From Anseongella ginsenosidimutans (GTDB lineage: Bacteria; Bacteroidota; Bacteroidia; Sphingobacteriales; Sphingobacteriaceae): DNA of 64,000 nucleotides. Shown here in pieces: positions 1-64,000 of the stretch. The translations under genes were made by a program, and so were the position numbers. Each line of letters starts with the position of its first letter. Position 1 is the stretch's first letter. Location: the NCBI RefSeq assembly GCF_008033235.1, contig NZ_CP042432.1, positions 1,674,001-1,738,000 of the forward strand, read 5' to 3'. Under the pieces are notes generated by a model. It did no database searches and had not been told where the DNA came from. It was given only the letters and a program-made list of their open reading frames with translations.

Positions 1-2
1 TC

Positions 3-167
3 GTGGCCGGAAACCCGGCCCGGGTCATTAAATATCGTTTTTCGGAAGAAATAATCACGAGGTTAGAAGAGATACAATGGTGGAACTGGCCGGATGAAAA
101 GATAAAATCAAATAAAGATATATTCAAAGGCAGTTTTACGTTAGAGAAATTAAAGCACGTGATATGA
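3..167 (+). CDS. C-terminal end of a CatB/VatD-like hexapeptide O-acetyltransferase (partial)
   Basis: The gene enters from the left edge and only about 54 codons are visible. The residues read VAGNPARVIKYRF, then a tryptophan-rich IQWWNWPDEKI and a short charged tail. The GNPA turn followed by a WW.W tail is typical of the end of xenobiotic/CatB-like acetyltransferases with a left-handed beta-helix, which acetylate sugars in glycan clusters. The stop overlaps the start of the next glycosyltransferase (ATGA), so the two are translationally coupled. The substrate cannot be told from this fragment. Confidence 0.75.
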   Translation: MAGNPARVIKYRFSEEIITRLEEIQWWNWPDEKIKSNKDIFKGSFTLEKLKHVI

Positions 168-1126
168 TCTCTGTTGTTATCCCATGTTACAATGCATCAC
201 AATTTGTACAGCGGGCTATTGACAGCAGCCTTAGCCAGACCTACCAGGATATTGAAATAATACTGGTAGATAATAACTCTGTCGATAATACCTGGGAATT
301 CCTGAAAAAGGCAGCGGCGAGTCATCCTGAAAAAATACGGATATTCCGGGAAACCAAAGCCGGGGCGAGTGCAGCTAGGAACCGGGGTTTATATGAAGCA
401 AAGGGAGAATGGATTCAATTTCTGGATGCGGATGATGAACTGCTGCCGGACAAACTGGAAAACCAGGCGACCATTATCAGGCAATATCAGCCGGAGCTGA
501 TTATTGAAGATTTTGATCTGATATCGAAGTCGGAAACCGGGGAATCCAGCACAATTTCCAGAATAGCGAATGAAAACCCATGGATGGGGTTAATAACTGT
601 TCGCCTGGGATGCACCTGCTCCAACTTATGGCAAAAGGAGTTGTTGATGAAAGTAGGCGGATGGAACGAAGATATTCGTTCATCCCTTGAATATGATTTA
701 TTGTTCAGGATACTTCAGGTAGAGCCCAGGCTGTACTTCAGTCATAAGAGAAAGACGATAGCTTATGTACAGCAAGAATCCGTTTGTAAATCCTCAGATA
801 AGGAAAAGCTACAGGAGATTTTGAACAATCGGATCGAGCTGAGCTTAAAAATACAAAAATATCTGCGAAGCGAGGGACGCTTAACAGCCGAATTGAAAAA
901 GGCAAGCAACCTTTATATTTACCGGGAACTGCTACGATATAGCATGGAGATACCGCGGTACGCGCGGGAGAAAAGAAAAAAGTTGCCCGCTGGGTTACCT
1001 TTGGCGGCGCGGATAAAAGCGTATAAAAAACATGTGGGCGCTGTATATTATAAAAACCACGAAAGGAGCTTGTTGAAATATCCGCAAATTGCGTATTACC
1101 TGTTGAAGGATATTCACTTGTTTTAG
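164..1126 (+). CDS. Family 2 glycosyltransferase (GT-A fold)
   Basis: A 320-residue GT2 enzyme predicted to move a sugar from a nucleotide donor onto a growing lipid-linked glycan at the inner face of the cytoplasmic membrane. The N-terminus MISVVIPCYNASQFV is the classic GT2 opening. NNSVDNTW and the FLDADDELLPDKL segment (near residues 88-98) supply the DxD-type metal and nucleotide-binding acidic residues. GWNEDIRSSLEYDLLFRI near residue 170 matches the ED/acceptor region. The start overlaps the preceding acetyltransferase stop by ATGA. Donor and acceptor are unknown. Confidence 0.9.
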   Translation: MISVVIPCYNASQFVQRAIDSSLSQTYQDIEIILVDNNSVDNTWEFLKKAAASHPEKIRIFRETKAGASAARNRGLYEAKGEWIQFLDADDELLPDKLENQATIIRQYQPELIIEDFDLISKSETGESSTISRIANENPWMGLITVRLGCTCSNLWQKELLMKVGGWNEDIRSSLEYDLLFRILQVEPRLYFSHKRKTIAYVQQESVCKSSDKEKLQEILNNRIELSLKIQKYLRSEGRLTAELKKASNLYIYRELLRYSMEIPRYAREKRKKLPAGLPLAARIKAYKKHVGAVYYKNHERSLLKYPQIAYYLLKDIHLF

Positions 1127-1137
1127 ATTTGACAGAC

Positions 1138-2052
1138 ATGTTCAGGGTATCGGTGATCATACCAGTTTATAATGCAGAAAAATATATAGGGCGGGCTATC
1201 GAATCTGTCGTTCGTCAAGAGTATGTTCATGAAGTTATCCTGGTGGAAGATGGTTTCCCCGATGATGCCTTAGCCATTTGCAAGGAATATGCAAATCAGT
1301 ACCAGAAAGTTAAACTATTCCGGCATCCCAATGGAGAGAACCGGGGGGCAAGTGCATCCAGAAACCTCGGCATTGAGCATGCCTCGTGTGAGTATATCGC
1401 ATTTTTAGATGCCGATGATTTTTGCCTTCCGGGAAGGTTTCTCGAAACGAAAAAGGCGTTTGAAAATGATCCCGATGCCACTGCCGTGTATGAACCTATC
1501 GGAACCGCATATGAAAGCGAGCAGGCAAGGAACGAATTTTGCCGTCTCAGGAAAATCTCACCTAAAGAATCGGAGAATTATCTCACCTACACGTTGAAAC
1601 CTTTGCAGGGCGAGGCTTTTTTTCGTTCTTTGCTGCTTGGAGATAACGGTTATCCGAGTACTGATGGCATTACAATTAAAAAGGCGATACTTAAAAAGGC
1701 CGGAATGTTCAGTACGCGGCTGCAACTTGATGAAGATACCGACCTCTGGATCAGAATTGCCTGGTATGGGAAGTTCGTTCCCGGAGCGCACATCAATCCG
1801 GTCGCTGTGCGATGGGTTCATGCTGATAACAGGATTACGAAACGCGACTACCATTCAATGTATCATTTCATGAAGAAGCTACGTTCATGGTTGATAACAG
1901 TAGATGCAAAAAAGGAATATCATAAGATTATGCTAAAAAGATATTATGTAGCAAAAGCCCGGAGCAGGTTCAATGAGGACGGTTTACTTGTAAAAATAAA
2001 GTATAACATGGATTATATACTAAAGATCGCGTTCAATCCTGCACTCTGGTAA
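1138..2052 (+). CDS. Family 2 glycosyltransferase (GT-A fold)
   Basis: A second GT2 enzyme of about 304 residues. The N-terminus MFRVSVIIPVYNAEKYIGRA is typical, VEDGFPDDAL resembles the usual D-G-S/P-D-D turn, and FLDADDFCLPGRF carries the metal-binding acidic motif. LDEDTDLWIRIAWYG is the acceptor-side ED motif with the following W. ATG at 1138 is preferred; a TTG nine bases upstream is in frame but would add residues that do not fit the family. It starts 11 bases after the previous stop and two bases separate it from the next gene. Confidence 0.88.
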   Translation: MFRVSVIIPVYNAEKYIGRAIESVVRQEYVHEVILVEDGFPDDALAICKEYANQYQKVKLFRHPNGENRGASASRNLGIEHASCEYIAFLDADDFCLPGRFLETKKAFENDPDATAVYEPIGTAYESEQARNEFCRLRKISPKESENYLTYTLKPLQGEAFFRSLLLGDNGYPSTDGITIKKAILKKAGMFSTRLQLDEDTDLWIRIAWYGKFVPGAHINPVAVRWVHADNRITKRDYHSMYHFMKKLRSWLITVDAKKEYHKIMLKRYYVAKARSRFNEDGLLVKIKYNMDYILKIAFNPALW

Positions 2053-2053
2053 T

Positions 2054-3175
2054 ATGAAGATTGCTTATATATTTCATTGTTATGTCCCCTCTCGCAATGC
2101 AAACAGTATTCACGCCATGAATATTTGCAATGAAATAGCGGCGCTCGGACACGATACAACGGCTTTCTTTCCGGCAATTGAGCCAAAGGAAAAGGTAAAC
2201 GACGTATATTCTTTTTACGGTGTAAGTAATCTTTTCCGGATAGAAAGGCTGTTCTTTCCTGCATTTAAAGGGCGGTCCACTTTTTTCAGCTTGCACTTTA
2301 TTGCGAAACTAAAAAAGATGAACCCCGATTTGGTTACCGGCCGGTCAGTACATGGATGTACAATAGCGGCGCTACTGGGTTATCCAACCGTTTTTGATAC
2401 ACACGGGCCCATTTGGGAAAGCGGGAAATTCCCGCTGAAACTATTCAGGATCATGATCCGACAACGATCTTTTAAAAAAATGGTGGTGAACTCGCATGCC
2501 TTGAAAGAGATTTATGTGAGATCGGATATTTTCAAGGGGTCGGGATTTGATCCGGGAAATATACAAGTGGCACACAATGGATCCCAGGCGTTTCCCCTGG
2601 AAACTCAGATAGAACTTCCTGGCGATAAATCCAGGTTTAAAGTTGGTTACTTCGGACAATTATACAAAGGCCGGGGAATAGATATTATTATAAATATCGC
2701 ACAACAGATGAGCGCAGTCGATTTTTACGTTGTTGGCGGTGAGGAGAAAGATATTATTGACTGGAAATCAAAAATTAAAAGTAAAAACATTTATTTTATT
2801 GGTTTTGTGCCCTATCCGGAAGTGTATAAATATCGGAACAGTTGCGATGTATTGCTGGCCCCTTATCAGGAAATAACCGCACCCGAAGGAGTGACAGGTA
2901 ATCAAACACCCTATATGAATCCCATTAAAATTCTGGAATATATGAGCAGCCGGAAGCCCGTAATTGCCTCTGACCTTCCCACTATACGGGAGGTGCTGAA
3001 CGAAAAGAACTCCATACTGGTAGATTGTGCGAATTCCACGGAATGGGTGAGCGCTATTAAAAGGCTAATGGTTGAAAAGACATATGCAAAGTCGCTGGCC
3101 GAACAGTCTTACAAGGAATTTGCCGAATGCTATACGTGGAAAGCCCGAGCCCAAAAACTAATCGATATAACCTAA
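2054..3175 (+). CDS. Family 4 glycosyltransferase (GT-B fold)
   Basis: A 373-residue retaining GT4-type enzyme. The N-terminal Rossmann half opens MKIAYIFHCYVPSRNANSIH. The donor half begins near FKVGYFGQLYKGRGIDIIIN (about residue 197). PIKILEYMSSRKPVIASDLP near residue 295 is the nucleotide-sugar-binding E-x-x-x-x-x-x-P/V-I region, followed by IREVL. It belongs to the same run of glycosyltransferases as its neighbours and likely adds one sugar of the repeat unit. No signal peptide or membrane helix is apparent, consistent with action at the inner membrane face. Confidence 0.87.
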   Translation: MKIAYIFHCYVPSRNANSIHAMNICNEIAALGHDTTAFFPAIEPKEKVNDVYSFYGVSNLFRIERLFFPAFKGRSTFFSLHFIAKLKKMNPDLVTGRSVHGCTIAALLGYPTVFDTHGPIWESGKFPLKLFRIMIRQRSFKKMVVNSHALKEIYVRSDIFKGSGFDPGNIQVAHNGSQAFPLETQIELPGDKSRFKVGYFGQLYKGRGIDIIINIAQQMSAVDFYVVGGEEKDIIDWKSKIKSKNIYFIGFVPYPEVYKYRNSCDVLLAPYQEITAPEGVTGNQTPYMNPIKILEYMSSRKPVIASDLPTIREVLNEKNSILVDCANSTEWVSAIKRLMVEKTYAKSLAEQSYKEFAECYTWKARAQKLIDIT

Positions 3176-3184
3176 GAAGTAGCC

Positions 3185-4240
3185 ATGCAACAAACCTCCT
3201 TTCGGGAAATCTATGACACGCTTTTCAGACGATGGAAGACTATCCTGGTTTCCGTCATCATTGCTTTAATGATAGGCCTCTTTGCCTACCTGATCACTCC
3301 AAAGGAATATTCAGGAGAAGCCTTGCTGGCGGTTGAGGGCACAGCGGACAATAAAAAAGGAGGGTTGGGAGCCCTTGCCAATCTTGCCGGTATAAATATT
3401 ACGGAACAAAATGGTCTGAACGCGCTGGTCTACGAAGACATTATTTATAGTACTCCTTACCTGATCGAAGTAGGACAGCATAAGGTAATGTATAAGGGGG
3501 ATTCAGTGTACCTGAAAGACTATCTGGCACAGGCGATGATCGTGAGCCTTCAGCAAAAGATATCCAGTCTTTTTGGCGGGAAACCTTCCGTAGTTTCTTC
3601 TAACGATACGGTAAGCTATAAAATCACAGAAGAAGATCCTGGTCAGTTCCGATACCTGAAAACCTTTCATGTCGACGGTCTTACGAGGAGGGCGGTTAAT
3701 ATATTGCGGAACAGGATAGATTTTTCGCTCAGCGAAAAATCGCCGGTTATAAATGTATCAGTAAAACTACAGGATCCGGACGTAAGCGCGGAAGCCGCAA
3801 GAATCGTAATAAAAGAACTTTCGGATTATATATCTGATTATGAATACGATAAGCAGCATCACAATATCGCATACCTGGAAGAACAAGTGCAGAAAGCAAA
3901 AGAAGAAGCCTATCAGGCACAGGCTGCATTGGCCAGGGCAAAAGACAGAAACAGGAATGTAATATCCGCGATACCTTCAGTAGAATTACAAAAACTGGCC
4001 GTAGAATCCCAAATTTCACAAAATGTGTATAATTCTCTTGCTTTGCGACTGGAGGAAGCCCGGATAGGAATTGAAGAAGAAAAGTCAACGTTTATGGTTA
4101 TTGAACCCCCCATCCCGATGAACGTAAATTCTCCGGTAGCACCTCGATTCGTTATTTATTGTATTTTTTCGGTTGTTTTGGGCGTTGTAGCGGCAATATC
4201 AATCATTTTTATCAGTACTTTTTTACAGAGAAATCTTTAA
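3185..4240 (+). CDS. Wzz/GumC-like chain-length determinant protein without kinase domain
   Basis: A 351-residue polysaccharide co-polymerase-like protein. A cytoplasmic N-terminus is followed by a membrane helix (about residues 19-36, ILVSVIIALMIGLFAYLI). A periplasmic domain with a coiled coil (about residues 210-310, rich in E, K and Q) ends in a second helix near residues 320-345, preceded by the P-rich VIEPPIPMNVNSPVAPR usual in this family. There is no Walker motif or tyrosine tail, unlike the full Wzc-like kinase encoded at 17337. It probably sets chain length together with the polymerase just downstream at 4253. Confidence 0.85.
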   Translation: MQQTSFREIYDTLFRRWKTILVSVIIALMIGLFAYLITPKEYSGEALLAVEGTADNKKGGLGALANLAGINITEQNGLNALVYEDIIYSTPYLIEVGQHKVMYKGDSVYLKDYLAQAMIVSLQQKISSLFGGKPSVVSSNDTVSYKITEEDPGQFRYLKTFHVDGLTRRAVNILRNRIDFSLSEKSPVINVSVKLQDPDVSAEAARIVIKELSDYISDYEYDKQHHNIAYLEEQVQKAKEEAYQAQAALARAKDRNRNVISAIPSVELQKLAVESQISQNVYNSLALRLEEARIGIEEEKSTFMVIEPPIPMNVNSPVAPRFVIYCIFSVVLGVVAAISIIFISTFLQRNL

Positions 4241-4252
4241 GGTGCAGGTTTC

Positions 4253-5575
4253 ATGACAGCGCATGTTCTGCAAGAAAGCCGTTTATTGAAGGATACCAGA
4301 GTTGGTGAGGTAATTCTTGTTCTGGCTTTTGTTTATTCGCTGCAATTTTCGTTCTTTCCGATCAATACCGCGCGTCTGGCCATTCTTTATATTGCCATCA
4401 CAAGTATCTTGCTGGTAAGGAATAAAGTGATTTTTTTCTATCATGAGCCAACTTTCCGGGCAATTATTCCTTTTTTTCTCTGCCTTACTTATGCTGGTTT
4501 GGGTGTGGTATTGACAGGTGCTGAAAATATTGCGGTGTTTAGTAACTATGCATTAATGCTCTTTCAGATAGGGCTTGGCGCTTACCTGATCGCGCTATTT
4601 TTCTTTCCGCCTGATTTTACCCTCGACCGGCTTTTATTCATTTTTTTAATAATATTTACCATTCAAGGGATACTGGTCTTTTTGAATTTTGCTGTTCCCC
4701 CTTACAGAGAGTTTATGTTTAAGATTTTGCCTATAAGCGGCAATATCCAGGAAGATATGGCGGTGTCTTTTTTCAGGGTAAGGGGGCTTATGCAGAGTAC
4801 GGGCGCAGGGCAATCAGCGTTCTTTTCCTTTGGGTTCTTCATAGCTGCGTATTTTTTAGCGTCACTAAAGCTAAGCAAGAAGGACCGGACTGTTATACTC
4901 CTCAGTTTGCCATGGATCCTGGTAGGTATTCTGTTTACAGGCAGAACCGGTTTCGTAATGGTTCCGTATGCAGTAGTCTTCTATTATACACTACTCCTGG
5001 CGGCCGGTACATTTACAACTAAGAAATTGCTGCCACTATTATGGGTGCCTCTTATAGCTGTAGCCATTTATTTTATGCTCAAAGGTTTATATCTCATTTT
5101 TACGGGAGGCGGAATTATATTGCCCGGTGGAGGAGAGGTCCTGGCTCTTTGGGAAAAATGGGCATTCGGGCAGTTTATAGATTTCTTTGAAGGATCCGAA
5201 AGCAATATTCACACGTTGGAAGTCCTTGAAAAACATTTGTTTATACCAGATAAAGATAGCGTATTGTTATTTGGAGATCCGAGGACCTGGGGAATGATCC
5301 CGTCCGACATTGGCTATGTACGTATGCTGTTCGCATTCGGCGTTGTCGGGCTGGTCTTAAATTATCTGGGATTTATTTGCATGTATGTACAAATGGCATT
5401 ATTGTCGGTAAGACGTAACCAGAAGCTGTTTTTTATTTTCTATCTCATTTGGATGTTCATCATAGAATATAAAGAACCGTTCCTTTTGATGTATTTATTT
5501 ACTGGAAGCGCTATGTTAATGTTATTTGTTTCCATGCGCAGCAGAAATCAATATGATCAGTTATACAACAGGTGA
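4253..5575 (+). CDS. Wzy-like O-antigen/exopolysaccharide polymerase
   Basis: A 440-residue very hydrophobic protein with roughly ten to twelve predicted membrane helices and one longer periplasmic loop (about residues 275-355). Topology and position between a Wzz-like protein and glycosyltransferases fit a Wzy/O-antigen ligase-family polymerase that joins flipped repeat units in the periplasm. FTGRTGFVMVPYAVVFYY near residue 223 resembles the short arginine-bearing segment common in the family. Sequence conservation is low in this family, so polymerase versus ligase cannot be decided. It overlaps the next gene's possible GTG start; the next ATG is at 5578. Confidence 0.75.
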   Translation: MTAHVLQESRLLKDTRVGEVILVLAFVYSLQFSFFPINTARLAILYIAITSILLVRNKVIFFYHEPTFRAIIPFFLCLTYAGLGVVLTGAENIAVFSNYALMLFQIGLGAYLIALFFFPPDFTLDRLLFIFLIIFTIQGILVFLNFAVPPYREFMFKILPISGNIQEDMAVSFFRVRGLMQSTGAGQSAFFSFGFFIAAYFLASLKLSKKDRTVILLSLPWILVGILFTGRTGFVMVPYAVVFYYTLLLAAGTFTTKKLLPLLWVPLIAVAIYFMLKGLYLIFTGGGIILPGGGEVLALWEKWAFGQFIDFFEGSESNIHTLEVLEKHLFIPDKDSVLLFGDPRTWGMIPSDIGYVRMLFAFGVVGLVLNYLGFICMYVQMALLSVRRNQKLFFIFYLIWMFIIEYKEPFLLMYLFTGSAMLMLFVSMRSRNQYDQLYNR

Positions 5576-5577
5576 TT

Positions 5578-7626
5578 ATGAATTATCGGGTTATTTTGAT
5601 AACAGTTTTTGCTTTTTTTCTTCCCTATCACTTATTGGGGCAGAATATAGCCCTGCAAAGCCAGGTTACAGTTTCCGAAGTACCTAATTATTCCTATACT
5701 AAGGGAAAAAATACCGCTAATTTTCTAACAGATGGAAAGTATTCCAAAGCTAAGCTTATATGGTTGGATAAGTTGACTCTGGGATGGCAGCATACTCCCC
5801 GAATAGTTCTGAATTTTGCATGGAAAACCGCATTTCAGCTGGATAAAATTACCCTTAATACGGCGACAAATCCTGACGCCGATGTTTCATTACCCCTGAA
5901 CATCCATGTATTTGCAAGCTTGAATGGAAAAACATTCCGGTACCTGGGGGATATGATCGCAAATGCACAAAAAGAAACCACTTATTATCAAGTAATAAAA
6001 TTGCAATTGGCAGATATTGATGTGCCGGCAAAGTTTCTGCGACTCGTTATTGTTCCTAAAGGAACGATGTTCTTTACGGATGAAGTCGAAATCCTTTCAT
6101 CGGGGAAGGCAAAGGCGCTGCCGCAAGGAAATGATCTTTATACAGAGCAGGAAATCGCGGCCTTCGTAAAGAAAGCGGAAATAGAAAGCAGGAACCAGCG
6201 ATTTAACGAGGTAAATAAACAGGAAGTAAAAACCCCCAATGCCGGGCTGCAAAACGGCCTCGTACTTCAGCGGTACACTTCGCCATGGGAAGACGGAACG
6301 TTGTTAAAGGTTTCGCCGTTGGAGCTAACGACCTGTTTGAATACCACAGAATACATTGCCTACCGGCTTCTGAATAATACTTTGGGGCAAATCAGTACAC
6401 GGTTGAACTGGACAGGTCAAGGTAGTTTGGATATAGTAACCTACGCTGCCAAAGAAGTTAAAACAAGGGAGTTCAAATTAATACCGGACGCCTGGATTCC
6501 CCTTAAGCGGAATCAGTCGATTACCCTTGATCCCGGGGAATCCAAAATTATTATAGCGGCTTTGTGCGCAGATGAGTCAGGAATATTCGCTCCGGTCTTG
6601 GGGTTTTCCGGCAATAAAAGCTATCCTGAAGCAAGCCTTAAAATACAGGCAAGGGATATTCAGTCAGGTTTGTCTGCAGATAATCGTATTAATGTAAACG
6701 TTTGGGCGTATTTTAACACACCTTTCTTAAAGAACAGGGAAACTGCCGTCAAAACCGACCTGCTAAACCACTATGTGAATACTTTCTTTGTCCCGCCACA
6801 GGTTGCTGTTCCAGCATTGATAAACCATGACCTGTCCGCTTTTGAGAAATATATAAGGCATGGAAAAGACTTTGAAAAAATATTTCTGTTCCTCAATTTC
6901 AGAACTTATGTGCAAAGCGGACAGGATTATTTTTTATCTGAAAGCTGGAAGAGCCGGTTTCTTAAAGGGTATGACGCAGTAGTGAAATTAATGAAAAGCC
7001 AAGGCATACCCGAAAGCAGCCTTTATTTATACCCGTTTGACGAAGTTAGGAATAATGAATTAGTACAATATGTTGAATTCACTAAATGGATAAAGTCCCG
7101 GCGGGAAGATGCAAAGATTTTTTTAACGGTCTTTGATCCTGCTATAATACCCAAAGTGAAAGGATCAGCCGATATAATGCAGGTACTCGACAGAGGAAAA
7201 ACCTTAAGCTCGCACAGTTTTAATGATTCGCAGCTTTGGCTGTATGAGATAATGGATGGTTCCAAAGCTCTACCGCCCTATAAGAAGTATCGCTTGCTTG
7301 GCTGGAAAGCGTTCGCTTACCAGTTAAAGGGAGTGGGGTTTTGGGCCTATGGCGATGTCAGAGGAGAAGACCGGACAACGGCTTGGAATGATTTTGACGG
7401 AAGCAATGCAGACTATACCGTGGTATATGATTATAAAAGCAAGTTTATTCCTAGCCGGCGTTGGGAGGCCTTCAAAGCGGGCATTGAAGATTATCGCCTG
7501 TTAACCATATACTCCGAAAAGGTTGGTATGGATGCGGCACGGAAACTTTGTCTGTCGGTATTACAAGAACCAGGAAACACGGCAAAAGCTGATTCCGTCA
7601 GAAGGGAGATTATCCGCGAATTGTAA
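5578..7626 (+). CDS. Secreted DUF4091 / GH123-like protein with N-terminal discoidin-like domain
   Basis: A protein of about 682 residues with a signal peptide (YRVILITVFAFFLPYHLLGQ). The N-terminal part (about residues 20-170) looks like an F5/8-type C carbohydrate-binding beta-sandwich. The C-terminal half contains LYLYPFDEVRN and ends with the KGVGFWAYGDVRGE, WEAFKAGIEDYRLL block typical of DUF4091, which is related to glycoside hydrolase family 123. The paired acidic residues in FDEVRN are candidate catalytic or binding residues. It likely trims or binds the polymer in the periplasm or outside the cell. ATG 5578 is chosen over GTG 5572 because it gives a clean signal peptide. Confidence 0.72.
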   Translation: MNYRVILITVFAFFLPYHLLGQNIALQSQVTVSEVPNYSYTKGKNTANFLTDGKYSKAKLIWLDKLTLGWQHTPRIVLNFAWKTAFQLDKITLNTATNPDADVSLPLNIHVFASLNGKTFRYLGDMIANAQKETTYYQVIKLQLADIDVPAKFLRLVIVPKGTMFFTDEVEILSSGKAKALPQGNDLYTEQEIAAFVKKAEIESRNQRFNEVNKQEVKTPNAGLQNGLVLQRYTSPWEDGTLLKVSPLELTTCLNTTEYIAYRLLNNTLGQISTRLNWTGQGSLDIVTYAAKEVKTREFKLIPDAWIPLKRNQSITLDPGESKIIIAALCADESGIFAPVLGFSGNKSYPEASLKIQARDIQSGLSADNRINVNVWAYFNTPFLKNRETAVKTDLLNHYVNTFFVPPQVAVPALINHDLSAFEKYIRHGKDFEKIFLFLNFRTYVQSGQDYFLSESWKSRFLKGYDAVVKLMKSQGIPESSLYLYPFDEVRNNELVQYVEFTKWIKSRREDAKIFLTVFDPAIIPKVKGSADIMQVLDRGKTLSSHSFNDSQLWLYEIMDGSKALPPYKKYRLLGWKAFAYQLKGVGFWAYGDVRGEDRTTAWNDFDGSNADYTVVYDYKSKFIPSRRWEAFKAGIEDYRLLTIYSEKVGMDAARKLCLSVLQEPGNTAKADSVRREIIREL

Positions 7627-7635
7627 GTTTGCATC

Positions 7636-8601
7636 ATGCAGGAAACAGGTATACTGATAGTGGGAACTGTTCCTCCTCCAACCGGAGGGGTAACCGTGCA
7701 TGTCAGTCGTTTACTGGAACACTTGAAGAAACTTAACATCAACCACGATTTCGCGGATGTTCGAAAGGACAATATTTTTTTCACAGTCAGCCGATTGATT
7801 AGCGCGCAGATAGTACATCTTCATGTCTCCAATCCCTGGTTTCGTTTTTTTATAATTACCTTCCTGAAGGCCCTTGGAAAAAAGGTCCTATTCACCTTTC
7901 ACGGAAATGTCGGACGATATGGTACACTTAAAAACTTTGTTGACCGGGTTTCTTTCGGCATGGCTGATATACCCATAGTCCTTAATAGCGGAAGCCTGGA
8001 ACGAGCTATCCGGGTTAATAAGGCTTCCAGGTTGATTTCTTCGTTTATTCCTCCGCTCGCCGAAAAGACATTGCCTTTTAAAATAGCGAACCAAATTGAA
8101 GAAATAAGAAGTAAGTATGCGACAATATACGCAGCAAATGCCTCTTATCTTCAGTACGATAAGGACGGGTGCGAAGTTTATCAAATTATTCCGCTGGTAG
8201 CCCTATTTAAAGAAGCGGAAGATAAGGCCCTGATAATTTCGGATCCTTCGGGAATGTACGCCGCTTATTTTGTGAAAAATGAAATAGTGGTACCGCCAAA
8301 TGTTTTGTTGATAAGTGGCGAGCATAGTTTTTTTGAAGTCCTAAGAATGGCTCATGTTTTTTTACGTATTACCACAACCGACGGCGATTCTTTATCGGTT
8401 AAAGAAGCACTTTATCTGAACAAGATTGTTATAGCGTCAAGCGTGGTGGAGCGTCCGCGGCAAACTATACTAACTTCTTTGAACCCTGCCAGGATCAGGG
8501 AGGCGATCATGCTCCATTCCAACATGGACACAACGTCAACGGAGCCGGTTGATAACGGCTTGCCAGCGATTGTTGAATTATACTACTCTTTCACCCAATG
8601 A
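7636..8601 (+). CDS. Probable GT-B glycosyltransferase
   Basis: A 321-residue protein. The opening GILIVGTVPPPTGGVTVHVS is the glycine-rich N-terminal loop of GT4-like enzymes, and VLFTFHGNVGRYG lies where the acceptor half has its conserved histidine. Near the C-terminus, TTDGDSLSVKEALYLNKIVIAS corresponds to the E-x7-E type donor site (written here in two overlapping parts: DGDSLSVKEAL and ALYLNKIVIAS). It is shorter than most GT4 enzymes and divergent in the middle. The stop overlaps the next gene start (ATGA). Donor and acceptor are unknown. Confidence 0.7.
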   Translation: MQETGILIVGTVPPPTGGVTVHVSRLLEHLKKLNINHDFADVRKDNIFFTVSRLISAQIVHLHVSNPWFRFFIITFLKALGKKVLFTFHGNVGRYGTLKNFVDRVSFGMADIPIVLNSGSLERAIRVNKASRLISSFIPPLAEKTLPFKIANQIEEIRSKYATIYAANASYLQYDKDGCEVYQIIPLVALFKEAEDKALIISDPSGMYAAYFVKNEIVVPPNVLLISGEHSFFEVLRMAHVFLRITTTDGDSLSVKEALYLNKIVIASSVVERPRQTILTSLNPARIREAIMLHSNMDTTSTEPVDNGLPAIVELYYSFTQ

Positions 8602-9719
8602 AAATATTACAGGTAATTCCCAATCTTTATAGCGGAGGAGCAGAAAGATTTGTAGTGGATCTGTCGAATCAGCTGGCGCTTAAAAGCGAAGTAAAAGTGC
8701 TGCTTTTCTCGCATCCGGAATTGCCGGGAAACCTGCTTCTTTCCAAGCAGATAAGTGAACACGTGGCGATTGCATATGTTGACAAAAAAAGGGGCCTGGA
8801 TACCGGTGTGTTTTCTAAAATCCGGAAACAGATCAATAAATTCAGACCAGATGTCATTCATACGCATGTAGGCGCTTTTAAGTACCTGGCTCCATTGCTT
8901 TGGATAGGCGGACACAAAGCTGTACATACCGTACATAGCGATGCATTTAGGGAGGCACTTGATATTAAGGGTTTATGGTACCGCCGGCTAATGTTCCGGA
9001 ACCGGAACGTTGTGCCCGTGACTATTTCAAAGGAAAGTACCAGAAGTTTTTTGAACGCTTATCCGGGAATTTACAGCAAGATGATTTACAATGGCCGGAC
9101 GCCCCCGGTCCGGTCGGCTCAGTTTGAGGCGGTCAGACGGGAGGTGGATAGCTACAAAGAGACGAAAAACACACGCGTTTTTCTGTTCGTGGGGAGGTTA
9201 GATCATGCGAAGAATCCCTTGATGCTTTTCAAAGCTTTTGAAAGGCTTCGGGCCTCGGGCGCAGACGCACAATTATTATTGATAGGGAGATGCGCAGAAA
9301 CATCTTATGGAGAGCGCGTAGCTGACCTGTTGCGATCAAACACAAGTAATAATTGTATCCGGTATTTAGGTGAGAAAGAGAACGTAAACGATTATTTAGC
9401 GGCCGTTGATTTCTTTTGCCTTTCCAGTATTTATGAGGGCATGCCAATAAGCCTGATAGAAGCCTTTGCGGCTGGTTGTGTGCCTGTCTGTACTCCTGTG
9501 GGTGGTATTCCGGAAATGGTAGGACGCGCCGGCTTTTTAGCTAATGACACATCTGAGGATGCATATTTTAACGCTTTACGCGAAGCTTTTCATTGCGGAT
9601 CCTCCGAATACTTATTGCGAAAGCAAGAGATAACCCAATCTTTCAGGGACCATTATGAAATTGGAATTTGCGCTCTGGAATATGAAAAATTATATGAAAG
9701 TCTTGTTTATAACCGATAA
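8598..9719 (+). CDS. Family 4 glycosyltransferase (GT-B fold)
   Basis: A 373-residue GT4 enzyme. MKILQVIPNLYSGGAERFV is the canonical N-terminal loop, DVIHTHVGAFKYLAPLL and VHTVHSD give the conserved histidines, VFLFVGRLDHAKNPLMLFKA opens the donor domain, and SSIYEGMPISLIEAFAAG contains the E-x7-E motif (E at Y-E-G and at L-I-E). GGIPEMVG follows as usual. The start overlaps the upstream stop (ATGA), and the next glycosyltransferase starts inside its 3' end in another frame. Its role is sugar addition at the inner membrane face. Confidence 0.92.
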   Translation: MKILQVIPNLYSGGAERFVVDLSNQLALKSEVKVLLFSHPELPGNLLLSKQISEHVAIAYVDKKRGLDTGVFSKIRKQINKFRPDVIHTHVGAFKYLAPLLWIGGHKAVHTVHSDAFREALDIKGLWYRRLMFRNRNVVPVTISKESTRSFLNAYPGIYSKMIYNGRTPPVRSAQFEAVRREVDSYKETKNTRVFLFVGRLDHAKNPLMLFKAFERLRASGADAQLLLIGRCAETSYGERVADLLRSNTSNNCIRYLGEKENVNDYLAAVDFFCLSSIYEGMPISLIEAFAAGCVPVCTPVGGIPEMVGRAGFLANDTSEDAYFNALREAFHCGSSEYLLRKQEITQSFRDHYEIGICALEYEKLYESLVYNR

Positions 9720-10920
9720 TTTTCCCCCTGAAGTAAACGCTCCCGCTACTCGTACCTATGAGCATTGTATTGAATGGGTAAAACAAGGGGCGGAAGTAAC
9801 AATAGTTACGTGCTTTCCAAATTTCCCGCAGGGCAAGCTTTATCCCGGCTTTCGCAATAAGCTATACCAGGTTAGCTATATGAACGGGATAAGGGTAATC
9901 CGAGTATGGAGCTATATTACCGCTAATGAAGGCTTTGCGAAACGGAGCCTGGATTATATTAGTTTTGGCGTTGCGGCTTTTTTCGCCGCACTATTTTGCC
10001 GCTGTGACATTATTCTGGCAACCTCTCCCCAATTCTTTGCTGCCTTATCTGCTAATGCGGCTGCTTTCGTAAAACGGAAGCCCTGGATTATGGAAGTTCG
10101 GGACCTCTGGCCTGAGTCGATCAAGACCGTAGGAGCCATGAAGCAGGGGAGGATGCTTAATCTTCTTGAACGGCTGGAACTTCATTTGTACAGGAAAGCG
10201 GCCGCAGTTATTGTGGTTACAGAATCTTTCAAATCAAATCTCCTTCAGCGCGGCATAGACCGAAGCAAGGTAAGCGTTATAAAGAACGGGGTTAATTTCG
10301 AGCTTTTCCAGCCCCGGGAAAGAGATCAGGGCCTCATTGAACAGCTGCAACTGGAAAATCAATTCATCATTGGTTATACCGGTACGCATGGAATGGCCCA
10401 TAAGCTTGATTTTATCCTGGAATGTGCTGCAGCGTTTAAGGGGTTGCAGCCTTTTCGGTTTTTATTCATTGGAAATGGGGCTGAAAAGGGACGGCTTTTG
10501 GAAATAAAAGAAAGAGATCAACTTGATAATGTGACTTTCCTGGATTCCGTTGATAAAAACGAAATACCTCGGTATCTTTCGATAATGGATATCGCGTTAG
10601 TTCCTTTGAAACAGTCAGACACGTTCAAAAAAGTGATCCCCTCAAAGATTTTTGAAACCGCAGCCATGCATATTCCTATTTTTCTAGGAGTAGAGGGTGA
10701 AGCCCGGCAGCTGATTGGCCAATATGAGGCTGGATTTTATTTTGAACCCGAAAACTCCCAAAATTTTATAGACCAGCTATCCTGGTACTATACTAATCGG
10801 CATGAACTTAAATCCCAGTATCAGGCCGGATGTAAACGACTTGCAGCTGATTTTGATCGCAAGAGGCTTGCAAAGAATATGTTCCGTATCATTCAAAACA
10901 CGCTAAATACTGGTTCATGA
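9694..10920 (+). CDS. WbuB-like family 4 glycosyltransferase
   Basis: A GT4 enzyme of about 408 residues. MKVLFITDNFPPEVNAPATR is the WbuB/Cps2-like opening with the PPE motif. PWIMEVRDLWPESIKTVGA matches the family's R-D-L-W-P block, FIIGYTGTHGMAHKLDFIL opens the donor domain, and KKVIPSKIFETAAMHIPIF is the donor-binding glutamate region. In-frame ATGs occur at 9655, 9682 and 9694. The last is preferred because it starts exactly at the beta strand conserved in the family and overlaps the preceding gene by 26 bases only. WbuB relatives add N-acetyl-aminosugars such as FucNAc. Confidence 0.88.
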   Translation: MKVLFITDNFPPEVNAPATRTYEHCIEWVKQGAEVTIVTCFPNFPQGKLYPGFRNKLYQVSYMNGIRVIRVWSYITANEGFAKRSLDYISFGVAAFFAALFCRCDIILATSPQFFAALSANAAAFVKRKPWIMEVRDLWPESIKTVGAMKQGRMLNLLERLELHLYRKAAAVIVVTESFKSNLLQRGIDRSKVSVIKNGVNFELFQPRERDQGLIEQLQLENQFIIGYTGTHGMAHKLDFILECAAAFKGLQPFRFLFIGNGAEKGRLLEIKERDQLDNVTFLDSVDKNEIPRYLSIMDIALVPLKQSDTFKKVIPSKIFETAAMHIPIFLGVEGEARQLIGQYEAGFYFEPENSQNFIDQLSWYYTNRHELKSQYQAGCKRLAADFDRKRLAKNMFRIIQNTLNTGS

Positions 10921-12524
10921 GTTTCTTAACACTTCTCCGGACAATCAGATATCTCAAGTTTAAGCAAGTGTACTACCAGGTCAGGTATAGGCTCGTTCCA
11001 GAAAGGAGTATGCCTTACAACCCTGCTACAATAGAAATCGATCCGGAGGCAGCTTTTAGCCGGCAAGAAATGCCGCACTCTCCTGTTTCCAGTGCTGTTT
11101 CACTTTCTTTTACAAAGAGCGAACAATCATACTCGTTCCGTTTCGTGGGACATACTGCCGTATTCGAAGGCGAAATTGATTGGAATTTCTCAAATTATGG
11201 TAAGCTCTGGACCTACAACCTGAATTATTTTGAATTTCTGTTGTCGGCCGGATGCAGCGAGCAGACGGGGCTATCTCTTATAGAGAACTATATTAAAAGG
11301 TTCTCCTCATTAAAGGATGGTTTAGAGCCTTATCCAACCTCGCTCAGGATCATTAACTGGGTTAAATTTATGGTGGCTCACCGGCGCCCGGACCCATATT
11401 TGCTGAAAGCGATCTATTGGCAGTGCAGCCGGCTTTCCGGGCGGCTGGAATACCATATAATGGGTAACCATTTGCTTGAAAACGGATTTGCTCTGGTGAT
11501 TGGAGGATGTTTTCTCCAGCAGCCCGGATTTTACAATACTGGAAAATACATTGTTTTAGTCGAACTGGAAAAACAGATATTAGCGGATGGCGGGCATTTT
11601 GAACAGAGCCCTATGTATCATCACATTATTCTTCACCGGCTGCTTGATACCATTAACCTGTTGCAACACAGCCGGAAGTTCAATGGATGCGAGGAATTTG
11701 AAGCACGTTTGCGCAGCTATGCTTCCTCCATGATAAGCTGGATGCATAACATGTCTTTTTCTGATAAGTCGTTTCCTTGCTTTAATGATGCCGTGGCAGG
11801 AATAGCTCCGGATTCGGCGCAGCTGGCGGATTATTCAGGGGAATTGGATATCCCGGCTGTGAACAAGGAATTAAAAGAATCAGGTTACCGGATGTGGAAG
11901 AAAAATAACGCGGAATTTTGTTTTGATGCCGGCAATGTCACAGCCGGCTACCAGGCAGGGCATACCCATGCCGATACTTTCAGCTTCTGCGTTCACCTGC
12001 ATGGCAGGCCGGTCATAGTAGACACCGGAGTATCCACTTATGAAAAAAACGTAAGAAGGCTTCTTGAGCGATCGACCTGTATGCATAATACAGTTACCAT
12101 AAACGAACTCAATTCTTCCGAAGTATGGAGGGGGTTTCGGCTGGGAAGACGGGCAAATGTGAGGATAATCATGGAAGCGCCCTATAGGCTGGTTGCCGTT
12201 CATGATGGATATGAGCGCCAGAAATGTGCCCATCAACGAACGTTTGACTGGTGTGACGACACACTATTAATTGAAGATTTCCTGAAAGGGAGTACCCGCG
12301 AAACAGTAGCTGTTTCCCGCTTGCATTTTCATCCGGACCGGAAAATACATATTAATGGAAACAAGATATATGTGGATAAGGACGCGTGGATAGAAGCAAT
12401 TGGGTTTGATGAAATAATCCTGGAAACCTATTCCAATTGCAATGCATACAATGATTTAGTTCCCGCACAGCGCATTGCCGGCAGGTTTTCATCGGTCGCA
12501 AAATGGAGGCTTACTCTACTTTAG
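10917..12524 (+). CDS. Heparinase II/III-like protein of a glycan biosynthesis cluster
   Basis: A 535-residue protein with an N-terminal alpha/alpha toroid (about residues 60-330) and a C-terminal heparinase II/III beta-sandwich. The latter carries YQAGHTHADTFSFCVHLHG, VIVDTGVSTYEKN and RSTCMHNTVTINELN, the conserved His/Tyr/Arg/His-Asn set of this family. No signal peptide is visible: the N-terminus is the basic FLTLLRTIRYLKFKQVYYQV segment usual for family members next to WbuB-type transferases. It may cleave or epimerise uronate-containing glycan, or act in assembly; activity is not proven for this clade. The start overlaps the preceding stop (ATGA). It overlaps the convergent gene by 14 bases at its end. 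Confidence 0.82.
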   Translation: MSFLTLLRTIRYLKFKQVYYQVRYRLVPERSMPYNPATIEIDPEAAFSRQEMPHSPVSSAVSLSFTKSEQSYSFRFVGHTAVFEGEIDWNFSNYGKLWTYNLNYFEFLLSAGCSEQTGLSLIENYIKRFSSLKDGLEPYPTSLRIINWVKFMVAHRRPDPYLLKAIYWQCSRLSGRLEYHIMGNHLLENGFALVIGGCFLQQPGFYNTGKYIVLVELEKQILADGGHFEQSPMYHHIILHRLLDTINLLQHSRKFNGCEEFEARLRSYASSMISWMHNMSFSDKSFPCFNDAVAGIAPDSAQLADYSGELDIPAVNKELKESGYRMWKKNNAEFCFDAGNVTAGYQAGHTHADTFSFCVHLHGRPVIVDTGVSTYEKNVRRLLERSTCMHNTVTINELNSSEVWRGFRLGRRANVRIIMEAPYRLVAVHDGYERQKCAHQRTFDWCDDTLLIEDFLKGSTRETVAVSRLHFHPDRKIHINGNKIYVDKDAWIEAIGFDEIILETYSNCNAYNDLVPAQRIAGRFSSVAKWRLTLL

Positions 12525-14106
12525 CCATGGCGTCTTTACCACCCGCCCATTTTTCAAGTTCGGACCAGATTGGCGTGTCGCCAAGCTGAGCGGGAACCGT
12601 TACTGCGGCCACCGCAGCCGGGCCCAGCCGGTTTTTCAATTGTTCCAGAAAAAAACTGCGGGGCTTCACAGGAATGCTCCAGCTGGCCCAATAAGCGTTT
12701 CCGTTCTTTTCGCCTCTGCACCCGATGCACCAGTTTATAGCGTTGGGAGGGCTCTCTATTTGAAATCCCTCCGTAGCCTTGCAATTCCAGAACATATTTT
12801 GCGCGCCGGCCCAGCCATGTCCGCCGCCCAGCTCCCGACGGTTACGGGCAGTAATGCGCCCCGCATATATATTGTCGTATAAAATACCAGTAGCCCAACG
12901 ATGATGAGGACCGGTATCATTGTGTGTATCTATTGCATAACAGTCCAGGAAAACATTTGGTCCGGTTACTTTTGAACTAGTTGCAAAATCGTGCCTGCCG
13001 CCTTTTGAATAACATCGCTGAAAAAGATTCCCCATTCCCCCACCTCCTTCAATAAGAAAAGCATATTTGCGATCACCAATGGTTTGACCAGTAGGGTCCA
13101 ACATGGCGCAATCCTGAATGGTGTTAAAATCCGATTCCCTCCCAATACTCACACAAGTAAAAATAAAGTTTACGGCGGTAATATTTCGTACCCAGCAATT
13201 CACCGTCCGGGACAAGCGGACAGCAGTCCAGACGCGATTTTCGTCCAACTCGAACTCGCTGTCTGCTATTGAAATCAGCCGTAAATTTTCCACTCCCGAA
13301 TTTGACACACGTTTCGGCAGGGATAACTTGACAATATTACCTCCTCCCAGGCTTTTTTGAATCTGGTCTACCAGCGGAATGTCAAGTACGATCACATTAT
13401 CCTTGATTTGGGCTATTTTTCGACGGTGGATTGTGGTGTATTGTTCTGGTGTCCATCCATACTGATCCATTCCAAGGGCAGAGATCCAATTTTGATCCGG
13501 TGTTTTAACCACTCCAATATGATCACCCTTCCGCAGGTCCGAAGCAGTATTTACCGGAATGGATCTGGCGCCAACATGTAACCGGTCCGCAGCAATAACA
13601 GCGCCGCCGGAAAGTTCAATAGGATCCGCTGACCCTTCAATCTCTATCAGGTTATATTGTTGAAACTCACTCACTTTTGTAAGCCCTAATTCCCGCGGTT
13701 TTGCGGTGGCCATTATTATGGTTCCCGCTTCTCCCTGCCCTTCTCCTCTAAGCACGACTCCGTTAGTGCGTATATATATGGTTTGCCCAACTTCGTAGGT
13801 TCCCGCCTTAAGTAATACGGCCCCCCTGAAGCCATTTATAACAGGCAAGTTGGAGACCGTGTCTATCGCATCCTGAATGAGCCCTGCATCATCTCCCTCT
13901 CCAGCTTCAATCACAATTTTTACCGGTACCAGCGGAATTGCTTCTTCACTCTGTTCATATCCGGCAAAGGAGAAATCAGGAAAATTCTCATATTTGATGG
14001 TAAGTTCCGTATATGTCTCCTTAGTAAGCAGAATATCATCTTTCTTACACGAGACTGCGGTAGAAAGCATTAAACAGATCAGTATAAAATAGCCATATTT
14101 ACACAT
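12511..14106 (-). CDS. Secreted lipoprotein with right-handed parallel beta-helix (pectate-lyase-like)
   Basis: A 531-residue lipoprotein. The signal peptide ends in LMLSTAVSCKKDD, giving a lipobox Cys at about residue 20. After about residue 70 come repeated short beta-strand coils: GAVLLKAGTYEVGQTIYIR, GVVLRGEGQGEAGTIIMA and RVSNSGVENLRLISI, followed by Asn-rich rungs. This is the pectate-lyase superfamily beta-helix. It is the only minus-strand gene in the first 45 kb and is convergent with the heparinase-like gene. It probably acts on the exported polysaccharide at the cell surface as lyase, epimerase or binding protein. Confidence 0.75.
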   Translation of the reverse strand: MCKYGYFILICLMLSTAVSCKKDDILLTKETYTELTIKYENFPDFSFAGYEQSEEAIPLVPVKIVIEAGEGDDAGLIQDAIDTVSNLPVINGFRGAVLLKAGTYEVGQTIYIRTNGVVLRGEGQGEAGTIIMATAKPRELGLTKVSEFQQYNLIEIEGSADPIELSGGAVIAADRLHVGARSIPVNTASDLRKGDHIGVVKTPDQNWISALGMDQYGWTPEQYTTIHRRKIAQIKDNVIVLDIPLVDQIQKSLGGGNIVKLSLPKRVSNSGVENLRLISIADSEFELDENRVWTAVRLSRTVNCWVRNITAVNFIFTCVSIGRESDFNTIQDCAMLDPTGQTIGDRKYAFLIEGGGGMGNLFQRCYSKGGRHDFATSSKVTGPNVFLDCYAIDTHNDTGPHHRWATGILYDNIYAGRITARNRRELGGGHGWAGAQNMFWNCKATEGFQIESPPNAINWCIGCRGEKNGNAYWASWSIPVKPRSFFLEQLKNRLGPAAVAAVTVPAQLGDTPIWSELEKWAGGKDAMAKVE

Positions 14107-14137
14107 TATATACAGGCGAGTTTAGGAAACCAAATAT

Positions 14138-14668
14138 ATGAAAAATACGATATTCTTTGGGAGAGAGCTATTGTTTTCAGCCTTCTTACTGTTTATAATA
14201 GCAGGACAAGCGTTAGGCCAAAGTACTTCTGGTAGCTCATTAGGAATGGGTTTGATTTTCGAAGCCGGCAGTTTCCTGGGCGATGCGGGGAAAAATTATA
14301 AAAGGGGGGTGGGAGGAAGCCTGGCGGCTACGTATGCCATTGATAACGATGTGCAGCTCACGTTTTCTGCTGGCTATTTGCATGTTCAGGGCAAGTCATT
14401 TGAAGACGTGTATCTCGCTTATAAGATCGATGATTGGAAAGCTCTTCCCATCCGCCTGGGCACAAAATATTTCGCCACCCCACACCTTTTCCTGAAGGCC
14501 GAAACAGGCGCTGTTTTCTTTCTGGAACCGGGAACAGGAACGGCCCTCATTCTCAGCCCGGGTATCGGCCTCCAGCTCCACCATTTTGAGTTGGCGGCAA
14601 AGCTGGAAACCTGGACCGACGGCGGCACCGTTTCCTTCGCCGGCTTCAGCTTGGGATATTTCTTTTAA
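14138..14668 (+). CDS. Small outer-membrane beta-barrel protein
   Basis: A 176-residue protein with a signal peptide (LLFSAFLLFIIAGQALGQ). Alternating hydrophobic/polar strands run through LGMGLIFEAGSFLG, VQLTFSAGYLHVQG, LPIRLGTKYFATPHLFLKA and FELAAKLETW, ending in the aromatic C-terminus FSLGYFF typical of outer-membrane barrels. Eight strands would fit its size. The start is 31 bases from the divergent beta-helix lipoprotein gene. Its function is unknown; the location suggests a surface protein linked to the glycan locus, but this is weak evidence. Confidence 0.7.
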   Translation: MKNTIFFGRELLFSAFLLFIIAGQALGQSTSGSSLGMGLIFEAGSFLGDAGKNYKRGVGGSLAATYAIDNDVQLTFSAGYLHVQGKSFEDVYLAYKIDDWKALPIRLGTKYFATPHLFLKAETGAVFFLEPGTGTALILSPGIGLQLHHFELAAKLETWTDGGTVSFAGFSLGYFF

Positions 14669-14830
14669 ACCAGCGGAAACTGACAGTACATCGCGCCTTC
14701 TGACTGCCCCGCCACGAGGTTAAAAAAATCTTTAACATATTAATGACAAGACATGCCACTTTAAAGAAAAAGCGCTATCTTGACATAGGGTGATTTTATA
14801 TAATCTAAATGATAAGTCGTGGTAAAAAAC

Positions 14831-15673
14831 ATGTTAAAGCGGCTCTGGAGAACCCTGGAAGTCAGGAGAATAAAAGCGAAACTTGGCCTTTTCAAAAACA
14901 ATGATGTAGAAAGGCATATTCTGGAGTCCATCCTGGACTCCTTTAAGACTCCCTCCGATGCAGATCTGCACTGGATAAACAAAATCGAAAATAGAAGAAG
15001 GGAGCTTGAGAAAAGCAAATTAGAAGTGGAGATTACCGATTTCGGGGCGGGGACAACGGACGCTCTTTTTCAGGAAGGAGAATCCATTACAGGAGTACAA
15101 AGAACGACAATCATTGGAGAGGTATGCCAGAAAGCCGCCATCGCGCCAGCATGGGCTTACCTTTTGTATAGCCTGGTAAAAAGAGCGCGGCCGGCCTACT
15201 GCTTGGAACTTGGAACCAACTTAGGCGTTTCGGCCATGTATCAACTGGCAGCTCTTCAACGACATAATGGCCACCTGGCCACATTTGAAGGGGTAGAATC
15301 GTATGCCGGAATTGCCGAGAATAATTTCAGGGACCTCCAGCTGGGCGGCTTTACCATTACGGTAGGCAGGTTTGGGGATACGCTGCCTTCCTTTTTGCAG
15401 GAGCAAAACCCCGCAATTGATTTTGCATTTATTGACGGACACCATGATGAGCATGCCACAAAGGAATATTATCAATTATTACAACCGTATCTGAATGACC
15501 GGGCCATTGTCATATTCGATGATATAAACTGGTCAGATGGAATGCGGAAAGCCTGGGATTACCTCATACGTGACGAAAATTCCGGATCTAGTTTTGATTT
15601 GAGCAAGCTTGGGATTATTACCTATTACAAGCAAAGGGCCGGCAGAAAGCAGATGTTTCGCTTCAAAATATAG
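14831..15673 (+). CDS. Class I SAM-dependent methyltransferase (Methyltransf_24-like)
   Basis: A protein of about 280 residues. CLELGTNLGVSAMYQLAAL near residue 125 is motif I (the SAM-binding E-x-G-x-x-x-G loop). LATFEGVESY supplies the acidic motif II residue. DFAFIDGHHDEHATKEYY is the motif found in O-methyltransferases of this type, and IVIFDDINWSDGM carries the D-D pair. The ATG at 14831 is preferred over GTG 14819, which lies 12 bases upstream in frame. It may methylate a sugar of the glycan. It stands alone between the barrel gene and the wza-like gene. Confidence 0.8.
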   Translation: MLKRLWRTLEVRRIKAKLGLFKNNDVERHILESILDSFKTPSDADLHWINKIENRRRELEKSKLEVEITDFGAGTTDALFQEGESITGVQRTTIIGEVCQKAAIAPAWAYLLYSLVKRARPAYCLELGTNLGVSAMYQLAALQRHNGHLATFEGVESYAGIAENNFRDLQLGGFTITVGRFGDTLPSFLQEQNPAIDFAFIDGHHDEHATKEYYQLLQPYLNDRAIVIFDDINWSDGMRKAWDYLIRDENSGSSFDLSKLGIITYYKQRAGRKQMFRFKI

Positions 15674-15697
15674 CCGGCATCGCAACCTAAATTATGC

Positions 15698-15705
15698 TAT
15701 CTTTG
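15698..15705 (+). promoter_or_regulatory. Candidate Bacteroidota -7 box upstream of the export operon
   Basis: The octamer TATCTTTG matches the Bacteroidota sigma-factor -7 consensus TAnnTTTG exactly. It lies about 85 bases before the start of the Wza-like gene. No TTG is found at the usual distance upstream, so support rests on the -7 box and position. Confidence 0.45.
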
Positions 15706-15715
15706 CTCCACGCTT

Positions 15716-15752
15716 TTGCACAATGCTGCACACCTTGGTACAGCATTTGCAA
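15716..15752 (+). promoter_or_regulatory. Leader hairpin in the wza-like 5' untranslated region
   Basis: TTGCA-c-AATGCTG pairs with CAGCATT-TGCAA around a 12-base loop. This gives 12 base pairs with a single bulged C. It lies between the candidate promoter and the ribosome binding site (AAAGGAG, about 15777-15783). No T-run follows, so it is not an ordinary terminator. It could stabilise the mRNA or take part in regulation of export. Confidence 0.5.
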
Positions 15753-15789
15753 GGCCCAAACCAATTAAAACGAGATCAAAGGAGCGTAC

Positions 15790-16563
15790 ATGAAATACTA
15801 TTTCCTATCCATTATAGCTATAGCCCTCTTACTCACTTCCTGCGCGAGCCCGAAATATAGTGGCACACCTTATGGGGAAAATATTCCCACTTTTTTACAC
15901 GATACCGTTGAGTACCGGATACAACCCGGGGATCAGCTGACTGTGCAAAGCTTTAATAACCTGTCGTCGGTCATCATCGAAAATTCGATGACCGGGGCAA
16001 GCTCCTCCCGGCAGGGACAGGTGCCTGAATTCCAGGTATGGGTGGAAGAAGACGGCGAAGTGGTGCTTCCCAAGGCAGGCAGGATCAATGCCCAGGGCCT
16101 TACCGAAGAAGAAGCGGCGCAGGCGGTGGAGCAGGCCTATGCCGGCACCATTAATGATCCCGCTTTTTACGTGAATGTAAGCAACAGGATGGTAAAGGTC
16201 CTGGGAGCAGTATATAATCAAGGTATGTATCCCATGACGCGCGAGAATCAAACCCTGGGAGAGGTGCTTTCCCTGGCGGGAGGCGTTAATTTCGAGCAGC
16301 TGGGCAAGCAGCTGATCCTGATCAGGAATGGGATCGGGGCAGATTCGGCTTCAGCGTCGAAACCCATGCTTTTTGATTTAGACATTCATAACCTGGCCGA
16401 TCCGGCGCTGACCAATATCGTGATCCACAGCAACGACGTGGTGTATTTGCCGCCTTCCCGGGCAACCGTCAGCGCGGCCAAATTCCGGAACATTTCGGCC
16501 TTTATTCAGCCCGTATTGCTGGTATTGAATTCTATTATATTAATTAATACCTTAGCTAAGTAA
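15790..16563 (+). CDS. Wza/BexD-like polysaccharide export lipoprotein
   Basis: A 257-residue outer-membrane export protein. The signal peptide IIAIALLLTSCASPKYSG gives a lipobox Cys at about residue 18. The poly_export domain starts near VEYRIQPGDQLTVQSFNNL. VEEDGEVVLPKAGRINAQGL is the conserved strand-turn, and SLBB-type repeats follow (VLGAVYNQGMYPMTRENQT). It ends in a C-terminal hydrophobic segment (ISAFIQPVLLVLNSIILIN), as in Bacteroidota Wza relatives. It heads the export operon with the phosphatase and kinase genes, which are only 10 bases and minus 11 bases apart. It forms the outer-membrane exit with the Wzc-like protein. Confidence 0.9.
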   Translation: MKYYFLSIIAIALLLTSCASPKYSGTPYGENIPTFLHDTVEYRIQPGDQLTVQSFNNLSSVIIENSMTGASSSRQGQVPEFQVWVEEDGEVVLPKAGRINAQGLTEEEAAQAVEQAYAGTINDPAFYVNVSNRMVKVLGAVYNQGMYPMTRENQTLGEVLSLAGGVNFEQLGKQLILIRNGIGADSASASKPMLFDLDIHNLADPALTNIVIHSNDVVYLPPSRATVSAAKFRNISAFIQPVLLVLNSIILINTLAK

Positions 16564-16573
16564 AGCAAGCGGT

Positions 16574-17347
16574 ATGTTGTCTTTGTTTCGCAGACGCAGT
16601 GAAGAAGGGGAGGTCCGCGAAGCCGGATCAGGTTTCCGGCTGGACTGGATGCAGACCGACATGCATTGCCATATCCTGCCCGGGATCGATGACGGGGCGC
16701 CCGATGTGGAAGCCAGCATTGCACTTCTGGAACAATATAATTCCATGGGCATTGACCGCTTCATAGCTACCCCGCACGTGAAGCAGAGTATGTTCCCCAA
16801 TACACCAGCTACTATTCGCGCTGCCTGGGAGCGGCTGGCTGAAGCCTGCATACGTAAAGGGATCAATGTCCATATACAATATTCGGCGGAATACTACCTG
16901 GATGAAGGCTTTTTAGAAGCCCTCCGGAGCGATCAGCTGCTGCCTCTTCCCGGTAATTATTTATTGATCGAGGTTTCTTTTTCCCGGCGCCCCATGATTG
17001 ATTTGGGTGAAGTAGCCCGTTCCGTCATGGACAAAGGCTTCTTTCCCATCCTGGCGCACCCGGAAAGATACCGCTACTGGTATAAGAACCTTAATAAATT
17101 CGAAACCTTAAAATCCCAGGGTTGGCTGTTGCAGGTAAATCTCTTATCTTTGGCCGGCTATTACGGCAGCCCCGAACAAAAAATGGCACGTATCCTGCTT
17201 GATAATGAATTGGTGGACTTCATCGGTACGGATACGCATAAGCCGGACCACCTTTATCACATCGAATCTTCCGGGAAGGACCCATGGGTGCAGCGTGCAA
17301 GTGAGATATATTTGATGAACAAATTCCTCGAACTGGATGGAAAATAA
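16574..17347 (+). CDS. CpsB/YwqE-type tyrosine-protein phosphatase (PHP domain)
   Basis: A 257-residue PHP-fold phosphatase. TDMHCHILPGIDDGAPDVEA gives the H-x-H metal pair and the D-D pair, FIATPHVKQSMFPN the next histidine, ILAHPERYRYW the H-P-E-R block, and DFIGTDTHKPDH the final D-x-H. All metal ligands expected for the family are present. These Mn-dependent enzymes dephosphorylate the tyrosine tail of the partner BY-kinase. The gene directly precedes and overlaps the kinase gene by 11 bases, which supports that pairing. Confidence 0.9.
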   Translation: MLSLFRRRSEEGEVREAGSGFRLDWMQTDMHCHILPGIDDGAPDVEASIALLEQYNSMGIDRFIATPHVKQSMFPNTPATIRAAWERLAEACIRKGINVHIQYSAEYYLDEGFLEALRSDQLLPLPGNYLLIEVSFSRRPMIDLGEVARSVMDKGFFPILAHPERYRYWYKNLNKFETLKSQGWLLQVNLLSLAGYYGSPEQKMARILLDNELVDFIGTDTHKPDHLYHIESSGKDPWVQRASEIYLMNKFLELDGK

Positions 17348-19787
17348 GGCGACAAATGGTGCGGCTAGTAACGGCAGCGCCCCTTTCTGGCAGAACATGC
17401 AGGCGGAGGACGTACAGATAAACCTGAACAACCTTTTAAAGGTGTTAAAAAGCCGCTGGTACTGGGTACTTGGTACGCTTTTACTGTCCGTGGTACTCTG
17501 TTACCTCTTTCTGAAGGTGACCCACCCGGAATACCAGGCCGAAGCTACCTTGAAGTACAACAGCAACGAACAATCACAGGTAACGGATATGAGCCAGATG
17601 CTGTTTCCTGATTTTATGAAGGACCAGCAATACCTGGCGGAGATCTATACCCTGAAATCCGTGAGCCTCGTAAGCAAAGCCCTGGATACCATGGGCCACC
17701 ACTTTAGCTTCGAGGCCAGGGAAGGTTTGCGCATGGCGAATATTTACCCGGCAAAACCTTTTGAAGCGGATGTGATCTATTACAATCCCGATGAATTCCA
17801 CCGCGGAACCTTTAACCTTAATTACGGAGAGGAAGCGCTGGAAATAAACTATTACCCGGGCGCAGGCCCTGAGCAAAGCTTTCAGCTTCGCCAAGGCGAT
17901 ACCGTGAGCGTTCCAGGGCTGCAGTTTGTGCTGAATAGCATTCACGGAGTAGGTCACAGCGATATCAGCTTCTCCTACCTGGATTTTTTCACCATTAAGG
18001 AAAATATTGTCAATTCGCTGAACATTTCCGAGGCTGAAAAGGGAGTACCTGTATTAAAGGCATCGTTCACCGGCAATAATTCATTGCTCACGCGGGATTT
18101 TCTGAAGGCCCTCATGCTATCTTATGAGGAATACGACCTGGAGCTGAAGCGCCGTTCTTCCGACCAGACGCTGGGCTTTATCAACGAACAGGTGGGCATT
18201 TTCGAAAGCCTCCTTGGCGAATCATCTTCCAAACTGGAAGACTACAAGAAACAATACGACTTCATCGATATACAGGCCTCATCGGCCGAAATGCTGCAGA
18301 GCCTTACCGAGCTGAACCTGCAGAAAAATACGCTGGAGATCCAGCGCCAGAATATAGGCGTGCTTACCAATGATATTCAAAGCGGCGAAGAAGTGATCGG
18401 CGGCGTTATCGGCCTGGACAATTCCACTGATCAGGTGCTGGTAGGAATGGTGGGGCAGCTGAACGAGCTGCGGGCCCAGCGCCGGCAAATGCTGTTGAAT
18501 TATTCGCCGGAATCTTCGCAGGTAAAGAACCTGGATGAAGAAATTGCGGGATTAGAAGGCCGTATTGTGCAAAGCGCCCAGGTGCAGCAGCAAAAGAATC
18601 AGCAAGCCATACAGGTGATCAATTCCGAAATTGCGAAGATCAATAGCCGCCTGGGGAGTATGCCCACGGCCGAGAAAGACCTGATTTCCCTCACCAGCGA
18701 CGTGCAGGTGAACCAGAATATGTACAGCATGCTGCTGAACAAAAAGCTGGAGTCGTCTATTACCAAGGCGGGCGTGCTGCCCTCTTTCTCGGTACTGGAT
18801 ATGCCCCGGGTCTCTAAAAAGGTAGCGCCCAAAACCACGATGATCATGGCCGTGTTCCTGATCCTTGGCCTTGGTTCCGGTGTCGGCCTTATCTTCCTGA
18901 AGCGCATGCTTAATAATCGTTTTGCCAACCTGGCGGGACTCAACCAGCTTAACGGCGTATCCGTGCTGGGAGTGATCAACCACTTTCCCGAAGATGTCAC
19001 CCAATCCCGTGAAGCTCTGAAAGAACTGCTGGAAAACCGCAGCGTGTTCTCCGAAACCATCAATGCGATTCGTACGAATATTGCGTACCTGACACAAAAC
19101 GGGAATAAAAAGGTAATTGCCCTTACTTCCGAAGTATCCGGCGAAGGCAAATCGTTCGTATCCCTGAATATCGCCATTGCCATGACCAAGCTGGGCAAAA
19201 AAGTGCTGATCATGGCCTCTGACCTGCGGCGGTCCAAGCTGCACCGCTATTTCAATAACCCCAACCGGGTTGGTTTAAGTACCTTCCTGTCCAATGGCCA
19301 GCATGATCCTAATGTGATCGTGCAGCATTCCGCCGTACAAGGACTCGACTTTATTACTTCCGGCCCCGTGCCGCTAAATCCTTCGGAACTTCTGTACCAG
19401 GACCGTTTCTGGGCAGCCATCGAGGATTTGAAACCCCATTACGACTATATCCTGATCGATACCGCGCCTATTGGACTGGTAAGCGATAGCATACCAATTG
19501 TCCGGCGGGCCGACCTTAATATTTTTGTTGTTCGCTGGCTCTATTCCAGCAGCCGTTCCTACGAGCTGCCGCTCAGCATTGCTAATGAATACAAGCTGAA
19601 TAACATGTACATTGTCGTGAATGATTACAAGAAAGACGACCTGTATTCCAGCCTCAATGACGAAGAATTCAGCTACGGAGGCTATAATAAATATTACGCC
19701 AATTACAGCGCGTACTATGATAATGCCTACTACGAGAACGAAGACTCCTGGTGGGATAAACTGAAGAAACGAGTAACGGCTAATTAA
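17337..19787 (+). CDS. Wzc-like polysaccharide co-polymerase and tyrosine autokinase
   Basis: An 816-residue inner-membrane protein. It has a first membrane helix (about residues 44-61), a long periplasmic domain with coiled coil (about residues 260-470), and a second helix near residues 500-520 after a P-rich segment. The cytoplasmic BY-kinase carries Walker A ALTSEVSGEGKSFVSLN, Walker A' VLIMASDLRRSKLHRYF and Walker B YDYILIDTAPIGLVSDS. The C-terminus is a tyrosine cluster (YGGYNKYYANYSAYYDNAYY), the autophosphorylation tail. It governs chain length and export with the Wza-like protein and is reversed by the upstream PHP phosphatase. Confidence 0.93.
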   Translation: MENKATNGAASNGSAPFWQNMQAEDVQINLNNLLKVLKSRWYWVLGTLLLSVVLCYLFLKVTHPEYQAEATLKYNSNEQSQVTDMSQMLFPDFMKDQQYLAEIYTLKSVSLVSKALDTMGHHFSFEAREGLRMANIYPAKPFEADVIYYNPDEFHRGTFNLNYGEEALEINYYPGAGPEQSFQLRQGDTVSVPGLQFVLNSIHGVGHSDISFSYLDFFTIKENIVNSLNISEAEKGVPVLKASFTGNNSLLTRDFLKALMLSYEEYDLELKRRSSDQTLGFINEQVGIFESLLGESSSKLEDYKKQYDFIDIQASSAEMLQSLTELNLQKNTLEIQRQNIGVLTNDIQSGEEVIGGVIGLDNSTDQVLVGMVGQLNELRAQRRQMLLNYSPESSQVKNLDEEIAGLEGRIVQSAQVQQQKNQQAIQVINSEIAKINSRLGSMPTAEKDLISLTSDVQVNQNMYSMLLNKKLESSITKAGVLPSFSVLDMPRVSKKVAPKTTMIMAVFLILGLGSGVGLIFLKRMLNNRFANLAGLNQLNGVSVLGVINHFPEDVTQSREALKELLENRSVFSETINAIRTNIAYLTQNGNKKVIALTSEVSGEGKSFVSLNIAIAMTKLGKKVLIMASDLRRSKLHRYFNNPNRVGLSTFLSNGQHDPNVIVQHSAVQGLDFITSGPVPLNPSELLYQDRFWAAIEDLKPHYDYILIDTAPIGLVSDSIPIVRRADLNIFVVRWLYSSSRSYELPLSIANEYKLNNMYIVVNDYKKDDLYSSLNDEEFSYGGYNKYYANYSAYYDNAYYENEDSWWDKLKKRVTAN

Positions 19788-19845
19788 CGCAAGATTAATG
19801 CATAACCATGCAATAAATCACGCGGCCGTTAGTTAATATAACGAG

Positions 19846-19877
19846 TACCCTGAATGTGAAGTTCCGGGTATTTTTTT
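19846..19877 (+). terminator. Rho-independent terminator after the Wzc-like gene
   Basis: TACCC-t-GAA pairs with TTC-c-GGGTA around a short loop, and seven T residues follow directly. It lies 58 bases past the Wzc stop and closes the wza-phosphatase-kinase operon. Confidence 0.7.
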
Positions 19878-19951
19878 AAGTAAGTTCGAGTAAAAAAATT
19901 ACTCAAAGTCTATCCCAAAAGTTTTTAAAATGGGACTGACCGGGCGAAGCC

Positions 19952-20500
19952 ATGTTAGACGCACTCATTTCCTCTAAAACAAGAATCAAATTATTGCTCA
20001 GGCTCTTCCTGAACCCGGAGAATACCGCCTACCTGCGGGGCCTGGCGGATGAGTTTGGCGAAAGCACAAATTCCGTACGGGTGGAACTTAACCGTTTTGA
20101 AAAAGCGGAAATGGTTACTTCTGCTAATAGCGGAAATAAGAAAATGTACCGCGCCAATACCAGTCATCCCCTCTACCGCGAGCTGCAAAGCATTTTGCTG
20201 AAATACATAGGGATTGACCGGGTCATCGAATCGGTAACAGAGCGCCTGGGAGACCTTGAAAAGGTGTACCTGGCCGGCGACTATGCCTCCGGCAAGGACA
20301 GCGGGGTTATTGACCTGGTTTTCATTGGCAATATCGACAAAGTTTACCTGCTTCGGCTGGTGGAAAAAGCGGAGGCCATCACCGGGCGGAAAGTTCGCTT
20401 TCTCACGTATGAAACCAGGGAATGGGCGAAGCAGCCTTTGCCGCTGGTTACGGACTTTTTGCTGCTGTGGGAGAATGGAAGGCGGGTTAGAACAGCTTGA
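19952..20500 (+). CDS. Winged-helix regulator with nucleotidyltransferase-like C-terminal domain
   Basis: A 182-residue protein. Residues 1-70 form a winged helix of ArsR/MarR type: KTRIKLLLRLFLNPENTAYL, then LADEFGESTNSVRVELNRF as recognition helix, then the wing GNKKMYRANTSHPLY. Residues 95-180 look like a nucleotidyltransferase-fold remnant (VYLAGDYASGKDSGVIDLVF), with the G-x-x-x-G and D-x-D positions only partly kept, so catalysis is unlikely. Similar proteins sit beside polysaccharide loci in Bacteroidota. It is likely a local transcription regulator, placed between the export operon terminator and the UpxY gene. Confidence 0.65.
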   Translation: MLDALISSKTRIKLLLRLFLNPENTAYLRGLADEFGESTNSVRVELNRFEKAEMVTSANSGNKKMYRANTSHPLYRELQSILLKYIGIDRVIESVTERLGDLEKVYLAGDYASGKDSGVIDLVFIGNIDKVYLLRLVEKAEAITGRKVRFLTYETREWAKQPLPLVTDFLLLWENGRRVRTA

Positions 20501-20510
20501 ATTACAGTAG

Positions 20511-20569
20511 TTAAAACTTCAGATTTTGGGAAAGCCAGGGTAATATGGCGGTGTAGAGAACTAAATTTG
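20511..20569 (+). promoter_or_regulatory. Compound promoter-like element (copy C): TTAAAACTT and TAAATTTG
   Basis: TTAAAACTT at 20511-20519 is followed 50 bases later by CTAAATTTGTT, whose TAAATTTG (20562-20569) matches the Bacteroidota -7 consensus. The same pair at nearly the same spacing recurs at 55157 and 56891. It lies directly after the winged-helix gene and 33 bases before the ATG of the next gene. Confidence 0.5.
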
Positions 20570-20601
20570 TTAAATTCGGGTTGAAAAACAAATTAAGAAT
20601 C

Positions 20602-20898
20602 ATGTCTGCCTCAGCAACCCTAACACTGTATGAAATACTAACCAGGTATTTCCATAATGAACAAGACGCCAAGGCTGCCGTAGAAGCAGTGGAAGCAGTT
20701 AGCGAACGAAAGATTAAGAACATGAAGCCACACCTGCTCACCAAAGAAGATAAAGTGCATCTGGTTCGGGAAATGAAATCCGACAAAGAAGAATTAATGG
20801 ATCGCATACATAAGGCGAAGATTGAAACTATCGTTTGGGTAGTGGGCGTTGGTGTTATTCAAATCGCATTGATATTTTTTTCCAAAGTATTATTCTGA
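20602..20898 (+). CDS. Small coiled-coil protein with C-terminal membrane anchor (DUF1640-like)
   Basis: A 98-residue protein. The middle is predominantly helical and charged (NEQDAKAAVEAVEAV, EDKVHLVREMKSDKEELMDR). The C-terminus is a single membrane helix (IVWVVGVGVIQIALIFFSKV). This layout resembles the DUF1640/CCDC90-like family of coiled-coil membrane proteins. ATG 20602 is preferred over an in-frame TTG at 20581. It ends 11 bases before the UpxY start and may be co-transcribed with it. The function is unknown. Confidence 0.65.
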   Translation: MSASATLTLYEILTRYFHNEQDAKAAVEAVEAVSERKIKNMKPHLLTKEDKVHLVREMKSDKEELMDRIHKAKIETIVWVVGVGVIQIALIFFSKVLF

Positions 20899-20909
20899 CT
20901 CCGCGTAAC

Positions 20910-21407
20910 ATGCCCTGGTACGCCCTCTATACCAAACCCCGAAACGAAAAAAAACTTACCGGTCTCCTGCAAAGCAAGGGCATATCCGCTTACTGTCCCT
21001 TGCAGGAAACCCTGAAACAATGGAGCGACCGGCGGAAAAAAGTAAAGGAACCCCTGATCCGCTCCTACGTATTTGTGCAGCTGGAAGACTATGAAAAAGA
21101 CAGCGCTGCAGCGCTTGAAACCCCTGGCGCCGTTCGCTTCCTTTGGTGGCTTAAAAAGCCAGCTGTTGTAAGGGATGAAGAAATAGCTCGCCTGCGGGCC
21201 TTGCTCGAAGAAAAGGGCGGCGACTATGAAGTTGAAAGCCTGCAAAACCTGGAGCCTGGCGACCGGGTAAAGATTGTACAAGGCCTTTGGCAGGAAAACG
21301 AGGGCTACCTGCTCAGGAAAGAAGACAAGAGGGTGGTGTTGCTGATTGAATCACTTGAAACAGTTATTACTGTAAATGTACCTAAGCCGCAGGTGCGACC
21401 TCTATAA
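20910..21407 (+). CDS. UpxY-family transcription antiterminator (NusG-like)
   Basis: A 165-residue protein that opens with MPWYALYTKPRNEKKLTGLL, the NGN domain of NusG-like UpxY proteins. It continues through YCPLQETLKQWSDRRKKVKE and RSYVFVQLEDYE, and ends with a KOW-like domain (LEPGDRVKIVQGLWQENEGY). UpxY proteins act at the first genes of Bacteroidota capsule loci to prevent premature termination of the operon that follows. Here the long glycan operon starts 18 bases downstream. ATG 20910 is chosen because it begins the NGN domain exactly. Confidence 0.88.
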   Translation: MPWYALYTKPRNEKKLTGLLQSKGISAYCPLQETLKQWSDRRKKVKEPLIRSYVFVQLEDYEKDSAAALETPGAVRFLWWLKKPAVVRDEEIARLRALLEEKGGDYEVESLQNLEPGDRVKIVQGLWQENEGYLLRKEDKRVVLLIESLETVITVNVPKPQVRPL

Positions 21408-21425
21408 TATATCAATAGCAATTTC

Positions 21426-22733
21426 ATGAACAATAAAAATGTACCTAATGCTCGCATAGCCGTGATCGGACTAGGTTATGTTGGGCTTCCCCTTGCCGTT
21501 GAATTCGGCAAAAAATACGATGTGCTAGGTTTCGATATTAACGAAGAAAGGGTAAAGGAACTCAGCCAATGCAGAGACCGGACGCAGGAAGCAGATATAG
21601 ACACATTGAAAAGTGTTACGGAACTCAAGCGCAGCGGAAAAAAGAACCTTGGACTGCATTTTTCATCTGATACAAAGGACTTACGGAGTTACAATACTTA
21701 TATTGTTACCGTTCCTACACCAATTGACCAATTCAAGGCTCCCGATCTTCGTCCATTATTAAAAGCCTCCGAAATGATCGGTTCAGTACTTAAGAAGGGC
21801 GATCTGGTCATTTACGAATCTACCGTATATCCGGGTTGTACAGAAGAAGATTGTGTGCCTCAGCTGGAAAAAGTATCGGGCCTGAAATTTAATAAGGACT
21901 TTTTCTGTGGATATTCGCCGGAACGGATTAATCCCGGCGACAAGATCAATACCCTTACTAAGATCAAAAAGGTTACCAGCGGCTCGACACCTGAAATAGC
22001 CTGTCGGGTAGATGATCTGTACAAATCCATTATTACTGCAGGAACCCATAAAGCACCTAATATGAAGGTGGCAGAAGCTTCGAAAGCGATTGAAAATGCG
22101 CAAAGAGACGTAAACATCTCCTTTGTTAACGAATTAGCCTTGATTTTTGATCGGGTGGGAATTGATACTCATGATGTGATTGACGCGGCCGGAACCAAAT
22201 GGAACTTTCTAAAATATAGTCCCGGGCTTGTAGGAGGTCACTGTATAGGAGTAGATCCATACTATTTGGCTCATAAGGCTCAATCGTTAGGTTATCATCC
22301 GCAGGTGATACTATCAGGTCGTAGAGTTAACGATAATATGGGAATGTTCGTCGCAAGCAAGGTTGTAAAGTTAATGATCGCGAAGGATCATAGGATTAGG
22401 GGTTCACGGGCGCTTATTATGGGTATAACGTTTAAGGAAAATTGTCCTGATGTCAGGAATACGAGGGTAGTAGATATTTATCATGAATTGAAGCAATATG
22501 GCCTTGAGGTAGAAATTTATGATCCGTGGGCTAATGCTCACGAGGTTGAAGAGGAGTATGGAGTGAAGATTCTTAATGATATTGACAAAGCGGTAGTTTA
22601 TGACGCAATTGTAGTGGCAGTAGCTCACAACGAGTTTTTAAACTTTGACTATGAAAAGGTAAAAAGGAATAACGGAATTATATTCGATACCAAAGCTTGT
22701 TTGGACCGGGCGCTAGTTGATGGGAGATTATGA
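21426..22733 (+). CDS. Nucleotide-sugar dehydrogenase (TviB/WbpA type)
   Basis: A 435-residue UDP-sugar 6-dehydrogenase-family enzyme. [19 protein letters not shown] is the NAD-binding Rossmann loop, [15 protein letters not shown] and [10 protein letters not shown] are family blocks, and [20 protein letters not shown] contains the catalytic cysteine. [18 protein letters not shown] is the C-terminal domain signature. Closest in appearance to VipA/TviB/WbpA enzymes that oxidise UDP-GlcNAc or UDP-GalNAc to the uronic acid. It is the first gene after UpxY, and its stop overlaps the following dehydratase start. Confidence 0.9.
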
Positions 22734-23920
22734 TGGATATATTAAAGTTAATTGGTCGAAAGAGAGAGCTGTTCCAAGATGATATCGAAATCTATGACAA
22801 TGAGCTTAGATCGGTAGTGAGTAGTTCCAGCTTTCTGGTTATAGGGGGAGCCGGGTCAATTGGACAGGCGGTTACCAAAGAGATATTCAAGCGCAATCCC
22901 AAAAAATTGCACGTTGTCGATATCAGTGAGAATAATATGGTTGAACTTGTGCGCGATATTCGAAGTTCTCTTGGGTATATTCCTGGTGATTTTCAGACGT
23001 TTGCATTAGACATAGGCTCTGTTGAATATGATGCTTTTATAAATGCGGATGGCAAATACGATTATGTGTTAAACCTTTCCGCACTAAAGCATGTACGTAG
23101 TGAGAAGGATCCTTTTACATTGATGCGCATGCTTGATGTTAACGTGTTTAACACAGAAAAGACTATTCAACAAGCAATTAAAAAAGGAGCTAAAAAATAC
23201 TTCTGCGTTTCCACAGACAAAGCTGCGAATCCCGTTAACATGATGGGAGCATCAAAACGAATCATGGAAATGTTTCTAATGCGAAGAAGTCAGGAGATTG
23301 AGATTTCAACCGCCAGGTTTGCGAATGTTGCGTTTTCTGACGGCTCTTTATTATATGGTTTTAATCAGCGTATTCAAAAACGTCAACCTATTGTGGCGCC
23401 TAAGGATATTAAACGGTATTTCGTTACTCCTAAGGAGTCGGGGGAGCTGTGTTTGATGTCTTGTATTTTTGGCGAGAACCGTGATATATTTTTTCCAAAG
23501 CTGAGCGAGAATCTCCATTTAATAACCTTTGCGGATATAGCAATAAAATATCTTAACGAGCTAGGATATAAACCATTTATATGTGATACTGAAGAGGAAG
23601 CCAGACTCTTAGTTGATACACTATCGCATAAAAGAGATTGGCCATGTTTGTTTACAAATAGTGATACCACAGGGGAAAAAGATTTCGAAGAATTCTTTAC
23701 TTCCAAGGAGGTGCTTGATATGAGTCGTTTTAGAAATTTGGGGGTAATCAAAAATGACTTAATCGTCAAAGACGAAAAACTAATACACTTTGCTAAAAGA
23801 GTTGACATACTGCGGAAATCTGGCAATTGGACGAAAATGGAAATTCTTGATCTTTTTTTTGAAATGATTCCGGATTTTCACCATAAAGAAACCGGGAAGT
23901 ATCTCGATTCTAAAATGTGA
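22730..23920 (+). CDS. legB: NDP-HexNAc 4,6-dehydratase, LegB/CapD-like short form
   Basis: A 396-residue extended [22 protein letters not shown] is the NAD(P)-binding motif, and [20 protein letters not shown] the active-site segment with Lys in STDKA. The position often occupied by the YxxxK tyrosine is methionine (N-M-M-G-A-S-K-R), as in PglF/CapD-type dehydratases. Together with the next genes it fits the first committed step of nonulosonic acid synthesis: removing water from NDP-GlcNAc to a 4-keto-6-deoxy sugar. In the legionaminic acid route the nucleotide is GDP, consistent with the PtmE-like gene nearby. ATGs at 22730 and 22733 are both possible. Confidence 0.8.
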
Positions 23921-23923
23921 AGC

Positions 23924-25066
23924 ATGGCAAATTTTAAAGATGTTGTATTTTTTATACAAGACGCATTTCAAACGCGCGATTTTATTCCATTGCACGCGCC
24001 AAAATTTAGAGGTAATGAAAAAAGGTATCTATTGGATACAATTGACTCCACATTTGTTTCCTCGGTAGGGGCATACGTGGATCAATTTGAAGATTATATG
24101 CAGAAGCTTACTAGCTCGCGCAGGGCCGTTGCAGTAGTCAATGGAACAGCTGCCCTTCAAGTTGCATTACGCTTAGCTGATGTTAAAGAAGAGGATGAAG
24201 TAATTACTCAGGCATTAACCTTTGTTGCTACAGCCAATGCAATCGCATATAATGGGGCACATCCTGTTTTTATAGATGTGGATATTGATACCATGGGGTT
24301 GTCTCCAACTGCGGTTAGGGTATTTCTCGATGAATTTGGAGAACTAAGAGAAGATGGATGTTACAACAAATCTACAGGAAGAAGAATTGCTGCCTGCATA
24401 CCCATGCATACCTTTGGTTTTCCTGTACACCTTAATGAGCTGATTGATGTTTGTGAAAAATGGCAAATTCCCGTTGTAGAAGATGCAGCAGAATCATTGG
24501 GAAGTTACTATAAAGGAAAACATACCGGAAGTATCGGCAAGATCGGTACTTTCTCATTCAACGGAAATAAAACTGTAACCTGCGGCGGTGGAGGAGCTAT
24601 TACCACAGACGATCCTATAATCGGCGAGAAAGCGAAGTACCTTACTACTACAGCGAAAAAGCCCCATGCTTATGAATTTTTTCACGATGAGCTAGGTTAC
24701 AACTTTCGTATGCCTAATCTGAATGCGGCATTAGCTTGCGCACAATTGGAACAATTAGAGGAGATATTGGCTAGCAAGAGGCAGCTTGCGACTCAATATT
24801 GCAATTTCTTTAGCGAGCAAAAACTGCTATTTCGAACCGAATTGCCTGAAACTAAAGCGAATTATTGGCTTATGTGTGTTGAATGTGCTGATAAGACTGA
24901 AAGAGATTTGTTTTTAAAATACACAAATGAGGCAAAAGTAATGACACGGCCTATATGGCAACTTATGTTTCGATTACCTATGTACGAAAATTGCCAGAAA
25001 GATGCGCAAACCAATGCAAAGTATCTCGAAGAAAGAATTGTAAATATACCAAGTAGTGCCAGATAA
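23924..25066 (+). CDS. legC: PLP-dependent NDP-sugar aminotransferase, LegC-like
   Basis: A 380-residue DegT/DnrJ/EryC1-family enzyme. VAVVNGTAALQVALRLADVK and DEVITQALTFVATANAI are the cofactor-binding region. PVVEDAAESLGSYYKGKHTG gives the PLP-contacting Asp, TFSFNGNKTVTCGGGGAITT the catalytic lysine in the N-x-x-K context, and YNFRMPNLNAALACAQLEQL the R-M-P/N-A-A motif. It should convert the 4-keto sugar made by the upstream dehydratase into a 4-amino sugar. Its 3' end overlaps the next gene by 11 bases. Confidence 0.85.
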   Translation: MANFKDVVFFIQDAFQTRDFIPLHAPKFRGNEKRYLLDTIDSTFVSSVGAYVDQFEDYMQKLTSSRRAVAVVNGTAALQVALRLADVKEEDEVITQALTFVATANAIAYNGAHPVFIDVDIDTMGLSPTAVRVFLDEFGELREDGCYNKSTGRRIAACIPMHTFGFPVHLNELIDVCEKWQIPVVEDAAESLGSYYKGKHTGSIGKIGTFSFNGNKTVTCGGGGAITTDDPIIGEKAKYLTTTAKKPHAYEFFHDELGYNFRMPNLNAALACAQLEQLEEILASKRQLATQYCNFFSEQKLLFRTELPETKANYWLMCVECADKTERDLFLKYTNEAKVMTRPIWQLMFRLPMYENCQKDAQTNAKYLEERIVNIPSSAR

Positions 25067-25673
25067 TATCGCAATAGTAGGTTATTCAGGACATAGTTAC
25101 GTGGTTGCTGAAGCTGCTATTGAATCCCATATGGATTTAAAATACTATTCCGAAAAAGCGAAGGTCACCCATAACCCCTTTCAGTTAGAGTATATAGGGT
25201 TTGAAGAAGATCCGAATTTTCCATGGGATTTGGATTTTCAATTTGTCTTAGGGATTGGTGACAATCTGATTCGTAATAAGGTTGCGTCGCTGCTCGTATC
25301 GCGGCGAAAAAAGATTCTAAACGTTATTGCCCAACATTCCTCGTGTTCAGCCAGCATGCAATTGGGCGAAGGTAATTTTATTGCCCGCCAAGTTGCAGTC
25401 AATTCTTTCGTCGAAATCGGCAATTATTGTATCCTCAATACTGGTTGCGTCATCGAACACGAATGTAAAATTGGCGATACCGTTCATATTGCTCCAGGAG
25501 CCGTACTCGCAGGCAACGTGGAAGTGGGAGATTTTAGTTTCATTGGTGCAAATTCAGTGGTTAAGCAGGGTGTCAGAATAGGTGCCAATGTAATCATCGG
25601 CGCAGGCTCGGTAATCATTGACGATGTACTGGACGGCCAAAAAGTTGTTGGTAACCCAGGTAGAAAAATATGA
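25056..25673 (+). CDS. NeuD/PglD-family sugar N/O-acetyltransferase (LegH-like)
   Basis: A 205-residue protein. An N-terminal PglD-type Rossmann-like domain (NIAIVGYSGHSYVVAEAAI) is followed by hexapeptide repeats forming a left-handed beta-helix: GNFIARQVAVNSFVEIGNYC, EHECKIGDTVHIAPGAVLAG and GANVIIGAGSVIIDDVLDG. It ends in VVGNPGRKI. H-E-C-K is the catalytic histidine area. In this pathway it would acetylate the 4-amino group. The start is GTG, overlapping the aminotransferase by 11 bases, and the stop overlaps the synthase start (ATGA). Confidence 0.82.
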   Translation: MPDNIAIVGYSGHSYVVAEAAIESHMDLKYYSEKAKVTHNPFQLEYIGFEEDPNFPWDLDFQFVLGIGDNLIRNKVASLLVSRRKKILNVIAQHSSCSASMQLGEGNFIARQVAVNSFVEIGNYCILNTGCVIEHECKIGDTVHIAPGAVLAGNVEVGDFSFIGANSVVKQGVRIGANVIIGAGSVIIDDVLDGQKVVGNPGRKI

Positions 25674-26686
25674 CATCAGATAAAGTAATAATTATCGCAG
25701 AAGCGGGCGTAAATCATAACGGAAGCCTAAGTAATGCATTAAAGTTGGTGGATGCTGCAGTTGACGCCGGCGTGGATTATGTGAAATTTCAAACTTTTAA
25801 GGCAAGTAAACTGGTCTCTCATAGTGCAAAAAAGGCAGACTATCAAATTTCTAATACTCGTAAAAAGGAGGAAACTCAATTAGAAATGTTGAAGAAATTA
25901 GAACTGTCGAAACCCGAACACGAAAAATTAATCAAATACTGCCATGCCAAAAATATAAGGTTTTTTTCAACAGCATTTGATTTGGATTCTCTTAAATATT
26001 TGTCGACCGTTGGCATGGATATGGTTAAGATTCCCTCGGGCGAAATAAATAATCTTCCCTATTTACGAAGTGCTGCTTTTTTGTTTAAAAAGGCTCTATT
26101 GTCAACTGGAATGGCCACGATTGAAGAGATTCATGATGCAGTACAAGTATTCTTGGACAACGGGTTAAAACGGGAAAATATCACAATCTTACATTGTAAT
26201 ACGGAGTATCCTACGCCAATGGAAGACGTTAATTTGCGAGCGATGCTTCATATCGGAAGGGAGTTTAAAACTAAAATAGGATATTCCGATCATACCTTAG
26301 GAATAGAAGTTCCCATTGCTGCAGTGGCTTTAGGTGCAGCCGTTATCGAAAAGCATTTCACATTAGATAAGAATATGGAAGGGCCCGATCACAGGGCTTC
26401 GCTTGATCCATTGGAGTTGAAAGAAATGGTCTCGGGCATAAGGAATATTGAATCTGCCATTGCGGGCTCAGGCTTAAAAGCACCGTCCCCCTCGGAGTCA
26501 AAGAACTTAGTAATAGCCAGAAAAAGTATCGTGGCTGCCAGGAAAATTCAGAAGGGCGAGATTCTATCAGAGGATAATATTACCGTCAAACGTCCTGGGA
26601 ATGGCATATCTCCGATGCGATGGGATGAAGTAATAGGGAGAATTGCTTCTAAAGATTTTGATGCGGACGAACTAATCGTCTTTTAA
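25670..26686 (+). CDS. legI: NeuB-family nonulosonate synthase (LegI-like)
   Basis: A 338-residue enzyme that condenses PEP with a 6-carbon 2-acetamido sugar to a 9-carbon nonulosonic acid. The TIM barrel carries IIAEAGVNHNGSLSNALKLV, DYVKFQTFKASKLVS, MVKIPSGEINNLPYL, LLSTGMATIEEI, CNTEYPTPMEDVN, GYSDHTLGIEV and EKHFTLDKNMEGPDHRAS, which are the full set of PEP- and metal-binding motifs. A C-terminal SAF (antifreeze-like) domain starts near KSIVAARKIQKGEIL. All expected active-site residues are present, unlike the second homologue encoded at 28843. Confidence 0.92.
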   Translation: MTSDKVIIIAEAGVNHNGSLSNALKLVDAAVDAGVDYVKFQTFKASKLVSHSAKKADYQISNTRKKEETQLEMLKKLELSKPEHEKLIKYCHAKNIRFFSTAFDLDSLKYLSTVGMDMVKIPSGEINNLPYLRSAAFLFKKALLSTGMATIEEIHDAVQVFLDNGLKRENITILHCNTEYPTPMEDVNLRAMLHIGREFKTKIGYSDHTLGIEVPIAAVALGAAVIEKHFTLDKNMEGPDHRASLDPLELKEMVSGIRNIESAIAGSGLKAPSPSESKNLVIARKSIVAARKIQKGEILSEDNITVKRPGNGISPMRWDEVIGRIASKDFDADELIVF

Positions 26687-26697
26687 AACGAATCGGA

Positions 26698-27810
26698 ATG
26701 AAAGTTGGAGTGTTAACAAGTTCAAGAGCTGATTTTGGTATTTATTCGTCGTTATTGAAACGTATTCAAGAAGATAGTTTTTTTGACTTGGAGATTATTG
26801 CGTTCGGGACTCACCTTTCTAAATTTCATGGATATACTGTTGAACAGATAGTCGAGGCTAGATTTCCGAAAATTTACAAGATTGCTTCGCTGCTTACGAA
26901 CGATGATGAGCATTCGATATCAACTGCATATGGGTTAACTGCGTTAAAATTCTCGGATTTTTGGGCTGATCATATGTATGATTGGGTACTATGCCTGGGA
27001 GATCGGTTTGAAATGGCTGCCGCTGTGCAGGCAGGGATACCATATGATGTAAATTTCGCGCATTTGCATGGTGGAGAAACAACGCTTGGGGCTATTGATA
27101 ATATTTACCGACATCAGATTACGCTGGCCGCAAAGTTACATTTTCCCGCCACTCAACTATTTGCTGAAAGAATTATAGATATTACCGGAAATAAGAAAGG
27201 TATTAATGTTGTTGGTTCCCTATCTATTGATGAAATCGGAAACTTAAATATTCCTGACGAGGATGAATTCAGAAATAGATATAATATTCAAGGTGATTTC
27301 ATCTTGATTACTTTTCATCCAGAAACAGTATCGCCCGAGCGAAACCGTGCGAATGCAAAGGAAATGTATAAAGCTTTGAAAATGCTATCTAAGAATATGA
27401 AGCTTGTTATAACAATGCCTAATGCTGACACGTACGGAACAATATTTCGAGCGAATCTACTTCAATTGAAAAATGAAGAAGCTGATCAGGTTATTTTAAT
27501 TGAAACCTTTGGGAAATTAAATTATTTCGCTGCTATGCGATACTGCACTTTTCTGCTGGGTAACACATCAAGCGGAATTATTGAGGCCGCATCATTTGGG
27601 AAATATGTAATAAATGTAGGAGATAGGCAAAAAGGACGGGCGCAAAGCGGGAATGTCGTAAATACATCGTTTGACGCGAAAGAAATAAATCATGCGGCTT
27701 TGTCGCTCCTGCCTAAAGGGCGCTTTGCAGGAGTTAACATTTATTATAGACCGGGAACCGCAAGGGCGATTTTGGAGTCTTTGAAAAACTTTAACAATGA
27801 GGAGTTATAG
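26698..27810 (+). CDS. legG: Hydrolysing NDP-HexNAc 2-epimerase (NeuC/LegG-like)
   Basis: A 370-residue GT-B-fold epimerase/hydrolase. KVGVLTSSRADFGIYSSLLK is the N-terminal R-A-D/E motif, WVLCLGDRFEMAAAVQAGI the GDR-E motif, and NFAHLHGGETTLGAIDNIYR the H-G-G-E block. FILITFHPETVSPERN gives the H-P-E loop, and LLGNTSSGIIEAASFGKYVI the N-S-S-G-I-x-E motif. It releases NDP and inverts C2 to supply the ManNAc-like substrate of the synthase. The next gene starts within its last 14 bases. Confidence 0.9.
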   Translation: MKVGVLTSSRADFGIYSSLLKRIQEDSFFDLEIIAFGTHLSKFHGYTVEQIVEARFPKIYKIASLLTNDDEHSISTAYGLTALKFSDFWADHMYDWVLCLGDRFEMAAAVQAGIPYDVNFAHLHGGETTLGAIDNIYRHQITLAAKLHFPATQLFAERIIDITGNKKGINVVGSLSIDEIGNLNIPDEDEFRNRYNIQGDFILITFHPETVSPERNRANAKEMYKALKMLSKNMKLVITMPNADTYGTIFRANLLQLKNEEADQVILIETFGKLNYFAAMRYCTFLLGNTSSGIIEAASFGKYVINVGDRQKGRAQSGNVVNTSFDAKEINHAALSLLPKGRFAGVNIYYRPGTARAILESLKNFNNEEL

Positions 27811-28843
27811 AGATCATTTAATCCTACGGGGCACAACAATTCTACAGGCACTCATCCGCTTGGATGAACTTGCAAAAGACGCAATACTATTCGTAGTGGA
27901 TGGAAACGATACTTTAATAGGTTCTTTAACTGATGGTGATGTAAGAAGGGGTTTGATCAAAGGGCTATCCACGTCATGCCGCGTTGACGAAATTATTCAA
28001 GCTAATCCCAAATTTTTAAGAAAGGGGGAAACTGATATCGATCAGGTTATCGAATATAGGGAAAAAAACTTTAGAGTATTACCAATACTAAATAAGGAAA
28101 ATAAGGTTGTAAATGTGGTTAATTTTAGAGAAACACGATCTTATCTTCCTATTGACGCGGTAGTAATGGCGGGCGGGCGAGGTCAACGCTTAACGCCCTT
28201 AACAGATACTATTCCCAAACCTTTGTTAAGAGTAGGGGACAAACCTATTATGGAGTACAATGTTGATCGATTGGCTCTTTATGGAATAGACGATTTTTGG
28301 TTTTCCGTCAAGTACCTTGGAGACCAGATTAAAACATACTTCGCGGACGGTGCCAGGAAAAATATTCAAATACAGTATGTATGGGAAGACGAACCGCTGG
28401 GTACAATAGGAGCGGTATCTAAAATAAAAGACTTCACACACGATTATGTGCTAGTTACAAATTCGGATATACTTACCAATCTGGATTATGAGCATTTTTT
28501 TCTGGATTTTATAAAGAATGAAGCAGATTTTGCGGTTGTAACTATACCTTATTCCGTTAATGTGCCATATGCGGTTTTGGAGACCAATAATGGACATATT
28601 GTAAGCTTCAAAGAAAAGCCCACCTATACATATTATTCCAATGGCGGGATATATTTAATGAAAAGGGAAGTATTAAAGCATTTGCCTCAAAATACTTTTT
28701 TCAATGCGACTGATCTTATGGAAAAACTATTGGTAGAAAATCATAAGATTATTTCTTATCCTTTAGCCGGTTACTGGCTAGATATAGGAAAACCTGAAGA
28801 TTTTGAGAAAGCTCAGGTGGATATTAACAAAATAAAATTTTAA
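27797..28843 (+). CDS. ptmE: CBS-domain nucleotidyltransferase, PtmE-like (GlcN-1-P guanylyltransferase)
   Basis: A 348-residue fusion. Residues 10-115 are a CBS pair (AILFVVDGNDTLIGSLTDGD, FRVLPILNKENKVVNVVNF). Residues 117-345 form a nucleotidyltransferase with VVMAGGRGQRLTPLTDTIPK, LLRVGDKPIMEYNVDRL, VTNSDILTNLDYEHFF and AGYWLDIGKPEDFEKA. In Campylobacter the enzyme with this architecture makes GDP-glucosamine for legionaminic acid. Its presence supports a GDP-linked route here. It overlaps both neighbours (14 bases upstream, TAATG downstream), so it is firmly part of the operon. Confidence 0.85.
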   Translation: MRSYRDHLILRGTTILQALIRLDELAKDAILFVVDGNDTLIGSLTDGDVRRGLIKGLSTSCRVDEIIQANPKFLRKGETDIDQVIEYREKNFRVLPILNKENKVVNVVNFRETRSYLPIDAVVMAGGRGQRLTPLTDTIPKPLLRVGDKPIMEYNVDRLALYGIDDFWFSVKYLGDQIKTYFADGARKNIQIQYVWEDEPLGTIGAVSKIKDFTHDYVLVTNSDILTNLDYEHFFLDFIKNEADFAVVTIPYSVNVPYAVLETNNGHIVSFKEKPTYTYYSNGGIYLMKREVLKHLPQNTFFNATDLMEKLLVENHKIISYPLAGYWLDIGKPEDFEKAQVDINKIKF

Positions 28844-29904
28844 TGCTACCAAGTAATAAACCTTACCTTATCGGCGAAACCGCCTTCCATCATCAAGGTG
28901 ATGAGTTATTTTTACGGGAATTGATTGATCATGGCGCGAATGCAAAGGCGAATGCAATCAAATTCCATTTATTGTTAGACTTGGATGATTACATGATTAA
29001 AACCCATGACGCCTATCACATTTTGCAAGAATGGATGCTAACGGAAAGCCAATGGGAGAATGTCATTGCCTATAACTCTGAGAAGGGCTTGGATAGCATT
29101 TTATTGTGTAATGATTTAAAGTCTATTGAGTTTGCGGTTAAGCTAGAAAGCGACTCGCTTAAGGCGATTGAACTTCATGCCACAGGCCTAAATGATTATT
29201 TTCTATTAAAAAAAGCTTCGGAGTTTGATAAAACTGTTATTCTCGGTATCGGAGGGTCTTCAATTGACGAAATTAGCTATGCGATAGAGATGTTAAAATC
29301 TTTAGGTAAAGATGATATTTTTTTAATGTACGGGTTCCAAAATTACCCTACCAGATATGAAAATATCAACCTAAAGAAGATGATTAAATTACAAAATCTG
29401 TTCGCTCTTCCAGTCGGATATGCCGACCATACAGATCCAAGTGATGAGTTTAATGAGATCGTTTCTATACTAGGAATTCCCATGGGAATTAATGTCTGCG
29501 AAAAGCATTTTACACATGTATTCGGCGAGAAGCGAATTGACTCCCAATCAGCGGTGAGCATGGAGCAGTTTGCAAAAATACGTAAAATGATGGATGCAGC
29601 ATGGACTGCTGCTGGAGACGGAATACTAAAAATGTCTGAGGCCGAGTTAAGTTATGGAAACACAGGTCCGATGAAAAAGGCTATTGTTGCAAGCACACCT
29701 ATAAAAAAAGGTGAAATCATTACCCTTGCCAAAATAGCTTTTAAGCGGACCAATGAAAGTACTTATATTTTACAAAAGTTCTTGCCTCAACTGTTGGGCG
29801 CAATAGCATCTAAGGATATAGAACAAGATGAGTTTATCGATTTCGCGAACGTGATTTATAAGTTCCAGAAAACAGATTTTGGTCAATTTAGCGCAAATAA
29901 ATGA
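28843..29904 (+). CDS. Second, divergent NeuB-family protein
   Basis: A 353-residue NeuB homologue with TIM barrel and C-terminal SAF domain (AIVASTPIKKGEIITLAKIA). Retained: the N-terminal Glu (YLIGETAFHHQGD), the Lys of AIKFHLLLD, and the metal-type histidines in VGYADHTDPSDEF and CEKHFTHVFGEKR. Changed against the LegI-like paralogue: MVKIPSGE becomes IELHATGL, LSTGM becomes ILGIGGSS, CNTEYPTP becomes FQNYPTRY. Several PEP- or sugar-contacting residues are therefore replaced. It may use another substrate, form a hetero-oligomer, or be non-catalytic. Coupled to both neighbours (TAATG, ATGA). Confidence 0.8.
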   Translation: MLPSNKPYLIGETAFHHQGDELFLRELIDHGANAKANAIKFHLLLDLDDYMIKTHDAYHILQEWMLTESQWENVIAYNSEKGLDSILLCNDLKSIEFAVKLESDSLKAIELHATGLNDYFLLKKASEFDKTVILGIGGSSIDEISYAIEMLKSLGKDDIFLMYGFQNYPTRYENINLKKMIKLQNLFALPVGYADHTDPSDEFNEIVSILGIPMGINVCEKHFTHVFGEKRIDSQSAVSMEQFAKIRKMMDAAWTAAGDGILKMSEAELSYGNTGPMKKAIVASTPIKKGEIITLAKIAFKRTNESTYILQKFLPQLLGAIASKDIEQDEFIDFANVIYKFQKTDFGQFSANK

Positions 29905-30734
29905 AAATAGGATACTTTATTACCGCTCGATTGAAGAGCAGCCGATTGAAGCAAAAAGTAATACTGCCGTTAAATAATTTAAACGTCATTGAACATGTAA
30001 TTCGTCGATGTCAGCTAGTAAGTGGTATCGAAGGTGTCGTCATGTGTACTTCGACAAATTCTCAGGATGCTTTGCTATATGATTACGCATTAAAACATCA
30101 AATAAAGTTCTTTCCGGGATCAGAACATGATGTGTTGGCCAGACTACTGGATGCGGCTAAATATTACGGGTTTGACGCGTTTTTAAGCATTACAGCCGAT
30201 AACCCTTTGCACTCGCCGCATATTGCAAATATCATTGTCGATTGGGTTAGAAGAGAACCATCAGATTTTGTTTTTACTTCAGGGGTTCCCATCGGGCTTG
30301 CGCCATATTTTATCACGACGAAAGCTCTTGAAGTTGCTGTTGAGATGAAAAAGGAAAGTGACACTGAAATTTGGGGGCCATTTGTTAACAGGCCGGATTT
30401 TTTTAATATTGGATACCTTGATATTAAGACGGCTTTGTTCGCGCCTAACATTCGGTTAACTTGTGATTACTTAGAAGATTATTTTTTATTAGAAGATATA
30501 TATAGGCATTTCATCCCTGGGTATTGCCCAAGCTTGTTTGAGATTGCAAGGTTGATCCAGGAAGAGAAAGTTGTGCTACAGAATTTACAAGTTGAACAAA
30601 GAACCGTAGACGATCTCGTTTTGGAAAAAATAAATGACAACTTTGAAGCAAACAAAAGGCGGGGAGAGGAAATAGCGAAAAATATTGGCTTGATTTTGCG
30701 TCCCGGAAAAAGAAAATTGGAGATAACATTATGA
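29901..30734 (+). CDS. SpsF-type cytidylyltransferase (candidate CMP-nonulosonate synthetase)
   Basis: A 277-residue CTP_transf_3-like protein. MKIGYFITARLKSSRLKQKV is the SpsF-style nucleotide-binding loop with R and K, MCTSTNSQDALLYDYA follows, and LSITADNPLHSPHIANIIVD supplies the metal-binding Asp. Nonulosonic acid operons need a CMP-transferase, and this is the only candidate here. It lacks the usual NeuA/LegF P-A-R-x-G-S-K opening, so the assignment rests on fold and context. It overlaps both neighbours by ATGA. Confidence 0.7.
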   Translation: MKIGYFITARLKSSRLKQKVILPLNNLNVIEHVIRRCQLVSGIEGVVMCTSTNSQDALLYDYALKHQIKFFPGSEHDVLARLLDAAKYYGFDAFLSITADNPLHSPHIANIIVDWVRREPSDFVFTSGVPIGLAPYFITTKALEVAVEMKKESDTEIWGPFVNRPDFFNIGYLDIKTALFAPNIRLTCDYLEDYFLLEDIYRHFIPGYCPSLFEIARLIQEEKVVLQNLQVEQRTVDDLVLEKINDNFEANKRRGEEIAKNIGLILRPGKRKLEITL

Positions 30735-31186
30735 TTTTTGACGAGATAAAGAACGCAAGCTTTTACTACAATCTTCACCCATACATAAGAGAAGGGTTGG
30801 AATTTTTGATTAATCATGACGATCTAATGAATCTTGCCGTAGGTAAACAAGATATTGACGGCGATAATGTTTTTGCTTTGGTGCAAGAATATCAGACCAA
30901 AGAATTTAACGAGGAAATGTGGGAAGCACATAGAAAATACTATGATCTTCAATTTGTTGTTGATGGTGTTGAGAACATTGCAATTTCTCATATCAACGAT
31001 ATTTCTCCACGAACAGAATATAACGTCGGTGATGACTATCGTTTATTCAAGGGTATAGGTGCCAAAATAAAAGTCACAAGAGGTCAGTTTTTACTACTTT
31101 CACCCAAAGATGTTCATCAACCTGGGTTAATAGCTACAGAACCTGGACACGTAAAAAAGATAGTTCTCAAAATTCGCATCGAATAA
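30731..31186 (+). CDS. YhcH/YjgK/YiaL-family cupin protein
   Basis: A 151-residue double-stranded beta-helix protein. WEAHRKYYDLQFVVDGVENI, with the E-x-H-x-x-x-x-D-x-Q pattern, and the later LLLSPKDVHQPGLIATEPG give the metal-binding His/Glu set of the family. In E. coli yhcH lies in the sialic acid operon, and the family is suspected to process the ring form of acidic sugars. Here it ends the nonulosonate block and is coupled to the cytidylyltransferase gene by ATGA. The exact reaction is uncertain. Confidence 0.82.
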   Translation: MIFDEIKNASFYYNLHPYIREGLEFLINHDDLMNLAVGKQDIDGDNVFALVQEYQTKEFNEEMWEAHRKYYDLQFVVDGVENIAISHINDISPRTEYNVGDDYRLFKGIGAKIKVTRGQFLLLSPKDVHQPGLIATEPGHVKKIVLKIRIE

Positions 31187-31198
31187 GCAGCGGTATAG

Positions 31199-32629
31199 AT
31201 GACGAATAATCTTCTTAGGCACTCTGCTATTTATTCATTCTTTACCCTTCTGCAAAGAGGTTTAAGTTTTTTTTTGCTTCCTCTTTATACGATTTACCTT
31301 ACGAAAGATCAGTACGGAATTATAAGCCTATTCATGGCGGGCATTCCTTTTTTTGTGCTAATTGCAGGTCTATCCATTCGAGGAAGTACGGCATTTTATT
31401 ATCAGGAATATAAAAGTAAAACTAAGTATTTGCGGCTGTTATTAGGTTCTAATGTGGCAGTACTAATGATATTTAGCGGGCTGATATTCGCTATAATGTT
31501 AATATTTAGTGGGGCGTTCATAACTGTGTTTTTTCGAGGTGTAAACCCCTATCCTACGTTCTTTCTTGCTTGCGTTAGTATTTTGTTGCAACCACTATAT
31601 TATTTCTATCAGTCATATTTAAAAGCAAAAGAACGTGCGTTCAAATCGTCAATGTATGATCTTTTATACTTTGTTATTCTGATTGGGCTAAATCTATATT
31701 TTATTTTAATAAGAGATAAGCAAGCCAATGGAGTATTAATGGCAATGGCAATTAGCAATCTAGTAATGTTTATGATTGCCTTAGCAGACATGTGGGGAAA
31801 TATTTCTCTGAATTTAAATCTTTCTCTTATTAAGAAAACCTTAAAATATTCCTTGCCAATACTGCCCCACAACTTATTTAGTTGGGCAATGAATTTGTCG
31901 GATAGAATTATTCTCAATCGCTTAACCTCGCTTGAAATTGTAGCAATTTTTGATATAGGGTCGCAATTCGGAAAAGTATTAAGCATAGTAACTTTAGGAG
32001 TAAATGCCGCTTATACCCCATGGTTTTTCCAACAGGTGAAAGCTGATTATATTGACAAGAACAAACTGGCGGTCGTTGCGGAAAGCCTTACATTGGTTTA
32101 TATATTATTTGCAGCAATTATGAGCTGGCTAGCTCCTGAACTACTTTTAGCAATATCGAAATCTCAGTATGGCGAGTCATGGAAGATAGTTCCTTACGTA
32201 TCGTTTGCTTTTGCTGTTAATGGCTTCTACTATTGCTTTAGTTCGGTTTTTTTTTTAGATCATACTAGGTATCTTTTTAGACTTTCAATCTTCGGCGCTG
32301 CATTCAATATAGCGTTGAATTTTTTATTAATTCCTTTTTATGGATTTTTAGGAGCTGCGATTGCCTGCTTAATTTCAAGGGTGATATTTTGCATTGTGTC
32401 CTTTTACTATAGTCAAAGGATCTTTTATATACCATATCGCGTTTTGAACATTGTTAGCTTTTTTTTCGCGGGTTTTTTGTTGACAACTTTGATGTTTTTA
32501 ACTGAGCCCTTATATCAAGACGTTTCCTTAGTTAAGAGGATATTGGCAAAATGTATTATGCTCGCAGGCATCGGTACGCCAATTTTATTATGGCATTGGA
32601 GGAAAGTGCGCGCCGCTATAAAGAAGTAG
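31199..32629 (+). CDS. Wzx-type lipid-linked oligosaccharide flippase
   Basis: A 476-residue membrane protein with about fourteen hydrophobic helices. The N-terminus LLRHSAIYSFFTLLQRGLSF and the first-helix-pair pattern FLLPLYTIYLTKDQYGIISL are characteristic of polysaccharide transporters of the MOP superfamily. NLSDRIILNRLTSLEIVAIF is the usual mid-protein R-x-x-L segment. It would move the undecaprenyl-linked repeat to the periplasm for the polymerase at 33987. This is the only flippase in the window. Confidence 0.9.
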   Translation: MTNNLLRHSAIYSFFTLLQRGLSFFLLPLYTIYLTKDQYGIISLFMAGIPFFVLIAGLSIRGSTAFYYQEYKSKTKYLRLLLGSNVAVLMIFSGLIFAIMLIFSGAFITVFFRGVNPYPTFFLACVSILLQPLYYFYQSYLKAKERAFKSSMYDLLYFVILIGLNLYFILIRDKQANGVLMAMAISNLVMFMIALADMWGNISLNLNLSLIKKTLKYSLPILPHNLFSWAMNLSDRIILNRLTSLEIVAIFDIGSQFGKVLSIVTLGVNAAYTPWFFQQVKADYIDKNKLAVVAESLTLVYILFAAIMSWLAPELLLAISKSQYGESWKIVPYVSFAFAVNGFYYCFSSVFFLDHTRYLFRLSIFGAAFNIALNFLLIPFYGFLGAAIACLISRVIFCIVSFYYSQRIFYIPYRVLNIVSFFFAGFLLTTLMFLTEPLYQDVSLVKRILAKCIMLAGIGTPILLWHWRKVRAAIKK

Positions 32630-33987
32630 TTTCCAAACGACCCCAACTAGTTTTCATGGTCAAGAAGAAGAATCTCAGAGATATTGAACAGAATCATCGA
32701 GTAAAAGATATAAAAGTTCGAAAGATACCGATTTGGATATTTCTTAGACAGAAAATTCATTTGGAGTTAATTCGAAGTCAATACGGCTATGATTCCCATT
32801 TGAGGACAAAGAACTTATTACATTTATTAGGTAGCTTTTTTTGGGGCTTACCAAATTGGTTTAAGACTAGAAATATTGATTATATATTTTTTAACAATGC
32901 GGATAAACGCGTGAGTCTTAACGATAAATATTTCGATATTTTTTTTGATGCTATTGCGGATAATGTCGGTCAAAGGAAATGTTTTTTTATTGAATGGGCT
33001 ATTACAAAACATTTTCCGGTTCGCAGTACCTACTCCTCAAATGTAGTTTCTGATCTTCCCGTAAAGTTGATATCAACAGTATTGGCCAGGTTAATGGGAT
33101 TCTTAAAAATAGAAGGAGATGAGGTTTTGCGAAAGATTAACCAGGAATACGGCCTCGCAATAAATTATGAAAAACTTGGTAAGCGGTTTTTAGCCGAATA
33201 CTATGTCTACAGCCTTATTTTTAAGTTTATTAAGCCCAAAGCTATATTCGTTTTGTGCTATTACTCACGAAGCAGTATTGTAAAAGCCGCTAAAGATCTT
33301 GGGATAAGAGTTATAGAAGCTCAACATGGTTATGTGGGCAATAGTCATCAATTTTATAGGAGCGAACATGACTTCTACGACTTTTTTCCCGATGATTTTA
33401 TTTCATTCGGCGAATATGAAAAGGGATGTAGAACGGCGGATTTCATTTTTAAGGAAAACCAAATACATCCAGTCGGCAGCTTTTGGCTAGAACATGTAAG
33501 AAATACATCAGAGAGCGAGGAGCTAAAAGAGTTCGTACGTAAGTATAGCAAGGTCTTTTGTGTGACACTTCAGGGGGTTAAAGAACGAAAGGTTCTGCAG
33601 TGGGTAAAGCGGCAAGCAATACGAAATCCAACTTTTTTATTTGTGGTGCGACCTAAATATCCTAACAGGCTTTACGGGAATTATCTGTCGGAGAACGTGG
33701 TGGTGCTTCCGAAGTATAACATTTATGAAATTCTAAAGTATTCGGATTACAATATAACAATATATTCAACAACAGCGATAGAAGCTAGTTTTTTTAATGT
33801 TAAAACGCTTTTCTATAATATCAATAATTTAAGCACACAGTATTTCGAACCTGAGAAGATTTATTCAAGTGTTATAGAGGAAGATGAAGATCTTACTGCT
33901 TTACATTTAGAAACACAGGATCATATTAGGGCTAATTACTTTCGGGAAGGGTACCTAACGAACATCAAGCATTTCAATATTGTATAA
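32590..33987 (+). CDS. Putative GT-B capsule glycosyltransferase
   Basis: The open frame starts at 32551. ATGs at 32590 or 32656 are likelier starts: the first overlaps the flippase gene by 40 bases, the second follows its stop. Residues in the C-terminal half resemble capsule-type GT-B enzymes (CDP-glycerol transferase/polysialyltransferase-like fold): VIEAQHGYVGNSHQFY, IHPVGSFWLEHV, FLFVVRPKYPNRLYG and YNITIYSTTAIEASFFNVKT. The S-T-x-x-x-E-A pattern is the usual donor-site motif. Position after the nonulosonate genes makes it the candidate transferase for the CMP-activated sugar, but this is inference. Confidence 0.6.
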   Translation: MALEESARRYKEVVSKRPQLVFMVKKKNLRDIEQNHRVKDIKVRKIPIWIFLRQKIHLELIRSQYGYDSHLRTKNLLHLLGSFFWGLPNWFKTRNIDYIFFNNADKRVSLNDKYFDIFFDAIADNVGQRKCFFIEWAITKHFPVRSTYSSNVVSDLPVKLISTVLARLMGFLKIEGDEVLRKINQEYGLAINYEKLGKRFLAEYYVYSLIFKFIKPKAIFVLCYYSRSSIVKAAKDLGIRVIEAQHGYVGNSHQFYRSEHDFYDFFPDDFISFGEYEKGCRTADFIFKENQIHPVGSFWLEHVRNTSESEELKEFVRKYSKVFCVTLQGVKERKVLQWVKRQAIRNPTFLFVVRPKYPNRLYGNYLSENVVVLPKYNIYEILKYSDYNITIYSTTAIEASFFNVKTLFYNINNLSTQYFEPEKIYSSVIEEDEDLTALHLETQDHIRANYFREGYLTNIKHFNIV

Positions 33988-35219
33988 TGCATAAAGTAAT
34001 ATTTGTATTGCTAATAATTCAACCCTTTGTCAATAAGCTTACACTCAAGGCGGGTGTTCCGTTTGATATATACAATGAGCTTATCAGTCTAGTGGTATTT
34101 TTTCTATTTGTCTATCGGTTTTTTAAAAATCATAAGGTTAATCGGAACTATCTTTATATACTATATATAGTTCTTTATATGGTTTTCGTCACCATTCTTC
34201 GTCGAAATGGCGGGCTCAGTTATGTCCAGATTTTGCTCTACTTACAGTTTTTCTTTTATTTTCTGTATTTCTATAGTTTTTCCCCCTATGTGAAAGAACG
34301 AATGATTAGAGACATAAAAGTGCTTTTGGATTATGTAGTTGTTGTAATTATTGCGTTTACGTTCTACGAGGTTTATTTTTCCAGCGATGTTCGAAATTTT
34401 TTTGGGGTTTCTAACTTCAATCGAGGCATTGGAAATTTTTATTTGGTGTCTATTTTCGGATCCGGGCCTAGTCTTGCAAGTTTTATGTCCCTTTACGTGA
34501 TATATTGGTTTTATTATCACAAAGTATTGAGTCATAAAAACAATGTAAGACAAAGTGTATTATTGTATTTGTCCGTGATAATATGTCTATTATCGTTTTC
34601 CCGAAAGGAAGTGCTTTTGTTAAGTTCGTTTTTTGTGTTTTTCCCCTATTCCATCAAGTCTAAGTTGCAACGGACATTGAAAATTATCGTTGCGGCGGTT
34701 GTTGTGTGCGCTGGGCTTTTTATATACTACCAAGAGTTTTTTCAAGAAGCAAATGAAGTAGCAATGACCGATGATTATGTCAGATGGCAAATATTGCAGT
34801 ATTCTGTCGACGTTTTTGATAAATATGCACCATTCGGCTCCGGCCCAGGAACATTTGGTTCTCAAATGTCACTTCAGCAGACGCATGTATATAATGAGTT
34901 TAATATAGGTCGACGAATCCTTGGCGATGGTTTAGCGAATCGAGGCCCAATATACGATGTGTTTCTATTCACATTTATAGCTGAAATTGGAATCGGGTTT
35001 TTACTGTATGGTGCATTTTTTCTGAAGCTTGCGAGATCTGTCATTTTAAAAGAAGGCAGGGCGAAACGTTTCATTGTACGTTTTCTAGTTTTTTATCTGT
35101 TTATTATGAGCATGTTTACCCCTGTTTTAATGAATTCTTTTGGATTTCTTTTGGCTTCCACTTTAGGGGTGTTTGTGACAATCATCGGTACGAAAAGGTT
35201 CAGTAGTGAGTATGCATAG
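33987..35219 (+). CDS. Second Wzy-like polymerase / O-antigen ligase-family protein
   Basis: A 410-residue protein with about ten membrane helices and a large periplasmic loop (about residues 255-325, containing PFGSGPGTFGSQMS and RRILGDGLANRGPIYD). FSRKEVLLLSSFFVFFPY matches the S-R-x-x-x-L helix start of O-antigen ligase-type proteins, and the G-x-G-P-G-T-F loop is typical of Wzy/WaaL relatives. It is distinct from the polymerase-like gene at 4253 and much more AT-rich. The start overlaps the previous stop (TAATG). It likely polymerises the nonulosonate-containing repeat. Confidence 0.8.
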   Translation: MHKVIFVLLIIQPFVNKLTLKAGVPFDIYNELISLVVFFLFVYRFFKNHKVNRNYLYILYIVLYMVFVTILRRNGGLSYVQILLYLQFFFYFLYFYSFSPYVKERMIRDIKVLLDYVVVVIIAFTFYEVYFSSDVRNFFGVSNFNRGIGNFYLVSIFGSGPSLASFMSLYVIYWFYYHKVLSHKNNVRQSVLLYLSVIICLLSFSRKEVLLLSSFFVFFPYSIKSKLQRTLKIIVAAVVVCAGLFIYYQEFFQEANEVAMTDDYVRWQILQYSVDVFDKYAPFGSGPGTFGSQMSLQQTHVYNEFNIGRRILGDGLANRGPIYDVFLFTFIAEIGIGFLLYGAFFLKLARSVILKEGRAKRFIVRFLVFYLFIMSMFTPVLMNSFGFLLASTLGVFVTIIGTKRFSSEYA

Positions 35220-35724
35220 GTTGAAATTATTTTTATACTATTTTATCATATCTAAACTTCCTCATTCAAGGCTTTTAATGGTGTCAAACCGCATTCGTGT
35301 GTGGTATATATCAAAAATCTTAAAGATTGCACAGAATGATAAAAATTCAAAGTTTGAAAATGGGATATATATATCTAATGCTCGAACACTTAAAATTGGT
35401 GCCTATGTTAGAATTAATGAAAATGTATTCCTTCAGGGCAAGATCACAATAGGTAGTTATGTTATGATTGCTCCAAATGTGGCGATTTACAGTTCAACCC
35501 ATATTTACAATGATAAAACAATTCCTATGGTACTTAGCGGCAGTACGGTACCCAAAGAAGTGACAATTCACGATGATGTATGGGTTGGTAGAGGGGCAAT
35601 TATTATGCCCGGTATAACTGTTGGAAGAGGAGCGATAATAGGTGCGAACGCTGTTGTAACCAAAGACGTTGAAGAATATACAATTGTCGGAGGAGTGCCG
35701 GCAAAGATTTTGAAAAAACGATAA
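35212..35724 (+). CDS. Hexapeptide-repeat O-acetyltransferase (MAT/WbbJ-like)
   Basis: A protein of about 170 residues with left-handed beta-helix repeats: GAYVRINENVFLQGKITIGS, YVMIAPNVAIYSSTHIY (catalytic His in S-T-H), VTIHDDVWVGRGAIIMPGIT and VGRGAIIGANAVVTKDV, ending in VGGVPAKILKKR. ATG 35212 lies two codons after an in-frame GTG at 35206; both overlap the polymerase gene end. It probably O-acetylates a sugar of the repeat unit. Confidence 0.87.
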   Translation: MHRLKLFLYYFIISKLPHSRLLMVSNRIRVWYISKILKIAQNDKNSKFENGIYISNARTLKIGAYVRINENVFLQGKITIGSYVMIAPNVAIYSSTHIYNDKTIPMVLSGSTVPKEVTIHDDVWVGRGAIIMPGITVGRGAIIGANAVVTKDVEEYTIVGGVPAKILKKR

Positions 35725-35769
35725 TTTTATTGATATGGTACTATTATAATCAACTGAATTGAGTAATAT

Positions 35770-36465
35770 ATGGACGTTGCTGTTATAAATGGGAAAAGAG
35801 CCTATGGTTTTGTTTCCACTGGAGAACTATTAGATTTTATTGAAGGGAAAAAAGGACTGTTGGTAGCTCTGAACCCCGAAAAGCTTAATCGAAATGAGCC
35901 GTTACTTGATCAGATTATAAATAATCACATAGGATACCCTGACGGCATTGGGGCTGTATTTGCGTTACGACTGAGAGGTGTTAAGGCAATTAGAATAACT
36001 GGTGCAGATTTCTGGCTCGATATTATAAAAAATAACTATAAATCGAAAAGTTTTTATTTAATAGGTGCAAGGCAAGATGTCCTCGAAGCAACAGTAGCAA
36101 GACTAAAGAAGGAGTATCCGAAAATAGAGATTAAGGGCTGGAGGAATGGTTACTTCAAGCATGAGGAAATTAACACAATTGCTGAAGAGATAAAGGCTAC
36201 CGAGCCAGATTTTGTATTTGTTGCTATGGGAAGTCCGCGGCAAGAGTATTTAATGAATGAGTTATTTGGGCAGTTTGATAAGGCGCTATATATGGGGCTC
36301 GGAGGAAGTTATGACGTCTATTCGGGAAGTAAAAAGCGAGCACCTAAGGTTTTGCAAGTACTGGGTTTGGAGTGGTTTTATAGACTGGCATCCGAGCCTT
36401 CACGTTGGAGGAGACAGACAAGCTTGTTTGTTTTTTTGTACCGATTATTGTTGAAGAGGATATAG
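35770..36465 (+). CDS. WecG/TagA/CpsF-family glycosyltransferase (GT26)
   Basis: A 231-residue GT26 enzyme. VALNPEKLNRNEPLLDQIIN, GYPDGIGAVFALRLRGVKAI (with the P-D-G-x-G motif) and ITGADFWLDII match the family's N-terminal half. FYLIGARQDVLEATVARLKK follows. FVAMGSPRQEYLM is the conserved G-x-P-x-Q-E motif, and GLGGSYDVYSGSKKRAPKVL with GLEWFYRLASEPSRWRR closes the protein. Such enzymes transfer ManNAc-type or uronic sugars to undecaprenyl-PP-GlcNAc, an early step that fits the WecA-like gene in this operon. Confidence 0.92.
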   Translation: MDVAVINGKRAYGFVSTGELLDFIEGKKGLLVALNPEKLNRNEPLLDQIINNHIGYPDGIGAVFALRLRGVKAIRITGADFWLDIIKNNYKSKSFYLIGARQDVLEATVARLKKEYPKIEIKGWRNGYFKHEEINTIAEEIKATEPDFVFVAMGSPRQEYLMNELFGQFDKALYMGLGGSYDVYSGSKKRAPKVLQVLGLEWFYRLASEPSRWRRQTSLFVFLYRLLLKRI

Positions 36466-36508
36466 GTGATATTTTCGCTATGGCGACATACTAATAATAG
36501 ACGATTGG

Positions 36509-38212
36509 ATGGTTTTCCGAAAATCAAATAGCAAAGCCTTTTTTCTAGTTTTCCTGTTATGGAGCGTTGTGGTAAACTCCTACGCAAGGGAAATATATTG
36601 GCCGGAAGGGCTGGAGTTTAATTCGAAGAATATACAATTTATCCATAGAGGAAATTCTAACGTCACCATACGATTTTCAAGACAAACAGAGATTGGGGGT
36701 AATCCGCTTGTTGTTAATGAGAATATATCTTTATTCTTTACTGATCAGGGCCAGCTTGTTATAGGGCCAAACGAAGCTATTCACATCAATGGGATAGTCC
36801 AGGCGCAACGGAAAAGGATTTTTATAAACGCCAATACGTCAGATGACTTACCAGAAATAAAATTCGGTAGACTACGTGATTTTTATCCGGAGTGGTGGGG
36901 AGTGGTGCCTAATGTTAAGCCGCAATCACCGTGGAATAATTATGAGAACGTTAGGCAGATGATGTTAGACTTGAGAAATTCAAATGGAGGGCATCTGCAT
37001 TTTGCTGAGGGGATATATTTTATAAGAGATTTGATCATTGATTTTAGTAATTTAACTGTATCTGGTGCGGGTAATAAGACGATATTAAAATATGACGATA
37101 GGCTAAACTCTTTAGTAACAACGACAAGACAAGGGCAAATAGTAGCTGTAAGAGGGCCGTCACGGGAAGGTAAATTGATGGGAAACTGGCATTGGGCTAT
37201 AGATGAACAAATTGAAAATGTTACAATCAAGGATATTTCAATTATATATGAGCATAGGAATAAGAAGGCATTTGATCCATTGTTAAATGGCCTCGTAGTG
37301 ATGAATGCAAAGGATATAAAAATTGAAAACGTCAAAATTAACTTAAGTGGTGGTAATAGAGGGATTTATATTGGAGCATGGTTAAGTAATGAGCAAACCG
37401 AAAATATCATTATAAGGAGATGTGAGATTCGCGAATGCCTTACGGGGATTTTCATCACTCACGGTGCGAAGACATATGGGAAGACAAGAAAAAATAGAGT
37501 GTTAAGCGATGTGCTGGTGCAGGAGTGTAGGATTTATGTTCAACGATCAAAGGTAGATCGGTCACCATCCGGATATTCTAGTGGCGTTTATATTCACGGG
37601 TCAGTCAACGATAATGAGATCACTTCTAATGCCGGTAAAATACAAATTGTCAATAACGAGATTCAAAATGCCGATATTGGAGTTCGCCTAGAGTTTCCCG
37701 TAACAGTAATAATACGTGACAATCTAATTAGTGCATTTAAGTTTTGCGGCATTTCCGGTCTTTTTAAGGATTGTACAATCCTTGGAAATTACTTTGATAC
37801 ACACAGTTTGCAAAATGCAGGGTTGTTTAATTATAATAATGCAGCAATAAATTTACGAGCCAACGCTCTAGACGGCGATGATCGAAGAAGCAATGCACTC
37901 GATGTCACAGGAAATATTTTTCATAATATTAGCAGTGAGCGAGGAGGGCCGATTAGTCATACGATTTTTGTAATGCCAACTACAAGCAATTTAATAACCA
38001 TTGTTGATAACAGCTTCAAATATGAAGGTGCCGCCAATTCTAGATCGATACCATTATCTGATATAAAATGCTGGGTGGATGGCGGAAAAAGGCCGCTTTC
38101 ACAAAGTACCTTGATTCATAGTGGTAATAAAATTCATGAAGGGCAAAAGAGCTTACGTTTATCTATTACTGGAAGAAATGCTGCAAAGTTTAGCGTTAAA
38201 TCTAAAGAATGA
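36509..38212 (+). CDS. Secreted right-handed parallel beta-helix protein
   Basis: A 567-residue protein with a signal peptide (FFLVFLLWSVVVNSYA). About residues 30-120 form an N-terminal extension, then beta-helix coils with many Asn and Ile: GGHLHFAEGIYFIRDLIIDF, NVTIKDISIIYEHR, IIIRRCEIRECLTGIFITHG and KIQIVNNEIQNADIGVRLEF. The fold is that of pectate lyases, AlgG-like epimerases and phage tailspikes. In a biosynthetic operon it may epimerise or trim the polymer in the periplasm, as AlgG does for alginate. No catalytic set could be assigned. The stop overlaps the next start (ATGA). Confidence 0.72.
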   Translation: MVFRKSNSKAFFLVFLLWSVVVNSYAREIYWPEGLEFNSKNIQFIHRGNSNVTIRFSRQTEIGGNPLVVNENISLFFTDQGQLVIGPNEAIHINGIVQAQRKRIFINANTSDDLPEIKFGRLRDFYPEWWGVVPNVKPQSPWNNYENVRQMMLDLRNSNGGHLHFAEGIYFIRDLIIDFSNLTVSGAGNKTILKYDDRLNSLVTTTRQGQIVAVRGPSREGKLMGNWHWAIDEQIENVTIKDISIIYEHRNKKAFDPLLNGLVVMNAKDIKIENVKINLSGGNRGIYIGAWLSNEQTENIIIRRCEIRECLTGIFITHGAKTYGKTRKNRVLSDVLVQECRIYVQRSKVDRSPSGYSSGVYIHGSVNDNEITSNAGKIQIVNNEIQNADIGVRLEFPVTVIIRDNLISAFKFCGISGLFKDCTILGNYFDTHSLQNAGLFNYNNAAINLRANALDGDDRRSNALDVTGNIFHNISSERGGPISHTIFVMPTTSNLITIVDNSFKYEGAANSRSIPLSDIKCWVDGGKRPLSQSTLIHSGNKIHEGQKSLRLSITGRNAAKFSVKSKE

Positions 38213-39147
38213 AATTGTTAATCTCTGGAACTACTGGATTCGTCGGGCGAAATTTAGTAAGATACTTATATAGCACAGAAAAAGAATTATATTGTTTAGG
38301 ACTGAACACCAGACATGATGGTGGTGTATCTGAAAGTATTTTATGGCACAATCTAAATTCGCTTGGATGCTATAAATGTAATACGGTAATTCATCTTGCT
38401 GGTAAAGCGCACGATATTATAGGTGCTTCTGATCCTCTTGAGTACTTTAAAGTTAATACAGGGCTTACAAAGAAATTATTTGACCTATTCATTGATAGCG
38501 ATGCCCGCGATTTTATATATTTCAGTAGTGTCAAAGCGGTTGCTGATACGGTATTGGGCGTGTTGAATGAAGATGTAGCAGCAAACCCCAAAACTTCGTA
38601 CGGAGAATCCAAATATAAAGCTGAACAATACCTGCTGTCTAAGGAACTTCCTGAGGGGAAACGTATTTTTATTCTTCGCCCATGTATGATTCACGGCCCT
38701 GGTAATAAAGGAAATTTAAATCTTCTATATAATGTTGTAAAAAAGGGCATTCCCTATCCTCTCGCAGCTTTTGAAAATAGACGATCCTTTTTATCAATCA
38801 ACAACTTGCTTTTTGTTATTGAACAGTTATTGAATAACCCTGCAATACCTGGCGGTATCTATAATATTGCCGACGACGAACCTTTGGCCACCTCCGAAGT
38901 GATTAAAATAATGGGAGAGGCAAATGGTTCTAAACCGCGTCTTTGGTCTCTTTCACCTACACTAATACAAACCTTTGTAAGGGTTGGTGATAAACTCCGC
39001 CTTCCACTTAACTCGGAGCGCCTAAAGAAGCTCACTGAAAGTTATGTTGTCAGTAATCATAAATTAAAAAACGCCTTGGGAATTAAAGCTTTGCCTGTTT
39101 CTTCTCGTGATGGCTTATTGGAAACCATCAGAAGTTTCGAAAAGTAA
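38209..39147 (+). CDS. NAD-dependent epimerase/dehydratase (extended SDR)
   Basis: A 312-residue SDR. LISGTTGFVGRNLVRYLYS is the G-x-x-G-x-x-G cofactor loop, VIHLAGKAHDI follows, FIYFSSVKAVADTVLG supplies the catalytic Ser, and TSYGESKYKAEQYLL the Y-x-x-x-K pair. RPCMIHGPGNKGNLNLLYNV is the usual R-P/G-P-G-x-x-G-N block. Position directly before a WecA-like transferase resembles Bacteroidota clusters in which such an SDR makes the priming sugar nucleotide (UDP-QuiNAc/FucNAc type). It overlaps both neighbours. Confidence 0.85.
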   Translation: MKLLISGTTGFVGRNLVRYLYSTEKELYCLGLNTRHDGGVSESILWHNLNSLGCYKCNTVIHLAGKAHDIIGASDPLEYFKVNTGLTKKLFDLFIDSDARDFIYFSSVKAVADTVLGVLNEDVAANPKTSYGESKYKAEQYLLSKELPEGKRIFILRPCMIHGPGNKGNLNLLYNVVKKGIPYPLAAFENRRSFLSINNLLFVIEQLLNNPAIPGGIYNIADDEPLATSEVIKIMGEANGSKPRLWSLSPTLIQTFVRVGDKLRLPLNSERLKKLTESYVVSNHKLKNALGIKALPVSSRDGLLETIRSFEK

Positions 39148-40112
39148 TGTACTACCTTATCGTTTTAGCGATTCTTCTACTCCTCGAACGCATCTACTTC
39201 CGCATCGCCGATCGCTATAACATCATTGACAAACCCAACGAACGCAGTTCCCACGATCGAATCGTAATTCGGGGTGGTGGAATTATAGTTCCACTAGCCG
39301 CATTGATTTGGTGGGTGTTGAGTGGCTGGCATTATCCTTTTTTGATGGGTGGCCTGCTGTTAGTTTCGCTGATCAGCTTCCTTGATGATATTTATACCTT
39401 ATCAAACAAGATTCGGCTACTGGTACAGTTTACTGCAGCGGCTTTGGTATTATATGAAACAGGTCTGGGGATATATAGCTGGCTGCTCTGGATTCCGCTG
39501 CTGGTTGTGATAGTCGGGTTTAAAAATGCCTTTAACTTTATGGATGGCATCAACGGGATTACTGCATTGTATTCCCTGTCAGCAATTGCAGGCTTTTTCT
39601 ACGTTAATACTATTAGCCAGTTTACAGACGAAACGCTGCTTATTTATATTGCGCTGGCTGTCCTGGTGTTCGCTTATTTTAACCTCAGGAAGAAGGCGCG
39701 ATGTTTTGCGGGAGACGTGGGTGCGGTGGCACTCGCCTTTCTTCTGGCTTTTTGGATGATACAGCTGGTGCTGGATACCGGGGAGGGTCTTTATATACTA
39801 TTTTTTGCTGTGTATGGAGTAGACGCGGTACTTACGATTTTTCATCGCTTGTTAAAAAAGGAAAATATTTTTCAGGCTCATCGTTCTCATTTGTACCAAT
39901 ACATGGCAAATGAACGGAGAATGGGTCACGTACCGGTTTCGTTATTATACTTTGTATTGCAGGCTGCGATAAATCTGCTGGTGATCTTTTGGCTGCAATT
40001 GGTCGGTGGAACCAACTGGCCCCTGTTTATTGCCATCCTGCTTGTATTGAGCGCGATATATGTGGCTGCTAAATTTTCTATACTTCGTAAACTAAAAAGT
40101 CAAACAACCTGA
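39147..40112 (+). CDS. WecA/MraY-family undecaprenyl-phosphate sugar-1-phosphate transferase
   Basis: A 321-residue membrane enzyme with about ten helices. IIDKPNERSSHDRIVIRGGG is the hallmark N-terminal segment, SLISFLDDIYTLSNKIRLLV contains the D-D pair, FKNAFNFMDGINGIT the N-x-x-x-x-x-D motif, ARCFAGDVGAVALAFLL the G-D motif, and ENIFQAHRSHLYQYM the C-terminal H-x-x-H cytoplasmic loop. It primes repeat-unit assembly by loading HexNAc-1-phosphate on undecaprenyl phosphate. The order SDR, WecA-like, PglD-like fits a conserved priming module. Confidence 0.92.
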   Translation: MYYLIVLAILLLLERIYFRIADRYNIIDKPNERSSHDRIVIRGGGIIVPLAALIWWVLSGWHYPFLMGGLLLVSLISFLDDIYTLSNKIRLLVQFTAAALVLYETGLGIYSWLLWIPLLVVIVGFKNAFNFMDGINGITALYSLSAIAGFFYVNTISQFTDETLLIYIALAVLVFAYFNLRKKARCFAGDVGAVALAFLLAFWMIQLVLDTGEGLYILFFAVYGVDAVLTIFHRLLKKENIFQAHRSHLYQYMANERRMGHVPVSLLYFVLQAAINLLVIFWLQLVGGTNWPLFIAILLVLSAIYVAAKFSILRKLKSQTT

Positions 40113-40657
40113 TGTTTTTATACGGAGCCGGCGGTCACGCGAAAGTAATTTTGGAAATTCTGGAATCCAGGGGGATTTTGATTAGCGGGCTGCTGGATGA
40201 CCGGGACGCCATCTCGGAATTATTTGGTTACCCCGTAAAAAAATATAAACCTGGGATGGAAATTGACCATCTTCTGTTGGCTATTGGAAATAATTTGGTT
40301 CGAAAAAACCTGGCGACTGAAATCAGTACTACCTACGGAACAGCTATTCACCCCTCGGCAATCATTTCGGAAAGAAGTCACATAGGCGAAGGTTCGGTTG
40401 TGATGGCGGGAGCGATCATTAGTGCTTCAGCCAAAATTGGCCGGCATTGTATTATTAATGTTAATGCGGTTGTTGACCATGACTGCCGTGTTGCCGATTT
40501 TGCTCATGTAGCACCTGGAGCCTGTCTTTGTGGAGGGGCAGAAGTCGGAGAAGGCGCCTGGATTGGGGCGGGTTCCGTAGTGAAGTCTGGCGTTCGTATA
40601 GGCGATTGGGTGCAATTAGCGCCTGGGAGCGTTGTGTTGGAAGATATTAGCAGCTAA
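40112..40657 (+). CDS. PglD-like sugar acetyltransferase, C-terminally short
   Basis: A 181-residue protein. MFLYGAGGHAKVILEILES is the PglD Rossmann-like opening, and hexapeptide repeats follow (GEGSVVMAGAIISASAKIG, ACLCGGAEVGEGAWIGAGSV). VVDHDCRVADFAHVAPG has the catalytic histidine. It ends at VVLEDISS and lacks the usual final GxPA-x-x-h segment seen in the homologue at 25056, so roughly 12-15 residues are missing. The gene stops in a non-coding stretch before an IS21 element. The usual next gene, an aminotransferase, is absent, which suggests the cluster end was lost. Confidence 0.75.
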   Translation: MFLYGAGGHAKVILEILESRGILISGLLDDRDAISELFGYPVKKYKPGMEIDHLLLAIGNNLVRKNLATEISTTYGTAIHPSAIISERSHIGEGSVVMAGAIISASAKIGRHCIINVNAVVDHDCRVADFAHVAPGACLCGGAEVGEGAWIGAGSVVKSGVRIGDWVQLAPGSVVLEDISS

Positions 40658-40990
40658 AGAATTTTTTTGGATATTTACTCTAGTTGGTCTATGGAGTATT
40701 TTAGTCGCTGTCTGTGATTTCCTGGTCCACGCTTAAAACTGATAGGTAGGAAACATTTTCATATTCTTCATTTTCCCGGAAGGCGGATTGTAGTTTCCGC
40801 GGGTTTTAGGAAAGGCCACACTATGGGAGAAATAGATGCTTATGCTCCATGAATGGTTTAATGGCTCGAAAGGTTTGGTCCGGATTATCCAAATAAGCTC
40901 ATTCAGTATGGGCTTTAAGCTCAAATTGCCCGCTTTTTGACCCTAAAATCATTCGGAATTGAGCTTATAATTTCCAGTATGTAGTAACGT
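40658..40990. other. Non-coding stretch between the glycan operon and the first IS21 element
   Basis: About 330 bases without a convincing gene. A 63-codon minus-strand frame (40733-40924) exists but shows no recognisable motif. The abrupt end of the PglD-like gene and the missing neighbour suggest this is a scar of an earlier rearrangement. No terminator with a clear stem and T-run was found. Confidence 0.5.
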
Positions 40991-41014
40991 TGTAAACGGA
41001 AAATAAGAATGCAC
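40991..41014 (+). repeat. Left inverted repeat of first IS21 element
   Basis: The outer end TGTAAACGGAAA matches, in reverse complement, the right end at 43549-43572 (TGTAACCGGAAA). Both 24-base ends finish in TGCAC. The AACGT target duplication directly precedes it. Confidence 0.9.
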
Positions 41015-41137
41015 AAAAAATAGAAAATAGGAATACCCAGAATTTGGCAACAAGAATGCACAGGTTTTCCGGGAATGGGGCCGCGGCCCCATTCCCGGAT
41101 TTCCCGAGCTTCGGCGGTTCACCAAAACACGTCGAAG

Positions 41138-42697
41138 ATGAATGTATTCTTGAACAAATTTATGATGTATTACGAGATTCACCGCATGGACCGCGAAGAT
41201 TGTTCCGTGTCCTACATCAGCCGAACGCTGGGCATTAACCGACGAACCGTCAAAAAGTACCTGCTCATGAGCGAGCAGGACTATGAGCAGCACCTGATCA
41301 GTGGAACCCGGCGCCCCAAAACACTGCTGCCTTATGAAGGGTTTATCAAAGAACGCTTAACCCTTTACCCGGACACATCAGCCGCTCAGTTGTTTGATTG
41401 GCTGAAGGAGCATCATGCTGATCTCCCCCCGGTTAGTAGCCGAACTGTTTTTAATTTCGTCGCCTCCATGCGGGAAAAATACAACATCCCCCGCACCAAA
41501 ATGTTGAGAGACTGTGGCCCCGTCCCTGAGCTTCCCTATGGGCTGCAGGTCCAGGTTGATTTCGGGCAATACAATATGCGCAGAAGTGATGGCGGTACTG
41601 CCAAGGTCTTTTTTTTGACGATGGTACTTTCCCGGTCCCGCTACAAGTATGTTTGGTTCCTGGATCATCCGTTTACTACTGAGGAGGCCATCACCGCTCA
41701 TGAAGCAGGGTTTGCTTTCTTTGGCGGAGTCGCCGGGGAAGCCGTTTATGACCAGGACCGGCTGTTTCTTATCAGTGAAAACCATGGTGACCTGATCCTG
41801 ACCGATGCCTTCCGGCAGTATGTCCGTCTGCGCGCCTTCCGCCTCCACTTCTGCCGCAAGGCAGATCCCCAGAGCAAGGGAAAGGTGGAGAACGTGATCC
41901 GGTATGTCAAGCAGAACTTCCTGTATAACCGTACCTATTACGACCCGGACACCCTGCAGGAAGAAGCATTAGGCTGGTTGGGGCGCACCGCCAATGCCCT
42001 CACCCACGAGGGAACCGGCAAGGTCCCTTACAGCGAATGGGTCACTGAGCAGCCATTCCTGGTTCCTTACACACCCATTGCCGTTACCCCGGTGAAGGCA
42101 GCTTATACCGTGCGAAAAGACAACACCATCTGCTTCAAAAGTAATTACTACTCTCTTCCCCTGGGCACCTACCAGGGCAGGGGAAGTCAGGTCACCCTTC
42201 AGGTGGAGGGCACTCAGCTGGTAATCTGGGGGGAAGAAGGCAAATTGATTTGCAAGCATACCATCTCTGCGGGGAAGGGACAGAAGATCATCAATAACGA
42301 TCACAAACGGGATAAGTCAGGGCCCATCTCGGCACTTATCGAAGAGGTAGCCGCTTTGCTGGAAGAGCCGGATCTGGGGCGGCAGCTGCTGCAGCGGATC
42401 CGGAAAGACAAGCCCCGTTACGTGCGCGATCAGCTGCTACTGCTCAGGGAGATCATCCAGGGAGCCGATAAGGAGATCGTGAAACAAGCCCTGGAATATG
42501 CCCTTGCCCGGCAGATCGTCAGCGCCACCGATTTTCGGGCTCTGGTAGCACACTATGGCAAACAAAAGGAGCAGAAAGACGGCCAAAGCAACATCCGCTA
42601 TCTAAACCCCTTAGGAGGGAAGCTTCCGCTGGCGGCCCTGACAGCCCCCGATAAAAGTAATATCGATGATTACGAGCAATTGTTAAACGGTAAATAA
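41138..42697 (+). CDS. istA: IS21-family transposase IstA
   Basis: A DDE transposase of about 519 residues; the open frame extends to 41075, but ATG 41138 or 41162 gives the usual start. The N-terminal helix-turn-helix is CSVSYISRTLGINRRTVKKY. The catalytic core shows Asp in GLQVQVDFGQYNMRR, Asp near SENHGDLILTDAFRQY, and Glu in DPQSKGKVENVIRYVKQNF. A C-terminal Mu-type beta-barrel region contains NTICFKSNYYSLPLGTYQG. It works with IstB encoded 21 bases downstream. The gene looks intact. Confidence 0.93.
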   Translation: MNVFLNKFMMYYEIHRMDREDCSVSYISRTLGINRRTVKKYLLMSEQDYEQHLISGTRRPKTLLPYEGFIKERLTLYPDTSAAQLFDWLKEHHADLPPVSSRTVFNFVASMREKYNIPRTKMLRDCGPVPELPYGLQVQVDFGQYNMRRSDGGTAKVFFLTMVLSRSRYKYVWFLDHPFTTEEAITAHEAGFAFFGGVAGEAVYDQDRLFLISENHGDLILTDAFRQYVRLRAFRLHFCRKADPQSKGKVENVIRYVKQNFLYNRTYYDPDTLQEEALGWLGRTANALTHEGTGKVPYSEWVTEQPFLVPYTPIAVTPVKAAYTVRKDNTICFKSNYYSLPLGTYQGRGSQVTLQVEGTQLVIWGEEGKLICKHTISAGKGQKIINNDHKRDKSGPISALIEEVAALLEEPDLGRQLLQRIRKDKPRYVRDQLLLLREIIQGADKEIVKQALEYALARQIVSATDFRALVAHYGKQKEQKDGQSNIRYLNPLGGKLPLAALTAPDKSNIDDYEQLLNGK

Positions 42698-42718
42698 TAA
42701 CCACTTCACTATTAGATC

Positions 42719-43480
42719 ATGACAGAAAAAAAAGAACAGATCAAACACCTGTGCAAGCAGTTTAAGATGAGCGGGATCGCCCACTCCCTGGACACGCTCA
42801 TCGCCCAGGGGGAATCCCAGGAAATGGGCCTGACCGAATTCACCTGGAATCTTCTTGAGACAGAAGCTTCCCATCGCCAGCAGCGGGAAATGGAAAGGCG
42901 GTTAAAAACCGCCCGCCTGCCTGCCTCCTCTTCCCTGGAAGCCTACGATGCCACCGTGGAGAACGGCCTTCCTAAAAATCGCTTAAATCAGCTCAGGGAG
43001 CTTAACTGGTTAGATCAAATCTATAATATCATCCTGCTCGGTCCCAGCGGCGTGGGTAAAACACATTTGGCGGCCGGTCTCTGCAGAGACGCCATCCAGG
43101 GAGGGTACAATGCCTTCTTCCGAACAATGGAGGATATTATGAATATGCTGAAAATGAAAGACATGACCCGATCTGCCATGGCCGACTATAAACGCCTGAC
43201 CAAGGCACAACTCATCGTCATCGACGATATGATGCTCTTCCCGGTAGAAAAAGCTCAGGCCGTCGCCTTGTTCAACTTCATTAACCATTTGTATGAAAGC
43301 ACTTCCTTCATTATCACTACCAATAAGATGCCGGCTGAATGGGCAGGCCTGCTGGGCGACGAGGTCCTGGCAACCGCTCTATTGGACCGCCTGCTCTACC
43401 GGTGCGAAGCCATCACACTCACCGGAAAAAGCTATCGTTTAAAGCATCGAAAATCTATCTTTGAACACTCCACTGCTTAA
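42719..43480 (+). CDS. istB: IS21-family ATPase helper IstB
   Basis: A 253-residue AAA+ protein. Walker A is IILLGPSGVGKTHLAAGLCR, Walker B is AQLIVIDDMMLFPVEKAQA, and sensor I is FIITTNKMPAEWAGL. The N-terminal helical part HLCKQFKMSGIAHSLDTLIA is the family start. IstB forms an ATP-dependent target-selection complex for IstA. It is intact and follows istA in the same direction. Confidence 0.93.
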   Translation: MTEKKEQIKHLCKQFKMSGIAHSLDTLIAQGESQEMGLTEFTWNLLETEASHRQQREMERRLKTARLPASSSLEAYDATVENGLPKNRLNQLRELNWLDQIYNIILLGPSGVGKTHLAAGLCRDAIQGGYNAFFRTMEDIMNMLKMKDMTRSAMADYKRLTKAQLIVIDDMMLFPVEKAQAVALFNFINHLYESTSFIITTNKMPAEWAGLLGDEVLATALLDRLLYRCEAITLTGKSYRLKHRKSIFEHSTA

Positions 43481-43667
43481 CCTATATTTGACCCGGTAAT
43501 TGTGCACCCTTGTTTCCAAAAACTGTGCATTCCTAATTGCCAAAAACTGTGCACTTTGAGTTTCCGGTTACAAACGTCTATCAAGTGTATAACCACTGCC
43601 AAAAATTAATATCTTTAACACAGTCAAAAATGAAAAGGATCAAATTCAGCGAAAACGCAGAATCAGC

Positions 43668-45023
43668 ATGAAAGATATTATCAAAGGATTTGGATTTTTA
43701 TCTGCGGGCTTCATCAGCCTTTTGCTCGCCGCCTGCACGGGCGCAGGAAAATCGGGCCAACAGACAGCTTCAGAAAAGCAGGCGCTTCCGAATATCGTAT
43801 ACATCATTTCGGATGACCAAGCCTGGACCGACTATGGTTTTACGGGGCATCCCTATATTCAGACCCCGCATATTGACCGCCTGGCACAGGAGGGAAGAAC
43901 GTACACGCGAGGCTATTCGGTAGCTCCCCTGTGCAGCCCCTCGCTGGCCACACTGATCACCGGGGTTTATCCGCAGCAGCATGGAATTACGGGCAATGAC
44001 CCCCGGTTTGATTTCGAAGGCAAGCGTTACAGTAAAGAGTGGATGTTGGAGCGCCGCCAGCGTTTTCAGCCCTGGCTGGACCGCTTTCAGCAGCACCCTA
44101 CTGTGCCCCAGCTATTGGCGGACAGAGGTTACCTATCCTTTCAGTCAGGGAAATGGTGGGGCGGACATTGGAAAGAAGGCGGCTTTACCGGGGGAATGAC
44201 CCATGGCGACGTAACCCGCGGCGGCCGGCACGGAGACGAGGGCCTTAAGATTGGCCGCGAGGGCTTGCGGCCGGTATTCGATTTTATTGACGATGCCATG
44301 GCGCAGGACAAACCATTTTTTCTTTGGTATGCGCCCTTTCTTCCCCATGCTCCTCATACACCGCCCGATTCGCTGCTGCAAAAATACATCGACAAAACCC
44401 CCTCGGAGGCCGTGGCTCGCTACTGGGCCATGTGCGAATGGTTCGACCAGACAATTGGCGAACTGCTTCAGGAACTTGAAGACAAAGGGCTTTCAGAAAA
44501 TACGCTTGTGGTCTATGCCTGTGATAATGGCTGGATCCAGGATCCGGAAAAGAGCAATGCATACATGCCGGGATCAAAGCAGGATCCGAATGAAATTGGC
44601 ATCCGCACACCCTTGATCTTCCGCTGGCCCAACCGCATCAAACCCGGCCTGGATACCACGACCCTGGTCAGCACCATTGACCTGGTACCTACCATGCTGG
44701 ACGCCGCCGCAGTTCCCGCACTACCTGCCATGCCCGGCTTGAGCATGCTGGATGCAAAAGCGCTTGAGGCCCGCGACACCATCTTTGCCATTGATTTTGA
44801 CCACGACATGGTCTCGGCAGACGATCCCGGAGCGTCCCTGCAGCACAGAATGGTACTAACACATCCCTGGAAACTAATTGATCCGGAGCCCGCAAACGAA
44901 CCCGGACAACCCGAGCTATACAATATATTTGATGATCCCTTTGAGACCAATAACCTGGCCGGTGAATACCCGGAGGTGGTGGCAAAGCTGAAGGCAAGCC
45001 TTAATGGTTGGTGGAAACCCTGA
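43668..45023 (+). CDS. Sulfatase-family lipoprotein with C-S-P-S-L active-site motif
   Basis: A 451-residue alkaline-phosphatase-superfamily protein with a lipoprotein signal (FISLLLAACTGAG, Cys near residue 23). PNIVYIISDDQAWTDYG gives the metal-binding D-D. SVAPLCSPSLATLITGVYPQ is the position of the formylglycine motif C-x-P-S-R, but Arg is replaced by Leu. QHGITGND, FQSGKWWGGHW (Lys) and LVVYACDNGWIQ (D-N) supply the remaining motifs. It would hydrolyse sulfate esters of a polysaccharide at the surface. Whether the Cys is converted to formylglycine without the Arg is open. The start overlaps a 13-codon open frame (43630-43671) by ATGA. Confidence 0.82.
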   Translation: MKDIIKGFGFLSAGFISLLLAACTGAGKSGQQTASEKQALPNIVYIISDDQAWTDYGFTGHPYIQTPHIDRLAQEGRTYTRGYSVAPLCSPSLATLITGVYPQQHGITGNDPRFDFEGKRYSKEWMLERRQRFQPWLDRFQQHPTVPQLLADRGYLSFQSGKWWGGHWKEGGFTGGMTHGDVTRGGRHGDEGLKIGREGLRPVFDFIDDAMAQDKPFFLWYAPFLPHAPHTPPDSLLQKYIDKTPSEAVARYWAMCEWFDQTIGELLQELEDKGLSENTLVVYACDNGWIQDPEKSNAYMPGSKQDPNEIGIRTPLIFRWPNRIKPGLDTTTLVSTIDLVPTMLDAAAVPALPAMPGLSMLDAKALEARDTIFAIDFDHDMVSADDPGASLQHRMVLTHPWKLIDPEPANEPGQPELYNIFDDPFETNNLAGEYPEVVAKLKASLNGWWKP

Positions 45024-45087
45024 GGGGTGGAATATAGCCAAAAGCTCTACGAATTTTCTTGCAGCTGTTTCCAGGTGTCACTACCTT

Positions 45088-45095
45088 TACTTTTG
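45088..45095 (+). promoter_or_regulatory. Candidate -7 box upstream of the Uma2 gene
   Basis: TACTTTTG fits TAnnTTTG and lies 31 bases before the ATG at 45126. A TTG occurs at 45059-45061, but the spacing of 26 bases is longer than usual, so only the -7 box is claimed. Confidence 0.4.
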
Positions 45096-45125
45096 TTACT
45101 TCTGTACCAATTTACCTGAACAGTG

Positions 45126-45701
45126 ATGCATCACCTGAAAGCACAAAAGAAGATTTTTTCCGGGCGGCCACGAAAATTCCCGGTGTCGCCCCTGGAACTA
45201 TTTAAAAGCCTGCCGGAAGGAGCAAGGGCCCAGCTGATCGATGATGTGATCGTGATGGAACCTGCGCCGACATATGCGCACCAGGATGCACTGGGAACCA
45301 TTTTTCTGTCAATGGCGAACTTTGTCCAGGCGCGGCATCTCGGCAAAATCCTGTTCGCCCCTTTTGACGTTTACCTGGACAGCAAGAATGTCTTTCAGCC
45401 GGATATCTTTTTTGTATTTGCGGAACATCAGCACCTCATCAGCACGAGTGGCCTTTACGGCGCCCCGGACCTGGTAGTGGAGGCGCTTTCTCCTTCTACT
45501 TGCCAATACGACCGGGGAAACAAAAAAAATGCCTATGAAAAGGCCGGCGTCAGGGAATACTGGACAATAAACCCGGATACTTCTGAAGTCCGCGGCTACC
45601 GGCTGGTAAACGGAATCTTTGAAGCCTTACCTTCTGCCCACGGCCTTATTTGCTCCCCTTTAATGGGTGGGGAGTTTAGGTGGATATTCCGTCAATGCTG
45701 A
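45126..45701 (+). CDS. Uma2-family PD-(D/E)xK nuclease-like protein, 3' end altered by an IS
   Basis: A protein of 191 residues. LIDDVIVMEPAPTYAHQDAL is the family N-terminal half. VFQPDIFFVFAEHQ carries the metal-binding Asp, and GAPDLVVEALSPSTCQYDRG with NKKNAYEKAGVREYWTINPD gives the E-x-S and the K-x-x-x-Y pattern. The biological role of Uma2 proteins is not settled. The second IS21 element begins at 45681, inside the last codons. Joining the sequence on the far side of the IS restores an end of GGEFRFD instead of the present GGEFRWIFRQC, so only the final residues changed. Confidence 0.85.
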   Translation: MHHLKAQKKIFSGRPRKFPVSPLELFKSLPEGARAQLIDDVIVMEPAPTYAHQDALGTIFLSMANFVQARHLGKILFAPFDVYLDSKNVFQPDIFFVFAEHQHLISTSGLYGAPDLVVEALSPSTCQYDRGNKKNAYEKAGVREYWTINPDTSEVRGYRLVNGIFEALPSAHGLICSPLMGGEFRWIFRQC

Positions 45702-45770
45702 CCCCGGTGTCGGGCATACTGACCCCTCTTGAGGGGATTGGTTTCCATCAGAGCTGATGGTGTGACAATA

Positions 45771-46490
45771 TTACCGTTTTTTTCTTAGACTGTCTCCCTT
45801 AAGCTGGATTTTGTAGGCGCTGTGAACTAACCTATCGAGAATTCCGTCCGCGATCACGTCATCGCCAATTACGTCATACCAACTGGCAATGGGTAGTTGA
45901 CTGGCAATGACGGTGGCTGTTTTTCCATGACGATCTTCAATGATTTCCATCAGGTCCAGCCGTTGCTGCTGATCCAGGTGCGCCAGACCGAAGTCGTCCA
46001 GGATGAGCAGATCGGTTCTGGAGAGTTTCTCCAGGAACTTGTAAATACTGCCGTCCAGCCGCGTGAGCTTGATCCTGAGTAATAGCTTTTGCAGGTTGTA
46101 ATAAGCCACCTTGTACCCTCCTGCGCATGCCTGATGACCCAGGGCAGAGATAAGAAAGCTTTTTCCGGTTCCGGTCGCGCCTTCGACCAATACCGGCATT
46201 CCCTTGGAAACGTAGTTATTACTTGCCAGTTCGGTAACCAGGGTCTTATCAATACCGCGCGCGGCATCGATATGCAGTTCTTCCATGGAAGCCTGGTAGC
46301 GGAATCGGGCATTTTTGATCAGCCGGTCAAACCGTTTGTGGTCACGATCTTCCTCTTCGGCTTGCAGCAGTAGTGCCAGTCCTTCTATGAGCGTAAGCTC
46401 CTGATGCTGCCGGGTGGCTGTCATGGCCTCCAGGCTACGGCTCATGCCACTCAGGCGCAGCGTTTTCAGTTGTGAAAGTAGTTCTTGCAT
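45771..46490 (-). CDS. istB: IS21-family ATPase helper IstB
   Basis: A 239-residue AAA+ protein. Walker A is MPVLVEGATGTGKSFLISAL, Walker B is RTDLLILDDFGLAHLDQQQ, and sensor I is TATVIASQLPIASWYD. IADGILDRLVHSAYKIQLKG is the usual C-terminal block. It follows istA on the minus strand with 21 bases between them. It is intact and only distantly similar to the IstB at 42719. Confidence 0.93.
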   Translation of the reverse strand: MQELLSQLKTLRLSGMSRSLEAMTATRQHQELTLIEGLALLLQAEEEDRDHKRFDRLIKNARFRYQASMEELHIDAARGIDKTLVTELASNNYVSKGMPVLVEGATGTGKSFLISALGHQACAGGYKVAYYNLQKLLLRIKLTRLDGSIYKFLEKLSRTDLLILDDFGLAHLDQQQRLDLMEIIEDRHGKTATVIASQLPIASWYDVIGDDVIADGILDRLVHSAYKIQLKGDSLRKKR

Positions 46491-46511
46491 GTTATGATGG
46501 TGTTTTAAGTG

Positions 46512-48068
46512 TCAAGGTGAGCTGCTGGTAATAATCTTTACCGCGGACATTGCTCCCTCCGGGCAGGGGTGATCCATTGGACGATCCTGTTCAAGCTCAG
46601 TCATGTTGTTTTCCAGGATGCTCTGCACGAATTTATAGGAGTATACCCGATGCTCGGCCGCGATCTGACAGGCCCGGGCAAACCGGCCGGGGTCGCTCCG
46701 GCGGGCCAGCGAGAAGAGCCCGTCACAGGTGTTGTATAATTGTTCGGGATAACGGTTCTGTCCAAACAGAGCTTCCAGGAGATCGTATAATTCCCGGCAG
46801 GTATGTCTGGCCCGGTCCAGATAATACGCCGGACTCCGGTTATGGTAATGCTGATGCTGGGAGCACAGGTGCTCTTTTACCGAGGTGTATTTCCCCGGCG
46901 CATAATTTCGCTGATGCAAGGCAATCTGTTTGCCCTGGGCATAGATGCGTACCAGCATGCGGGTATAAATCACTTTTACCTTGCTGCCGATATAGGTGTA
47001 GGGAACACTGTAATAATGTTTGTCCCTCCCAAGGTATACGTGTCCGTTTTGGGCTACCTTGAGCTCGGCATAATATTTCAGCTCGAAACGCTTATCGGGC
47101 AGCGGCGTTAACTGATCTTTTTCCGCCGCCAGGAACTCTTCTTCCCGCGTGTAGGGCTTCTGCTGGCGGCGGGTCTGGTTATGCTCCCGGATTTTTTCGG
47201 TAATGGCGGTGTTGAGCGAATCAAGATCGAAGAACTGCCGGTTGCGCAGTTTGGCCAGTACCCGGGTATAGATCAGCTTCACCTGATTCTCCGCCAAACT
47301 CTTGTCTTTTGGTTTTCGGGGGCGGGCAGGCACGACCGTCATCTGGTAATGGTTGGCCAGGTCCTCGAGCGTCTGATTGATGGTCGGTTCGTAGCGATCG
47401 GCACGGGTGACGGCCGTTTTCATATTGTCCGGCACAAGTGCCTGTGCCGCCCCGCCGAGTGCTTCCAGGCAGCGGATAAGTGCATAAATGAAATCATTGA
47501 GGCGCTGGCTGGGGACGGCGATACAAAAAGCATAATCAGAAAAAGGCAAACAGGCCACAAATAGCTCGCAGACGATCATCTCCCCGGTTTCCCGGTCGGT
47601 GTAATGCACCTTTTTACCTGAAAAATCAATATAGAGCTTATCACCCGGTTTATGAGTGAGCACTGCACTGGGTTTGCGGGCCCGGGAGAGCTGGGCGAAA
47701 TGGAAGAAGAACTGGGTACGCCCGTAGCCTGCAGGGTATGCCTGTTTATATTCCTCCCAGAGCAGCATTTTATTCACCCCCACCTTTTCCAATTCCTTTT
47801 CCAGGTAGGGTAAGCGGCGTTTCAGATCTTCAAAACGGAGATCTTTATACGCCGGATTGCCCGCATGAAACCGGCCCTCCAGCACCGGATCATCCAATTC
47901 AAGCAATTCCTTGATAGAAAGCGGGTCGGCTGCTGCCTTTTCCAAATATTGCTTAACCGTGTTTTTGCTGATGCCTAACTCCCTGGCAATGGTTTTCTTG
48001 CCATTGCCTTGCAGGTGCAAACGTATAAGCTGTTTTACTTGACTCATGGGTCGTGGTTTTCCTGCCAT
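46512..48068 (-). CDS. istA: IS21-family transposase IstA
   Basis: A 518-residue transposase. The N-terminal helix-turn-helix is KKTIARELGISKNTVKQYLE. The DDE core shows Asp in DKLYIDFSGKKVHY, Asp in AQALVPDNMKTAVTRADRY, and Glu in PRKPKDKSLAENQVKLIYTR. The C-terminal domain has YLGRDKHYYSVPYTYIGSKV. An in-frame ATG seven codons in (48047) is an alternative start. It is intact and presumably active together with IstB. Confidence 0.92.
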   Translation of the reverse strand: MAGKPRPMSQVKQLIRLHLQGNGKKTIARELGISKNTVKQYLEKAAADPLSIKELLELDDPVLEGRFHAGNPAYKDLRFEDLKRRLPYLEKELEKVGVNKMLLWEEYKQAYPAGYGRTQFFFHFAQLSRARKPSAVLTHKPGDKLYIDFSGKKVHYTDRETGEMIVCELFVACLPFSDYAFCIAVPSQRLNDFIYALIRCLEALGGAAQALVPDNMKTAVTRADRYEPTINQTLEDLANHYQMTVVPARPRKPKDKSLAENQVKLIYTRVLAKLRNRQFFDLDSLNTAITEKIREHNQTRRQQKPYTREEEFLAAEKDQLTPLPDKRFELKYYAELKVAQNGHVYLGRDKHYYSVPYTYIGSKVKVIYTRMLVRIYAQGKQIALHQRNYAPGKYTSVKEHLCSQHQHYHNRSPAYYLDRARHTCRELYDLLEALFGQNRYPEQLYNTCDGLFSLARRSDPGRFARACQIAAEHRVYSYKFVQSILENNMTELEQDRPMDHPCPEGAMSAVKIITSSSP

Positions 48069-48127
48069 CAGTAGTGATCTTCTTTATTGAAAAATGATCA
48101 CTCAAGAAACCAAAACCCATTCAATAA

Positions 48128-48307
48128 GGGGTCAGTATGCTCCGGATTCTGCCGCCTTCCGTCTTAAACAGGGGTCAGCATGGGCCGGATTACCTCCCCA
48201 GAGGGGTCAGCATCTGCCGGATTGGCATGTGAATACGAGCTGCAATCGCTCTCGCACATCCGAAATTCCGGCCCTTCTGAAGGGGTCAGCATGGTCCGGA
48301 TTATCCA
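48128..48307 (-). repeat. Four direct copies of the subterminal repeat at the right end of the second IS21
   Basis: Copies of a 21-base unit with core GGGGTCAG-Y-ATG then CCGGATT lie at 48128-48148, 48171-48191, 48203-48223 and 48282-48302. Spacing is irregular and the outermost forms the terminal inverted repeat. IS21 transposases bind such multiple end repeats. The spacing and context exclude a CRISPR array. Confidence 0.85.
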
Positions 48308-48389
48308 TTTAGGTTTGACTGAAGCTTCATCTTGGAGATGGCCCGCCCGCAGAGAGTCATGGAGTATCGATGATCGGATGTAGACGCGT

Positions 48390-49208
48390 TCAAAAATTTT
48401 CCCTGATCCAGTGCTTCAATTGCTTCGGATCTATTTTCTTGCCGCCGGACGCCCCTTCGTTTTCGGTCAGGTAACCGTATAGTTTACCGTCAACGAAAAT
48501 TTTCGGAGGTGTGGGCGAAAACGGGTTAAAGGCACTCAGGGACGAGAATCCATTGCCGTAGTCGCCGAATTTATTGAAAACGGATGTTGGGGAGTATTCA
48601 TTTCCGTAGGGGCCGGTCTTATTGAGTACGGACTCGCTGTCCAGCGTATTGCTTGTCAGTTTTCCCAGGAACTGGCCGTCTTCCGCGACGATAAAGGATC
48701 CCCCGTATTGGGAACGGATATCTACGTCCGGTTTTTCAGAACTTTTGTTTACCAGGGAGCTTTCGTTCACCAGGGATTCGGGGTCGTTCTTCAGCAGGTA
48801 AAGAAAGGTATCGGTTGGAATTCTGTCGGACAGCTGGTTGTTCACGGTAACCAGTCCGACCGGGTTTCCATTAATGAACAGCCAGGGAGGGGTGTTGCAA
48901 TAGGGGTTATTCAGGCTATAGGCGCCATATTGGCTTCCGTACGGTGAATGACTGTTGAATATGCTGGTAGGGCTGTATGGACTGCCGAAGGGGCCGTATT
49001 TGTTGAGGACGGAATCAGGATCATTTTCCCGGGCGAGCGTGCCCAGCAGCTGCCGGTCCTGTCCCATCAAATAGGACCGGCCTTCCAGGTAGGAGGTGTC
49101 CTTTGCAGCCGTTTCCCGGGCCTGCTCTTTATGGAGCAGGTAAAGCAATTGCTCCAGGATCAGTTTTGTACTGTCTTGTTCATTCACTGTCTCCGAATAG
49201 GTTTTCAA
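48390..49208 (-). CDS. Protein with two copies of a GPYG.SPTS.FN motif block
   Basis: A 272-residue protein of no recognised family. Two repeats are evident: the first (about residues 55-125) with LNKYGPFGSPYSPTSIFN and TPPWLFINGNPVGLVTVN, the second (about residues 180-250) with LNKTGPYGNEYSPTSVFN and TPPKIFVDGKLYGYLTEN. Each block starts with a G-x-L-x-x-N strand and a D-S-x-S-V-L-N turn and looks like a small beta unit. There is no signal peptide. The N-terminus is helical and charged. Its start overlaps the upstream membrane-protein gene by 29 bases, so the pair is probably one operon. Confidence 0.7.
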   Translation of the reverse strand: MKTYSETVNEQDSTKLILEQLLYLLHKEQARETAAKDTSYLEGRSYLMGQDRQLLGTLARENDPDSVLNKYGPFGSPYSPTSIFNSHSPYGSQYGAYSLNNPYCNTPPWLFINGNPVGLVTVNNQLSDRIPTDTFLYLLKNDPESLVNESSLVNKSSEKPDVDIRSQYGGSFIVAEDGQFLGKLTSNTLDSESVLNKTGPYGNEYSPTSVFNKFGDYGNGFSSLSAFNPFSPTPPKIFVDGKLYGYLTENEGASGGKKIDPKQLKHWIRENF

Positions 49209-49509
49209 GTAATTTGGAAATTTCTTCGGCTGCCTTTGACTTTGGAAGCGTGTTGATCAGCACCGGCGCCGTGGCCAGCGCGATGTTCTTCTTTCGTAAT
49301 TCTTTTACCTCTTTAATCGGATAATAAAGCAGCCCCGTGGTGATGGCGGGCGGCATTCCCCAGGCATATTCCTGCTTGACGATGGCCATGATAAAACAAG
49401 TAATGCCGCAAGCAAATAAGAGGCTGGTGCCGATCAGCAATAACATTTCGGTATTCCTGTTCCGCTTGTGAACTTCATCGATCCTTTTGATTATTTGCGC
49501 TAAATCCAT
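49180..49509 (-). CDS. Small membrane protein with two helices
   Basis: A 109-residue protein of unknown function. The N-terminus MDLAQIIKRIDEVHKRNRNT is a charged helix. Two hydrophobic segments follow (MLLLIGTSLLFACGITCFIM and a weaker one near MPPAITTGLLYYPI), then a lysine-rich stretch and an acidic helical C-terminus (AAEEISKLLENLFGDSE). ATG 49509 is preferred over the longer frame starting at 49593, whose extra residues are atypical. It precedes and overlaps the duplicated-motif gene. Confidence 0.6.
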   Translation of the reverse strand: MDLAQIIKRIDEVHKRNRNTEMLLLIGTSLLFACGITCFIMAIVKQEYAWGMPPAITTGLLYYPIKEVKELRKKNIALATAPVLINTLPKSKAAEEISKLLENLFGDSE

Positions 49510-49564
49510 CGGCCAAGGTATAAACGTTGCTGCTCTAGCTAAACTATTAAAAAACTTTGAGAAA

Positions 49565-49572
49565 CAAAAATA
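49565..49572 (-). promoter_or_regulatory. Candidate -7 box for the two-gene minus-strand unit
   Basis: On the minus strand the bases read TATTTTTG, which fits TAnnTTTG. The site is about 56 bases before the ATG at 49509. No clear TTG is found at the expected upstream distance. Confidence 0.35.
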
Positions 49573-49742
49573 AAGGTAGGTCCGTTTAAACACGATAACG
49601 ATGTGTATCGCCCCAGGGAACGATAATGACGGTTGCTCCTAATATCTCCGCTACGCGATGTTGCGAATCAGCGCGTAGATTTTAGATTATTTTTCTGTTA
49701 CGCAATAAATTAGCTTGTTTCAAACGACGTCCTCTTTATTTC

Positions 49743-49773
49743 TTGGCCTTTTGCAAATAATTATTTAAGTTTG
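49743..49773 (+). promoter_or_regulatory. Candidate promoter of the toxin-antitoxin-chaperone-like module
   Basis: TTG at 49743-49745 and TAAGTTTG at 49766-49773 are separated by 20 bases, close to the Bacteroidota TTG-N19-21-TAnnTTTG pattern. The probable toxin start (TTG 49799) lies 25 bases past the -7 box. Confidence 0.5.
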
Positions 49774-49798
49774 CACTTAACCAATAGCTTAATTTGTC

Positions 49799-50188
49799 TT
49801 GGAGAATTTCTACCTAATCTGCGAGTGTCATGAGAACCGATTTAGAGTATATCTGAATCAAAGCAACTCTGACCTTGCAAAGAAGTTCAACGAGATAAAT
49901 AGGAGTGAGAAGTTGACCAGGAAGTTTGTTTTGGTAATTGAAGCTGTAAAGGAAAACGTTTATAATTAGACGCAATATAATTGGGAGCGAGATTTTGATT
50001 TTGGATCCGTTTACGCGATAAAAGTTGATCAGCATAGATTTTATACGCTGCAAATGATAAACAAAGGGTATAGGGAACTCTATATTTGCAGGTACGGAAA
50101 GAAAGAATCGCAAGAAAACACAAAAAAGTTGACTACTACAATTGATGCTATAGAGTACATTCAGATTCAAAAAAGGCTATTATCATGA
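49799..50188 (+). pseudogene. RelE/HigB-like toxin gene interrupted by an in-frame TAG
   Basis: Read from TTG 49799 the frame stays open apart from a single TAG at 49967-49969, and ends at TGA 50186-50188, overlapping the antitoxin ATG (50185) as ATGA. The first half contains NFYLICECHENRFRVYLN and SDLAKKFNEINRSEKLTRKF. The second half contains VYAIKVDQHRFYTLQMINK and RELYICRYGKKESQENTKK, the R-F-Y and K-K-x-x-x pattern of RelE/HigB-type ribosome-dependent RNases. About 129 codons in total. Both halves are well preserved, so the stop is recent. A TTG start where ATG would be usual may be another decay step. Confidence 0.7.
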
Positions 50189-50625
50189 GCAAAGTAACAA
50201 AGCAGTTTTCCATTCAGTCGTACATCGATAAGAATAGAAACAGTTTGGATGAATCTTTAGTCAGTTTGCGGATTATGAAGGAGATTGACAAGATTTTGGA
50301 TTCCAAGAATTTATCAAACAGGGAGCTAGCCATCGAACTGGGATATTCCGAATCATACATCAGCCAACTGATGACAGGCGTTAAAAACGTAAATGTATCT
50401 TTTATTAGCAAGTTTGAGAAGGCCTTTGCCGCGAAGTTTGACTTTAGAATATTTTTAAAGGACGACGAAATTTTGCGGCAAAAGATTAGAGAGCAAATAT
50501 TCTGGTCCTTTGATGACCATTTAACGATGTTTATTTCTAATGATGATAGTCATGGATTTTCATTTAGACAGGGAAGTAAGTCAATGATGAACGTCACTGA
50601 CATCGAATATGAAACGTTAAAATAA
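50185..50625 (+). CDS. XRE-family helix-turn-helix antitoxin-like protein
   Basis: A 146-residue protein. The helix-turn-helix is LSNRELAIELGYSESYISQL near residues 43-62, followed by TGVKNVNVSFISKFEKAF. The C-terminal part after residue 85 is acidic and may bind the toxin. The gene is coupled to the toxin remnant (ATGA) and to the following gene (the stop TAA is followed at once by ATG, sharing one base). It would repress the module's promoter and neutralise the toxin. Confidence 0.78.
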   Translation: MSKVTKQFSIQSYIDKNRNSLDESLVSLRIMKEIDKILDSKNLSNRELAIELGYSESYISQLMTGVKNVNVSFISKFEKAFAAKFDFRIFLKDDEILRQKIREQIFWSFDDHLTMFISNDDSHGFSFRQGSKSMMNVTDIEYETLK

Positions 50626-51053
50626 TGGAAAGTAAAGCAGGTCCTCAATTCCAGATGAGGATATCCTCAATAATTGTATCGGGATTTTCTCAATATGAAG
50701 TAGGTGCTTTTAACATCGAGGCGGACGATGCATTGGAATTTCAGTCTGAATTCCAGGTACGTGTTTTGAGTGACTCAAGTGAATTGGAGGTCCTTACCAC
50801 AGTCAAGCTGAATATCCGTGAACTCAATACCCTTTTTGGTGAGCTAAAGACTTCGGTGCGATTTAAAGTTCTTCCTTTCGAATTAGTTGTCAAGAAAGCG
50901 GAAGAAGGATATCAGATTCCCGATACGTTAATGGTTAACTTGTTTGGGATCGTAACAGGTACGGTTAGGGGAATTTTATACGAGCGACTCCGGGGTACGA
51001 TACTTCAAAATGAAATTTTGCCCTTGTTAAATCCCAAAGAACTAATAAAGTAA
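50625..51053 (+). CDS. SecB-like chaperone candidate of a TAC-type module
   Basis: A 142-residue protein. The first 90 residues are alternating beta strands (QMRISSIIVSGFSQYEVGAF, ALEFQSEFQVRVLSD, LEVLTTVKLNI). A helix follows with IVTGTVRGILYERLRGT, then EILPLLNPKELIK. A beta sheet followed by a T-x-R-G helix and an L-P-x-x-N-P end is how SecB-like chaperones of toxin-antitoxin-chaperone systems appear. The third position after a toxin and an HTH antitoxin supports this. The assignment is by eye and is not certain; other small beta proteins are possible. Confidence 0.55.
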   Translation: MESKAGPQFQMRISSIIVSGFSQYEVGAFNIEADDALEFQSEFQVRVLSDSSELEVLTTVKLNIRELNTLFGELKTSVRFKVLPFELVVKKAEEGYQIPDTLMVNLFGIVTGTVRGILYERLRGTILQNEILPLLNPKELIK

Positions 51054-51082
51054 CTTGCTACGTCAGGCCTGATTTGCTACCG

Positions 51083-51847
51083 TTACGGGCCAGTGTGGGT
51101 AGGTGCTGATGCCGCCCAGGCCACCCCGTTCCTCAGCAGCCGGGATGTGCCCGGCACCTGCACGGCGCGGGCGTCGTGTCCAAGCGTGGTATGAAATACC
51201 TTCCCTTTTTGATAGTTGAGGGTAAAGGCCATGGGATGTTGGTCGTGGCTTACCACGGAGCGTGCCCTTGCCAGCAATGCTACCGGTTTGCTGCCAGTGA
51301 GGCAGGTATAGAGTTCATCATCAGTTACGTAGGATTCCATGCCCTTGGTCACGGGGTGGGTGGTATCCGTAAGCTCTACGGTAAATTGGCCTCTGGGGTC
51401 ATGCGCGTTCTTTTGATCCCAGACTTTGCCGGCCAGCTGGGGGAATTCTTCCCAGTCCAGGAAAGCGCCGCAAGCGAAATGCATCAATACCAGTCCGCCT
51501 CCTTCCGCTACAAAGTTTTGCAGGTTTTCCTGTGCTTCCTTTCCCGGGTCCGGTTTTTCCCAATTGTTGAAGTTAAGGAAAACGACATCGTAATTTGCCT
51601 GCAGGTCGACAGTGTCAAGGCGGTAGGGATTATCAAGGATATCCACTTTCATGCGCGGGTCTTTCATAAGTTCCCGGCGGACGGCTTTGGAGGTGGTTTC
51701 CCAGTCATGGGCGGGATGGTCCATACCGGTGACAATGAGTACCTTAATTGACTTGGAACCCGATCCGCCTGAACAGCCTGGGTAAATAAAAAATATCAGC
51801 AGGAGAATACCGGCCCATTGCCGGAGGGATGAGGTGTTAATGTGCAT
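51083..51847 (-). CDS. ThuA-domain lipoprotein
   Basis: A 254-residue protein with a lipoprotein signal (LLLIFFIYPGCSGGSGS). The ThuA fold, related to class I glutamine amidotransferases, is seen in IKVLIVTGMDHPAHDWETTS, YDVVFLNFNNWEKPDPGKEA, LVLMHFACGAFLDWEEFPQ and KVFHTTLGHDARAVQ. Conserved histidines are present. In Bacteroidota this domain often lies next to heme-binding CxxCH proteins and sugar isomerases in carbohydrate catabolism. It lies 15 bases downstream of the CxxCH gene in the same operon. Confidence 0.87.
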   Translation of the reverse strand: MHINTSSLRQWAGILLLIFFIYPGCSGGSGSKSIKVLIVTGMDHPAHDWETTSKAVRRELMKDPRMKVDILDNPYRLDTVDLQANYDVVFLNFNNWEKPDPGKEAQENLQNFVAEGGGLVLMHFACGAFLDWEEFPQLAGKVWDQKNAHDPRGQFTVELTDTTHPVTKGMESYVTDDELYTCLTGSKPVALLARARSVVSHDQHPMAFTLNYQKGKVFHTTLGHDARAVQVPGTSRLLRNGVAWAASAPTHTGP

Positions 51848-51862
51848 GGCGGCTTTTAGTTT

Positions 51863-54754
51863 TTATTCTGTTCCGTTAAGTGATAAAAGATAGGCCGTCA
51901 GGTCGGCAAGTTCGGCGACTGTCATGCCGTTGTCCAGGCCGGATGGCATGGGGGACAGGTGGCTGGTGCTGCGTGTTTTGATATCGTCAAGGTCCACTAT
52001 TTGTTCTGCACCCAGGTTGCTGATGACTGCTTTTTTATCCTTCATGCTCACTTGCCCTGAAAGGGTGCGTCCGTCTTGCATCTCCAGTGTTTCCAATTGA
52101 AATCCGGTCTTCAGGATTTTGCTGGGTTCCAGGATGGATTCAACGATATATTCAGCCCTGGCGGAAGCGCCAATGCTGGCAAGCCCGGGGCCAAGTTTTT
52201 CTGCGTCTGAACGGGTGTCGGTTGTGTGGCACGCGATGCAGGCGCTGGCGAAGGCCCATTTGCCGCGTTGAACAGAAGCTTCCTTTAACGAGGAAAGGAT
52301 GTCGCGGGCAAGCTGCTGCTTGTCTTCACCGCGATTTGCCAGGTTTTTCAGGGCTTCGTCTGCGGCGGCCTGCCGGCGGAAAGTAAAGGCGACGTCTCCG
52401 GCAAGTGACGGGTGTGTACGGGCGGCTTCGGCGGCTGCCGGCCATAGGGTATCCATGAGCGCCGGGGGCCTGATGCCCTGGCGTAAGGCCCGTAAGGAGG
52501 CGGTAACCACATCGGCGGAAGCATTACTTATCCAGGAGTACCAATGGTGGCTTTCCGCTGTTTTCTTAAAGCTTCCCAATGCATAAATGGCTTCTGCCTG
52601 CAAAAAGGCAAGGTTTTTACTTCCGGCTTCATGCGCTGCATGCAGCACGGCTTGTCCAAGGTCCGGTGACGCCGGTTTGCTATTTCTTATTACTTCCAGC
52701 GCTGCCATTTGGACGGGATAGTCCGGGTCTTCCAGGCAGGCGGCTAAAAAAGCGATCAGTTTTTCCTCTGGGCCGGCCGGCTGTGTGGCCAGCCACTTCA
52801 GGGCGGTTAGCCGTTCGCTGGTGGAGAGCGGACCGCTGCCCGACAGTACCCTCCGGACGAGTGTTTCCCCGGCATTTTGATCAACAACGCCCATATCCCA
52901 GCCTGCTACGGCCTGCGCCAGGGCGTTTCCTTCATTTTGTGCGGTTTCCGCGGCAATGAAAGCGATCTTCTGCATTTCGGGGTCCGTGGATCCGGCCAGT
53001 TTCTCCAGTACTTCAATTTTGGCGTTCCTTCCAAGTTCGAATCCGATGCGGTAGCGCAGGCGTCTGTCAGCGGCAATTTCCAGGGCGCTCAGGAGGCCTT
53101 TGCTAATAGCCTCCGGGCTGCCTGATGACAGGGCGGCCTCTACTCTTACCTCCGCGGAGGGATCGGATTGTGCAAGGGGCCGGGCCAGGAGTTCCAGCTC
53201 GTTTTTGGTTAAAAAAAGCGCTTTCATGTCCCGCAGCTGGCGCATTGCCAGGCTTCGTATCCTGGTGTCGGGATGCTGGAGTGCCTGTTTTAATTTTTGG
53301 GCGGCGGAGTTGGTGTTTATCCTGACCAGCGCCCAAATTGCCCCCGCGGCAGCCAGCGGGTCTTCCCTGCTATCCAATACCTTACCCAGCGCCGGGAGAG
53401 CTGCTTCGCCGGACCTGGCCAGCCTTTGAATGGCCTGTTCCCTGGTAAAATGGTTCCGGTGACTCAGCAGCCCGCTCAGGCTTTCCGGATCCATTTTCCG
53501 GATCTCTTCCATGGCGGGGCCTGGTTCCGGCCGGTTGTTTTCCGGGACAATTTTGTAAATGCGGCCGGTTTGGTTGCTTTCATCGTCAACTCCATGCCAG
53601 TCTGCCAGGTACAATCCGCCATCCGGGGCGGGGATCAGGCAGGTGGGCCTGAACATGGTATCGGCGGACGTAATAAGCGGTTGCTCAGCTTCCCGAAGTG
53701 TTTCCAGCTGTTCTTCGCCGCTTGTGCGGTCTTTATCCAGGAAGAATTGCTTGATGCTCCGGTTGCCGGGATTGGCTCCGTGGCTGCCCCAATTGGCCAT
53801 GAGGATGCTTCCCCGGAAGGAATCGCCGAACAGGGAACTGTAATAGTGGAGCGCGGCTGTATTGGCCCCGGCGCCCATCTCATATACGGGCGGGGCAAGT
53901 GACGTTTTTCCTGCCAGCCAGGCATAGGAAACATCCCTCGATTGGTACCCGTAATCCATGCCGGGGATCACTTTTACATACAGGTTGGGGCTGCCTTCAC
54001 CATTGGAAACGGCCCAAAGGTTTCCCCAGGGATCAAAATCAAAGGCGAAGGGTGCGCGAAAGCCTTCCACCATCATTTCCAGGCCGGAACCATCCAGGTT
54101 ACAGCTTACGATGCCTCCGCTCTGCCCGCTCAGCTGCACGGTTTTGCCGTCGGAACCCGTGAGCGTTACAGGTATTGTTCCGGGATGGTCAGCGATCGCC
54201 AGCCAAAGCCGGCCGTCGGGCCCCACCGCTACCCGGTACATACCGAATGGGTTCCAGGGTTCCGCGGCGTCTTTTACCAGGAGCCTGCGGTTAACTAGGT
54301 CGCCGGTGGGCGTGATGTCCATGACGAACAACTCATTCAGACAGGTGGCGTACAGCTTGTTTTCATAAATGTATACGCCCATTACGGGATTCTCAAACCC
54401 GCTGGCTACTACCTTTACTTCTTCTACTTCTTCCGGCCGGCCTTGCGTACCGGGCTTTATGCGTTTTATCGTATTGTCAGCCTTTCCCGAAGGGGAGCCT
54501 TCGACCCCGTACCGGTAGGTCGCCGATTCGGTAACGTAGATGTTTCCTTCCTCATCAACGCACATGGTCATGGGATTGATGACATCGGGTTCGGTCGCGA
54601 TCACTTCCAGGCGCAAGCCATTCCGTAAGCTGAATTCCGTTTCCGGGCTGCTCTGCGGTGTTCCTTGTTTTATCCATAGCCATCCGGCCAGGGCCAGAAG
54701 GCCCAGGCCGGTCAGCCAGAATAAAATGCCGCTCTTTGATCTTAATTTTACCAT
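51863..54754 (-). CDS. PVC-type heme-binding CxxCH protein with dehydrogenase-like propeller and HEAT repeats
   Basis: A secreted protein of about 963 residues. The N-terminal membrane anchor is ILFWLTGLGLLALAGWLWI. A beta-propeller follows (LEVIATEPDVINPMTMCVDE, FAFDFDPWGNLWAVSNGEGS, DGGLYLADWHGVDDESNQTG). HEAT-like repeats fill about residues 430-800. A C-terminal cytochrome-c-like domain carries the heme motif CIACH and the Met-bearing SPMPSGLDNGMTVAEL. It is probably a periplasmic sugar or alcohol dehydrogenase with its own electron carrier. ATG 54754 is chosen; the longer frame to 54802 overlaps the upstream gene. TGATG coupling links it to that gene. Confidence 0.85.
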   Translation of the reverse strand: MVKLRSKSGILFWLTGLGLLALAGWLWIKQGTPQSSPETEFSLRNGLRLEVIATEPDVINPMTMCVDEEGNIYVTESATYRYGVEGSPSGKADNTIKRIKPGTQGRPEEVEEVKVVASGFENPVMGVYIYENKLYATCLNELFVMDITPTGDLVNRRLLVKDAAEPWNPFGMYRVAVGPDGRLWLAIADHPGTIPVTLTGSDGKTVQLSGQSGGIVSCNLDGSGLEMMVEGFRAPFAFDFDPWGNLWAVSNGEGSPNLYVKVIPGMDYGYQSRDVSYAWLAGKTSLAPPVYEMGAGANTAALHYYSSLFGDSFRGSILMANWGSHGANPGNRSIKQFFLDKDRTSGEEQLETLREAEQPLITSADTMFRPTCLIPAPDGGLYLADWHGVDDESNQTGRIYKIVPENNRPEPGPAMEEIRKMDPESLSGLLSHRNHFTREQAIQRLARSGEAALPALGKVLDSREDPLAAAGAIWALVRINTNSAAQKLKQALQHPDTRIRSLAMRQLRDMKALFLTKNELELLARPLAQSDPSAEVRVEAALSSGSPEAISKGLLSALEIAADRRLRYRIGFELGRNAKIEVLEKLAGSTDPEMQKIAFIAAETAQNEGNALAQAVAGWDMGVVDQNAGETLVRRVLSGSGPLSTSERLTALKWLATQPAGPEEKLIAFLAACLEDPDYPVQMAALEVIRNSKPASPDLGQAVLHAAHEAGSKNLAFLQAEAIYALGSFKKTAESHHWYSWISNASADVVTASLRALRQGIRPPALMDTLWPAAAEAARTHPSLAGDVAFTFRRQAAADEALKNLANRGEDKQQLARDILSSLKEASVQRGKWAFASACIACHTTDTRSDAEKLGPGLASIGASARAEYIVESILEPSKILKTGFQLETLEMQDGRTLSGQVSMKDKKAVISNLGAEQIVDLDDIKTRSTSHLSPMPSGLDNGMTVAELADLTAYLLSLNGTE

Positions 54755-55101
54755 CAGGCAATAGTGTGTTTTACAGGCGCGGCAATAACAGACCGCAGCC
54801 ATTCGGTACTTTCACGGATATTGCCCGGTGTACCAAGTGTCTCGACTGAAAAGACTCCGTCCCATGTGGTTTCTTTCAAATAATTGATACAAGCTTCAAT
54901 ATGGCCTGCATTTGCGCCATTCCCGATAGATACCTCCGATGAAGCGATCCCGGTTTCTTCTCCGCGATCTGCTTCTGCCATTGCTTTGGGAACATCCTTG
55001 CAGTGAACATGACGGAGCCATGGCCGGATCGCCTTTAAATAAGTGAGCGGATCGTTGCCTGCTATGAAGACATTGCCGGGAGACACCAGGATATATTTTG
55101 T
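54754..55101 (-). pseudogene. 5'-truncated sugar phosphate isomerase/epimerase (TIM barrel)
   Basis: Only the last 115 or so codons remain. They read VSPGNVFIAGNDPLTYLKAI, RHVHCKDVPKAM, SSEVSIGNGANAGHIEACI and WDGVFSVETLGTPGNIRES, matching the C-terminal third of xylose-isomerase-like TIM-barrel enzymes, with the H-V-H-x-K-D metal region and the E of the last strand. The frame meets TAG at 55102-55104. About 170 N-terminal residues are missing. The stop is coupled to the CxxCH gene (TGATG). The missing 5' part would also have held the promoter, so expression of the two downstream genes is in question. Confidence 0.75.
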
Positions 55102-55156
55102 CTATAAAAATATCATTTAAAAAGCACTTTGTCAACGCAGGGCTAAACGACCTTGC

Positions 55157-55214
55157 TTAAAACTTTTAGCTATTCTTTTTTGATAGGATGTTTTTTGATG
55201 AATGGCTAAATTTG
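55157..55214 (+). promoter_or_regulatory. Compound promoter-like element (copy A)
   Basis: TTAAAACTT at 55157-55165 and TAAATTTG at 55207-55214 are 49 bases apart (measured from the T of TAAAACTT). The first 26 bases are identical to those at 56891, including a TTTTTTG run 24 bases before the -7 box. It lies 17 bases before the start of the HI0074-like gene. Confidence 0.55.
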
Positions 55215-55231
55215 TTTAAGCATTTTTTAAG

Positions 55232-55661
55232 ATGAATTCTGAAAACACTACCAGAACAGTAAAGCATAAATATCTTCCTGAAAGGAAGACGTATGGCAGC
55301 GATATCCGCTGGAAACAGCGTCTGCATAATTATAAAAAAGCATTTTCACAATTGCAGAAATTCATTGATAAGAGGACCTTGAACGAACTGGAAGAACAAG
55401 GCCTCATTCAGTCATTTGAGTACACCTGCGAGCTGGCCTGGAACGTAACGAAGGATTATTATACGTTTCAGGGCGTAGGTGGGATCCAGGGAAGCAGAGA
55501 CGCTATCAGGCTGGCGTTTAACCGGGGACTGATCGGCGACGGGGAAGGATGGATCTCACACCTACGAAGAACACACAGCGAAGGAAATTGCCGATGCCGT
55601 TTTTGGCAAATATTATGACTTGTTCAAAGCCTTTCTCCAAGAAATGGAAGATCTTTACTGA
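55232..55661 (+). pseudogene. HI0074-family HEPN (nucleotidyltransferase substrate-binding) gene with out-of-frame deletion
   Basis: The first 107 codons read normally: RLHNYKKAFSQLQKFIDK, LIQSFEYTCELAWNVTKDY and GSRDAIRLAFNRGLIGDGEG. After Trp at 55550 the frame changes. From 55554 the other frame gives SHTYEEHTAKEIADAVFGKY and ends LQEMEDLY at TGA 55659-55661. Homologues have about ten residues between these parts, containing R-N-x-T-S-H, which is the HEPN RxxxxH motif. Those residues, including the Arg, are absent, so the RNase or substrate-binding site is destroyed. Without correction the product is a 128-residue protein ending at 55618. The MNT partner follows 1 base after the restored stop. 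Confidence 0.8.
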
Positions 55662-55662
55662 T

Positions 55663-55962
55663 ATGCCGTTCGGATTAAGTACATCAACGATAGACAGGAT
55701 CAACGCGGTGCTTACATCTTTTACTTGCGTACGGGAAGCAACCATCTATGGCTCCCGGGCGAAAGGAACGTATAGGGCCGCTTCTGACATCGACCTCACG
55801 CTGAAAGGGGAGGGATTAACACCTGCTTTAGTTAATAAGACCAGCTTACGGCTGGACGAACTGGCATTGCCTTACATGATCGATCTTTCAATGTATGAAC
55901 GCATTAGAACCCCTGAATTGGTCGAACATATTAACCGTGTAGGTAAGGTGTTCTATTCCTGA
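55663..55962 (+). CDS. Minimal nucleotidyltransferase (MNT, MntA-like)
   Basis: A 99-residue protein. TIYGSRAKGTYRAASDIDLTLKG splits into IYGSRAKGTY and ASDIDLTLKG, the G-S-x10-D-x-D signature. The third acidic residue is in YMIDLSMYERI. In MNT-HEPN systems this enzyme AMPylates and silences the HEPN toxin. It is intact although its HEPN partner is broken. ATG 55663 lies one base after the partner's restored stop, and the longer frame to 55549 is an artefact of the frameshift. Confidence 0.82.
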   Translation: MPFGLSTSTIDRINAVLTSFTCVREATIYGSRAKGTYRAASDIDLTLKGEGLTPALVNKTSLRLDELALPYMIDLSMYERIRTPELVEHINRVGKVFYS

Positions 55963-56017
55963 CACAGGCTCCCGAAGCAAACTCTACTTTTTCCATAGAC
56001 TTTATATCTAATTTTTA

Positions 56018-56025
56018 TACCTTTG
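56018..56025 (+). promoter_or_regulatory. Candidate -7 box upstream of the first cysQ
   Basis: TACCTTTG fits TAnnTTTG and is about 48 bases upstream of the GTG start at 56073. A hairpin lies between the two. Confidence 0.45.
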
Positions 56026-56032
56026 TTGCCAG

Positions 56033-56054
56033 CCGTTGCTTAGCAGCGGTTTTT
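56033..56054 (+). terminator. Hairpin with T-run in the cysQ leader (attenuator candidate)
   Basis: CCGTTGC (56033-56039) pairs with GCAGCGG (56043-56049) with one G-T wobble and a three-base loop, followed by five T. It lies between the -7 box and the cysQ start. It could be a leader attenuator, or a terminator for the MNT gene. Confidence 0.4.
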
Positions 56055-56072
56055 GGATTTAAATAAACGAAG

Positions 56073-56894
56073 GTGAATAATTACCTGCCCCTGATTATCA
56101 ATGCCGCCCTGAATGCGGGTTCGGAGATACTGAATGTGTACCGCTCTGAAATTTCTGTGGAATGGAAGGCAGATCTGTCTCCGCTCACAGAAGCTGACCG
56201 GCGGGCTCACAGCATTATAGAAACGGCGCTCCTCACAACCGGGATCCCGGTGCTGAGCGAAGAGGGCGAGGCCATTGCTTTTTCGGATCGTAATGATTGG
56301 GAGCGGTTCTGGATGGTAGATCCGCTGGACGGCACGCGGCAGTTTATCAGCCGGAGCGGTGACTTCACGGTAAATATTGCATTGATTGAGGGCGGAAGGC
56401 CGGTTCTGGGAGTGATATACGCGCCGCTGAGAGGTACATTGTATTACGGTTCGGAAGGCACCGGCAGCTTTAAACTGGAAGGGATCAGGCCGGGAATGCC
56501 CCTGGATTGGCCGGTTATAACGGGGTCGGCCCGCCAGCTTCCTTTCCGGAACGGCCGTCGCTCCTATTCGATCGTGGCGGGGCAGTACTTTTCCGGCCCT
56601 GAAACGGAGGCGTTCATTGAATTGAAAAGAAAACAGTACGGAAAGGTAGAAACGACTTCCGTGGGAAGTTCCCTGAAGATCTGCCTGGTAGCGGAAGGAT
56701 CCGCCGATGTTTATCCACGCCTGGCTCCTACCATGGAGTGGGATACCGCCGCCGGCCATGCCATTGCGAAGTTTGCCGGTTGCCGGGTATATGACCATGC
56801 AACCAATGCGGAGCTGAGTTATAACAAGGAGAATCTCCGGAACCCCTGGTTTATCGTGGAGCGGCCCGACTTCGCGGCAGCCGTCGCCAGTTAA
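56073..56894 (+). CDS. cysQ: 3'(2'),5'-bisphosphate nucleotidase CysQ (first copy)
   Basis: A 273-residue inositol-monophosphatase-fold enzyme that converts PAP to AMP, recycling the by-product of PAPS reduction. LSPLTEADRRAHSIIETALL, VLSEEGEAIAF and FWMVDPLDGTRQFI (metal-binding D-P-L-D-G-T) are present, as are FTVNIALIEGGRPVLGVIYA and YPRLAPTMEWDTAAGHAIAK. The start is GTG. It is shorter by a few residues than the paralogue at 57744, which has an insertion near residue 150. Its stop is inside a promoter-like element. Confidence 0.9.
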   Translation: MNNYLPLIINAALNAGSEILNVYRSEISVEWKADLSPLTEADRRAHSIIETALLTTGIPVLSEEGEAIAFSDRNDWERFWMVDPLDGTRQFISRSGDFTVNIALIEGGRPVLGVIYAPLRGTLYYGSEGTGSFKLEGIRPGMPLDWPVITGSARQLPFRNGRRSYSIVAGQYFSGPETEAFIELKRKQYGKVETTSVGSSLKICLVAEGSADVYPRLAPTMEWDTAAGHAIAKFAGCRVYDHATNAELSYNKENLRNPWFIVERPDFAAAVAS

Positions 56895-56948
56895 AACTTT
56901 TAGCTATTCTTTTTTGCTAGGCCCCTTGCCGGCCAACGACTAAATTTG
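56891..56948 (+). promoter_or_regulatory. Compound promoter-like element (copy B)
   Basis: TTAAAACTT (56891-56899) overlaps the cysQ stop codon, and TAAATTTG lies at 56941-56948. The spacing is identical to copy A at 55157, with which it shares the first 26 bases exactly. It precedes the broken AAA_4 gene. Confidence 0.55.
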
Positions 56949-57059
56949 TTGAAGGCTACCGTCTGCTTCTGCACGGGGAATGTTTCAAAAGGAGTTAAAA
57001 TTTTAATTGACGTCATCTATGAAAGCGTTAAAATTAACTAATGCGCTGGTAGATTTCAG

Positions 57060-57603
57060 GCTGATTACCTTAAAATACCGGGTACCGGTTACGGAGATGC
57101 GAAAATTCGCTATACATACCGGATTGGCGAATACGAGAATCTGTGGCAGTATTATTGCGCCTTGATGGACCGCTTACGGAAAACGGTAGATTTGCCGTTT
57201 ACCGCGTAACCCGATAATTGCGAAATTATTTAGGGTGGTTAAACTGGTTGAAAATTCGGGATACGGATTTGATAAAATGGAAATGGGTTGGAGGACATAT
57301 AACAACAATACTCCGTCTTTTCTTCAAGGGCAGGATTATATGAAGGTAGTTTTTCAGACGGGAAAGCGCGATTATTCAGGTGGCGCAAAAGGTGGTGCAA
57401 AAGATGAGCTTCTGCTTTCTGAGCGGCAGCGGGAAGTTTATCAGCTTATTAAGGGAAATCCTTCAATTGGATACAGGGAAGTGGCCGAAGGCCTTGGTAT
57501 TAATCCCTCCGCAAGTCAAAAACATTTTGATTCTTTGAAGGAAAAAGGGATTATAAAACGAAAAGGCGCTTCGCGGGGCGGATACTGGGATGTGTTGAAA
57601 TAG
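57060..57603 (+). pseudogene. Remnant of an AAA_4/AlbA_2-type ATP-binding protein with C-terminal winged helix
   Basis: A first fragment (57060-57209) reads KIPGTGYGDAKIRYTYRIGE then NLWQYYCALMDRLRKTVDLP and stops. It is followed at once, one base out of frame, by RNPIIAKLFRVVKLVENSGY (from about 57205) running to 57603. The second fragment ends with a winged helix (YREVAEGLGINPSASQKHFD). In intact family members these parts are separated by about 75 residues holding the ATP-binding H-x-D-Y and N-P-G motifs, which are missing here, as is the N-terminal AlbA_2 domain. The residual frame from GTG 57235 gives 122 residues. Confidence 0.75.
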
Positions 57604-57743
57604 CGGATCCCGGGCTTCTGAAAGGCAGCCCCCGGCCTTGGGACGCGGGAAAAAAATTGTACGGAAGTTGAGAAACTATGTGCTGAGCATATTGGATGGA
57701 ATAACTAATTTTACGATCTGGTTTAAACTAATACTAGCGTCAA

Positions 57744-58580
57744 TTGATTTCAAATATATCTGTTGCTATTGGTGCCGCGCTCAGAGCGGGCGCGGAGATT
57801 TTAGATGTCTATAATTCAGAGATTGCGGTAGAATTAAAAGAGGACCGCACACCATTGACGGAGGCGGACCGCAGGGCCCATAAGGTGATCTCGGAAAAGC
57901 TGATCATCACGGGGCTTCCCGTGCTGAGCGAAGAAGGGAGGTCCATTCCGTACGACGTACGGCATCCCTGGGAAAGTTTCTGGATGGTGGATCCCCTGGA
58001 CGGGACCAAGGAATTCATCAAGCGGAACGGGGAATTTACCGTCAATATCGCATTGATTGACAAGCGGGTACCTGTGCTGGGTGTGATCTATGTTCCGGTG
58101 AAAAAGATATTGTATTACGGCGCCTGGAACCAGGGCAGCACGAAACTGGAAGGTATTGAGCCCGCATGGCCGGGCGCTACGGATAAAGAACTGACGGCCT
58201 ACGTGAAGCGAAAGCTTATAAAGGGCATGCAGGTGCTGCCCCTTGAAAATGAACGCAAAAATTACGCGGTGGTGGCCAGCCGCTCGCATCTGAGCGCTGA
58301 AACGGAAGTCATTATTGAAGAAAAGAGAAAACAGTACGGTGAGGTAGAAACGGTCTCCATGGGCAGTTCGTTGAAGCTCTGCCTGGTGGCTGAAGGCAGC
58401 GCCGACCTGTATCCCCGTCTGGCGCCGACCATGGAATGGGACACGGCGGCGGGCCATGCGATTGCGCGCTATGCGGGCTGCAGGGTGTACGATGCGAAAA
58501 CGGGCCTGGAGCTGGAATATAATAAGGTGGATTTGTTAAATCCCTGGTTTATTGTGGAACGCCCCGTATGCTTGAGCTAA
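57744..58580 (+). CDS. cysQ: 3'(2'),5'-bisphosphate nucleotidase CysQ (second copy)
   Basis: A 278-residue paralogue of the protein encoded at 56073. RTPLTEADRRAHKVISEKLI, LPVLSEEGRSIPYD and FWMVDPLDGTKEFIKRNGEF give the metal site, and YPRLAPTMEWDTAAGHAIAR the C-terminal motif. All catalytic acidic residues are kept. The start is TTG, which aligns with the start of the first copy. It overlaps the SLC13 permease gene by 13 bases, so this copy is the one tied to the sulfate operon. Confidence 0.9.
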   Translation: MISNISVAIGAALRAGAEILDVYNSEIAVELKEDRTPLTEADRRAHKVISEKLIITGLPVLSEEGRSIPYDVRHPWESFWMVDPLDGTKEFIKRNGEFTVNIALIDKRVPVLGVIYVPVKKILYYGAWNQGSTKLEGIEPAWPGATDKELTAYVKRKLIKGMQVLPLENERKNYAVVASRSHLSAETEVIIEEKRKQYGEVETVSMGSSLKLCLVAEGSADLYPRLAPTMEWDTAAGHAIARYAGCRVYDAKTGLELEYNKVDLLNPWFIVERPVCLS

Positions 58581-60345
58581 GTCCTTCCGCGCAGCAAATT
58601 CTTGTATTGACGGTCACTTTCCTGGTAGTACTGGCGCTTTTCTGGGAAAGGATCAAGCCTTCGGTAATATTTTTCGGGGCTGTTATTTGTTTCCTGCTCG
58701 CGGGGGTGGTACCTACGGAGGCCTTGCTGGAAAGTTTCTCCAATGAATCCATCCTGTCAATTTTCCTCCTGATCTTTATCACGGCGGCAGTAAACGATCA
58801 TTTTAATCTGCTTGGAGGGCTTGACCGGCTATTCGGGAATGCCCGCAGCCCGCGCGCCTTTACCCTCAGGATGACCAGCGGGGTAGCGCTGATTTCTTCG
58901 GTAATGAATAATACGCCGATTGTGGCGCTGATGATTCCTTACGTGTATCGCTGGGCGAAGAAAAGGGGATTGCATCCTTCGCGGTTCCTGATCCCGCTTT
59001 CTTACGCGGCCATTGTTGGGGGGATGATCACGGTGATCGGGACTTCCACCAACCTGGTGCTGAACGGGCTTATTGCTTCCAAAGGCGATCCTATTCTTGA
59101 ATGGGATGATTTCCTGTGGCTGGGGCTCCTGGTGACCGTAGCGGGCGTGTTATTTTTGTATTTTATCGGGTATCGCCTCTTGCCTGACAGGGCGGATGTG
59201 CTGGAAGAGCTGAATGAACAGACAAGGGAATACCTGGTGGAAACGCGGGTGCCGCCCGGGTCCAGCCTGGTGGGGCAAAGCATTGCTTCGGCCAGCCTGC
59301 GGAACCTGAAAGGGATCTATTTGTTCGAGATAGCGCGGAAGGGCCAGGTGATTAACCCGGTAGCGCCGGAAGAGCAGCTATGCGAAAACGATAGCCTTTT
59401 TTTTGCGGGCGATACGGAAAATGTGATAGAGCTGATCCGTGACGGTAACGGGCTTATGCTTCCCACGGCCGCGTCGCAGCGGGAGCCGCTTTCAAATGTG
59501 GTGGAAATGGTGGTCCCGGCCAATTCCCTGCTGATCGGCCATACGCTCAAGGAATTGAATTTTCGCGAAGATTATGATGCGGCTGTGATCGCGATTCATC
59601 GGAACGGGGAAAAACTTCACGGGAAAATTGGGGAAATATATATTAAGGCAGGCGATCTTATGCTGCTTTCTGCAGGGCGTAACTTTGACAAGCGCGTGAA
59701 CCAGAACCGGATCCTTTACCCGGTATCCGTAGTGCAGAAAGTGCAGGAATCCAGTCCCTGGCAGCGTCGCTGGTTCATTTTCCTGTTCCTGCTGTTCATG
59801 GGGCTGGTCCTTGGCGGCCTGCTGGATTTATTCACCGGATTATTACTGGTAACTTCGGCACTGGTATTGCTTGGATTGCTGGGAATTGCTGACCTGAAAC
59901 GGCACCTGGACGTGGAATTGCTCATTATTCTGGCTTCTTCACTTACTTTTAGCAGGGCCCTGATCGATTCGGGGGCCGCTGTGATGGTTGCGGAAGGGGT
60001 TACGTCATTTTTCGGAATGTGGGGGATTTTGGAGTGCTGACCGGTTTATTCGTGCTGACCCTGGTCCTGACTTCATTTGTGACGCACGTGGCGGCGGTAT
60101 CGGTCGTATTTCCTATTGCTTACGCGATGTGCCACGGAATGGGAGTGGACCCTACACCGTACTACGTGGGAGTAGCGTTCGCGGCTTCGGCCTCGTTTCA
60201 TGCGCCGTTCAGTTATCAGACGAACCTGATGGTGTACGGGCCCGGCGGGTATAAGTTTAAGGATTTCTTAAAGATAGGAATTCCTTTTACGTTAATTTAT
60301 TCGGTAATTTGCATTGTTTTTATTATGTGGTATTATGGGTTCTAA
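58568..60345 (+). CDS. SLC13/DASS-type sulfate permease with TrkA-C domains (frameshifted in a G run)
   Basis: About 592 residues when the frame is restored. The N-terminal membrane half has FSNESILSIFLLIFITAAVN and VMNNTPIVALMIPYVYRWAK, and TVIGTSTNLVLNGLIASKGD is the S-N/T-S-T-N-L sodium-site region. Two TrkA-C domains (about residues 215-390) are followed by more helices. In the G5 run at 60021-60025 the frame is lost: the first part ends at 60040, and the rest (GVLTGLFVLTLVLTSFVTHV, YVGVAFAASASFHAPFSYQT) continues in the -1 frame to 60345. One extra G repairs it. It likely imports sulfate for the CysC/CysD/CysN genes downstream. Confidence 0.82.
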
Positions 60346-60955
60346 AGAACATTCTGCGGAAGGTTTGTACATTATTCCTCATAAGCACAAGGTTACGGGG
60401 GAAGACCGGATGCGCAGGAAGGGCCATCGTCCGCTGCTGATCTGGTTCACCGGCTTATCCGGCTCGGGGAAATCCACGCTTTCCGGCCTGCTTGAGCAGG
60501 AACTATTTGAGCGGCAGGTACATACTTACCTGCTGGACGGCGATAACGTGCGAAAGGGACTGAATAAGGACCTGGGCTTTTCCAAGGAGTGCCGCACGGA
60601 AAATATTCGCCGGATCGGGGAAACGGCAAACTTAATGCTGGATGCAGGGCTGGTAGTGCTGGCCGCGTTTGTTTCGCCCTTCAGGAAAGACCGGGAAACG
60701 GTAAGGGAACTCGTGGGGCCGGAAAACTTCCTGGAAGTCTTTGTGGACTGTCCGCTAAAGGTTTGTGAGCAAAGGGATGTGAAAGGCCTTTATAAAAAAG
60801 CCCGGGACGGTAAGATCCAGGATTTTACCGGGGTTTCCTCGCCTTTTGAAGCGCCGGAACGGCCGGACGTTCACATCCGTACCAGCGAACAGACATTGGA
60901 AGTATCATTAAATGAATTGATTCAGGCAGTATTGCCAAAAATTAAAATTAAATAG
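60335..60955 (+). CDS. cysC: Adenylylsulfate kinase CysC
   Basis: A 206-residue P-loop kinase that phosphorylates APS to PAPS. Walker A is IWFTGLSGSGKSTLSGLLEQ. YLLDGDNVRKGLNKDLGFSK is the D-G-D-N-x-R APS-binding segment, VLAAFVSPFRKDRETVREL follows, and FVDCPLKVCEQRDVKGLYKK is the family's C-terminal block. The start ATG 60335 overlaps the permease stop by 11 bases. A short N-terminal extension (EGLYIIPHKHKVTGEDRM) is usual in Bacteroidota CysC. Confidence 0.93.
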   Translation: MGSKEHSAEGLYIIPHKHKVTGEDRMRRKGHRPLLIWFTGLSGSGKSTLSGLLEQELFERQVHTYLLDGDNVRKGLNKDLGFSKECRTENIRRIGETANLMLDAGLVVLAAFVSPFRKDRETVRELVGPENFLEVFVDCPLKVCEQRDVKGLYKKARDGKIQDFTGVSSPFEAPERPDVHIRTSEQTLEVSLNELIQAVLPKIKIK

Positions 60956-60956
60956 A

Positions 60957-61862
60957 GTGCATAAGTATTATCTCGATCACCTGCAGGAACTGGAATCGGA
61001 AGCCATTTACGTTATTCGTGAAGTGGCTGCTCAGTTTGAGCGTCCTGCAATTCTTTTTTCAGGCGGAAAGGACTCCATCGTGGTAACCCACCTGGCGGAG
61101 CGGGCTTTCTGGCCGGCCAAGGTTCCCCTTCCCCTGATCCATATCGATACCGGGCATAATTTCCCGGAAACCATCAAGTTCAGGGACGACCTGGTACAAG
61201 AGCTGGGCGTGCAATTGATCGTGGGTTCCGTGCAGGAGTCCATTGACAAGGGAAGGGCGCGCGAAGAGACGGGTTTGAACGCCAGCCGGAATGCGCTGCA
61301 GATCGTGACCCTGCTCGATGCTATTGAAAGCAATAAAATTGATGCCGCCATCGGCGGCGCCCGCCGTGATGAAGAAAAAGCCCGGGCAAAGGAGCGGTTC
61401 TTTTCGCATCGCGATGAATTCGGCCAATGGGATCCAAAAAACCAGCGCCCTGAATTGTGGAATATCTTTAACGGCCGCAAGCAAATGGGAGAGCATTTCC
61501 GGGTGTTCCCCATCAGCAACTGGACGGAAATGGATATCTGGAACTATATTATGAAGGAAAATATTCCTATTCCTTCGCTTTATATCGCTCATGAGCGGGA
61601 TGTTGTGTACCGCGACAATACCTGGCTGCCGGTTTCGGAACACCTGAAGCTTCGTGACGGGGAACAGGTGGAACGCAAAAAGATCCGCTTCCGTACCCTG
61701 GGCGATATCACCATTACCGGCGGCATTGAGTCAGAGGCTGACACGCTGGAAAAGATCGTGGTTGAAGTGGCTGCTAGCCGCCAGACCGAACGGGGGAACC
61801 GCAGCGACGATAAACGCTCGGAAACTTCTATGGAAGACCGCAAGAAACAGGGCTACTTTTAG
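60957..61862 (+). CDS. cysD: Sulfate adenylyltransferase subunit 2 CysD
   Basis: A 301-residue PAPS-reductase/ATP-pyrophosphatase-fold enzyme. AILFSGGKDSIVVTHLAERA is the S-G-G-K-D-S PP-loop, LIHIDTGHNFPETIKFRDDL follows, and GGARRDEEKARAKERFFSHR and FPISNWTEMDIWNYIMKENI are CysD-specific. With CysN it makes APS from sulfate and ATP. The start is GTG, one base after the cysC stop. The C-terminal RSDDKRSETSMEDRKKQGYF is conserved in CysD. Confidence 0.94.
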   Translation: MHKYYLDHLQELESEAIYVIREVAAQFERPAILFSGGKDSIVVTHLAERAFWPAKVPLPLIHIDTGHNFPETIKFRDDLVQELGVQLIVGSVQESIDKGRAREETGLNASRNALQIVTLLDAIESNKIDAAIGGARRDEEKARAKERFFSHRDEFGQWDPKNQRPELWNIFNGRKQMGEHFRVFPISNWTEMDIWNYIMKENIPIPSLYIAHERDVVYRDNTWLPVSEHLKLRDGEQVERKKIRFRTLGDITITGGIESEADTLEKIVVEVAASRQTERGNRSDDKRSETSMEDRKKQGYF

Positions 61863-61935
61863 GCTGAACACCGCCTGTAAGCGGGTTCAGGCCGCGGCTT
61901 TCAAAATTTTATAAATAGCACTTTCAAACAGAAAA

Positions 61936-63176
61936 ATGGAAATTCTTCGATTTACTACCGCCGGAAGCGTCGACGACGGTAAAAGTACGCTCATAGGCCG
62001 TCTCTTATACGATTCAAAATCTATTTTTGAAGACCAGATTGCGGCGGTAAAGGCTAGCAGCGAACGTAAGGGGCTGGCGAACATAGACCTTTCCCTGCTT
62101 ACCGACGGCCTGAAGGCCGAAAGAGAACAGGGTATTACCATTGATGTGGCTTACCGTTATTTCACTACACCCAAGCGTAAATTCATTATTGCCGATACGC
62201 CCGGCCATATCCAGTACACCCGCAACATGGTTACCGGCGCTTCTACCGCCAACCTGGCGCTGATCCTGGTGGATGCCCGTAACGGCGTGGTGGAGCAAAC
62301 CTGCCGGCATTCTTATATCGCTTCTCTCCTGGAGATCCCTCACCTGGTGGTATGTATCAATAAAATGGACCTGGTGGACTACTCCGAAGAGGTTTTTAAC
62401 CGCATTTCAGAGCAGTTCAACGAGTTTGCCAGTAAGCTGGTCGTGAACGATATCCGCTATATTCCTATCAGCGCCCTGCACGGGGACAACGTGGTGGACC
62501 GCTCGAAGAACATGGACTGGTACCAGGGCGGCACCTTGCTGAATACGCTGGAAACCATTCACATTGGCAGCGATGAGAACCATATTGACGCCCGTTTCCC
62601 GGTACAAACCATTATCCGCCCCCATTCCGACGAACACCATGATTATCGCGGCTACGCCGGGCGTGTTGCCGGCGGGATCTTCCGTCCGGGAGATAAGGTG
62701 GTGGTCCTGCCTTCAGGCCTGAGTTCCACCATTCGCAGCATTGATACATTTACCGGTTCCATCAACGAGGCTTTCCCGCCCATGTCCGTTTCCATGACGC
62801 TGGAGGACGATATTGATATCAGCAGGGGGACATGATCGTAAAGGAAAATAACCAGCCCCAGATGGAGCAGGACATTGACATAATGATCTGCTGGCTTAAC
62901 GCGCGCGGCCCGCAGCCGGGTGCAAAATATACGATCCGCCATACCAGCAGGGAAACCCGCGCAGTGATCAAGGACGTAGTGTATAAAATGGATATCAATA
63001 CCCTGCAGCGCGTGGAAAATGACGCCGAGCTGAAGATGAACGATATCGCCCGTGTCCGCCTTCGCACTATGCAGCGCCTTATTTTTGACAGCTACCGCCG
63101 CAACCGCAATACGGGCAGCCTGGTGCTTATTGATGAAAATACCAACGAAACGGTTGCCGCCGGTATGATCGTTTAA
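61936..63176 (+). CDS. cysN: Sulfate adenylyltransferase subunit 1 CysN (frameshifted in a G run)
   Basis: A GTPase of about 413 residues when restored. [20 protein letters not shown] is the G1 motif, [16 protein letters not shown]2, [21 protein letters not shown]3 and [12 protein letters not shown]4. The frame is lost in the G5 run at 62825-62829, giving a stop at 62835. The remainder ([20 protein letters not shown] to VAAGMIV) continues in the -1 frame to 63176, and one extra G repairs it. It couples GTP hydrolysis to APS synthesis with CysD. The phase of the break is identical to that in the permease gene. Confidence 0.88.
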
Positions 63177-63185
63177 TATCAAAGA

Positions 63186-64000
63186 ATGAAAGTTACCATT
63201 GTAGCGGGCGCACGTCCCAATTTCATGAAAATCGCCCCGATCATTGCTGCCATCAAGGCCCGGCGGCAGGAAGGCCGCGATATTGATTACCGGCTGGTGC
63301 ATACCGGGCAGCATTATGATAAGAACATGAGCGGCAGCTTTTTCGAGCAGCTGGGCATTCCCGAGCCGGACGCGAACCTGGAATCGGGCGGCGGCAGCCA
63401 GGCCGAACAAACGGGAAATATCATGGTGCGCTTTGAAAAGGACCTGCAGGAACATCCCGCGGACGTGGTGCTGGTAGTGGGAGATGTTACTTCCACGCTG
63501 GCCTGTTCCATTGTGGCCAAAAAGCTGCACACCCGTGTGGCACATGTGGAGGCCGGCATTCGTTCCGGCGATATCCGTATGCCCGAGGAGATCAACCGCC
63601 TGGTGACCGATGCCATTACCGATTATTTTTTTACTACTTCGGAAATAGCCGGCGCTAACCTTTCGAAAGCGGGCGTCCCGGGGGAACGGATCTTTTTCGT
63701 GGGCAATACCATGATCGATACCCTGCTGAAACACCAGCCGAACTTTGTCCAGCCCGCCATCTGGCAGGAAACCGGCCTCAAAGCGCAGGAATATATTGTC
63801 ATGACCCTGCATCGGCCGGCGAACGTGGACCAGGAACAGCAGCTGAAGGCGCTGATGGACGCGATCGTAAGCGCTTCACGCGAACTTCCCCTGATTTTCC
63901 CGGTACATCCCCGGACGGGCAAAATGCTGAAAAATATTGGGATCTCCGCCCCGAACCTGCACATGATAGATCCCCTGAGCTACCTTGAGTTCAACTACCT
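63186..64000 (+). CDS. wecB: Non-hydrolysing UDP-GlcNAc 2-epimerase WecB/MnaA (partial)
   Basis: The gene runs off the right edge after about 271 codons. VTIVAGARPNFMKIAPIIAA is the N-terminal G-x-R-P motif, YRLVHTGQHYDKNMSGSFFE follows, VVLVVGDVTSTLACSIVAKK and VAHVEAGIRSGDIRMPEEIN are the G-D-V and H-V-E-A-G-x-R motifs, and FFVGNTMIDTLLKH and VMTLHRPANVDQ complete the set. It makes UDP-ManNAc from UDP-GlcNAc for surface glycans. It starts 9 bases after the cysN end, which may place a further glycan block to the right. Confidence 0.92.
   Translation, partial: MKVTIVAGARPNFMKIAPIIAAIKARRQEGRDIDYRLVHTGQHYDKNMSGSFFEQLGIPEPDANLESGGGSQAEQTGNIMVRFEKDLQEHPADVVLVVGDVTSTLACSIVAKKLHTRVAHVEAGIRSGDIRMPEEINRLVTDAITDYFFTTSEIAGANLSKAGVPGERIFFVGNTMIDTLLKHQPNFVQPAIWQETGLKAQEYIVMTLHRPANVDQEQQLKALMDAIVSASRELPLIFPVHPRTGKMLKNIGISAPNLHMIDPLSYLEFNY

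Follow-up and report, generated by a model that had tools for sequence, protein, structure and literature searches.

NulO pathways have been assigned from the sequence of NeuB (PMC7371886). Among the closest described systems, the legionaminic acid (Leg) pathway of B. subtilis has a NeuB-family protein, SpsE (structure 1vli), together with the SpsF-type cytidylyltransferase that gave the type its name (PMC7439481). In that organism, spsF was reported to be needed for Leg on the spore surface, and the spsF mutant makes Leg without placing it on the spore (PMC7439481), a phenotype that fits SpsF as a CMP-Leg synthetase. In a Vibrio Pse cluster, an SpsF-like domain fused to another enzyme has been proposed to act for an absent NeuA (PMC7371886). 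A distant second NeuB with extra domains, Sas/NeuB2, has been reported inside the Leg cluster of Leptospira and is described as a synthase-phosphatase fusion with an animal-like Neu5Ac route (PMC3438082, PMC4758666); our comparison with this protein is by description only. The Leptospira synthetase structure 6ncs carries the canonical motif HCVSSYPM.

The window analysed here is the whole stretch of 64,000 nucleotides from Anseongella ginsenosidimutans (contig NZ_CP042432.1, positions 1,674,001 to 1,738,000). It contains a predicted Leg operon, whose genes lie on the plus strand in the following order.

22730..23920, + strand, LegB-like 4,6-dehydratase (Pfam Polysacc_synt_2; the name LegB is from context)
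23924..25066, + strand, LegC-family aminotransferase (TIGR04181, 533 bits, over the cut-off)
25056..25673, + strand, NeuD/LegH-like acetyltransferase (TIGR03570, 184 bits, over the cut-off)
25670..26686, + strand, LegI-like canonical NulO synthase (TIGR03569, 496 bits, cut-off 399.65; canonical motifs)
26698..27810, + strand, LegG/NeuC-like hydrolysing 2-epimerase (TIGR03568, 345 bits, over the cut-off)
27797..28843, + strand, PtmE-like protein with CBS and nucleotidyltransferase domains (Pfam NTP_transferase and CBS)
28843..29904, + strand, NeuB2, a divergent NeuB-fold protein (barrel at about residues 1-260 and SAF at 281-337, from the ORF, Pfam, the model, and structure matches)
29901..30734, + strand, SpsF-type cytidylyltransferase (start overlapping the NeuB2 stop; Pfam CTP_transf_3, 59.5 bits, cut-off 22.6)
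30731..31186, + strand, YhcH/NanQ-like DUF386 protein (TIGR00022, 113.5 bits, above the cut-off of 45.5; acetylneur_anom NF040884, 102 bits, below the cut-off of 160)

The CBS and nucleotidyltransferase protein is presumably the one named PtmE, and the DUF386 protein may be a NulO anomerase for the same sugar. The genes that follow are putatively those of a flippase, a glycosyltransferase, and a polymerase. The aligned motifs of B. subtilis SpsE (KIAS and HCVAKYPA) are of the canonical type, and SpsE is the synthase of its pathway, whereas in the window this role falls to LegI and NeuB2 is an extra protein. A genome search found these two NeuB-family genes only.

Similar gene content was observed at the NeuB2 loci of other genomes. 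In the 27 of 46 loci that were well covered (at least 8 kb of DNA on each side), LegI, LegG, and SpsF were each found in 27/27, PtmE and LegC in 26/27, the DUF386 gene in 18/27, and the LegB-like gene in 16/27. When all loci were counted, LegI was found in 38/46 and SpsF in 43/46. LegI, LegG, PtmE, or SpsF was missing in 11/46, most of which were short or ended near the gene, and in one locus (L048) none of the four was found within 6.9 kb before and 2.5 kb after NeuB2.

The NeuB2 gene is an intact frame of 353 aa from the ATG at 28843 to the stop at 29904. Its product exceeded the Pfam gathering scores for NeuB (PF03102; 6.8e-32, 111.3 bits vs 22.1) and SAF (PF08666; 6.8e-7, 30.2 bits vs 21), but missed the synthase equivalog cut-offs of TIGR03569 (144.7 vs 399.65 bits) and TIGR03586 (107.2 vs 340.25 bits). 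The AlphaFold model (pLDDT 93.4, pTM 0.84) had the barrel and SAF fold; in Foldseek, it was matched by 8h2c_A (TMq 0.84) and 1xuu (TMq 0.79), and VIA aligned 325 residues with 2wqp (Z 32.4, rmsd 2.8), all three matches covering the barrel and SAF and thus nearly the full length of the chain. NeuB2 is a member of the NeuB and SAF structural superfamily, and the proposal of the initial annotation, the same fold with a rewired active site, agrees with these NeuB/PseI matches. Identity to the solved NeuB, LegI, and PseI structures was, however, 20-23%.

The active site was compared by aligning NeuB2 and LegI to the NeuB structure 1xuu, which provides the Neisseria numbering. The motifs concerned are as follows, with counts among 50 NeuB2-type sequences.

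28873..28902, + strand, GETAFHHQGD: E12 = Neisseria NeuB E25, kept; canonical N-H changed to H-H (E12 50/50, H16 43/50)
28954..28968, + strand, AIKFH: K40 = K53, kept (50/50); H42 in place of Q55 (48/50)
29170..29196, + strand, ELHATGLND replacing KIPSGEINN: E110 = K129, H112 = position 131 (E110 50/50, class-defining; H112 50/50; N117 49/50)
29242..29256, + strand, LGIGG replacing LSTGM: G135 = S154 (G135 49/50, G138 50/50)
29332..29352, + strand, GFQNYPT replacing CNTEYPT: G164 = C182, Q166 = N184 of Neisseria (F165 50/50; G164 and Q166 class-defining)
29419..29433, + strand, YADHT: H196 = metal ligand H215 (50/50); A194 in place of S213 (49/50)
29500..29514, + strand, EKHFT: H222 = metal ligand H236 and E220 = E234 (both 50/50)

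Further equivalences were A113 with S132, D233 with D247, and R302 with R314. The residues previously listed as kept (E12, K40, H196, and H222) were all present in the LegI alignment, and the motifs previously listed as lost were indeed replaced, HCNTEYPT by YGFQNYPT with only Y-P-T left of it. Beyond these lists, Q55 is changed to H and T110 to L, and D247 and R314, taken here as sugar-side residues, are kept. NeuB2 thus shares with canonical NeuB, LegI, and PseI (PF03102 and SAF; 1xuu, 2wqp, and 8h2c) not only the fold but also E25, K53, H215, E234, H236, D247, and R314, whereas positions 55, 110, 129, 131, 154, 182, 184, and 213 are occupied by other conserved residues. Among the solved chains whose motif was inspected (1xuu, 8h2c, 1vli, 3g8r, and 6ncs), none was seen to belong to the divergent clade; all carry the canonical C-x-x-x-Y-P.

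Positions 110, 129, 131, 132, 182, and 184 have been named as surrounding PEP in Neisseria NeuB (PMC7371886). At each of the six, NeuB2 of the window has another residue than LegI. The NeuB2 class carries L, E, H, S or A, G, and Q at these positions, where canonical sequences carry mostly T, K, P/A, S, C, and T/S, and five of the six (110, 129, 131, 182, and 184) are replaced throughout the NeuB2 clade. From the key site residues given for NeuB (E25, Q55, N74, T110, F112, K129, N184, Y186, S213, H215, E234, F288, and R314; PMC6795526), NeuB2 retains E25, Y186, H215, E234, and R314 and is changed at Q55, T110, F112, K129, N184, and S213, the equivalents of N74 and F288 being without confident placement. 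On the metal and sugar side, E25, H215, E234, H236, and D247 occurred in 50/50 NeuB2 rows and R314 in 47/50. The alignment further suggests that E110, H112, and H42 would cluster in the active site. A site that has lost its PEP side but still has K53, the metal histidines, and the SAF arginine would fit a different donor, and also an enzyme or binding protein for a finished ulosonic acid. A plain second Leg synthase is not supported, given the replacements at five of the six PEP-side positions and a score below the equivalog cut-off. A NeuB remodelled in this way, above the Pfam NeuB cut-off yet without the PEP-side motifs, could mislead sugar predictions.

Homologue searches covered 200 relatives and, at the levels of class and phylum, 395 genomes each; five, eight, and four genomes, respectively, had a match at the thresholds used (own genome counted). 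In addition, named genomes were scanned once with the patterns I[GA]ETA[FWM]HH and I[FIV]LM[HFY]GFQ, which gave 65 loci. Counts of the scan motifs are partly selected because the patterns contain them; ten homologues from the plain homology search also carry the G-x-Q form. G164, Q166, and residue 110 served to define the classes. The resulting alignment held 128 NeuB-family proteins (50 NeuB2-type, 19 divergent with K129, and 59 canonical), and the loci without a divergent row in it were L045 (a duplicate of L044), L071 and L078 (fragments below 280 aa), L086, L087, and L088.

The 50 NeuB2-type sequences span many phyla, and their substituted residues are near-invariant. In addition to the counts given above, L88 was found in 50 and N90 in 43, and among the kept residues D233 in 50 and R302 in 47. 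The changes from LegI to NeuB2 are uniform (K to E and P to H in the first motif, Q to H, T to L, S to G, T to Q, and S to A), the commonest canonical residues opposite E110, H112, L88, H42, A194, and G135 being K, P, T, Q, S, and S, respectively. In an unconstrained tree of 124 rows, made by a quick method with SH-aLRT support and no bootstrap, NeuB2-type sequences formed one clade of 48 (SH-aLRT 99) and canonical sequences one clade of 57 (SH-aLRT 100). These row counts equal the class sizes once two repeat loci are dropped; L032 and L065 had been left out as repeats of other loci.

A score so far under the synthase model cut-off could point to a decaying duplicate of a synthase. This explanation was ruled out and retains a negligible probability, because the replaced positions carry the same new residues across the NeuB2 sequences; the frame is also intact and the fold of high confidence. 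Random substitution among homologues, which the initial annotation had regarded as the sign of simple decay, was not seen in the 50 sequences.

SpsF is the only CTP_transf_3 protein found in the Anseongella genome besides KdsB. Its R-x-x-S-x-R-L-x-x-K start and acidic T-x-D-x-x-x-D motif are intact, R10, S13, R15, K19, D189, and D193 being present in at least 59 of 60 rows, and it is the sole candidate CMP-legionaminic acid synthetase of this genome. The two genes are close in nearly every locus: of the 47 NeuB2 genes in 46 loci, 41 have SpsF at a distance of no more than 100 bp, three (L026, L027, and L041) have one gene between, two (L030 and L043) are at a contig end, and one (L048) is without SpsF. 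Even where SpsF comes first (L069 and L072), the adjacency is retained.

Furthermore, seven ORFs of 581-598 aa encode a divergent NeuB followed by SpsF (SpsF profile, E 2.4e-60 to 1.3e-71). Their hosts are four Paenibacillus records, Nitrososphaera, Nitrosopumilus, and one Pelagibacteraceae genome. Among the 13 K129-keeping relatives in the named-genome scan, seven are fused to SpsF, five are adjacent to it, and one is without it; K129 and Q55 are kept in 19/19 of the K129-keeping class (fused and archaeal relatives). In the model of the Nitrosopumilus fusion (pLDDT 90.8, pTM 0.66), whose domain arrangement is unreliable because of this pTM, the N-domain matches 8h2c and 1xuu (NeuB/PseI-like) and the C-domain resembles the Leptospira cytidylyltransferase 6oew. 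The SpsF-like domain of the Vibrio Pse cluster, in contrast, is fused to an aldo-keto reductase and not to a NeuB-fold protein (PMC7371886). The partnership of NeuB2 with SpsF, by adjacency and by fusion, is new; no paper describing the NeuB2 paralogue or a NeuB-SpsF fusion was found in the literature, which was represented mostly by titles and abstracts, with subscription journals thinly covered.

These data bear on the partner of NeuB2, for which the initial annotation, as an alternative to a different donor, had suggested LegI, with NeuB2 in a regulatory role. NeuB enzymes are domain-swapped dimers (PMC6795526), and a SAF-swapped heterodimer in which NeuB2 regulates LegI would be in keeping with the presence of both genes in all 27 well-covered loci and with the SAF-domain R314 kept in most NeuB2 sequences. 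Such a heterodimer is nevertheless very improbable: NeuB2 adjoins SpsF rather than LegI, and the fusions are all to SpsF, none to LegI. The genomic partner, by both adjacency and fusion, is SpsF.

Two loci had unusual arrangements of these genes. L072 (1041-11480) contains two SpsF-NeuB2 pairs, with SpsF first, and two canonical NeuB genes, as though the whole unit had been duplicated. In L004, a short NeuB-like ORF of 231 aa, apparently without SAF (2551-3246), lies beside a divergent NeuB and SpsF.

The cytidylyltransferases of 21 genomes were then compared, KdsB being called by TIGR00466 at the same places as the CTP_transf_3 matches. In 14 of them (G000, G625, G683, G836-G840, G842, G843, G846, G847, G850, and G851), no CTP_transf_3 match (E <= 1e-5) was found other than KdsB, where present, and the SpsF that adjoins the divergent NeuB or forms one protein with it. 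The other seven (G413, G594, G841, G844, G845, G848, and G849) had one or more further cytidylyltransferase-like matches, only weak ones in G841 and G844. Exactly two NeuB-family genes (E <= 1e-8) were found in 15/21 genomes. One activating enzyme for two NeuB proteins speaks for a single sugar route that both proteins would serve.

It is possible, but rather doubtful, that NeuB2 is a synthase for a second ulosonic acid, using another donor (or PEP held differently) and another aldehyde, with SpsF activating this product, either by itself or in addition to Leg. NeuB2 retains the metal site, K53, D247, and R314, which would suit such an enzyme, and in B. subtilis SpsF is paired with a synthase. 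However, the 14 genomes have one SpsF and no further candidate that could serve a second product as CMP-NulO synthetase, LegI accompanies NeuB2 in every well-covered locus, and the PEP side is replaced across the clade. The probability is kept at this level because the wider family keeps K129 and because the Nitrosopumilus locus has a second SpsF beside a canonical NeuB, apart from the fusion, an arrangement that would fit two separate products. As the fused and archaeal relatives keep both K129 and Q55, the wider divergent family may still consist of PEP-dependent synthases.

Other cytidylyltransferase-like genes were noted in passing. In G845, the genome of L055, an additional NeuB-family gene (contig C1, 1138442-1139893) is the immediate neighbour of another cytidylyltransferase-like gene. 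ORFs in L070 (7190-8569, 459 aa) and L073 (118-1524, 468 aa) have a family-2 glycosyltransferase-like start and a canonical NeuA match (66 and 63 bits, respectively), and may be glycosyltransferase-NeuA fusions.

NeuB2 is probably a functioning but unrecognised pathway step and not a decayed gene, because a conserved new pocket is joined with adjacency or fusion to a presumed sugar-activating enzyme in bacteria and archaea. Quite possibly, the repurposed NeuB-fold protein and SpsF form a CMP-activation module of the Leg pathway, and this is the reading that we prefer. LegI would make Leg from PEP, and NeuB2, presumably not a conventional PEP synthase any more, would not repeat this step. Instead, it would bind Leg via the retained metal and sugar side and act on it with the new E110/H112/H42 cluster, either immediately ahead of CMP transfer by SpsF or in the course of it. 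The likeliest chemistry, conjecturally, would be an isomerisation at carbons adjoining the keto acid, for which E110, H112, and H42, standing in the places of K129, position 131, and Q55, might be catalytic. Since the C3-C4 bond is formed by NeuB chemistry, the most economical idea is C4 epimerisation, in which a metal-assisted retro-aldol/aldol reaction would reverse the bond made by canonical NeuB. 4-Epilegionaminic acid exists in nature (PMC5595891). In the same report, C7/C8 epimers were proposed to be made after CMP-Leg by extra enzymes; by analogy, epimerisation after CMP-Leg is another possible order for the NeuB2 route. That NeuB2 is truly a metal-dependent isomerase (or retro-aldolase) of a nine-carbon sugar acid, coupled or fused to the CMP-transferring enzyme so that an unrecognised Leg isomer such as the 4-epimer is made and activated, is unlikely when taken as a specific claim. 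If NeuB2 does change the sugar, a class of surface glycans in marine Bacteroidota and other phyla, which would be taken for ordinary Leg, may in fact contain another sugar.

The lost PEP side, the kept sugar side, and the adjacency or fusion to SpsF would also suit a pseudoenzyme, that is, a subunit without catalysis of its own that would bind Leg and pass it on to SpsF, or would modulate SpsF. We consider this distinctly unlikely, since the conservation of E110, H112, and H42 is about as strict as that of the kept metal ligands, which exceeds the needs of a scaffold. Several points weigh against the CMP-activation module: K129 and Q55 in the fused and archaeal relatives, the second SpsF of the Nitrosopumilus locus, the further cytidylyltransferase-like matches in seven genomes, and the 11 loci with one or more pathway genes missing. 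Another comes from B. subtilis, where SpsF partners the canonical SpsE and NeuB2 is not mentioned in the available portion of the report (PMC7439481); SpsF would therefore have no general need for NeuB2. The strict link to SpsF, with fusions in Bacteria and Archaea, puts the NeuB2 step within reach of testing.

As for the origin of the locus, the nearest NeuB2 rows, with 64-68% identity, were from Aquimarina, Kriegella, Oceanihabitans, Allomuricauda, and an uncultured member of the Flavobacteriaceae. The nearest loci share with the window the gene order from LegB to NeuB2 and, after it, the putative flippase, glycosyltransferase, polymerase, and acetyltransferase genes; in L026 and L027, an additional gene separates SpsF from NeuB2. 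At E 1e-30, only four other genomes among the 200 relatives had a match to NeuB2 (29-34% identity), and no plasmid relatives were found at the same threshold. The G+C content was 0.36 at 28001-36000 vs 0.46-0.53 at 40001-64000. Because of this fall in G+C and the gene order shared with marine Flavobacteriaceae loci, the glycan locus was probably acquired horizontally.

Finally, the tree contained a separate divergent NeuB clade of four rows (SH-aLRT 100), in which K53 is changed to Q and the motif reads HGVQNFPT. Its members are L006 (1513-2562), L018 (9534-10577), L019 (9643-10674), and the L010 homologue. In L006, L018, and L019, this gene lies near a DapA/NanA-like aldolase gene and a canonical NeuB, and a NeuA-like gene is also present in L019.
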